The notes below the pieces were generated by a model. The model ran no database searches. It saw only the letters and a list, made by a program, of their open reading frames with translations, and was not told the DNA's origin. Made by a program: the position numbers and the translations under genes. This document shows positions 1 through 33,699 of a stretch of 33,699 nucleotides of DNA, one piece after another. Source of the DNA: Limnochorda sp. LNt (GTDB lineage: Bacteria > Bacillota > Limnochordia > Limnochordales > Geochordaceae); NCBI RefSeq assembly GCF_035593265.1, contig NZ_CP141614.1, forward strand, positions 2,985,641 to 3,019,339. The letters run 5' to 3'. Within the stretch, counting starts at the first letter, position 1; each line of letters starts with the position of its first letter.

Positions 1-2
1 GG

Positions 3-623
3 CCCATCGGGATCCTCATCTCCTTCACGCTGGGCACCTTGATCGGCGCCTGGAGCGGCTACTACGGCGGGCACCTCGATACGCTGGTGCAGCGCACCAT
101 CGAGGTGCTGCTATCCTTTCCGCGACTGCCCATCCTGCTGGCCATGGGCACCATCGTGCCGCCGTGGTGGCCGTCGACGCACGTCTACATCGGCGTCATC
201 GCCATCCTGTCGCTGGTCGGCTGGGCCGACCTCGCCCGGGTCGTACGGGGGCAAGTGCTGGCCGTGCGGGGGCTCGACTACGTGACGGCCGCCCGGGCCG
301 TCGGCGTGCCCGAGCCGCAGATCCTGCTCCGCCACGTGCTGCCCAACGTCACGAGCTACCTCATCGTCTCGGCCACGCTGGCGCTGCCCGGGTACATCCT
401 GGGTGAGAGCGCCCTGTCGTTTCTCGGGCTGGGCGTCAAGGAGCCGATGGCCTCGTGGGGGCTGCTGCTCAAGGACGCGCAGAGCCTGGAGGTGCTCAGC
501 CTTTACCCCTGGCTGCTCACCCCGGCACTGTTCATCGTGGTGTCCGCCATGGCCTTCTACTTTCTGGGAGACGCCCTGCGGGACGCGCTCGACGTACAGT
601 CCGACGGCACGCACCGCGCCTGA
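3..623 (+). CDS. Dpp/Opp-type ABC transporter permease, 3' part
   Basis: This is an inner-membrane permease subunit of a peptide/nickel-type (DppC/OppC) ABC importer. The reading frame is already open at base 3, so the gene starts left of the window; the TTG at 39 is internal. About 206 residues are visible, against roughly 280-300 for the family. The cytoplasmic coupling loop is clear: TAARAVGVPEPQILLRHVLPN matches the EAA motif that docks on the ATPase. It is followed by LSFLGLGVKEPMASWG, typical of the DppC side of the family. Several hydrophobic membrane segments are present. Partner genes (binding protein, second permease, ATPases) must lie to the left. The substrate cannot be told from the sequence. 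The gene ends at TGA 621-623, just before a strong hairpin. Confidence 0.9.
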   Translation, partial: PIGILISFTLGTLIGAWSGYYGGHLDTLVQRTIEVLLSFPRLPILLAMGTIVPPWWPSTHVYIGVIAILSLVGWADLARVVRGQVLAVRGLDYVTAARAVGVPEPQILLRHVLPNVTSYLIVSATLALPGYILGESALSFLGLGVKEPMASWGLLLKDAQSLEVLSLYPWLLTPALFIVVSAMAFYFLGDALRDALDVQSDGTHRA

Positions 624-652
624 GGCACCGTCTTGCGCGCTACCGTGAGCAA

Positions 653-675
653 GGGGGGGCGGGCACCGCCCCCCC
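653..675. terminator. Bidirectional GC hairpin between convergent genes
   Basis: A perfect 10-bp inverted repeat (653-662 with 666-675, G-rich arm then C-rich arm) encloses a 3-base loop GCA. It sits between the stop of the Dpp-type permease gene (623) and the stop of the convergent acylase gene (705). There is no T-run on either side. The position and very stable stem suggest a shared terminator for both strands, possibly Rho-assisted. Confidence 0.6.
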
Positions 676-704
676 GGGGTGGTCGCAGGTCTCCATGCCT
701 GCCG

Positions 705-3161
705 TCACGGTTGGGCGCCGTCGAAGGGATCCAACAGGAGCGGCTTGTACCGGAAGCCCACGTAGAGCTCGAGCTGGTCGTGCGTGTGCGGCGCCGGCCC
801 ACCCGGCCCCACGAAGCCGCTCTGCCCGGGTGCGTAGGCGCTCACCGAGCGGTCGATGTCGGGGCCCAGCTCGACGATCTCGTTCCACGTCCCACGGTTC
901 ATGCCGACAGTCTCGACGGCAGGCAGCGCCCCCAGGGCACTGTAGGTCGTCCGAGGCATGCGGTCCCGCAGCTCGGCAGGCGATGCGGCCTGCGTCTCGC
1001 GCTCCGCCCACGCCCGGGCGGCCTGCTCGAGGGCCGCGACGACGACCTCGTCGGCGCTGCGCCCCTGCCGGAAGTCGATACCCTGCCCCGCTCCGCTTCC
1101 GGCGAGCGCCCGGTAGACGTGGTCGGCCGTCACGAGCCGCATCCACTCGGGGTCGAGCAGCCCGGCGAAGAGCTGGTCCCGCAACGCGAGGTACCACGCC
1201 TCGAAGAGCGGCTCCGCCAGGTCGTCGACGTACCCGTCGCCGTCCGCGTCCCGTCGCACGCCGTCCCATGCCAGCACCGTGGCGGCGAGCTGACGGGCGC
1301 GCTCGGAGAGAGCCCCCCCGGCGGTCGCGCGCTCGACCGCAGACGCGAGAAGGGGCCGCAGCGCCGCATGGTTCAAGTTGAGGAAGGAGAGCCGCTGGTT
1401 GATGCGGTTCATGTCGTCGAAGGTGACAGCCTCTAGCTCACGCAGGGCGTCCGCGATGCGCCCGGCCCGATGCGCAGGCCCCCATCCCGCCATGGCCCCA
1501 TCGTCCCAGTCGGGGCTGGGCCGGTTGTTCCAGTTGAAGATGAACCCTTCCGGCGGGTTGATCGAGGACGGCATGCGCTCGGGCGGCAGCACGCCGAGCC
1601 AGTCGTCCTCGCCCGTGCCCCGTGCCGGCAGGCGAGGGTCGACGTGGGCAGGGCGCAGGGGCGGTCGCCCGGCCAGCCAGTAGCCGATGTTGCCCTCGCG
1701 GTCGATCCAGAAGAAGTTGTGGGAGGTGGGGATGCGCCGGACCGCCTCGGCGAAGTCGTGGATGTCCCGGGCCCGGTTGAACTCCAGGAACGCCATCACC
1801 GCGTGGACTTCCTGCATCCAGTGGGTGCGGGCCACGCTGACGGCGGTGCCCTCCTGGGGGTCGTGGCGCACCACGGGCCCGTGAACGGTGCGGAGCACCT
1901 CCAGGCGGACCGGCTCTCGCCCTCGGACCTGGATCACCTCGGTGCGGCGCTCCATCGCCTTCCACTCGCCGTCGTGCCAGTAGCGGTAGGGGTCGTCGGG
2001 GTGCAGGCGCTCGACGAAGAAGTCCACCTGATCCCCGATGCCCGACGTCGTCGTCCAGGCGTGGTCGGGGCCCCGCCCGATGAGCGGAAAGGGTGAGACC
2101 CCGGCGAACGTCATGCCGACGCTCCGGATCCCCGCGCCCACCAGCCCTACCTCGAGCACGATCTGGGGGATCGTGTAGCCCATCTGGGGGCCGCCCAGCA
2201 GCAGGGTCGAGCCGTTGGCGGACCGGGAGGGCGCCACGGCCCATGCGTTGCTGCCAAAGTAGTAGGGCACCCCCGTGGTGGCGAAGACGTAGCGGGCGGC
2301 CTCCCGCTCGCGCTCGAGCAGGGCCGCCACGTCACGCAGGGTGGGGGCGGCGAACTCCAGCACCGGTGCAGGCGCCCCCGCCCGCCCTGTCGTCCCGGGG
2401 GCGGCTGACGCCCCCGAGGCCGTCCCTGGAACCGGGCGCGCCGGCACCGTGGTCGGCGTGTCGGGATCGTGGGTGACCACCAGAGCGTCCCAGATGGCGT
2501 AGCCCCGCTCCTGGCCGTGGCGCGCCTGCAGGGCCTCGAGGACGCCCGCGCTCTCCATCTCGTACTCTCCGGCCTCGCCGAAGCGGCGCGCATAGAAGAC
2601 GATGGTCGCCATCAGGTCAAGGACGGTCCAGGGGGCAGGCAGCACCCCGGCGTGCTGGAACTCCACCGGCATGCGGGCCGGATCGGCGAGGGCCTCGGAG
2701 ATGTACCGGTTGATGCCGGCCACGTAGCCCAGCATGGCCTCCTGGGCTTCCCGGTCGAGCGAGAGGAACTGCTCGGTCAACTCCTCGGGCGTGTAGCCGT
2801 CCCGGCGTGCGGCGATGTCCTGCTGGACGTACGAGTCGCTGGCGCCGGGGCCCAGGAGCTCGGCGAGCCGGCCGGTGGCCGCCCGGCGGTTCAGTTCGGC
2901 CTGCCAGAGGCGGTCGGCAGCCGCCACGTACCCCGAGCCGAAGAAGAGGCCCGGCAGCGTCGACGCGTAGACGTAGGGCACGCCGTAGTCGTGGCGGCGG
3001 ATGGCGACGGCCTCCCCCCGGTAGTCGAGGGTCACCGACTCCCCGGCCTGGCGAAACGCCAGCGCCCCCGGAGCCGCCACGAGCATCCACAACGCCAGAC
3101 CGGCACCCAGCCAAGCCCCGACCGCCCGCTGCCGACTCCGCCCGTCCCCGAGCCTCGGCAT
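705..3161 (-). CDS. Penicillin acylase family Ntn-hydrolase, exported
   Basis: This is a penicillin/acyl-homoserine-lactone acylase family (peptidase S45) protein, made as a precursor that self-cleaves into alpha and beta chains. I start it at ATG 3161 (818 aa): the AAGGAGG ribosome site overlaps the upstream GTG at 3170 and lies 8 bases from this ATG. Residues 1-35 form a signal peptide with a hydrophobic core and an AxA-type end. The beta-chain N-terminal nucleophile is the Ser in FGSNAWAV (about residue 304), preceded by a spacer rich in Pro, Ala and Thr. Other family marks are RTVHGPVV, FNWNNRP and, near the end, APGQSGF. It is likely periplasmic or extracellular and hydrolyses an amide bond in an unknown substrate (beta-lactam, acyl-HSL or acyl-amino acid). 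It stands alone, convergent to the permease gene. Confidence 0.92.
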   Translation of the reverse strand: MPRLGDGRSRQRAVGAWLGAGLALWMLVAAPGALAFRQAGESVTLDYRGEAVAIRRHDYGVPYVYASTLPGLFFGSGYVAAADRLWQAELNRRAATGRLAELLGPGASDSYVQQDIAARRDGYTPEELTEQFLSLDREAQEAMLGYVAGINRYISEALADPARMPVEFQHAGVLPAPWTVLDLMATIVFYARRFGEAGEYEMESAGVLEALQARHGQERGYAIWDALVVTHDPDTPTTVPARPVPGTASGASAAPGTTGRAGAPAPVLEFAAPTLRDVAALLEREREAARYVFATTGVPYYFGSNAWAVAPSRSANGSTLLLGGPQMGYTIPQIVLEVGLVGAGIRSVGMTFAGVSPFPLIGRGPDHAWTTTSGIGDQVDFFVERLHPDDPYRYWHDGEWKAMERRTEVIQVRGREPVRLEVLRTVHGPVVRHDPQEGTAVSVARTHWMQEVHAVMAFLEFNRARDIHDFAEAVRRIPTSHNFFWIDREGNIGYWLAGRPPLRPAHVDPRLPARGTGEDDWLGVLPPERMPSSINPPEGFIFNWNNRPSPDWDDGAMAGWGPAHRAGRIADALRELEAVTFDDMNRINQRLSFLNLNHAALRPLLASAVERATAGGALSERARQLAATVLAWDGVRRDADGDGYVDDLAEPLFEAWYLALRDQLFAGLLDPEWMRLVTADHVYRALAGSGAGQGIDFRQGRSADEVVVAALEQAARAWAERETQAASPAELRDRMPRTTYSALGALPAVETVGMNRGTWNEIVELGPDIDRSVSAYAPGQSGFVGPGGPAPHTHDQLELYVGFRYKPLLLDPFDGAQP

Positions 3162-3313
3162 CCGTGCCACCTCCTTGAAATCGCCTCCATGATGGCGAAC
3201 CCGCCGGCCCTCGAACGCCGGCCGCCTCAGTGGTCCGCTATGGTTCGCCCGCAGGCCGAGAGTATCCTCCCGACACGAGCAGGAGGAATCGCGCGGCGTG
3301 GCCCGTATAGAGC

Positions 3314-4558
3314 CTAACCCCCAGGAGAATCTCGTGGCGCAACCGGCCCTCGCCCCGCCCCGGTCTGGTTAACGGGAGGAGTCTCACGGCCACTCTTGGT
3401 TGTCCGAGACGAGGCGTGGACCCACCGATACCGACGTCGCGGGGACTTGCGCGACCCGATGGCCTCAACCACACCCTGTTCGATCAGCCGATTTAGTGCG
3501 AGTCGTACTGCCGACGGGCTGGCTTGGACGAGTTGCGACAAGGACCGGACCGACAGAGCTCCGTCGTCCTGAAGTACGCGACTGACTCTCTCGATGACCA
3601 GGGCTCTATCCGTCCGGGCGGCTGAACCTGCTCTCGGCTCGTTCCTGAGTACGAGGCGAGGAGTATCGAAGGTCTGGGATACCTCAGCAAGAGAGTACGT
3701 TGCCCACCGACGGACACCGTGTCGCCTTATGAGTCCTCTCTCGACGAGGTCAGACAGTTCACGAGTGGCCACCCGTGAGTCCACGCCGGTAAGACGGCAG
3801 TAATCCTGGTTAGCGATGTACGAGCGGTGGCGGAGATAAGCCAGGGCAAATCGTTGAGAATCCGTAAGGTCTTGGGACCTGGTTCTCTCCTCCAGCCATC
3901 GCAGAGTGTCCTGATCCAGCAACGATGTGTTGGAGAAGCTTACTTCAAAGGTTACCAACCTGTCTTCGAAGACGGGCGGCTGCATGCCCAGGCGACGAAG
4001 AGTCGCGACCATAGCGGCAATTCCCGACCCACGGTGCTCACAAAGCGTTGCGCCGTTTGGACCAGCCGGGAGGTCCTCCAAGATGTTCATCAAGTACTGG
4101 TTCCGACTCGCTTGGATGCCAGGGCGTCCCAGCTCGTCAACCGTCACCGGTCCAAACAGGCCACCCGGATTGAGGACGGTAAGCCGGGTCGGGAACATCT
4201 GAACCTGTACGTGACTGCCCCTTGCCATTGGGCTATAGTCCCGATGTCCCAGCGAGTTGACGATGGCCTCTCGTAGGACATCCTCGGGGTACTCCCAAAC
4301 ATCTTCACGGAAGAGCCCACGGACGATCTCCCGTCGGCGCATGTTGCGCTTCAGCACTTGTAAGACTTCTATCACCATCTCCGGGATCGGACCGGTGATC
4401 TTGGCGTTGTCAAGGAACCTTTCTCCGGCTGGGCCTGGCTCGCCACCTCGGTCAGTCGGGTATCGGACGAACGTGATGCAGAGGTCCGGAAATCTCTCCT
4501 GGGGGTACTGTCCGAAGCACAAATACCCGGCAAGTGTCGGAACCACTCGACCGTCCAC
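3314..4558 (-). CDS. 5'-truncated AlbA_2/RecG-like ATP-binding protein with winged helices
   Basis: The 414-residue frame matches the C-terminal two thirds of ATP-binding transcriptional regulators whose N-terminal AlbA_2 (Schlafen-like) DNA-binding domain precedes a GHKL-type ATPase. Visible are the N-box REAIVNSLGHRDYS (about 97-110), a G1-like NPGGLF (130-135), a G2-like EHRGSGI (174-180) and two winged-helix segments (about 233-290 and 317-380). The AlbA_2 domain is missing. The frame continues upstream of GTG 4558 for 13 codons that still resemble the family linker, then meets TAG at 4598-4600. No ribosome site precedes GTG 4558. Codon use is visibly less GC-rich than in neighbours, suggesting foreign origin. 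It is probably a decaying remnant, although the residual frame is intact. Function is inferred from family only. Confidence 0.7.
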   Translation of the reverse strand: MDGRVVPTLAGYLCFGQYPQERFPDLCITFVRYPTDRGGEPGPAGERFLDNAKITGPIPEMVIEVLQVLKRNMRRREIVRGLFREDVWEYPEDVLREAIVNSLGHRDYSPMARGSHVQVQMFPTRLTVLNPGGLFGPVTVDELGRPGIQASRNQYLMNILEDLPAGPNGATLCEHRGSGIAAMVATLRRLGMQPPVFEDRLVTFEVSFSNTSLLDQDTLRWLEERTRSQDLTDSQRFALAYLRHRSYIANQDYCRLTGVDSRVATRELSDLVERGLIRRHGVRRWATYSLAEVSQTFDTPRLVLRNEPRAGSAARTDRALVIERVSRVLQDDGALSVRSLSQLVQASPSAVRLALNRLIEQGVVEAIGSRKSPRRRYRWVHASSRTTKSGRETPPVNQTGAGRGPVAPRDSPGG

Positions 4559-4620
4559 GTCTGTTGTGACCCGAAAAGTACGCAGTATGTCTACGTCCTA
4601 CCCGTATGACTGCCTAAACA

Positions 4621-4715
4621 CAACAATTGGCGTGTTGGCCTCAACGGCTGTTACGCCGAGGAGATCACCCTTCCTGTCTCTTGCCGAACACAACAGTCTA
4701 CACAACAGTCTGTTG
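4621..4715. repeat. Cluster of CAACA/TGTTG inverted and direct repeats
   Basis: An 11-bp direct repeat, CACAACAGTCT, occurs at 4689-4699 and 4701-4711. The second copy is also half of a perfect inverted repeat CAACAG-T-CTGTTG (4703-4715). A looser CAACA...TGTTG pair lies at 4621-4637. The cluster is upstream of the truncated minus-strand ATPase gene, inside the less GC-rich island. It may be an operator cluster for the lost promoter, or repeat debris at an island boundary. Confidence 0.45.
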
Positions 4716-4771
4716 AGTTCGTGTAAGGGCGCGCGTCTCGGCCTTCCCGAGCAGGTCCCCCGTCGCCCCAC

Positions 4772-4930
4772 TTGCGTTACCGCGAGGTCATCCTCGGCTT
4801 CGTCGTGGAGCCCAGCGGCTCACGTTGGCTCACCCACGACGGGATCAGCCCCGGGGTGCTGGAGGCCATCGACCGCGATGCGCCCCGCTGGATCGTCGGC
4901 ACCGTGGAGCCCTGGTCGGCCCGTCCTTGA
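4772..4930 (+). pseudogene. 3' remnant of an unknown forward gene
   Basis: A forward frame with about 90% G or C in third positions runs into TGA 4928-4930, in contrast to the AT-richer island just upstream. It encodes about 52 residues from TTG 4772, including REVILGFVVEPSG, VLEAIDRDAPRWIVG and TVEPWS. No good ribosome site precedes TTG 4772. The frame stays open further upstream but loses its coding character near 4760. I do not recognise the family. The simplest reading is the C-terminal end of a native gene whose 5' part was removed or displaced by the island. It ends 8 bases from the convergent DJ-1/PfpI stop. It could also be a genuine small gene. Confidence 0.4.
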
Positions 4931-4938
4931 CGGGGCGC

Positions 4939-5472
4939 CTACCGGGCGCCGCCCGCCTCGATGGCCGCCACCAGCTCGCGGCAGAAGTCGGGGATGTCGG
5001 CCACCACGCGCCCCCAGACGATGGGGCCGTCACGGAAGGCCGGTGCGTCCACCCACTCGGCACCCGCGTTGACGAGGTCGTCCTTGATCCCGAGGGAGCC
5101 CGTCGCGCGGTGTCCCCTGACGATCCCTGCCGAGATGCCCACCAGGCCGGCGTGGCAGATCAGCCCGACTACCTTGCGGGCCTCGTACGCCGACCGCACG
5201 ATGGCCTTGACGGTCGGCGACCGCCGGAGCTTGTCGGGAGCCCAGCCGCCCGGCACCACCACGGCGTCGAACCTGGCGGCGTCGAGCCCCTCGTAGCTGC
5301 GATCGGCCACCGCGCTCAGCCCGCCCTTGCCCCGGTAGGTGCGGCCCGCCTCGGCGCCGGCCAGGATCACCTCGGCCCCCTCCTCGCGCAGCCGCATCAC
5401 GGGCACCCACAGCTCCAGGTCCTCGAAACCGTCCTCCACGAAGACCAGCACCCGCTTGCCCGACAGGCGCAA
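4939..5472 (-). CDS. DJ-1/PfpI family protein
   Basis: This cytoplasmic protein of the DJ-1/PfpI superfamily (class I glutamine amidotransferase-like fold) has 177 residues, the usual size. The frame extends much further upstream only as a shadow of the glycosidase gene. The real start is TTG 5472, preceded by a GGGGGAGGG ribosome site 9 bases away. It begins RLSGKRVLVFVEDGFEDLEL, whose FEDLEL holds the conserved active-site Glu. The nucleophile Cys lies in GLICHAGLVG (about residue 100), and VVVPGGWAPDKLR precedes it. Members act as glyoxalases, deglycases, chaperones or peptidases; which applies here is unclear. It lies downstream of the sugar operon in the same direction but is separated from it by about 150 bp and a hairpin. 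Confidence 0.88.
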   Translation of the reverse strand: MRLSGKRVLVFVEDGFEDLELWVPVMRLREEGAEVILAGAEAGRTYRGKGGLSAVADRSYEGLDAARFDAVVVPGGWAPDKLRRSPTVKAIVRSAYEARKVVGLICHAGLVGISAGIVRGHRATGSLGIKDDLVNAGAEWVDAPAFRDGPIVWGRVVADIPDFCRELVAAIEAGGAR

Positions 5473-5526
5473 GGAATCATCCCTCCCCCTGGATCGGTGA
5501 CTTCGATGCCTTGGCCCATTGTCCCC

Positions 5527-5556
5527 GTCCGGTCGAGGTGCCTCCCCCGACCGGAC
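5527..5556 (-). terminator. Inverted repeat downstream of the glycosidase gene
   Basis: A perfect 9-bp stem (GTCCGGTCG at 5527-5535 with CGACCGGAC at 5548-5556) encloses a 12-base loop. It lies between the stop of the minus-strand glycosidase gene (5622) and the start of the DJ-1/PfpI gene (5472). There is no T-run, so this is a probable end of the sugar operon transcript rather than a canonical intrinsic terminator. Confidence 0.45.
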
Positions 5557-5621
5557 GCGCCAGGGGTGCGGGGACGGGGGTCGCCGGAGGTGACGGGGGT
5601 CGGTGCACCGGTCGGCCCCGC

Positions 5622-6917
5622 CTAGACGTCCGAGGCGGCTGTCCAATCCAGCGCGAGCGCCGCCGACCAGGTGAAGGCACGCGCCCCCAGACCCTCGCCG
5701 GTCAGGGGATCGTAGTACTCGCGGAAGCCCGACCGCTCGATGAGCGCCAGGCTGTCGCGACGCACCCGTTCGGCCAGCTGGTCGTACCCGTAGGACTGCA
5801 GTCCGGCGGCCACCATCCAGTTGACATGGATCCAGACGGGCCCGCGCCAGTAGCGGCGAGGCTCGAAGATCGGCCCGGCGGGATCGGCGCTGGGGACCAG
5901 GTAGCGCACCCTCTCGCCCCAGCCTTCCAACGTGGCCACCATGCGAGCGGCCCGCTGCGGGCTGGGGATCCCCGCGAAGAGCGGGAGCAGCCCGGCGCTG
6001 GTAGCCAGGGGGATCGTGCGGCCGGTGCGCAGATCCCGGGAGAGGTAGAGCCCGGCCTGCTCGCTCCACAGCCCTTCGATGGCCCGGCGGCTCGCCTCCA
6101 CCTGCTCCCACATCGCCTCCAGGTCACCCTCCTGCCGGCCCAGGGCCTGGGCCAGCCCCAGGAGATCGAGATCGGCCCGGTAGAGCAACGCGTTGAAGCC
6201 CACGTCCGCCACCCGAAAAGGTGACGCTGCCGTGGCCCGTACGCTGTCGTAGCCGTGATCCCGCAGCGTCAGCACCAGGGCCACGTAGCGGCGGTACTCC
6301 AAGTCGGAGGGCCGCTGGTCGGGCTCCACGTGCAGGACGTCGCGACGCACCCGGCCCTCCTGCCCGGCCGGCCCCATCACGTCGGCCGCCCGCTCGTCGG
6401 GCACCCGTGACAGCGCCTCGTCCCAGGCAGGGCTGTTGTCCATTCCCGACTCCCACGGGTGCAGGATGGCGACCAGCCCGGTGTCGTCGGGATCGCGCAC
6501 CCGCCGCAGCCACCGGTGGTAGGCGACGAGATGCGGCAGCAGCTCGGATGCCTCACGGTCGGCTAGCCGCCGGTCGCGTGCGCGCTCCCAGAGCCTGCGC
6601 GCCACGGTGGCCACCACGGGCGGCTGCGTGATGCCCGTGCTCGCCGGCGAACGCGCCACGCCCCACACCTTCGGTCCGGGGAAGTACCCGGGCTCGGGCC
6701 GGTGGAAGACGATGTGGGGCAGCATGCCGCTCGGCCACTGGGCCGCCACCAGGCTGCGCAGCTCCTGCCAGGCTCGGACCTCGTCGACGCACGCCCAGCC
6801 CAGCGCCGCGAAGGCCGAGTCCCACAGCCACTGGTACGGGTAGAGGCCGTCGGCCGGCACCGTGAAGCTGCCGCGGTCGTTGGCCTCCAGCACGCGGCGG
6901 GCCGCCTCTCGGTCCAT
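5622..6917 (-). CDS. GH63-like (MGH/GgH-type) glycoside hydrolase, cytoplasmic
   Basis: This 431-residue (alpha/alpha)6-barrel glycosidase resembles the mannosylglycerate/glucosylglycerate hydrolase group of GH63. QWLWDSAFA (29-37) and HPWESGMDNSPAWDEAL (153-169) are hallmark motifs. The Asp of the SPAWD segment is the likely general acid, and the Glu of DPLTGEGLGA near the C-terminus the likely base; these are family-based assignments. There is no signal peptide, so it acts on an imported substrate. It starts at ATG 6917, which overlaps the ATPase stop as TGATG with GGAGG 10 bases upstream, implying translational coupling. The frame runs further upstream only as a shadow of the ATPase gene. 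The probable substrate is a glycosylated compatible solute or small alpha-glycoside; the exact specificity is not readable. Confidence 0.85.
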   Translation of the reverse strand: MDREAARRVLEANDRGSFTVPADGLYPYQWLWDSAFAALGWACVDEVRAWQELRSLVAAQWPSGMLPHIVFHRPEPGYFPGPKVWGVARSPASTGITQPPVVATVARRLWERARDRRLADREASELLPHLVAYHRWLRRVRDPDDTGLVAILHPWESGMDNSPAWDEALSRVPDERAADVMGPAGQEGRVRRDVLHVEPDQRPSDLEYRRYVALVLTLRDHGYDSVRATAASPFRVADVGFNALLYRADLDLLGLAQALGRQEGDLEAMWEQVEASRRAIEGLWSEQAGLYLSRDLRTGRTIPLATSAGLLPLFAGIPSPQRAARMVATLEGWGERVRYLVPSADPAGPIFEPRRYWRGPVWIHVNWMVAAGLQSYGYDQLAERVRRDSLALIERSGFREYYDPLTGEGLGARAFTWSAALALDWTAASDV

Positions 6918-7978
6918 CACCGCATCGCCTCCCCCGTCACCGGATCCATCCAACGGATCCGCTGCGGCTTGGGCCGCATCCAGGCCCTCTCGCCGGGACG
7001 GATCGCCACGTCCGGCTCCAGCAGCGCCTTGAGGCTCTGCCCCTGCCACTCGAGGGTAACCAGCTGTTGGGCCCCGAGCGCCTCGACCACCACGACCCGG
7101 CAGGGCAGGGCGCCCGATGTGCCGGCGGGCACCGGCTGCAGATCCTCAGGGCGGATGCCCAGTAGCGCCTCGCGGGCTCCTGCCGGTCCGGGGATGGCCG
7201 CCCCCTCCACCACGGTCGCCTCGTCGGCTCCGGAGGGACCCAGGCGCACCCGCAGGAAGTTCATCGGGGGGCTTCCGACGAAGCCGCCGACGAAGGTGTC
7301 GACCGGCTCCTGGTAGACCGTCAGTGGCGTGTCGTACTGCACGATGCGCCCGCCGCGCATGACGGCGACCCGGTCGGCCAGGCTCATGGCCTCGGTCTGG
7401 TCGTGCGTCACGTAGAGCGTGGTGGTGCGCAGCTCCATCAAGAGCCGCTTGAGCTCGGCCCGCATCTCCAGGCGCAACAGGGCGTCCAGGTTGGAGAGGG
7501 GCTCGTCCATGAGCAGCACCTCAGGCTCGACCGCCAGGGCCCTCGCCAGCGCGACCCGTTGGCGCTGGCCGCCCGAGAGCTGCGCGGGGTAACGGCCCAG
7601 CAGCTCCTCGATGTGCACCAGCGCGGCCACGCGCTCGACCCGCTGGCGCACCTCGGCCGCCGGCACCTTGCGCATCCGCAGGCCGAAGGCCACGTTCTCG
7701 AAGACGGTCAGGTGCGGGAAGACAGCGTAGTTCTGGAAGACCATCGCGATGCCCCGCTGCCGCGGCGGCCGCTCCGTCACGTCCTGCCCGCCGATGAGCA
7801 CCCGGCCCCGGTCCGGCCACTCGAGCCCCGCCACGACCCTCAGCAGCGTGGTCTTGCCGCACCCCGAGGGGCCCAGCAGCACCACGAACTCCCGGTCCCT
7901 CACCTCCAGCGAGACGTCGTCGAGCGCTCGCACGCGCCCGAAGCTCTTGCTCACCCCACGGATCTCGATGGTCGCCAC
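6917..7978 (-). CDS. Sugar ABC transporter ATP-binding protein (MsmX/UgpC/MalK type)
   Basis: This is the energising ATPase for the adjacent carbohydrate importer, 353 aa. The motifs are complete: Walker A GPSGCGKT (36-43), Q-loop Gln in MVFQNY (82), signature LSGGQRQRVALARAL (134-148), Walker B VLLMDEP (154-160) and the H-loop His in YVTHDQTEA (192). A C-terminal TOBE region (about 240-353), with the GIRPEDL segment, is typical of the CUT1 sugar-transporter subclass. It starts at GTG 7978, 25 bases after the upstream permease stop; AAGGAG is rather far away (20 bases), so the start is moderately sure. Its TGA overlaps the ATG of the glycosidase gene. Confidence 0.94.
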   Translation of the reverse strand: MATIEIRGVSKSFGRVRALDDVSLEVRDREFVVLLGPSGCGKTTLLRVVAGLEWPDRGRVLIGGQDVTERPPRQRGIAMVFQNYAVFPHLTVFENVAFGLRMRKVPAAEVRQRVERVAALVHIEELLGRYPAQLSGGQRQRVALARALAVEPEVLLMDEPLSNLDALLRLEMRAELKRLLMELRTTTLYVTHDQTEAMSLADRVAVMRGGRIVQYDTPLTVYQEPVDTFVGGFVGSPPMNFLRVRLGPSGADEATVVEGAAIPGPAGAREALLGIRPEDLQPVPAGTSGALPCRVVVVEALGAQQLVTLEWQGQSLKALLEPDVAIRPGERAWMRPKPQRIRWMDPVTGEAMR

Positions 7979-8003
7979 GAGCCCCCGAGGCCCCCCATCT
8001 CCT

Positions 8004-8816
8004 TCAGCGGGATGCGATGCCCCACATGCTGAAGAGGCAGCGCCGTATCAAGAAGAGGAAGACGAGCGCGGGCACTACCAGGAAGAAGCCGCCGGCGAAG
8101 CGGAAAGGCAGCGGCGCCTCCCCCAGAACGCTGAGCAGGTAGGCCGTCAGCGTGCGCTCCCGTAGCGTCAGGATGCTGGCGGCGAAGACCTCGTTCCACG
8201 ACGTGACGAAGGCGAAGACGGCCGCGGCTGCCAGCCCCGGCAGGGCCAGCGGCAGCACGATGCGTCGGAAGGCCCCGACCGGGGTGCAGCCCAGCGTCCA
8301 CGCGGCCTCCTCCAGCTCCCTCGGGATCCCCAGGAAGACGCTCGCGCTGACCAGCACCGAAAAAGGCAGCGCCAGCCCCGTGTGCACCAGCGCCACGGCC
8401 AGCGGGGTGTCGTAGAGCCCCAACTCGATGAACTGCTGGGCCAGCGGAATGGAGAGGATGGCCAGCGGGAAGGCCCGCGTCATCAGGATGAGCAGGCGGT
8501 AGACGTCCTGCCCCTTGAAGGCGTAGCGCGCCAGGGCGTAGCCCGCCGGCGTGCCCAAGATGGCCGACAGGACCACCGTCAGGGCTGCCACCACCAGGCT
8601 GTTTTGGGTGGCGCGCCACACTCCGCTCACGCCGAAGAAGAAGCGCAGCGTCTCCAACGACACCGGCGACGGCCACAGGCGCTTGGGCCACTCGTAGACC
8701 GCCTGCTGCGTCGACAGGGCGCTGGCGGTGACCAAGTAGATGGGCAGCAGCACCCAGAGGCTCGCGACGGCGGCCAGCCCCCAGGCCCAGGGCGACGTCC
8801 GGCCCCGTCGGCTCAT
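8004..8816 (-). CDS. Carbohydrate ABC transporter permease (MalG-like)
   Basis: This is the second inner-membrane permease of the sugar importer, 270 aa. It starts at ATG 8816, where ATGA overlaps the stop of the first permease gene; the frame further upstream is a shadow. It has an N-terminal membrane segment (WAWGLAAVASLWVLLPIYLV) and five further hydrophobic stretches. The EAA loop, ELEEAAWTLGCTPVGAFRRI followed by VLPLALPG, contacts the ATPase. The size and single N-terminal segment before a periplasmic loop fit the CUT1 MalG side. It should pair with the product of 8813-9667. Confidence 0.93.
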   Translation of the reverse strand: MSRRGRTSPWAWGLAAVASLWVLLPIYLVTASALSTQQAVYEWPKRLWPSPVSLETLRFFFGVSGVWRATQNSLVVAALTVVLSAILGTPAGYALARYAFKGQDVYRLLILMTRAFPLAILSIPLAQQFIELGLYDTPLAVALVHTGLALPFSVLVSASVFLGIPRELEEAAWTLGCTPVGAFRRIVLPLALPGLAAAAVFAFVTSWNEVFAASILTLRERTLTAYLLSVLGEAPLPFRFAGGFFLVVPALVFLFLIRRCLFSMWGIASR

Positions 8817-9667
8817 GACGGCCTCGCCTCCGGTCGCACCTTGAGCAGCTGCAGGTAGAGTAGGGTGGTGGCCGCGGAGAGGCCCAGGATGACCAGGCCG
8901 TACGAGGCCGCCACCCCGGGGTTGCGGAAGGAGCCGTACCAGGTGTAGGCCTCCGAGGCCAGCACCGGCAGGTTGCGCCCCGCCAGGGTCTGCACCACCG
9001 CGAAGACCTCGAAGGCCAAGACGGTGCGCAGCATCAAGGCCGTCTGGATGCTGGGCCTGAGCAGGGGCAGCGTCACCCGCCGCAGGCGCTGCCACGGGCT
9101 CGCCCCGAAGACCTCGGCCGCCTCGCCCAGCTCCCTGGGGATGATCTGCAGCCCCGAGACCAGGATGACCAGCACGATGGCGGTGGCGCGCCACACCTCG
9201 GCCAGGGCCACGGCGACGAAGAGCGAGACGGGATCGTGGTAGCCCAGCCAGAGGCGCGGTACCTCCATCAGGCCCAGTGCCCCCAACACGCTGTTCAGGT
9301 AGCCGCGTTCGGTGAAGATGGCCAGCCAGGCGATGCCGGCAGCCAGGTCCGACACCCCCAGGGGGATGGTCCAGATGTACAGGAAGGCGTCACGGCCGCC
9401 CCGGGGCAGGGCCCCCAGCAGGAGGCCCAGCCCCAGGGCGAGCACCAACTGCACTGGCACGACGACTGCCGTCAAGGCCAGCGTGTTGCGCACCGCCTCG
9501 GGAAAGTAGAGGTCCAGCCCCATCTGGCGGAAGCGGTCCAGCGTCCACGCCCCGCCGTCCTGCACGGCCAGCAGGATGGCCTGCACGAGAGGGTTGACGA
9601 AGAAGAGCGCGAAGAAGACTACGCTTGGCAGGATCAGCAGGTACGGCAGCCACCGTCGCCTGGGCAT
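8813..9667 (-). CDS. Carbohydrate ABC transporter permease (MalF-like)
   Basis: This is the first inner-membrane permease of the importer, 284 aa, with about six membrane segments beginning at YLLILPSVVFFALFFVNPLV. The ILPSVVFF...NP start is typical of MalF/UgpA-type CUT1 permeases. The EAA loop reads GEAAEVFGASPWQRLRRV followed by TLPLLRPS. It starts at ATG 9667 with GGGGGAG 6 bases upstream and lies 19 bp after the binding-protein stop. It overlaps the next permease by 4 bases (ATGA), so the two are co-translated. Confidence 0.93.
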   Translation of the reverse strand: MPRRRWLPYLLILPSVVFFALFFVNPLVQAILLAVQDGGAWTLDRFRQMGLDLYFPEAVRNTLALTAVVVPVQLVLALGLGLLLGALPRGGRDAFLYIWTIPLGVSDLAAGIAWLAIFTERGYLNSVLGALGLMEVPRLWLGYHDPVSLFVAVALAEVWRATAIVLVILVSGLQIIPRELGEAAEVFGASPWQRLRRVTLPLLRPSIQTALMLRTVLAFEVFAVVQTLAGRNLPVLASEAYTWYGSFRNPGVAASYGLVILGLSAATTLLYLQLLKVRPEARPS

Positions 9668-9686
9668 GGACGGCTCCCCCTCGCCC

Positions 9687-11003
9687 TCACTGCACCGGGC
9701 AGGCCCCGTCGCTCGGCTGGTCGGGCGGCCAGCAGGGGGCTCCCGACTGCTGCATGATGCGCCGCAGCGCCTCGGCCTGCTGGTCCAGCACCGGACGGAC
9801 CGGCTGGTTGCGCAGCACGATGCGGGTGAAGGTGTCGAGGTAGACGCGGTTGAACTCGCCGTCGAGCGTTCCCAGCCCCACCGGCAGCAGGCTCGGCACC
9901 GCCTCGGGCGAGGCCGCCTGCGCCGAGACCGCCTCGGCCGCCATCCGCACCCCCGCCGGCAGCGACGACCCCAGCGACGCCTCCACCACCGGGAAGAAGC
10001 CGCCGATCTCCTGCAGCAGCGTCACCTGGGTCTCGGGCCGGGTCAGGTAGTCGATGAGCGAGACGGCGGCGGCGCGGTCGGGTGCTCCCTTGGGGATGGC
10101 GAGTCCCGCCAGCACGGGCATGAAGCCGCGACCGGCCGGGCCGACCGGGGCAGGGAACGCCACGAAGTCATCTGGCCGCTGCCGCAGCGCGTCAATGAGG
10201 CGTGCGGTATGGTCCCACGCCACCCAGACCTCCCCGGCCAGCAGCGGCTCCTGCATGAAAGCGTAGCTGGTCGACTGGGGGTTGACGTAGGCCCACAGCT
10301 GGCGAAATGCCTCCCACATAGCCTCGGCCTGCGCACTGCGGAACTCGGTCACGACGCTGGCCGTGTACGACGGGTAGAGATACCCCTGGAAGAACCGGTG
10401 CATCAGCCCAGTCGGCCCCGCGGGAAAGCCCAACAGGCGGCGCCCCGTGGCCTCGTAGAGGTTTTGCCCCCACTGCCGGAGCTGATCGTAGGTCAGCGAG
10501 CTGAGGCTGGCGCCGTCGGGCAGATAGGGAAGGGCCTGGCGGTTGGCCACCATGATGTAGGTGGCCTGCATCCAGGGGATGTAGCGCTGGTGGTCGGTGC
10601 CGAGCCGCCCCAGCTTCAAGAAGCTCTCGGGGAAGCCCCTGCTCCTGAGAGCGGCCAGCACGTCGTCCAGGCTGTCGAGGGCTCCTGCCTCCGCCAGGGC
10701 CGGGAAGTCGCCGTGGACACCCCCCAGCACGCCGATGGAGAACCGTCCCGCCCGCTGCTCGGCGAGCACCCGGTCCACGAAGGGCACGGGCTCCACCGGG
10801 ATGAACTCCACGGCCCCAACGTAGCCTCGCAGGACCGTATCCCGCATCTTCTGGGCCTCTTCGATGGGGCGCAGCTGGGTCGACAGGAAGATCAGCGGCT
10901 GACTCCCGCCGGCGCCCGCCAGCGCGGGTACGGCCAGCGCGGCCACTGCTAACGCCGACACCAGCGACACGATCAAGCCTGCACGGGCCTCTGCGAGCCG
11001 CAA
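9687..11003 (-). CDS. Extracellular solute-binding protein, family 1
   Basis: This is the receptor of the sugar importer, 438 aa. The start is TTG 11003, two bases after the repressor stop, with GGAGG 9 bases upstream. A frame running up to 13163 is a chance open frame across lacI and menF and is not the gene. Residues 1-29 form a signal peptide (LIVSLVSALAVAALAVPALA). No lipobox Cys is seen, so it is either exported or held by an uncleaved N-terminus. The mature part shows family-1 binding-protein features: IPWMQATYIMVANRQAL, an aromatic-rich central region, and GLAIPKGAPDRAAAVSLIDY followed by LTRPETQ, a common hinge-region signature. The ligand is unknown. The context with a GH63-like enzyme suggests a glycoside. 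Confidence 0.88.
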   Translation of the reverse strand: MRLAEARAGLIVSLVSALAVAALAVPALAGAGGSQPLIFLSTQLRPIEEAQKMRDTVLRGYVGAVEFIPVEPVPFVDRVLAEQRAGRFSIGVLGGVHGDFPALAEAGALDSLDDVLAALRSRGFPESFLKLGRLGTDHQRYIPWMQATYIMVANRQALPYLPDGASLSSLTYDQLRQWGQNLYEATGRRLLGFPAGPTGLMHRFFQGYLYPSYTASVVTEFRSAQAEAMWEAFRQLWAYVNPQSTSYAFMQEPLLAGEVWVAWDHTARLIDALRQRPDDFVAFPAPVGPAGRGFMPVLAGLAIPKGAPDRAAAVSLIDYLTRPETQVTLLQEIGGFFPVVEASLGSSLPAGVRMAAEAVSAQAASPEAVPSLLPVGLGTLDGEFNRVYLDTFTRIVLRNQPVRPVLDQQAEALRRIMQQSGAPCWPPDQPSDGACPVQ

Positions 11004-11005
11004 CG

Positions 11006-12079
11006 TTACTCCCCTCCCATCGCGGTCTTGGCGGCACCGCGGTCGGCAGCCGGTGCGCGCGGCGGCCCGTCCGAGCCCCGCACCACCAGCTCGGGTACCC
11101 ACACCTCTTGCAACGCCTCGGCCGGTGTGCCCGCCATGAAGGCCACCAGCATCTCCGTCAGGCGCCGACCCGCCTCCCGGATGGGCTGGCGCAGCGTCGT
11201 CAGCGGGGGGTGAGTGAAGCGGGCCACCGGGATGTCGTCGTAGCCGATGACCGCCAGGTCCTCTCCCGGCTGCATCCCCTCCTCTCGAGCCGCATGCATC
11301 GCCCCGATGGCCATCCAGTCGTTGGCGCACAGCACGGCCGTCGGGCGGCTGGGCCGCGCCAGGAGCTCGCGGGCGGCCCGGTAGCCTCCCTCCTCCGTCA
11401 GGTCGCCCGTCACCACCAGGGCGTCGTCCCAGGCGATGCCCGCCTCCTCCAGCGCGCGGGCGTAGCCCCGGGCCCTGAAGCGGCTGAAGTTGAGCTCGGG
11501 CGGGGCGTTGATGAGGCCGATGCGCCGGTGTCCCAGCCGGATCAGGTGGCGTGTCGCCTCGAGGAAGCCCTGCTCCCCGTCCACGTCCAGGTACGGAAAG
11601 GAGAGGGCCAGCTCGCTGCGGCCGTGGCAGACGAAGGGAACGCCTCGCGACGCCAGGTAGCGGATGCGCTCGTCGTGGCGGCGGGTACGCGCTAGCACCA
11701 GGGCGTCGACGCGCCGCCCCTCCACCAAGCGGCGGTAGCATTCGAGCTCCGATGGGCCCGGTGCGCACGCCGTCACCAGGAGGTCCAGGCCATGCGCCTG
11801 GAGGCTCTCGCCGAGGCTCGCCGCCAACTCGAGGAAGAAGGGGTCGCCGAAGTGCCCGGGTGGCGTTGGGATGACGAGCCCGACCGCCTCGGTGCGACCC
11901 TTGCGCAGGCGTTGCCCCAGGGGATCCGGCCGATAGCCCAGCCGGCGGGCGGCCTCGACGACCCTCCGCCGCGTGGCTGCGCTCACGTCGTCGTAGCCGG
12001 CGAGTGCGCGAGAAACCGTCGTGATGGAGAGTCCTAGATGGCTTGCGAGCTCCTTGAGGGTCACTCGTCGGGTTTCCAA
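11006..12079 (-). CDS. LacI-family transcriptional repressor
   Basis: This regulator belongs to the sugar operon it heads. The N-terminal helix-turn-helix VTLKELASHLGLSITTVSRA and hinge region (RRLGYRPDPLGQRLRKGRT) are classic LacI. They are followed by a periplasmic-binding-protein-like effector domain (DALVLARTRRHDERI, GHRRIGLI, TAVLCANDWMAIGAM, LAVIGYDDIPVARF). I place the start at TTG 12079 (357 aa), 12 bases after AGGAGG. GTG 12064 is an alternative. The in-frame ATG at 12104-12106 lies inside the probable -10 element and so cannot be the start. A perfect palindromic operator overlaps the ribosome site and start, implying autorepression of the operon. The inducer is probably the imported sugar or its product. 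Confidence 0.9.
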   Translation of the reverse strand: METRRVTLKELASHLGLSITTVSRALAGYDDVSAATRRRVVEAARRLGYRPDPLGQRLRKGRTEAVGLVIPTPPGHFGDPFFLELAASLGESLQAHGLDLLVTACAPGPSELECYRRLVEGRRVDALVLARTRRHDERIRYLASRGVPFVCHGRSELALSFPYLDVDGEQGFLEATRHLIRLGHRRIGLINAPPELNFSRFRARGYARALEEAGIAWDDALVVTGDLTEEGGYRAARELLARPSRPTAVLCANDWMAIGAMHAAREEGMQPGEDLAVIGYDDIPVARFTHPPLTTLRQPIREAGRRLTEMLVAFMAGTPAEALQEVWVPELVVRGSDGPPRAPAADRGAAKTAMGGE

Positions 12080-12091
12080 AACGTTTTGGAA
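12074..12091. promoter_or_regulatory. Perfect 18-bp LacI-type operator
   Basis: TTCCAAAACGTTTTGGAA is a perfect palindrome centred on CG at 12082/12083, the form typical of LacI/GalR-family operators. It covers the space between AGGAGG (12092-12097) and the TTG start of the lacI-type gene, at about +8 to +25 of the predicted transcript. A repressor bound here would block the operon's own promoter. Confidence 0.8.
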
Positions 12092-12104
12092 CCTCCTCGG
12101 TGGC

Positions 12105-12134
12105 ATCGTAAACCGGTTGTTCGATAGTTGTCAA
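12105..12134 (-). promoter_or_regulatory. Sigma-70-type promoter of the lacI/sugar operon
   Basis: Read on the minus strand, TTGACA (12134-12129) is followed 18 bases later by TACGAT (12110-12105), a consensus -35 and a 4/6 match -10. The predicted start of transcription, near 12098-12100, is just ahead of the AGGAGG site and the palindromic operator. The promoter is inferred from sequence only. Confidence 0.65.
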
Positions 12135-12297
12135 TGGGATACGCGGACCCGGCTGCTTTGGATGGAGCGGACCGTGCGGAGCGAGATCGAGCAGGCAAGG
12201 CGGGCCGGGCGTCGAAGAGACCGACCGGTCAGTCTTTACATCTCGTCGGAGCGGCCCGCACCCGAGGGCCGCAAGACGGGGCAACGCGGGAGGGGCC

Positions 12298-13863
12298 ATG
12301 GAGGAGACGATCGGGCGGGCGGTGCAGACCGCAGCGAGCCGGGCGAGGCAGACGGGCCGGCCGGTGCTGGCCAGCGTCGTCCTGCCCCTGGCCGACCGCC
12401 TGCCGGGCGGCGCCTGGGCGGCGGCCGCGTGCGAGGCTCTCGGCTCCGAGCCGCGTGTCGTGATGGTGGCCCCGGACGGCGGGCCCGCCCTGGTCGGGTT
12501 CGGCGTGGCGTGGCAGCTTACGGCCGAGGGACCGGAGCGGTTCGAGACGGTCCGGCGGGACTTCTCCCGGCTCGCCGCGTCTGCGGTGCGCATCGCGGGG
12601 GACAGCGCGCAGGACGGAGAGCCTGGTACGGGACTCGTGGCGGCCGGCGCCTTCCGCTTCGACCCGGAGCGCCCCGTCGACCCGGGCTGGGAGGGCATCC
12701 CCGACGCGGCGTTCGTCGTGCCCCGGCTCCTCCTGACCTGGGTGGCGCCTTCGGGCCCGGTGTACCTGACCGTCAACGTCCCCGTGAGGCCGGACACGGA
12801 CGTCGAGACGGCGGTGGCCCGTGCATCGACCGAGGCACGCGCCCTGGTGCGAGCCATGCAGGTCGCCCATCCCATCGAGCCCACTTGGGAGGGCGAGGGT
12901 CCCGAGGGCCAGGCGCCCGCTGCCGCCGGTCGGAGATGGGAAGCTGACCATGTGGTGCCCGACGGAAAGGACGCCGAGGTGCGGCGGTGGCAGGCCCGGG
13001 TAGGCCTGGCCGTGCAGGCCATCCGCCAGGGCTCGCTCGACAAGGTGGTGCTGGCCCGCAGCGAGGAGGTCCGGGCGACCGGGCCGTTCGATCTGCGGCA
13101 GCTAGTGCGAGCCCTGGCGGGCCAGTGCTCGTCGAGTGCGCGCTTCTTGCTCTCGTTCGGCACCGCCCGGGGTCAGGGGTGGTGGGTAGGTGCGTCGCCC
13201 GAGGTCCTGGCGGCCTGCCGGGCAGGGACGGAGCTTCGCACCGTGGCCCTCGCCGGCTCGGCGCCGAGGGGGGCGACGCCGCAGGAGGACGCCGCCCTCG
13301 GAGAGTCCCTGCTGGCCAACCCCAAGCAGCAGGCCGAACACCGGTGGGTGGTGGAGGCCGTGCGCGAGGCCCTCGCGCCCCTGGCCGCCTCGCTCGAGGT
13401 GCCCCAGTCCCCCCGTCTTCTGAAGCTCCCCTACGTACAGCACCTGTGCACGCCCATTACCAGCCGGCTGCGCCCCGGGCGTTCGCTCCTCGACGTGGTG
13501 GCGGCCCTCCACCCCACCCCGGCCGTCGGCGGTCACCCGAGGGAGGCGGCTCTGCGGTGGCTGCGGGAGCACGAGGACCTGGATCGGGGCTGGTACGCCG
13601 CCCCGGTGGGCTGGTGGGACGCCGCGGGCAACGGGGAGTTTTGGGTCGCCATCCGCTCCGCCCGCCTCTGGGTGGACGACGGCGGGGGCCCTATCCGCGC
13701 CACCCTCTTCGCGGGCTGCGGCATCGTGGCCGACTCCGATCCCCACGACGAGTGGGTCGAGTCGGCGCTCAAGCTTCGGGCGATGCGCCAGCTGCTGGCG
13801 CAGGCGGGGCTTCTTGGCAAGGCTGAGAAAGAGGAGGTCGGGGCGCGCCGTGCGGCCATCTGA
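12298..13863 (+). CDS. menF: Isochorismate synthase MenF
   Basis: Converts chorismate to isochorismate, the first committed step of the classical menaquinone pathway. It has 521 aa and begins at ATG 12298 behind GGGAGGGG. The C-terminal chorismate-binding domain (about 225-500) is complete: DKVVLARSEEV with the catalytic Lys (249), SFG...GASPEVL, ALAGSAPRG, NPKQQAEHRWVVE with a Mg-binding Glu (347), LPYVQHLCTPITSRL, LHPTPAVGG (404-412), GWYAAPVGWW and FAGCGIV followed by SDPHDEW (479-486). The HPTPAVGG form fits isochorismate rather than anthranilate synthases. It is the first gene of the men operon and overlaps menD by 14 bases. No clear promoter was found in the 190-bp gap to the divergent lacI-type gene. 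Confidence 0.94.
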   Translation: MEETIGRAVQTAASRARQTGRPVLASVVLPLADRLPGGAWAAAACEALGSEPRVVMVAPDGGPALVGFGVAWQLTAEGPERFETVRRDFSRLAASAVRIAGDSAQDGEPGTGLVAAGAFRFDPERPVDPGWEGIPDAAFVVPRLLLTWVAPSGPVYLTVNVPVRPDTDVETAVARASTEARALVRAMQVAHPIEPTWEGEGPEGQAPAAAGRRWEADHVVPDGKDAEVRRWQARVGLAVQAIRQGSLDKVVLARSEEVRATGPFDLRQLVRALAGQCSSSARFLLSFGTARGQGWWVGASPEVLAACRAGTELRTVALAGSAPRGATPQEDAALGESLLANPKQQAEHRWVVEAVREALAPLAASLEVPQSPRLLKLPYVQHLCTPITSRLRPGRSLLDVVAALHPTPAVGGHPREAALRWLREHEDLDRGWYAAPVGWWDAAGNGEFWVAIRSARLWVDDGGGPIRATLFAGCGIVADSDPHDEWVESALKLRAMRQLLAQAGLLGKAEKEEVGARRAAI

Positions 13864-15679
13864 GGAGACCTGGCGCTACGTGGACGCCTTCGTGCAGGGA
13901 CTCGTCGACGCAGGCGTGCGGCACATCTGCCTGGCGCCCGGCTCGCGCTCGACACCCCTGGCGGTGGTGCTGGCGGCGCGCCCGGAGCTGCGGCTGTGGC
14001 CCCACGTCGACGAGCGGTCGTGCGGCTTCTTCGCCCTGGGGCTGGCGCGGGCTCTCGGCGGGCAGCCGGTGGCGGTGGCGTGCACGTCCGGCACGGCCGC
14101 GGCCAACCTCTACCCCGCCGTCGTCGAGGCGCGCTACGGGCGCGTCCCCCTGGTGGTGCTGACGGCGGACCGGCCACCCGAGCTGCGGGGGGTCGGCGCC
14201 TCGCAGACCATCGACCAGCTCGGCTTGTACGGCTCCCACGTCAAGTGGTGGGTCGACGCCGCCCTGCCCGAGGCCACGCCGCCGATGCTCCGCTATGCGG
14301 CCATGCTGGGCGCCAGGGCGGCGAGGACGGCGGTGGCCGCTCCAGCCGGCCCCGTGCACCTCAACTTTCCCTTTCGGGAGCCGCTCCTGCCTCAGCGGCC
14401 GGACGGGGAGAGCGCCGAGCGGCAGCATGCGGCAGGCGTCGTCGACCCCATGGCCTCGAGGGCGTCCGGCGCGCCGTCGGGGGTCGAGAGGACGGTCGAC
14501 CCGGCGACGGTCGAGCGGCTGGTCGACGCGTTGCGCTCGAGCGCGCGCCCGCTGCTGGTCGTGGGCCCCCAGGAAGATCCCGCCCTCGCCGCGGCGGCCG
14601 TCCGGCTGGCCCGAAGCCTGCGGGCGCCCTTGCTGGCGGACCCGCTGTCGCAGGCCCGGTGGGGGCGGCACGAGCTCGACGCCATCATCGACGCCTACGA
14701 CCTGCTGCTTCGCGACGAGATCCTCGCCGCCTCGCTGCGCCCGGGGCTGGTCTTGCGCATGGGCGCCGCCCCGGTCTCCAAGGCGCTGCTCGCCTACCTC
14801 GAGCGGCACGCCGACGTGCGGCAACTCGTGCTGGACGTGCCCGGCGGGTGGCGGGATCCCCTGCTTACGGGGGAGCCGCTATGGGCCGCCGACCCGGCCG
14901 CCCTGCTGGCGCATGCGGCCGGACGCCTGGAAGGGTCGGGGGCCGAGGCCGGGCGGCTGGAGGATCGAGGCGAGGTGGCTGCGGATCCGGCGTGGCTGGC
15001 CCGGTGGAAGGCGCTGCAGCAGGCCGCCCGCGGCGCCGTCCGGCGGGTGCTGGCCGCCGAGGCGTCGGTCTCCGAGCCAGGGGCGGTGGTGTCGCTGTTG
15101 CGGGCGATGCCGGACGGGGCGACGCTCTACGTCGGCAACAGCATGCCGGTGCGGGACCTCGACGCCGTCGGCGAGGCGGACGGCCGCATCGTCCGGGTCC
15201 TGGCCAACCGCGGGACCAGCGGCATCGACGGCGTGGTCTCCGCCGCGCTCGGCGCCGCGGCCGGCACCCGCGACGGCCCGGTGGCCCTGATCATCGGCGA
15301 CCTCTCCTTCTACCACGACCTCAACGGGCTGCTCGCGGCCCGGCTGCATGGCCTGTCGCTGACGGTGCTGCTGCTCCACAACGACGGCGGGGGCATCTTC
15401 TCGCTGCTGTCGCAGGCCCAGCTGCCCGAGGCGGACTTCGAACGCCTCTTCGCCACCCCCACGGGGCTGGATTTCCGTCCGGCGGTGGAGATGTACGGCG
15501 GACGGTGGGCCAGCGCGGCCACGCCCTCGCAGCTCGAGCGGGAGCTGCAGCGAGCCCTTCGCGAGGGCGGCCTGCAGGTGGTGGAGGTGCGCACCGATCG
15601 GCGCGCCAACGCCCGCTACCACCACCGGCTCTGGAGCGAGGCGCTCGAGGCGGCCCGGCGGGCGGTGGCGGCCCCGTGA
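13850..15679 (+). CDS. menD: SEPHCHC synthase MenD (ThDP enzyme)
   Basis: Joins isochorismate and 2-oxoglutarate, with CO2 release, to give SEPHCHC in menaquinone synthesis. It has 609 aa from GTG 13850, with AGGAGG 12 bases upstream; a TTG at 13814 further upstream lacks a ribosome site. Typical MenD motifs are LAPGSRSTPLA (28-38), PHVDERSCGFFALG with the catalytic Glu at 55, CTSGTAAANLYPAVVEA and TADRPPELRGVGASQTIDQ. The ThDP/Mg site is IIGDLSFYHDLN (about 482-493). It overlaps menF by 14 bases and the menH start by a GTGA junction. The middle linker region is Ala/Arg-rich but in frame. Confidence 0.95.
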   Translation: MRPSEETWRYVDAFVQGLVDAGVRHICLAPGSRSTPLAVVLAARPELRLWPHVDERSCGFFALGLARALGGQPVAVACTSGTAAANLYPAVVEARYGRVPLVVLTADRPPELRGVGASQTIDQLGLYGSHVKWWVDAALPEATPPMLRYAAMLGARAARTAVAAPAGPVHLNFPFREPLLPQRPDGESAERQHAAGVVDPMASRASGAPSGVERTVDPATVERLVDALRSSARPLLVVGPQEDPALAAAAVRLARSLRAPLLADPLSQARWGRHELDAIIDAYDLLLRDEILAASLRPGLVLRMGAAPVSKALLAYLERHADVRQLVLDVPGGWRDPLLTGEPLWAADPAALLAHAAGRLEGSGAEAGRLEDRGEVAADPAWLARWKALQQAARGAVRRVLAAEASVSEPGAVVSLLRAMPDGATLYVGNSMPVRDLDAVGEADGRIVRVLANRGTSGIDGVVSAALGAAAGTRDGPVALIIGDLSFYHDLNGLLAARLHGLSLTVLLLHNDGGGIFSLLSQAQLPEADFERLFATPTGLDFRPAVEMYGGRWASAATPSQLERELQRALREGGLQVVEVRTDRRANARYHHRLWSEALEAARRAVAAP

Positions 15680-16560
15680 CGGCTCCAGGGGGGAGGGGGC
15701 GGAGCTTGCGGGTGGGGGTCGACGGCCTGCACCTCCACGTGGAGGCAGCCGGGTCGCCCGAGGCGGGGCGTCCTGCTGTGCTGCTGCTCCACGGCTTCAC
15801 CGGGAGCACCCGCACGTGGCGGCGTCATCTCGTGCGCCTGGCTCAGGCGAGGGGGGCCGCCCTGGCCGTCGACCTGGTCGGGCACGGGCGGACCGAGGCG
15901 CCCCGCACTCCCTCCCGCTACACCTTTTCGAGCGTGGTCGCCGATTTGCTCGGTATGCTCGACGCCCTCGAGCTGGCCAGCGTAGACCTCGTCGGCTACT
16001 CGATGGGCGGGCGGGTGGCCATGCACCTGGTGCTGGCAGCGCCGTCGCGGGTGCGGGCCCTGGTGCTGGAGAGCGCCTCGCCGGGCATCGAGGATCCGGA
16101 TGAGCGCGCCCGGCGACGGGTACACGACGAGGCCCTGGCCGAGCTGCTGGAGAGCGAGGGGATCGAGGCTTTCGTGCGGGTCTGGGAGGCCCAGCCCCTT
16201 TTCGCCAGCCAGGCCCGGCTGGCTCCGGCGGTGCGCGAGGCCATCCGCCGGGAACGCCTGGCGCAGCGGCCGCACGGGCTCGCGCTGGCCCTGAGGGGAC
16301 TGGGGGCGGGGGTGCAGGCGCCGCTCTGGGAGGCGCTGCGGGGGCTCGCCCGCCCCGTGCTGGTGATGGCGGGAGCAGAGGACGCCCGCTACTGCGAGAT
16401 CGCTCGCCGGATGGGCGCGACGTTGCCCGATGCCCGGGTCGTCATCGTCGAGGGCGCCGGGCACGCCGTGCACCTGGAGCGCCCGGAGGCATTCGGGTCG
16501 GCCGTGGTGGCCTTCCTGGCGGAGGTCGACGGCCGGCCGCCCACATCGTCAGGGAGGTGA
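15676..16560 (+). CDS. menH: SHCHC synthase MenH (alpha/beta hydrolase)
   Basis: This alpha/beta-hydrolase fold protein is placed as MenH, which eliminates pyruvate from SEPHCHC to give SHCHC. From GTG 15676 (GTGA overlap with menD) it has 294 aa. TTG 15706, with a purine-rich ribosome site, is a credible alternative that gives a start RVGVDGLHL. Motifs are LLLHGFTGS (oxyanion region), DLVGHGRTEAP, nucleophile Ser109 in VGYSMGGRVAM, Asp236 in AGAEDARY and His263 in GAGHAVHLERPEAF. A generic alpha/beta hydrolase cannot be separated from MenH by motifs alone, but its place between menD and menB supports the call. Confidence 0.88.
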   Translation: MTAPGGRGRSLRVGVDGLHLHVEAAGSPEAGRPAVLLLHGFTGSTRTWRRHLVRLAQARGAALAVDLVGHGRTEAPRTPSRYTFSSVVADLLGMLDALELASVDLVGYSMGGRVAMHLVLAAPSRVRALVLESASPGIEDPDERARRRVHDEALAELLESEGIEAFVRVWEAQPLFASQARLAPAVREAIRRERLAQRPHGLALALRGLGAGVQAPLWEALRGLARPVLVMAGAEDARYCEIARRMGATLPDARVVIVEGAGHAVHLERPEAFGSAVVAFLAEVDGRPPTSSGR

Positions 16561-16566
16561 AGCCGC

Positions 16567-17385
16567 ATGCCGGTGGAGTGGAAGAGGAGCCGCGACTACC
16601 GTGACATCCTCTACGAGACGGCCGAGGGGATGGCCAAGATCACCATCAACCGGCCCGAGGTGCGCAACGCCTTTCGCCCCGAGACGGTGATGGAGCTCAT
16701 CGACGCCTTCCAGGCGGCCCGGGACGACGCGTCCGTGGGGGTCGTCATCCTGACCGGGGCCGGCAAGGAGGCCTTCTGCTCGGGCGGCGACCAGCGGGTG
16801 CGCGGCGAGGGCGGCTACGTGGGGGCCGACGGCATCCCCCGGCTCAACGTGCTGGAGCTGCAGCGGCTCATCCGCTCCATCCCCAAGCCGGTCATCGCTA
16901 TGGTGGCGGGCTGGTGCATCGGGGGGGGCAATGTGCTGCAACTGGTCTGCGATCTGACCATCGCCGCCGACAACGCCATCTTCGGCCAGACGGGGCCCAA
17001 GGTGGGGAGCTTCGACGGCGGCTACGGGGCGGGCTTGCTGGCCCGCACCGTCGGCCAGAAGAAGGCCCGCGAGATCTGGTACCTCTGCCGGCGCTACACC
17101 GCCCGGGAGGCGCTGGCCATGGGGCTCATCAATGCCGTGGTGCCGCTCGACCAGCTCGAAGAGGAGACCGTCCGCTGGGCGAAGGAGATCCTGGAGAAGA
17201 GCCCTACCGCCATCCGGGTGCTCAAGGCGGCCTTCAACGCCGAGACCGACGGGCTGGCCGGCATCCAGGAGCTGGCGGGCAACGCGACGCTGCTCTACTA
17301 CCTCACCGAAGAGGCGAAGGAGGGCCGAAATGCCTTCCTCGAGAAGCGCAAGCCCGACTTCTCCCGGTTCCCCCGGCTCCCCTGA
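16567..17385 (+). CDS. menB: 1,4-dihydroxy-2-naphthoyl-CoA synthase MenB
   Basis: This crotonase-fold enzyme closes the naphthoquinone ring of o-succinylbenzoyl-CoA. It is 272 aa, the normal length, starting at ATG 16567; the GGGAGGTGA at the menH stop supplies the ribosome site. Diagnostic motifs are [23 protein letters not shown] (70-80), [18 protein letters not shown] (oxyanion hole) and [16 protein letters not shown] (141-156). The C-terminal signature [18 protein letters not shown] reaches the neighbouring active site in the hexamer. It sits 6 bp downstream of menH. Confidence 0.96.
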
Positions 17386-17470
17386 GCCGGCCGTCACGGG
17401 GGCGGCTGGGGCTGTCGGCGGGGCGGCCGTCGCCGTCACGGATGAGGGCGGGGGCGGCGCTCGCCCGACG

Positions 17471-18352
17471 GTGAGCCGGCCCAGGGCGTGGCTGATGGCG
17501 GCACGCATCCCACGCTGCCGGCGGCCATCGCGCCGGTCCTGGCGGGCGCGGGGCCGCGGCCGCGCAGGGGCCGCTGCGGGCGGCGTCCTGGCCGCCACCC
17601 TGGCCGCGGCGCTGCTCATCCAGATTGGCACCAACCTGGCCAACGACCTCTACGACTTCCGGCGGGGGGCCGACCGGCCCGGCCGGATGGGGCCGGTGCG
17701 GGTGACGCAGGCGGGCCTGCTGACGGAGCGGGACGTGGCGAGGGGCATGGTCGCGGTCTTCGGGGCGGCGGTGCTGGCCGGGCTCTACCTGGCCGTGGTG
17801 GGCGGGTGGCCCATCGTGGCGGTGGGGCTCGCCTCCATCGCGGCGGGCATCCTCTACACCGGCGGGCCGTGGCCGCTGGGCTACCACGGTCTGGGCGACC
17901 TCTTCGTCTTCGTCTTCTTCGGCGTGGTGGCCGTGACGGGGACCTACTACCTGCAGACCGGGGCCGTGACGCTCGGGGCGCTGCTGGTCTCGGTGCCGGT
18001 GGGGCTGCTGGTGACCGACATCCTGGTGGTCAACAACCTGCGCGACATCGAACAGGACCGTCGGGCCGGCAAGCGCACACTGGCCGTGCGGATCGGGGAG
18101 CGCGCCACGCAGATCCAGTACGCGGCCCTCGTGGCGGGGGCCTTCGTGATGCCCCTCGTGCTGCGTCTGGCGGGGGAGGCGGGCGCGCTCTTCTGGCTGC
18201 CGTGGCTGAGCGCCCCTCTGGCGTGGCGGCTGGTGCGCCGGGTACTGGGGGGCGAGCGCGGCCCGGGCCTCAACGAGGTGCTCAAGGGCACGGGGCGGCT
18301 GCTGCTGGCCTACAGCATGCTGCTGGCCGTAGCGCTGGCGTGGTGGCCGTGA
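17471..18352 (+). CDS. menA: DHNA polyprenyltransferase MenA, with internal double frameshift
   Basis: This UbiA-family membrane prenyltransferase attaches the isoprenoid chain to 1,4-dihydroxy-2-naphthoate. It starts at GTG 17471 (poor ribosome site) and has 293 aa. The Asp-rich motifs are [14 protein letters not shown] (about 57-70) and [19 protein letters not shown] (about 188-206), with [11 protein letters not shown] between them. Residues about 12-32 read as an Arg-rich string, whereas the +1-shifted frame over the same bases reads [16 protein letters not shown], the family's first membrane segment. A one-base loss near 17503-17510 and a one-base gain near 17555-17590 would explain this. 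As written, the first helix is destroyed, so either the gene is damaged or the sequence has two indel errors. It overlaps menE by GTGA. Confidence 0.85.
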
Positions 18353-19920
18353 GGCTGGCCGACTGGCTGGCCCGCCGGGCGGCCAGCGACGGGCCGAGGC
18401 TCGCGGTCGTGGCGGGCGACGCGAGGTGGAGCTTCGCCGAGCTGGACCGGCGGGCGAGCGCCACGGCGCGGCGGCTGGTGGCCCTCGGCGTGCGGCCCGG
18501 GGACCGCGTGGCGCTGCTGTTGCCCAACGGGCCCGAGTGGGCGGAGCTCGTCTTTGGGGTGGGGCGGGCCGGCGGGGTCCTGGTGCCGCTCAACGTGCGC
18601 CTGGCCCCGGCCGAGCTGGCGTGGCAGGTCGGGCAGGTGGCGCCGCGGCTGCTGCTCCACTCGTCCGCCACGGAGCGGCTAGCGCGAAGCGCCCTGGAGG
18701 CCGTGCCCGGGGCCGGGCGCGATGCGAGTGCGGGAGCCGACGGGAGCGACGGGGCCTCCCGGAAAGTCCCGGGCGTGCAGGCCGTCATGGCACTGTCGGT
18801 AGAGGAGCTGGCGACGGTCCCGGAGGGGCCCGGCACGGGGGAGCCGCGGCCCGTCGCCCTGGAGGAGCCGCACAGCATCCTCTTCACGTCGGGCACCACC
18901 GGCAGGCCCAAGGCCGTCGTGCTGACGTACGGCAACCTGTGGTGGAGCGCGGTGGGCTCCGCCCTCAACCTGGGCGTCCACCGCGACGACCGGTGGCTGG
19001 CCAACCTGCCGCTGTTTCACGTGGGGGGCCTCTCCATCCTGGTGCGCAGCGTCATCTACGGGACGGCGGCGGTGGTGCACGAGAGATTCGACCCCGAGGC
19101 GGCCAACCGGGCGGTGGACGAGGAGGGCGTCACGCTGCTGTCGCTGGTGGCGACGACCCTGGCACGCATGCTGGAGGCGAGGGGGGAGCGGCGCTTCCCA
19201 CCGTCGCTTCGGACAGCGCTCGTGGGCGGGGGCCCTACCCCGCCCGTGCTGCTGGAGCGCGCCCGGCGTCTTGGCATGCCCGTCGCCCCGACCTACGGCC
19301 TGACGGAGGCGGCCTCGCAGGTGACGACACTGGCCCCTTGGGAGGCCGCGCGCAAGCCGGGCTCGTCCGGGCGTCCTTTGCTGCCGACGGAGGTGCGCAT
19401 CGATCGGGACGGGCGGCCGGCGGCGCCGGGGGAGATCGGGGAGATCCTGGTGCGGGGGCCCACCGTCAGCCCGGGCTGGCTGGCGGGCCCCCAGGGCCCG
19501 CTGTCGCCGCTGGTCGACGCGGACGGCTGGCTGCACACGGGCGACCTGGGCCATCTCGACGACGAGGGCTACCTTTACGTGGTGGACCGCCGCGACGACC
19601 TGATCGTCAGCGGCGGCGAGAACGTCTACCCCGCGGAGGTGGAGGCGGCGCTCTTGAGCCACCCCGCGGTGGAGGAGGCGGGCGTGGTGGGCGTGCCGGA
19701 TCCGCTTTGGGGGCAGGTGCCGGTGGCGATGGTGCGGCTCAAGCCGGGCCAGGACGTCTCCCCCGAGGCGCTCGTCGCGCACTGCGAGGCGCGCCTGGCC
19801 CGTTACAAGCGGCCCCGGGTCGTGAGGATCGTGGAGGAGCCCCTCCCCCGCAACGCGGCCGGCAAGCTGCAGCGCCATCGCCTCCGGGAGCGGTGGGACG
19901 TCCTGCGGACGGCCGGGTAG
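18349..19920 (+). CDS. menE: o-Succinylbenzoate-CoA ligase MenE
   Basis: This adenylate-forming enzyme activates o-succinylbenzoate to its CoA ester. It has 523 aa and starts at GTG 18349, inside the menA stop (GTGA). Motifs are the P-loop [19 protein letters not shown] (about 180-198), [13 protein letters not shown] (about 312-324), [15 protein letters not shown] (about 394-408), [21 protein letters not shown] (about 412-432) and the C-terminal catalytic Lys in [11 protein letters not shown] (about 504). The order men F-D-H-B-A-E supports MenE over a general acyl-CoA ligase. menC, which makes its substrate, is not in the window. Confidence 0.92.
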
Positions 19921-19991
19921 GGGCTGGGGCTCGAGGGCCGGGGCTCAGGGATCGGGGATCGGCAACAGCGGCCGGCGCGCATCCGGCAGGG

Positions 19992-20006
19992 CGGGGCACC
20001 GCCCCG
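19992..20006 (+). terminator. Short hairpin after the men operon
   Basis: CGGGGC (19992-19997) and GCCCCG (20001-20006) form a 6-bp stem with loop ACC, between menE and ddh. There is no T-run. It is a weak candidate for an attenuator or terminator, and it lies directly before an in-frame ATG (20007) that I do not use as the ddh start. Confidence 0.3.
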
Positions 20007-20057
20007 ATGGAACCATGCTCGTCGCCTGAGGTCGCACGCGCACGGGAGGCGAACGCA

Positions 20058-20957
20058 TTGGCGACACGTCTTCGGGCAGCCGTCATCGGCTACGGCAACG
20101 TGGGGCGCTACGCCGTCGAGGCGGTGCAGGAGGCGCCGGACCTGGAGCTGGCTGGCATCGTGCGCCGCGATCCGTCGGACCGGGCCGGCATCGACCCGTC
20201 CGTGGCGGTGGTGGGGCACGTCTCGGAGCTGGGGCGGGTGGACGTGGCGCTTCTGTGCGTGCCGACCCGCCAGGTGCCCGAGGTGGCCCAGCGGTACCTG
20301 GCGGCGGGCATCAACACCGTCGACTCCTACGACATCCACGGGGAGCTCGTCGATCTGCGCCGGCGCCTGGACCCGGTCGCCCGCGAGCACGGGGCGGTGG
20401 CCATCGTCTCGGCAGGCTGGGATCCGGGCACCGACTCCATGGTGCGGGCCATGCTGGAGTTCATGGCGCCGCGGGGGATCACCTACACCGACTTCGGCCC
20501 CGGGATGAGCATGGGCCACTCGGTGGCGGTGCGGGCCATCCCGGGTGTGCGCGACGCCATGTCGCTGACGGTGCCCGTCGGGCAGGGCGTGCACCGCCGC
20601 CTGGTCTACGTGGAGCTGGAGCCGGGGGCGGACCTGGAGGTCGTCACCCGGCGCATCCTGGAGGACCCCTACTTCCAGCACGACGAGACCCGGGTCATCC
20701 CGGTGCCGTCCGTCGAGGACGTGGTGGACATGGGCCACGGCGTGCGCATGGAGCGCAAGGGCGTCTCGGGGCGCACGCACAACCAGCGGTTCTTGTTCGA
20801 CATGCGGATCAACAACCCGGCGCTGACCGCACAGGTGATGGTGGCCGCGGCCCGGGCGACCTTTCGCCAGCGGCCGGGGGCGTACACCATGCTCGAGGTG
20901 CCTGTCATCGACTACCTGCCGGGGGACCGGGAGGCACTGCTGCGGCGGCTGATGTGA
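20058..20957 (+). CDS. ddh: meso-Diaminopimelate D-dehydrogenase
   Basis: This NADPH-dependent enzyme interconverts tetrahydrodipicolinate plus ammonia and meso-diaminopimelate in one step, serving lysine and peptidoglycan synthesis in the cytoplasm. The start is TTG 20058, with GGGAGG 8 bases upstream, giving 299 aa beginning [20 protein letters not shown]. An ATG at 20007 would add 17 unrelated residues. The Rossmann motif GYGNVGR is at 11-17. Further family marks are [19 protein letters not shown] (about 118-128), [12 protein letters not shown] and [12 protein letters not shown]. It follows menE by 137 bp on the same strand and may be cotranscribed, although a small hairpin lies between. 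Symbiobacterium-type DAPDH is the closest family I know. Confidence 0.92.
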
Positions 20958-20979
20958 GGGCGGGGAAGGACGGGTCGGC

Positions 20980-22200
20980 GTGAGCCGCGACGACACCGGG
21001 CGATGGGTCCCGGCAGCCGCGCTCCGGCGCCTCGTGCTCGCCCAAAGCGGCCTGTTGCGATGGAGCCGGGGGCAAGGCCGGCGCGGACGTCACGCCGAGG
21101 GCGCCCCGTGGCGAGAGCAGCTACGCGGCGAGGACGGCGTGCACCAAGCGGTGCGCCGCCTCGAGGCGGTCCAGCTCGATCCCGTCGCCATCGTCGAGCG
21201 CAACCATCACCTCGTGCTCCGAAACCGCGTGGCCACCTATCGTCCCGAGCACCTGGAGGCCCTGTACCGCCGCAAGCTCGTCTTCGAGTACTGGGCCAAC
21301 GCCCGCTGCATCCTTCCCATCGAGGACTACCCGCTCTTCCAACCCATCCGCGAGAGATTGAGGGCCAGGCGACCCGAGCAGGAGCCCGTGCTGGAGGCGG
21401 CCATGCGCCACGTCCGGGAGCGCCTCGCAGCCGAAGGCCCGCTCCCGGCCCGGCGCCTCGAATCCGGGGACCGGGTGCCCGGCTACTGGGATCTGGATGC
21501 TGCGAAGACCAAGGCCACCTCGCAGGCGCTGGAGCATCTGTGGGAGACGGGCGAGGTGGTGGTGGCCTACCGGCCGGGAGACCAACGTCACTTCGCCCTG
21601 GCCGCCGAGTGGTTGGGACAGGTGGAGGGCGTGGATTCCTGGGAGCCCCTGCTGCACAAGTACCTGAGGGCGTACGGGGTGGCCCACACCGGTGACCTCC
21701 GGTTCGGCTGGCGCAGCTGGCCGGCCGCTGAGCGCAAGCAGGCGGCCGAACGCCTGGTGGCGCAGGGGACCCTGACGGCGGTGCGCGTCGAGGGCGTGCG
21801 GCGCACCTACTACGTGCTCTCGGAGCTCGTACCCCTGATGGCGGCACTCGCCGACGCGACCGTGGCACCCGACGTGTACCTGCTACCACCTCTCGACAAC
21901 GTGCTGTGGAGCCGGGAGCGCGTGGCCGACCTGTTCGGCTTTCACTACACCTGGGAGATCTACCTCCCACCAGCCAAGCGCCGCTCCGGCCCTTACACCA
22001 TGCCGGTGCTCGAGGGGGACCGCTTCATCGGGCGGCTCGACGCCAGGCTCGACCGAGGCCAAGGGGTGCTGCGGGTCCAGCGCCTGACCTTCGAGCCCGA
22101 TGTAGAACCCTCGCCAGAGCGGCGGGCGCGGGTCTGGTCGGGCGTGGAGGCCCTCGCCGAAGACCTCGGGGCCACTCGCGTCGATGGGCCGATGCCATGA
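20980..22200 (+). CDS. YcaQ/AlkX-like winged-helix DNA glycosylase family protein
   Basis: This 406-aa member of the HTH_42 (DUF1006) family is related to E. coli YcaQ, a DNA interstrand-crosslink glycosylase, and Streptomyces AlkZ. GTG 20980 has AAGGA 9 bases upstream. The QxD active-site motif appears as VQLDPVAIVERNHH (64-77). Typical distal motifs are YWANARCILPIEDY, PDVYLLPPLDNVLWSRERV, DLFGFHYTWEIYLPPAKR and GPYTMPVLEGDRFIGRLD. The role in unhooking crosslinks or alkylated bases is inferred from the family. It lies 22 bp after ddh. Its stop overlaps by ATGA the start of a truncated ABC ATPase stub. Confidence 0.88.
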   Translation: MSRDDTGRWVPAAALRRLVLAQSGLLRWSRGQGRRGRHAEGAPWREQLRGEDGVHQAVRRLEAVQLDPVAIVERNHHLVLRNRVATYRPEHLEALYRRKLVFEYWANARCILPIEDYPLFQPIRERLRARRPEQEPVLEAAMRHVRERLAAEGPLPARRLESGDRVPGYWDLDAAKTKATSQALEHLWETGEVVVAYRPGDQRHFALAAEWLGQVEGVDSWEPLLHKYLRAYGVAHTGDLRFGWRSWPAAERKQAAERLVAQGTLTAVRVEGVRRTYYVLSELVPLMAALADATVAPDVYLLPPLDNVLWSRERVADLFGFHYTWEIYLPPAKRRSGPYTMPVLEGDRFIGRLDARLDRGQGVLRVQRLTFEPDVEPSPERRARVWSGVEALAEDLGATRVDGPMP

Positions 22201-22287
22201 TGACAGCCGCAGCGGTTGACGCGGACTCGGCGGTGCGTCGCTTCGGGCCGGTCGTGGCCCTCGACCACCTGACGCTGGCGCCGTGCT
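22197..22287 (+). pseudogene. 5' stub of an ABC transporter ATP-binding gene
   Basis: Beginning at ATG 22197 (ATGA overlap with the YcaQ-like stop), the frame reads MMTAAAVDADSAVRRFGPVV and continues ALDHLTLAP. This is a standard ABC-ATPase N-terminus (rrFGpvvALdhltl). The homology stops abruptly near 22285, before any Walker A motif. The following bases belong to the leader of the nucleotidyltransferase gene. The stub indicates a deletion or insertion junction in what was a coupled two-gene unit. The frame stays open to 23075 only as a shadow of the next gene. Confidence 0.55.
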
Positions 22288-22330
22288 CCTGTCCGTGGCG
22301 AAAAGGGGAGGACAGAGGAGGCGAACCCCG

Positions 22331-23224
22331 ATGCGACCCTATCGCTGGCCCGACTGCCCCGCCTCCGTGCACGAGGCCGTCGACGGTTTCGTCACGCTCG
22401 TGCGCGGCCTCTCCGGCGCGTCTCTGGTGGGAGTCTACCTGCACGGATCCCTGGCCATGGGCGGTTTCAACCCAGGCCGCAGCGACCTCGACCTGCTGGT
22501 CGTCACCCGGAGCGATCCCGGCGCGACCTTCCGACGGGCGTTGGCAGCGTGGCTGCTCCAACACTCGGGGCACCCGTATCCCTTCGAGGTCCACGTGCTG
22601 CAGATGGAAGACCTGCATCCCTGGCGCCACCCCGCCCCGTTCGCCTTCCACTACAGTGAGGCCTGGCGCCAGCCCACGCGGGACGCAGTCGCCCGGCTGC
22701 AGGATCCCCGGGAACTCATGCCAGCGACAGATCCGGACCTGGCCGCACACGTCACCGTGTTGCGTGCCCGCGGCGTCTGCCTCTGCGGTCAGCCCATCGA
22801 TGAGGTCTTCCCCCAGGTGCCGCCGGAGGACTATCGGGACGGTCTGCTCCGGGACGTCTCCGACGCTCGGAGTACGGTCCACCTCGACCCCGTCTCGACC
22901 GTCCTCAACCTGTGCCGGGTCGGACAATACCTCGAGGATGGAGTCATCGCCAGCAAGGCGGAGGCGGGAGCGTGGGCAGCCATGGCCCTTCCCGCAGCCC
23001 ACCGTTCGGTCGCGGCTTGGGCTCTGGCGGCCTATCGGGGCGACGCCGCATCAAAGCAGGCGCCGTCCGAGGTAAGGCTGGCCGCCTTCGTCCACTACAT
23101 GATGGGGCGGCTCGGCCTGTCCTCCACCAGGCTTGACGAGAATCTGGCAAGAGGGAGGGAGAGGAAGATGCCCCACAGCCGCCGCTCCGCCACAACCAGG
23201 CGCCCGAAGCCGAGGACGTACTGA
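22331..23224 (+). CDS. Aminoglycoside nucleotidyltransferase-like protein
   Basis: This 297-residue protein has a nucleotidyltransferase (Pol beta-like) fold N-terminus and a DUF4111-type helical C-terminus, the AadA/ANT(9) arrangement. ATG 22331 follows GAGGAGG by 9 bases. The NTP-binding signature GVYLHGSLAMGGFNPGRSDLDLLVV (34-58) contains GS (39-40) and the metal-binding SDLD (51-54). FEVHVLQMEDL and LDPVSTVLNLCRVGQYLEDG followed by ASKAEAGAWA match the C-terminal substrate domain. It may adenylylate aminoglycosides such as spectinomycin or streptomycin; resistance is inferred only. Its last about 130 bp overlap the convergent NlpC/P60 gene, and the Arg/Lys-rich tail looks non-native. Confidence 0.82.
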   Translation: MRPYRWPDCPASVHEAVDGFVTLVRGLSGASLVGVYLHGSLAMGGFNPGRSDLDLLVVTRSDPGATFRRALAAWLLQHSGHPYPFEVHVLQMEDLHPWRHPAPFAFHYSEAWRQPTRDAVARLQDPRELMPATDPDLAAHVTVLRARGVCLCGQPIDEVFPQVPPEDYRDGLLRDVSDARSTVHLDPVSTVLNLCRVGQYLEDGVIASKAEAGAWAAMALPAAHRSVAAWALAAYRGDAASKQAPSEVRLAAFVHYMMGRLGLSSTRLDENLARGRERKMPHSRRSATTRRPKPRTY

Positions 23225-23715
23225 CCCCGCTTGCTCCCGCCAAGGGGCCAGACGTCGGAGACGACCTGCCGATGATAGCTGCTGGCGTTGACGAACCAAA
23301 CGTGGCCGGCTTCGACCCGCTCGACGAGGCCGCCGTGCGTCGCGATGGCCCCGCCCTCCTCGGCGATGGCGACGATGTCGCCGGGCCAGGCCTCGGCGGG
23401 CGACAGTCGGATGGCGTGGTGGGTGAAGATCTCGTGCATGGTCGCATCCGATACGACCCGCCCGTCTGGCCGCCTGAGGCGCAGCGTACCCAGGGCCTGT
23501 GCGTAGGCCCATAGGATGAGCCCTGAGCAGTCGAAGCCCCCGGGCGCCTGCCCACCCCACTCGTAGGGGTCGCCAATGCGAGAGCGGGCCGCCTCGAGCG
23601 CGCGCCACGCCTCCGGCGCGGACACGGCTCGGGTCGCCGTCCACGTGCAACCCGAGGTCGTCGTCGCCAGCCACGCCAGGGACGTCAACAGGAGGGCCCG
23701 TCTGCCGAACCGCAC
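23095..23715 (-). CDS. NlpC/P60 family lipoprotein (putative peptidoglycan hydrolase)
   Basis: This secreted cysteine peptidase-like protein probably cleaves peptidoglycan stem peptides. The start is GTG 23715, with AGAGGAG 5 bases upstream (206 aa); a GTG at 23730 lies upstream of that ribosome site. Residues 1-22 are a lipoprotein signal ending in the lipobox TTSGC, with Cys23 lipidated. The catalytic Cys63 is in GGFDCSGLILWAYAQ, His127 in ATHGGLVERV, and a polar third residue, perhaps Asn143, in FVNASS. WPGDIVAI is the usual strand before the His. The C-terminal 43 or so codons overlap the convergent nucleotidyltransferase gene and look unlike the family, so one of the two 3' ends may be frameshifted. 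Confidence 0.85.
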   Translation of the reverse strand: MRFGRRALLLTSLAWLATTTSGCTWTATRAVSAPEAWRALEAARSRIGDPYEWGGQAPGGFDCSGLILWAYAQALGTLRLRRPDGRVVSDATMHEIFTHHAIRLSPAEAWPGDIVAIAEEGGAIATHGGLVERVEAGHVWFVNASSYHRQVVSDVWPLGGSKRGQYVLGFGRLVVAERRLWGIFLSLPLARFSSSLVEDRPSRPIM

Positions 23716-23880
23716 GGAAGCTCCTCTCACCGAGTCGGTAGCGCCACGTCGCTTCTACGCCGTCGCGGCAGCTCGTCGCCCGAGTTGTTCGCTGCCGAGG
23801 CCGACATGTACTGCCAGGACGAAATCCGCCGCAGGACCATCCGAGCCCCGCCTGGAACATGCTGCCTCGGCGGGAGGGAC

Positions 23881-24872
23881 ATGGCGGTGCAAATACCGCT
23901 GGGAAGGACGGGCATCGAGGTCAGCGCCCTGGGGATCGGCACCTGGGCGTGGGGCGAGCGTTTGTGGGGATACGGGTCCAGCTATTCGGATCCGGACCTG
24001 CAAGAGGCCTTCCGGGTGGCGCTGGCGGAGGGCATCACGCTGTTCGACACGGCCGAGATCTACGGATGGGGCCGTTCGGAGCAGCTGCTGGGGCGCTTCA
24101 TCGCGGAGAGCGGCGCGACGGCCTCCGGAGATCCGGCAACCAGTGATGCCCCTCGACCCAGGGTCGTTGTGGCGACCAAGTTCATGCCGTACCCGTGGAG
24201 ACTCACCCGGGCGAGCTTGCTACGGGCGCTGCGCCGAAGCCTCCAGCGGCTGGGACTGCAGCAAGTCGACCTCTACCAGGTGCACTGGCCGTTCCCGCCA
24301 GTGCCCGCCGACGCGTGGATGGACCATGGCCGACGCGGTGCAGGCTGGGCTGGTGCGGGCCGTCGGCGTCTCCAACTACGGCGCCACTCGGATGCGGCGG
24401 GCCTACGAGGCCCTCGCTCGGCGCGGTGTCGTGCTGGCCTCCAACCAGGTGGAGTACAGCCTGCTGCACCGCAAGCCTGAGCGTAACGGCGTGCTGGCGG
24501 CATGCCGGGAGCTGGGGGTCACCCTCATCGCCTACAGCCCTCTGGCCATGGGGGTGCTCACGGGGAAGTACGGGCCCGACCGGCCACCCGCGGACTTTCG
24601 GCGAGGGCGCTACGGCAGGGCGTTTTGGGCCAAGGCGGAGCCGCTGCTGACCACCCTCCGCGCGATTGCGGAAGCGCGCGGCAAGACGCCGGCGCAGGTG
24701 GCCCTCAACGGTGATCTGCAAGGGCGCCATCCCCATCCCGGGGGCCAAGAACGCCCGCCAGGCTCGCGAAAACGCCGGCGCCCTGGGATGGCGTCTCACG
24801 GACGAGGAAGTGGCGGCCCTGGATGCAGCCGCCGGGGCTGTGGATGGCGTCGGGCCAGCCCCTGCGCCTTGA
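23881..24872 (+). pseudogene. Aldo/keto reductase, split by two frameshifts
   Basis: An NADPH-dependent aldo/keto reductase (TIM barrel) gene is spread over three frames. Frame one (from ATG 23881, GGGAGG just upstream) covers residues 1-148 with the catalytic set Asp56 and Tyr61 (FDTAEIYGWG), Lys100 (VVATKFMP) and His135 (LYQVHWPF). Near 24322-24325 it passes to a second frame (ADAVQAGLVRAVGVSNYG ... [10 protein letters not shown]). Near 24709-24712 it passes to a third ([20 protein letters not shown] ... to TGA 24872). At both junctions a loss of two bases restores the expected family sequence (WMD-A-MADAV and ALN-W-VICKG). It is either a young pseudogene or carries two assembly indels. The substrate is unknown. 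Confidence 0.85.
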
Positions 24873-25026
24873 TGAGGGGTTACCGTGACAGGACATGCAC
24901 GGCACCCGTCGAACGGGGTAGACGGGCCCGGGTCAGGGGCGGTACATTGCTTACCTGTGATGACGACACGCTGATGACGGGTCGTTGTCAAGGGTAACTC
25001 CCAGCAAGAGGCGGAGAGACCGATCC

Positions 25027-25890
25027 GTGGCACGGGTTGTCAGCCGTCCTGGGAACGACAGTTTGTTTGCTCTCCCTGAAGACACCAAGCCCAGGCCCCC
25101 TGTGAAATGGGCAGGAGGCAAAGGAGGGCTCATCCCGCAGTTCGAACCGCTGTTTCCCACAAAGCCTTGGGATCTGTATGTGGAACCGTTTGTGGGGGGC
25201 GGCGCGGTCTTCTTCCACCTGTTGCCCCGTCGCGCTGTGCTCGTCGACAACAACGAGGAGCTCATCAACTTCTACAGGGTGGTCCGGGACAACCTGGAGG
25301 AGCTCCTCGTGGATTTGCGGAAGCATGAGAACACCGCCGAGTACTACTATCGCATACGGGCCCTGAAGCCCGAGGAACTGACGCCCGTGGAGCGTGCCTC
25401 CCGCTTCCTTTACCTCAACAAGACCGGCTACAACGGGCTGTGGCGCGTCAACGGCAAGGGCCAGCACAACGTGCCGTTCGGCCGGTACAAGAATCCGAAG
25501 ATAGTGGACGAACCGAATCTACGCCAAGTGAGCAGAGCCCTGGCTCAGGCGGAGATCATCCTGGGGGACTTCAGCCTAGTCCTCGACTACGCCCGGCCCG
25601 GCACCTTCGTTTACCTGGATCCCCCTTATCACCCCCTGTCGGAGACAGCGCGGTTTACCAGCTACACCCGGGAGGGCTTCGACGAAAACGATCAGAGACG
25701 CCTGGCTGACGTGTTCCGACAGCTCGACCGGATGGGCTGTCTGGTCATGTTGAGCAACTCGGACACCCCCTTCATTCGGGACCTGTACGCTACGTACGAC
25801 ATCCAGGTCGTCTACGCCAAGCGTGCCATCAATTGCCGCGGCGACGGGCGAGGCCCCATCACGGAGCTGGTAATCCGCAACTACGCGTGA
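25027..25890 (+). CDS. Dam-type DNA adenine N6-methyltransferase
   Basis: This site-specific DNA methyltransferase (D12 class) transfers a methyl group from S-adenosylmethionine to adenine. I use GTG 25027 (287 aa), which has GGCGGAG upstream; TTG 24985 is in frame but lacks a ribosome site. Motifs are the N-terminal PPVKWAGGKGGLIPQ (25-39), SAM-binding YVEPFVGGGAVFFH (51-64), VLVDNNEELINFY, YLNKTGYNGLWRVN, catalytic VYLDPPYHP (196-204), FTSYTREGF and VMLSNSDTPF. GC is lower than in the core genes. It lies 14 bp upstream of a small nuclease-like gene, which suggests a restriction-modification unit. GATC is the usual Dam-family target, but specificity is unproven here. Confidence 0.92.
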   Translation: MARVVSRPGNDSLFALPEDTKPRPPVKWAGGKGGLIPQFEPLFPTKPWDLYVEPFVGGGAVFFHLLPRRAVLVDNNEELINFYRVVRDNLEELLVDLRKHENTAEYYYRIRALKPEELTPVERASRFLYLNKTGYNGLWRVNGKGQHNVPFGRYKNPKIVDEPNLRQVSRALAQAEIILGDFSLVLDYARPGTFVYLDPPYHPLSETARFTSYTREGFDENDQRRLADVFRQLDRMGCLVMLSNSDTPFIRDLYATYDIQVVYAKRAINCRGDGRGPITELVIRNYA

Positions 25891-25904
25891 CGGGAGGTGC
25901 GTAG

Positions 25905-26339
25905 TTGTCCCCCGGCGGTAGAAACACTCGGTCCGGCCGCATTTGGGAGACGGTCATACGGCCCGTTCTCGACGCGCATTACGCCGGCAGATATGGAGAG
26001 CAAGTCGCCGTGGGGTTGAAGCTTACGGGCGAGCCATATCTGGCCGACTTCGTCGTCTACGAGCCTTCGGGCGATATCATCGTAAGCGCGAAATGGCAGC
26101 AGACGCCGGGTACTGCAGAGGACAAGATCCTCTGGGACATCGCCAACTTGATCGCAATCGTGCGGCAGTCTGGCCAATACCGCAAAGCCTACGTCGTGCT
26201 CGGGGGCAACGGGTTTTCGAACGCGATGCGGACCTTCCTCTTGCAACAAGGACACCGCGGGGTCCTTCAGGACGGCCACTTGGTCGAGGTGGTTTCGCTG
26301 GAGGACTTCCTCGCCCGAGCCAATCAGGGGCGGGTGTGA
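25905..26339 (+). CDS. Small PD-(D/E)XK superfamily nuclease, probable restriction partner
   Basis: This 144-residue protein starts at TTG 25905 with GGGAGG 7 bases upstream. The core YLADFVVYEPSGDIIVSAKW followed by QQTPGTAEDKILWDIANL resembles PD-(D/E)XK nucleases: Asp48, then a strand ending in Lys63, with Ser61 where Asp or Glu is usual. The KWQQ-x-GTAE-K run is typical of small nucleases found beside Dam-like methylases. The likely role is the endonuclease of a type II restriction-modification pair with the upstream methyltransferase. Fold and role are inferences from short motifs. It ends 40 bp from the tRNA remnant. Confidence 0.65.
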   Translation: MSPGGRNTRSGRIWETVIRPVLDAHYAGRYGEQVAVGLKLTGEPYLADFVVYEPSGDIIVSAKWQQTPGTAEDKILWDIANLIAIVRQSGQYRKAYVVLGGNGFSNAMRTFLLQQGHRGVLQDGHLVEVVSLEDFLARANQGRV

Positions 26340-26378
26340 CCCCGCGCCCATCCGTCCACGCACACTGAGCCGTAGCGG

Positions 26379-26423
26379 TGGTGGCCCCGAGAGGACTCGA
26401 ACCTCCGACACGCGGTTTAGGAA
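26379..26423 (-). tRNA. 3' half of tRNA-Arg(CCT), att-site remnant
   Basis: Read on the minus strand, the sequence gives an exact tRNA 3' half. Loop TTCCTAA carries anticodon CCT, and 3' stem ACCGC and variable loop GTGTC follow. Then come T-arm GGAGG-TTCGAGT-CCTCT, acceptor strand CGGGGCC, discriminator A and encoded CCA. Upstream of the anticodon loop (26424 onward) the partner stem GCGGT, the D-arm and the 5' acceptor GGCCCCG are absent. Integrative elements leave such a 3' half at the end distal to the regenerated tRNA, so the element should extend rightward from 26424. It is not a functional tRNA. Confidence 0.8.
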
Positions 26424-26788
26424 GCGCATCAGCACGACAGAATCAGGGTTTACGCTAGCGCGGACCACCTCACTACGCCAACAACGTCACTCAGCAGGTT
26501 GCCTGCCAAAGCCGCATGATGACGCTGCTAGAGACGGTTCGGCTACTTTCAAGCGCGCCACTGACTAGCGAACTGCGGGGCCTTTGCCTTGGTCGGGAGG
26601 AGGTTGGGAGGCAGAAAACCACTGACATGGCGCGGTTTGTGCCTGCCGATTTGACGGAAGATGAAAGTTGCGTCGAACCCCTAGACTCAACCCCTTAACC
26701 CTGTTACGCTGGTATCGGCCACGGAGAGCCGTCATATCTCCGGCGCGGTGGCTGGTCGGGCGTCCGGGGCCTGCCAGACCGCTAGAGT
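26424..26788. other. Gene-free stretch next to the att remnant
   Basis: These 365 bases carry no frame I can support on either strand. They have lower GC than the core genome, several stop-rich segments and small inverted repeats such as GCAGG-TTG-CCTGC near 26497-26509. By position they would be the att arm region of the integrated element. I see no integrase gene here. Confidence 0.5.
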
Positions 26789-26830
26789 AGCCCACCGCCC
26801 ACGGCGAAAGCCGGCACAGGGTGGTGGGCT
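26789..26830 (+). promoter_or_regulatory. Nested hairpin leader or attenuator upstream of the HTH gene
   Basis: A 12-bp stem (AGCCCACCGCCC at 26789-26800 with GGGTGGTGGGCT at 26819-26830, one G-U pair) encloses a second hairpin, CGGC-GAAA-GCCG (26802-26813), capped by a GNRA tetraloop. It is followed at once by TTTGCTTGTT, an interrupted T-tract. The ribosome site GGGAGGTGG and GTG start of the HTH gene lie about 10 and 26 bases later. It could be an intrinsic terminator, an attenuator or a protein-binding RNA element. Confidence 0.6.
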
Positions 26831-26856
26831 TTGCTTGTTGGGAGGTGGCACCCGCT

Positions 26857-27037
26857 GTGGAATTCCTGACCATAAGCGAAACAGCACACTTTCTCGGGAT
26901 CGACCGCAGCACCGCCTACCTCAAGGTCAAGCAGAAGCAGATACCCGTCATTCCGCTGCCGTCCAACTGGCGTTGAACAGCTCGTAGCGACAATTCAAGG
27001 TGACAAAGAGCGACATGACGGGATCTATAAGGGCTGA
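26857..27037 (+). pseudogene. Excisionase-like HTH protein, frameshifted
   Basis: From GTG 26857 (GGGAGGTGG 8 bases upstream) the frame reads VEFLTISETAHFLGIDRSTA and continues YLKVKQKQIPVIPLPSNWR, a MerR-like/excisionase helix-turn-helix of the HTH_17 type. It then hits TGA 26974-26976 after 39 codons. Restoring two bases at 26971-26973 continues it as V-EQLVATIQGDKERHDGIYKG to TGA 27035-27037, giving a normal end for this family. Such proteins direct excision or regulate element genes. It lies at the start of the integrated element, behind a structured leader, and ends 2 bp before the insertion sequence. Confidence 0.65.
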
Positions 27038-27039
27038 GG

Positions 27040-28754
27040 TGGACAAAGCGGTTGTATCTACGCCGTTTTTCGGGTGGGCGTCACAATCTTCAGGTAGTGG
27101 GGCGGTCGGTCGACCTTCAGGGCCTGAAACAGCGCCTTCTGCTCTTCGGTGAGGGGGCGGACCTGCCAGACCTCGCCGTGGGCGGTGGCGTGGCGGCCCA
27201 CGTCGATGGGGGCGACCAGATCCCGCATCTGTCGCCAGGTCTGGCCCGTCTCGTTCTCGGCCACCCGGATCATGAGGAGGGCCAGCCAGCACAGCAGCAC
27301 GTGGGACCGGATGCGGTCGTCGAGCCGGTGGTACATCGGCCGGACGTCGACCGTGTGCTTCAGGTCCCGGTGCACCCGTTCCACCTGCCAGAGTTGCTTG
27401 TAGCCGTAGACCAGGTCTTCGGCGGGCAAAAAGTCGTCGGAGCTGCTGATCACAAACTTCCCGTCGAGGGCGGCTTCTCGGCGAACCTTGGCCGCGTCGA
27501 TGACCAGTCGCGCGCCCCCGCGTCTGGCGCAGGTAGCGGCCGAAGGTCTCGTGGGCCCGCAGCTCGCAGGCTGCCTTGGTATGCGCCTCGCCCTGCTTCT
27601 GTTTGAGCGCTTCGAGCCGCTGGCGAAGCTCGGCCAGGATGGACTCCCGCTTCTGGCGGTCCCGCTCGGCCTCCTCGGGGTTGCGGACGATGACGAAGCG
27701 CCGGCGGGCGGCGCTATCCCCTCCGACCACGACCTCCTTGATCTCCAGCCCGTCGGGAAGCCTGCGGTACTTGCCGCCCCGGCGCAGCGCCTCCGCGGGC
27801 ACCCCCTGGGGGCCCACCCGCAACTTCTCCCCGATGATGTAGTGATCGCCGGCGCCCTGCAGGATGCGGCGGTTCGCCTCGGAGTTGAAGCCCGTGTCCA
27901 ACACCACGACCACCCGGTTGAGCTTCCAGCCGTTGAGATCCCGTTTGACCTCGGCCACGACGTTCTGGTCGCCGGTGTTGCCGGGCCAGACCCAGCAGCG
28001 GACCGGGATGCCGTCCCGGGTCACGGCCAAGCCGATGACCACCTGGGCCATCTTCGGATGATCATCGGCGCTGTGCCCCCAGCGGCGCAACCCGTCGGCG
28101 TCCTCGCCCTCAATTTCGAAGTACGCCGTCGTCGTATCGAAGAAGATGACGTCCACTTCGAGGTTGAAGAGGTTGGCCAGCGTCCAGAAGACCTCGCGCT
28201 GGATCGCCTCGGCAGCCTCCAGCAGAAAGTCCATGGCCCGGTAGAGCTGGTGGACTTCCACCGCGGGCAGCTGGTCGATGTAGACGTCCTGCGCCACCCA
28301 CTTCTCGATGGCCAGCTTGCTGGACGGCGCCAGGGCCCGGTTGGCCACCATGGCGAAGAGGAGCCGCTCGATGGGGGTCTGGTAGTGGCACGCTTCGAGC
28401 AGGCGCTGCAAGGTCTTCTGGATGCCCAGCCGCCGCCACAGCCCGTCCAGAAGCCACGTCCCGCCCAGCTTCAGGGAGCCCAGGTACCGAAAGGGCCACT
28501 CCATGCCGAGATCCTTCTGCAGTTGGGCCTGCTCGTCGGGGGCAGGAACCGGGCGATGCTGCGCACCAGGCGGCGCAGCGCGTCCAGGTCGAGCTGGTCG
28601 ACCCGGCCGAAGGTGTACAGCACCTGGGCCCGGGGCTGTCCAGTCTTGGGGTCCCGGACGTTATGGGCAAGCTGGGCGTATTGGATGCCCTTGGAAGTGA
28701 CGGTGCGCACGTACATCGTGCCTACATCGTAACTCGTTTACCACGCTGTGTCAA
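27040..28754 (-). mobile_element. IS1634-like insertion sequence
   Basis: The element is about 1.7 kb. Imperfect terminal inverted repeats are TGGACAAAGCG inward from 27040 and TTGACACAGCG inward from 28754 (9 of 11 match), followed by related but gapped bases. The only gene is a minus-strand DDE transposase that fills it. No clear target duplication was found. It inserted between the HTH gene and the first phage-like gene, and its right end lies about 54 bp before that gene's first ATG. Confidence 0.65.
27058..28716 (-). pseudogene. IS1634-family transposase with two frameshifts
   Basis: The transposase is readable in three pieces. Piece one (from ATG 28716) runs YVRTVTSKGIQYAQLAHNVR to RSIARFLPP. 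At the G-run 28538-28542 (plus strand) one base appears missing, after which piece two continues DEQAQLQKDLGMEWPFRYLG. Piece two holds two catalytic Asp regions, FFDTTTAYFE and LDTGFNSEANRRIL. At the C-run 27515-27519 one base is extra, after which piece three continues GARLVIDAAKVRREAALDGK and includes the Glu region LWQVERVHRDLKHTVDVRP. It ends at TAG 27058. Both shifts sit in 5-base homopolymers, so programmed slippage, decay or assembly error are all possible. The fold is RNase H-like DDE. Confidence 0.85.
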
Positions 28755-28770
28755 TAGCTACATCTTTTGT

Positions 28771-28806
28771 GGTTGTGTCTACGCGCATCCGCGTTTTTCT
28801 ACGGGG
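28771..28806. repeat. Partial second copy of an IS 3'-end sequence
   Basis: GGTTGTGTCTACGC followed by CGTTTTTC and GGG in this stretch matches, with a short insertion, the segment 27050-27074 inside the insertion sequence (GGTTGTATCTACGCC, then GTTTTTCGGG), which covers the transposase's last codons and stop. It lies just outside the right terminal repeat, in the same orientation. It looks like the leftover end of a related element, or of a tandem insertion or recombination event. Confidence 0.4.
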
Positions 28807-28807
28807 A

Positions 28808-29248
28808 ATGGCCCGCAAACCCGCTTCGCACCGTGCGGGTGGGGGCGGGTTGTGGCCACTTACTGTACAACGCCAGTCCAAAGGACCTCGGTACCCCAAG
28901 TACGGTGTGCTGAAGGACTGGCTCGGGCAGCAGATCCAGGACGGCAAGGCGATGGCCCCCAATCTCCTCGGCGTTCTCCCCAGGTTCGTTGAGGGGCTGA
29001 CAGGGCTGTCCTGGGGAAGCATCTACACGGTGCTCCTCTTGTGGACCAACGGCTGTCTCCCCTACTTGACGGAGGATGGCCGACTCCGGGTTGTCGGCCC
29101 ACCGCACCAGGCGAGGCTTGTTGCCTTCTATGAGGAGGTCCTGAACCGCCCCAGCGTGGCCGAGGACATGCGGAAGACCCTTCAGGCCGTCTCCGAGCGG
29201 TTTCCCACCTACCAGCAGCTATTCGCCAAGGCGAAGGGGGCAAGCTAA
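28808..29248 (+). CDS. Unknown phage-like protein, possibly 5'-truncated
   Basis: From ATG 28808 the protein has 146 residues. The part after about residue 33 (YPKYGVLKDWLGQQIQDG, LTGLSWGSIYTVLLLWTNG, EDMRKTLQAVSERFPTYQQL) looks globular and mostly helical, with one moderately hydrophobic stretch. The first 30 residues are Gly/Arg-rich and no convincing ribosome site precedes ATG 28808. The insertion sequence and IS debris lie immediately upstream, so the true N-terminus may have been cut off. The stop TAA abuts the next gene's ATG (TAAATG), indicating one transcription unit. I do not recognise the family. Confidence 0.6.
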   Translation: MARKPASHRAGGGGLWPLTVQRQSKGPRYPKYGVLKDWLGQQIQDGKAMAPNLLGVLPRFVEGLTGLSWGSIYTVLLLWTNGCLPYLTEDGRLRVVGPPHQARLVAFYEEVLNRPSVAEDMRKTLQAVSERFPTYQQLFAKAKGAS

Positions 29249-31453
29249 ATGGGCGCGGGTGGTGCGGCAGTCGCCGGAAGCGTGGGGAACGCGCTGGCGA
29301 ACTTTCTCAACCTACAACAGCAGCGGGCGCTCATGCAGGGGCGACAATCGGGTGTGGCAGGGGAAGGCACACCGCCCATTACGCCCGGAACGGGCGCGGC
29401 CTTTGAGGCCGTGGCACGGATCCTGGGCCTTCCTATCCCAGAGGGCGGGATGCCTGACTTCCCTGTGGCATGGGGTTCGCCTCTCATCAGTGCCGGGGCG
29501 TCACTTCTGCGGGCCGGTGCAACGCCGCCGGCGACCGGCGATGGGGGAGACACAGCAACTGGCGTAACGGGAGGGATGCTTGATCTCCTAAGCCGGTGGA
29601 TCGCTGGTGAGCAGGTCGACATTTCTCAGCTCCAGGGGATCTCGCCGGGTCTTGCGACCGAGGCGATACGCCAGCGAGGAACACCGAGGGCAGTCGGCCA
29701 GCCTGCCTCGCCGTCTGGTGTGACGATGGATACGCTTCAGACGCTCATCGAGTTTGTTCGGAGCGGCGGCACAGCTCCTTTGGCCGGCGAGGGGTTGATC
29801 CCCACCTCCGTTGCGACCGACGTGCTCCAGCGGGTGACCGGAGAGCCACCTGTGATGGCGCAGACCACGCCCGAGCAGCAACAGCGCCTCGGGCTACCTG
29901 AGCGCGTGCCGTGGGAAGTGCGGCAGCAAGCCGAAAGCATCATTCCCACGCCACCACCCGAATCGGATCTCTTGGGCTACCCCGACGAGTTGGTTCCTAT
30001 CATCCCCAGCCTGGCAGGACGGAAGGGAACCATCGACGATATTAAGAAGGCGACAGACCTCGCACTAAACTTGGTGAGTCTCGGGGCTAAACGGAGTGAA
30101 CAGGAACGGGTCGCCAGGGAGACGGCTGTCAAGTTCGCCGAATGGGAAGGGCGCTTTGTTGACCCGGTGGAACTGGAGGCGTTCCTGAAGGAAAACTACC
30201 CGAACGCACGCTTTTTCATCCCGAAGCCGCTAGAGGTTGGCCCTTACGCAGGCAAGATCGACTTCGAGGCATTTAAGACCCAAAACCAGGCGCTTGCGGA
30301 AATTGCCCGCACTGCCGCTGAAACAGGATTGATAAACACCCGCATCCGGGGTGAAGAGTTGCAAAACCAGCTTCGGCAGCTCGACATTGATACCTACATG
30401 CCTCGCTTCAACGCCGAAATGGATCGCATGGCCGCGGCCACAGGGCTTGACCGAGTTCGGGCCAGGGAAATCGAAACGCTTTTGCCGACACGCCTGGCGC
30501 TATCACAAGCCGAACTGAAAGAGTTACAACAGCGAATCGAGCAGGGCGAAAAGCTTGGGCCGCTCATGCTGGAAAAGTACCGGACGGATATTGAGCGGGC
30601 AAAGCAGGAGGGCCGGATCAGCAAGGCCGAGGCTGACTACCTGGAGCGGGTTGCCACTTTTCGGGCGGGGCTGATGGAGGTTGAGTTTCAGCGCGCACAG
30701 GCAGAGATGGATCCGGTCAATCTCCAACTTTGGTGGGCGATGCTCGGCTTGCCGGGCGATCCTCCTGCCGGGCTGAAGCTCAGGAACTTTCAGGTTGACC
30801 GGTTCCTTGATGCTGTCCGGGCAAGACGCGGGACTGTCGTTAAGGCGAAAACGCTGTTTCAGGCAGCGGGTATCGACACGAAGGACCTCCCCAAAGAGGT
30901 ACTGGAAGCCGACGTACAAATCGACAGCGCCGGTGAGCTTGCAAGCACGCTTGACCGGCTCTCCGGCATACGGCTTGCCCCCATCGAAACGTCCCTCGAC
31001 CTGCTGGCCGCACTGATTACGGCCTACACACCATCCACAACCGACGACCTGCTCCTCCTCTTGTTCACGAAGGATAATCCCAACCTGGCGGCGCAGGTGA
31101 TGGGGTCGAGGGTTGACCGGCTTCCACCCGATATTCAGGCGCTGGCACGGTCGCTTCTGGAGTTCGCCACCGGAGAATTGCAGGGCGCGATCCCGAACCT
31201 GAAGCTGCCCCAGCAAAAACCGCCGACTGCGGCGTCGAACCCACCGGCTGCAAGGCAACAGCCGTCCGCCGAGCGAAACGACGCTAACTGGTCCGAAGTA
31301 GACGCCCTGGAGATCCTGGACCGCTTCGGTGGCAACGTGGAGAAGGCCGTATCGTGGGCGCGAACCGAGCTTCCGAAGCAAGGCTGGACGCAGGAGCAGG
31401 TCAGCCAGGTGATCGAGGCCATTCGGCGACTCGGTGAGAAGGGCGGGAAGTAA
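29249..31453 (+). CDS. Unknown 734-residue phage-like structural protein
   Basis: Starts at ATG 29249, directly at the preceding TAA. The N-terminal 240 residues are rich in Gly, Ala, Pro and Thr (low complexity, including a GNALANFLNLQQQRALMQG helix). The middle (about 330-490) is long charged helix, probably coiled coil, for example LSQAELKELQQRIEQGEKLG and ERAKQEGRISKAEADYLERV. A Pro/Gln-rich linker leads to a small C-terminal domain (VDALEILDRFGGNVEKAVSW to the end) that resembles a UBA-like three-helix bundle. No enzyme motif is seen. Size, helical content and the giant gene that follows suggest a virion or injected protein. The function is unassigned. Codon use is less GC-extreme than in the host genes. 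Confidence 0.75.
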   Translation: MGAGGAAVAGSVGNALANFLNLQQQRALMQGRQSGVAGEGTPPITPGTGAAFEAVARILGLPIPEGGMPDFPVAWGSPLISAGASLLRAGATPPATGDGGDTATGVTGGMLDLLSRWIAGEQVDISQLQGISPGLATEAIRQRGTPRAVGQPASPSGVTMDTLQTLIEFVRSGGTAPLAGEGLIPTSVATDVLQRVTGEPPVMAQTTPEQQQRLGLPERVPWEVRQQAESIIPTPPPESDLLGYPDELVPIIPSLAGRKGTIDDIKKATDLALNLVSLGAKRSEQERVARETAVKFAEWEGRFVDPVELEAFLKENYPNARFFIPKPLEVGPYAGKIDFEAFKTQNQALAEIARTAAETGLINTRIRGEELQNQLRQLDIDTYMPRFNAEMDRMAAATGLDRVRAREIETLLPTRLALSQAELKELQQRIEQGEKLGPLMLEKYRTDIERAKQEGRISKAEADYLERVATFRAGLMEVEFQRAQAEMDPVNLQLWWAMLGLPGDPPAGLKLRNFQVDRFLDAVRARRGTVVKAKTLFQAAGIDTKDLPKEVLEADVQIDSAGELASTLDRLSGIRLAPIETSLDLLAALITAYTPSTTDDLLLLLFTKDNPNLAAQVMGSRVDRLPPDIQALARSLLEFATGELQGAIPNLKLPQQKPPTAASNPPAARQQPSAERNDANWSEVDALEILDRFGGNVEKAVSWARTELPKQGWTQEQVSQVIEAIRRLGEKGGK

Positions 31454-31454
31454 C

Positions 31455-33699
31455 ATGGCAAAGGTGCCACCGAAGCCCATTCTGCCTCCTAAGGAAGAGC
31501 AGGACACCCCGCCACCCCGACCGATCCTCCCAGGGACGACCGGCGAGGCTCCGCCCCCGCCGCCACGCCTGGCGGAGCCTACGGTGGAACTGACTGTGGC
31601 CATGCTTCAGGACCGCCCTGCTGCCACAGCGGTGCAGGGCGAGGGGTGGTTTAACCGGCTTTTCGACCTCCTGGCTCGAACAAGTTACGCCGGAGCCAAC
31701 GCCCTACAAGCCATCGTGCAGGGCCGGTTGGCGGACGTGCCGGAGGCATACCGCAAGGGGCTTACCGGCGAGGTGAAAGGGGCAGGCCGGGATGTGGCCG
31801 CTGCCCTGGGGCTGTCTACAGAAGGCCCGACGCTTCAGATTCCCGGCCTGACTCAGACCACCTTCTCATTGGTGCCTTACGCACCAGCAGGCCCCAACCC
31901 GTGGCTCCCCCAGCCGCCTGCGCCACCGGCTACGGAACAAGCGGGCCTGCCTGTGGAGGTCTCGCCTGCCGGTGCGGTCGGGCTTGCGATCGACCTCCTG
32001 AATCCCTTCGACCCGCTGAACTGGGGCCTTCAGGTCGGCAAGCTGGGCCGGGCGGGGCGAATTGCGGAGGCAATTACGTCTGCTGAGCAGGCGGGCATTC
32101 TTGAAGCTGGAAGCAAGCTGGCCCGACAGGCCGAGGCCCTGCAAGCGGCGGGGCGCTCGACGGAATTGGGGCGGACGGTGGCTGAACAGGCCGCCCGACG
32201 GCAGCGCAACATCCTCAACGTCACGCTGCCAGGCCTAGGAGCCGTGGGGCCGTCCGACCTTCCTGGGGCTGCCGGGCGGCTGGCGGCCCGAGTGCAGGAG
32301 CCGTTTTTCCGGTTGCTGGACACGGGACGTGAGTGGCTGCTGTCGCAGAGGCCGATCCAGGACCTGATCGGGCTTGTCTCCACCGCCCCCCTCACTCCTG
32401 CTAAGAAGGCCGAACGCATCCTGCAGGAACGAGACAGGGTTGCCCGTTACCTAGTCTGGAAGGCCCAACTGGAGAAAAAGCAGCTTTCCGACGAAATCGC
32501 CGACCTTGCGGAACAGCTTGGGGTGGAGCAGGACGCTATCAAGAAACAAATCACCGAGGCAGCACAACGCATTCAGGCGACAGAGGGACTTCAGCCAGAG
32601 GTTGCCGAAATCGCCCGGCGCGTTCAGACTCGGCAACCTGAGCGGCTGAGAGCCGAACAGGCTCTTGGAGTGCCCACGCCCGAGTTTCAGTCCCAGCGTA
32701 TTCGCTACCTACACCGCGAACCGACCGAGGAGTTTCGGGCCTGGCTCGACCAGCAGCGCAGCCAACGACAGCCCTTTGGCCGCCGGGGCGACGTGTCGCT
32801 GCTGGCAGGGCCACAGGTGGGCAGAGTTATTGAACCCGAGGCGACCATCGCCGAAATCAACAAGGCCGCCCTCGAAGGGCGCACAGCCTGGGCACCTACA
32901 GGGAGTTGGACGACCTACACCATACGGCAGGGCGATACCCTGAGCGAAATCGCCCAAAAGACGGGCACCACCGTTGAGGAACTGGCGAAGCGCAACGGAA
33001 TCGAAAACCCCGACGTTCTCCGGGTCGGGCAGCGCATTGAAGTGCCGGAGATGGGGATTCGCATTACGAAGGAGCCACAAGCCAATCCGGCGCTGCCCAA
33101 GATACCCATCTTCACGGAGGACCCTGCTGTTATCGAGCTTGCGAGGGAGATCGACTTCATCCGCACTACCACCAGCGCCGAGGCACTGGACCGCGTTATC
33201 CAACGAGGGCTGGAGGAGGGGTGGGTCGTCGAGGCCCCGAAGGGGCGGGAATTGCCGCCGGGCTGGCAGCGCGTTGACCTGCCCCGCTTTGCGGGCAAGC
33301 TTGAAGGGTATGCCTTTCCTAGCGACGCGGCCGACGTGCTGAAAGCCTACATGCGAAAATGGGAAGACACGGAGGGGCGCAACGCGCTCCTACGGGCGAT
33401 GGGAGCCTTCAACAACTGGTGGCGCAACCAGACGCTTTTCCCTATCCCGGCTTACCACGCCCGCAACTTCCTTACGGGACTGTGGAAGAACTACCTTGCT
33501 GATATGAACCCGCTCACTTACCGCGACGGGATTGTTTTTGCGGAAATCCGGGGCGGATTATCCCAGCCGGAAAGCCTACGCTTTGTCGCTGCCAACGGCA
33601 AGGTGTGGACGGGAGCCGAAGTGCTGGACGAATACATGAAGCAGGGCCTGGGGACTGGCTTCATGGAGCAGTTTGACCAGCGATTCGCTACAAGCAGTT
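31455..33699 (+). CDS. Giant phage polyvalent-type protein with LysM domain, 5' part
   Basis: The frame opens at ATG 31455, one base after the preceding stop (TAACATG), and stays open to the window end, giving at least 748 residues. The N-terminus is Pro-rich (PPKPILPPKEEQDTPPPRP). Long Ala/Gln/Glu-rich helices follow. A clear LysM domain lies at about 488-532 (TYTIRQGDTLSEIAQKTGTT, then VLRVGQRIEVPE), which binds glycan such as peptidoglycan. Further on, NNWWRNQTLFPIPAYHARNF then LTGLWKNYLADMNP resembles the LPD38-type segment of large polyvalent proteins, which phages are thought to inject with their DNA. The LysM could anchor to the cell wall during entry. The C-terminal modules lie outside the window. 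Confidence 0.8.
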   Translation, partial: MAKVPPKPILPPKEEQDTPPPRPILPGTTGEAPPPPPRLAEPTVELTVAMLQDRPAATAVQGEGWFNRLFDLLARTSYAGANALQAIVQGRLADVPEAYRKGLTGEVKGAGRDVAAALGLSTEGPTLQIPGLTQTTFSLVPYAPAGPNPWLPQPPAPPATEQAGLPVEVSPAGAVGLAIDLLNPFDPLNWGLQVGKLGRAGRIAEAITSAEQAGILEAGSKLARQAEALQAAGRSTELGRTVAEQAARRQRNILNVTLPGLGAVGPSDLPGAAGRLAARVQEPFFRLLDTGREWLLSQRPIQDLIGLVSTAPLTPAKKAERILQERDRVARYLVWKAQLEKKQLSDEIADLAEQLGVEQDAIKKQITEAAQRIQATEGLQPEVAEIARRVQTRQPERLRAEQALGVPTPEFQSQRIRYLHREPTEEFRAWLDQQRSQRQPFGRRGDVSLLAGPQVGRVIEPEATIAEINKAALEGRTAWAPTGSWTTYTIRQGDTLSEIAQKTGTTVEELAKRNGIENPDVLRVGQRIEVPEMGIRITKEPQANPALPKIPIFTEDPAVIELAREIDFIRTTTSAEALDRVIQRGLEEGWVVEAPKGRELPPGWQRVDLPRFAGKLEGYAFPSDAADVLKAYMRKWEDTEGRNALLRAMGAFNNWWRNQTLFPIPAYHARNFLTGLWKNYLADMNPLTYRDGIVFAEIRGGLSQPESLRFVAANGKVWTGAEVLDEYMKQGLGTGFMEQFDQRFATSS

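Follow-up and report, generated by a model that had tools for sequence, protein, structure and literature searches.

A predicted GATC restriction-modification pair of a Dam-family methylase and a 144-residue PDDEXK_11 nuclease in Limnochorda sp. LNt

Results

A methylase-nuclease gene pair of low GC content

The stretch of DNA analysed here, called the window below, comprises the final 33.7 kb (33,699 nucleotides) of the single-contig, 3.02-Mb genome of Limnochorda sp. LNt. Two intact genes on its forward strand, separated by 14 bp, encode a Dam-family methyltransferase and a small nuclease, and part of a tRNA gene lies beyond them:

25027..25890, + strand: Dam-family (D12 class) adenine-N6 DNA methyltransferase gene; 287 aa from a GTG start; predicted specificity GATC
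25892..25899, + strand: GGGAGGTG, 5 nt upstream of the TTG start of the nuclease gene and probably its ribosome-binding site
25905..26339, + strand: gene for a 144-aa PD-(D/E)XK nuclease of PF20472 (PDDEXK_11); TTG start; predicted GATC restriction endonuclease
26379..26423, - strand: 3' half of tRNA-Arg(CCT), a 45-bp exact repeat; att copy that bounds a neighbouring integrated element, outside the Dam-nuclease pair

An alternative in-frame TTG is present at 24985, upstream of the GTG start of the Dam gene. The GC content is 0.608 for the Dam gene and 0.611 for the nuclease gene, compared to 0.725 for positions 5000-24900 of the window, and 39 bp separate the end of the pair from the att copy. 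A first-pass annotation of this DNA had reported the 14-bp spacing, the reduced GC content and a distance of about 40 bp from an att remnant, and all three were confirmed. The low GC content suggests that the pair was acquired, but not that it was acquired via tRNA-Arg(CCT) in particular. At positions 23860-24870, similarity to aldo/keto reductases is spread over several frames, corresponding to either a pseudogene or sequencing errors.

The 45 bp at 26379-26423 are an exact match to C1:9249-9293, where an intact tRNA-Arg(CCT) gene has these bases as its 3' half. The two repeats bound a phage-like element of about 16.6 kb that extends from window positions 26424-33699 into C1:1-9293, running across the point at which the chromosome is linearised. 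Next to the tRNA it encodes a tyrosine phage integrase (L036:7785-9071), and L036:1840-3762 is the gene of a Prim-Pol/AAA replication protein. The element also contains, at window positions 26948-28716, transposase-like ORFs on the reverse strand in more than one frame with a weak match to DDE_Tnp_1, probably a broken insertion sequence.

The Dam-nuclease pair is located outside this element, on its chromosomal side. The first-pass annotation had proposed an earlier insertion at the same tRNA as the source of the pair, which would make the pair leftover cargo of a previous element that used the tRNA-Arg site. The GC content (0.61 against 0.725 for the core), the 39-bp distance to the att copy and a solitary Dam gene located about 12 kb from tRNA-Arg(CCT) in the sister genus are consistent with such an origin. 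However, the genome has two att copies only, with no third copy detected, and we noticed no integrase among the ORFs of 22-26.4 kb on the side of the pair. The left flank of the pair is not syntenic with the sister genus at the tRNA loci of relatives, and hence no empty site was found. Furthermore, a tRNA is contained in just 4 of 50 loci from relatives. Because the pair lies outside the two att copies, few relatives are close to a tRNA and an empty site was not found, the proposal did not find support, and we consider this origin unlikely. The same 4 of 50 count led us to reject tRNA association as a trait of the family.

The nuclease belongs to PF20472 and is predicted to have a PD-(D/E)XK fold

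The 144-aa protein matches PF20472 (PDDEXK_11) over its full length (profile positions 3-143 of 145) with an E value of 7e-20 and a score of 71.7 bits against a cut-off of 23.7. This was the sole Pfam match at E values up to 1. No model in PADLOC or NCBIfam matched the nuclease and a sequence search of the PDB gave no credible relative. Scans of viral and genome collections with the single sequence returned no relatives, and an alignment was needed as the query. A structural model was generated with AlphaFold from a 68-sequence alignment (mean pLDDT 89.3, pTM 0.85). Its core consists of a helix (residues 9-26), three strands (30-38, 44-51 and 57-64), a second helix (71-89) and a fourth strand (92-100), an alpha-beta-beta-beta-alpha-beta arrangement that we confidently assign, on the basis of the model, as a PD-(D/E)XK core. 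In structure comparisons the model aligned with BstEII (Z 9.6), BsoBI (8.1), BamHI (7.7), EcoT38I (7.6) and BglII (7.1), as well as with Can2 (up to 8.8), and many nucleases were among the top rows; these Z values are middling and indicate the fold rather than the specificity. The structure prediction that the first-pass annotation had put forward as a check therefore returned the PD-(D/E)XK fold, and together with the PF20472 membership it bears out the description of the protein as PD-(D/E)XK-like.

We found no paper dedicated to PDDEXK_11 and, in the literature, no characterised family member and no description of the Dam-nuclease pair; REBASE was outside the scope of this search, so a prior prediction or characterisation may be present there. 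In the records examined, members are labelled 'PD-(D/E)XK nuclease superfamily' or 'hypothetical protein'.

The methylase is predicted to modify GATC

The window Dam scores 299.6 bits against TIGR00571 (cut-off 114.85), matches PF02086 with an E value of 5.8e-65, and has DpnM as its best solved relative (2dpm, E 2.7e-73), in agreement with its earlier annotation as a Dam-like methylase. It has the family profile, the DPPY motif and the GATC-reading residues that identify D12 enzymes. In E. coli Dam, K9, L122, R124 and P134 read GATC and Y119 intercalates (PMC10073500). We aligned the window Dam with the Dams of the nuclease loci, DpnM and E. coli Dam (n = 87). The equivalents of K9, L122, R124 and P134 are invariant in all 87 proteins, and position 119 is Tyr or Phe throughout, with Tyr in the window Dam. 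Because these residues are conserved, the adenine of GATC is the predicted target.

A second Dam, 78% identical to that in the window, is encoded at C1:16169-16975 (L036) and does not have a PDDEXK_11 neighbour. Its gene is found about 7 kb past the intact tRNA-Arg, directly upstream of a probable ECF sigma factor gene. A cell with this further Dam could probably survive losing the pair. The sister genus, too, has a Dam that stands alone (about 85% identity to that of the window), whereas Dams of Desulfofundulus and Desulfovirgula (about 82% identical) have the nuclease adjoining; a single Dam lineage therefore occurs both alone and paired. The first-pass annotation would have counted consistent absence of the nuclease beside homologous methylases against a functional unit. 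The outcome was mixed, since the nuclease is absent at the closest solitary Dams (the sister genus and the second Dam) and present at the Desulfofundulus and Desulfovirgula Dams.

The nuclease is kept beside DNA methyltransferases

Across 398 genomes of the phylum, PF20472 was detected in 21 genomes at 22 loci, and in none of the sister genus. A D12 methylase adjoins the nuclease at 21 of these 22 loci, that of the window included; the exception is L025. A wider search with an alignment query, using one genome per species, provided the best 80 of 111 loci, to which four viral loci were added. The taxa include Bacillota, Chloroflexi, Acidobacteria, Cyanobacteria, Bacteroidota, Proteobacteria and archaea such as Ferroplasma. 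Two of these 84 loci are cut by a contig edge; among the other 82 (from the best 80 of 111 and the four viral loci), 75 have an adjacent DNA methyltransferase, which is a D12 Dam in 62 cases, a member of the PF01555 class (two types) in 10 and a member of the PF05869 Dam class in three. Distances between nucleases and between Dams are correlated (r 0.76 over 66 adjacent pairs; highest value in 999 permutations 0.25), in part a reflection of shared organism phylogeny. The gene order of the window pair was also observed for an Alicyclobacillus plasmid and for cyanophages.

Cyanophage S-RIM50 encodes a Dam and a PDDEXK_11 protein with an SLK motif (L004:2018-3339), and similar nuclease matches occur in 30 cyanophage records, where their annotation goes no further than 'hypothetical protein'. 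In Chloroflexi-type genomes (Anaerolineae, Ardenticatenia, Thermoflexus), a PF01555 methylase of about 535 aa with a possible N-terminal zinc finger and HTH region takes the place of Dam beside an SxK nuclease (L050:3257-4867, L051, L053-L055).

The first-pass annotation had suggested a minimal restriction-modification unit. Because the nuclease family adjoins DNA methyltransferases across bacteria and archaea, the data support this suggestion: an adjacent methyltransferase and nuclease that are kept together, one mark of a Type II system, are what is found. Counting against it are the seven of 82 loci at which no adjacent methyltransferase was recognisable, the second solitary Dam, which is predicted to cover GATC in this genome already, and a depletion of GATC that is mild and uninformative (observed/expected 0.79 in 71.8 kb of the genome), with CATG and GTAC behaving alike.

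The association of Dam with a small single-domain PD-(D/E)XK protein would also be expected for a MutH-like enzyme that acts with Dam in nicking or repair at unmethylated or hemimethylated GATC, and a cyanophage neighbour is annotated as 'methyl-directed repair DNA adenine methylase'. Vertical inheritance is expected of a housekeeping repair enzyme, however, whereas the nuclease has a patchy, mobile distribution (21 of 398 genomes and none in the sister genus; a plasmid, phages, archaea) and pairs with unrelated classes of methyltransferase. A repair role is therefore most improbable. A methylation-dependent, DpnI-like nuclease was rejected, since it would attack the DNA marked by the neighbouring Dam.

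Ser61 replaces the second acid and Glu72 is a candidate substitute

The codons of the putative active site are located as follows:

25947..25949, + strand: Glu15 codon; N-terminal helix; near-invariant across the family
26046..26048, + strand: Asp48 codon, D of the PD half-motif; second strand (model); invariant in alignments A1 and A2
26085..26093, + strand: Ser61-Ala62-Lys63 codons, SxK replacing (D/E)xK; third strand
26118..26120, + strand: Glu72 codon, proposed relocated catalytic carboxylate; beginning of the helix that follows (modelled as residues 71-89)

The window nuclease has D48 and K63 and carries Ser61 in the position of the second acid, making Glu72 a candidate substitute. That Ser-Ala-Lys stands in for (D/E)xK had been pointed out before and is correct (S61-A62-K63). 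The accompanying suggestion that the catalytic residues are unusual stands in so far as the SxK motif is real, but the motif is not peculiar to this protein. Of 97 aligned members, 88 have Ser at position 61, eight have Glu and one has Val. Lys63, Gln65, Gly69 and Lys74 are invariant in this alignment, and position 48 is Asp in 92 of the 97. Glu72, nine residues after Lys63 and on the next helix, accompanies Ser61 in 88 of 88 cases. The members with Glu61 have Asp, Tyr or Glu at position 72, and further viral ExK members mostly have Asp72. The patterns used in the wider search left position 61 free, but one of the two included position 72; the phylum survey is therefore the fairer sample for Glu72, and in that survey every SxK copy carries it. 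The sole Val61 member, from a Photobacterium plasmid (L003:3863-4276), has a V-A-K motif and Ile72; it lacks an adjacent methylase and is flanked by a reverse-transcriptase gene on one side and a type I-F CRISPR locus on the other.

It is accepted that restriction enzymes vary through migration of side chains in the active site (PMC1189080). CCGG-family enzymes take their second acid from the helix that follows the lysine strand; most have K-X12-13-E spacing, and the residues of BsaWI, K165 and D175, lie ten positions apart (PMC4652773). By analogy with Cfr10I, NgoMIV and BsaWI, Glu72 is probably placed to supply a relocated carboxylate. A point against this assignment is that most ExK members are also acidic (Asp) at position 72, and for this reason Glu72 may have another role.

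A Ser at position 61 could instead mark a decayed remnant, inactive for want of the second acid of (D/E)xK. Decay does happen in the family: two relatives of the SAK branch (L019 and L020) have an in-frame stop in the nuclease gene and an open Dam frame, as would be expected if restriction is lost before modification. In the window, however, both frames and the ribosome-binding site are intact, and the occurrence of Ser61 in 88 of 97 members from several phyla, with E15, D48, K63 and E72 kept, is hard to reconcile with loss of function. We regard decay as very unlikely.

Discussion

We consider it highly likely that the Dam and the nuclease together form a compact Type II restriction-modification system directed at GATC or a GATC-containing site, with a metal site that includes Glu72. 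The family assignments, the fold and the conservation of both the pairing and the GATC-reading residues were computed; to these we add, by inference, cleavage activity, a recognition sequence, a dimer and a role for Glu72. The Dam-family enzyme would methylate the adenine of host GATC sites, and the PDDEXK_11 nuclease, probably as a dimer, would cut incoming DNA that is unmethylated at GATC or at a longer site containing it. The metal site would consist of Glu15, Asp48, Lys63 and Glu72, the last of which lies on the helix that follows the third strand and would stand in for the missing second acid of (D/E)xK.

Within this restriction-modification model, the Dam side fixes only methylation of the GATC adenine, and the nuclease could read a longer sequence such as RGATCY or GGATCC that is protected by the broader GATC methylase; a methylase that prefers GGATCC to other GATC contexts has been described (PMC10734518). 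But the family pairs with many Dams and with other methyltransferase classes, which would be simplest if the shared site were GATC itself, and a longer site is thus rather improbable.

We regard the locus as one unremarkable representative of a Type II restriction-modification family that is widespread yet functionally undescribed; the predicted specificity is GATC, and the active site probably uses a relocated carboxylate. More tentatively, and with slightly less than even confidence, we propose that PDDEXK_11 is a large family of restriction enzymes for GATC, ranking with the smallest known, and that it has several unrelated methyltransferase partners and draws its second acid from either the strand (ExK) or the next helix (SxK with Glu72). 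If so, relocation of an active-site residue could be traced stepwise within one family, for which the natural ExK and SxK forms would provide a clean test of catalytic residue movement. A widespread nuclease family would gain a predicted function and a likely recognition site, and very small GATC cutters from thermophiles might be useful as reagents.

Among known systems, the pair resembles the DpnII restriction-modification system of Streptococcus pneumoniae in having a Dam-type GATC methylase beside a restriction gene, and DpnM is the best solved relative that the window Dam has. It differs in that the nuclease matches PF20472 only, with no match to the DpnII family in Pfam at E values up to 1, and in that just one methylase gene was seen in the window pair; a DpnII-family restriction enzyme, which characterises DpnII-type systems, is not what the locus encodes. 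Within PF20472, of which the window protein is a full-length member above the cut-off, the strongest Pfam matches in the phylum survey are ECK forms (L006-L009), whereas the window protein falls in the SxK branch. The CCGG-family enzymes Cfr10I, Bse634I, NgoMIV and BsaWI likewise take the second acid from the helix after the lysine strand, as proposed here for Glu72. That family is defined by PDX21-53KX12-13E spacing and an R-(D/E)R recognition motif (PMC4652773), whereas the window nuclease is much smaller, has D48-X14-K63-X8-E72 (K-X8-E rather than K-X12-13-E), shows by eye no R-(D/E)R motif in the segment from K63 to the helix, and is predicted to recognise GATC instead of CCGG, which places it outside the family. 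The Dam and PDDEXK_11 pairs of cyanophages such as S-RIM50 are phage-borne, and the S-RIM50 nuclease is 41% identical across half of the protein, yet they share with the window pair the gene order, an SxK motif (SLK) and the Glu at position 72.
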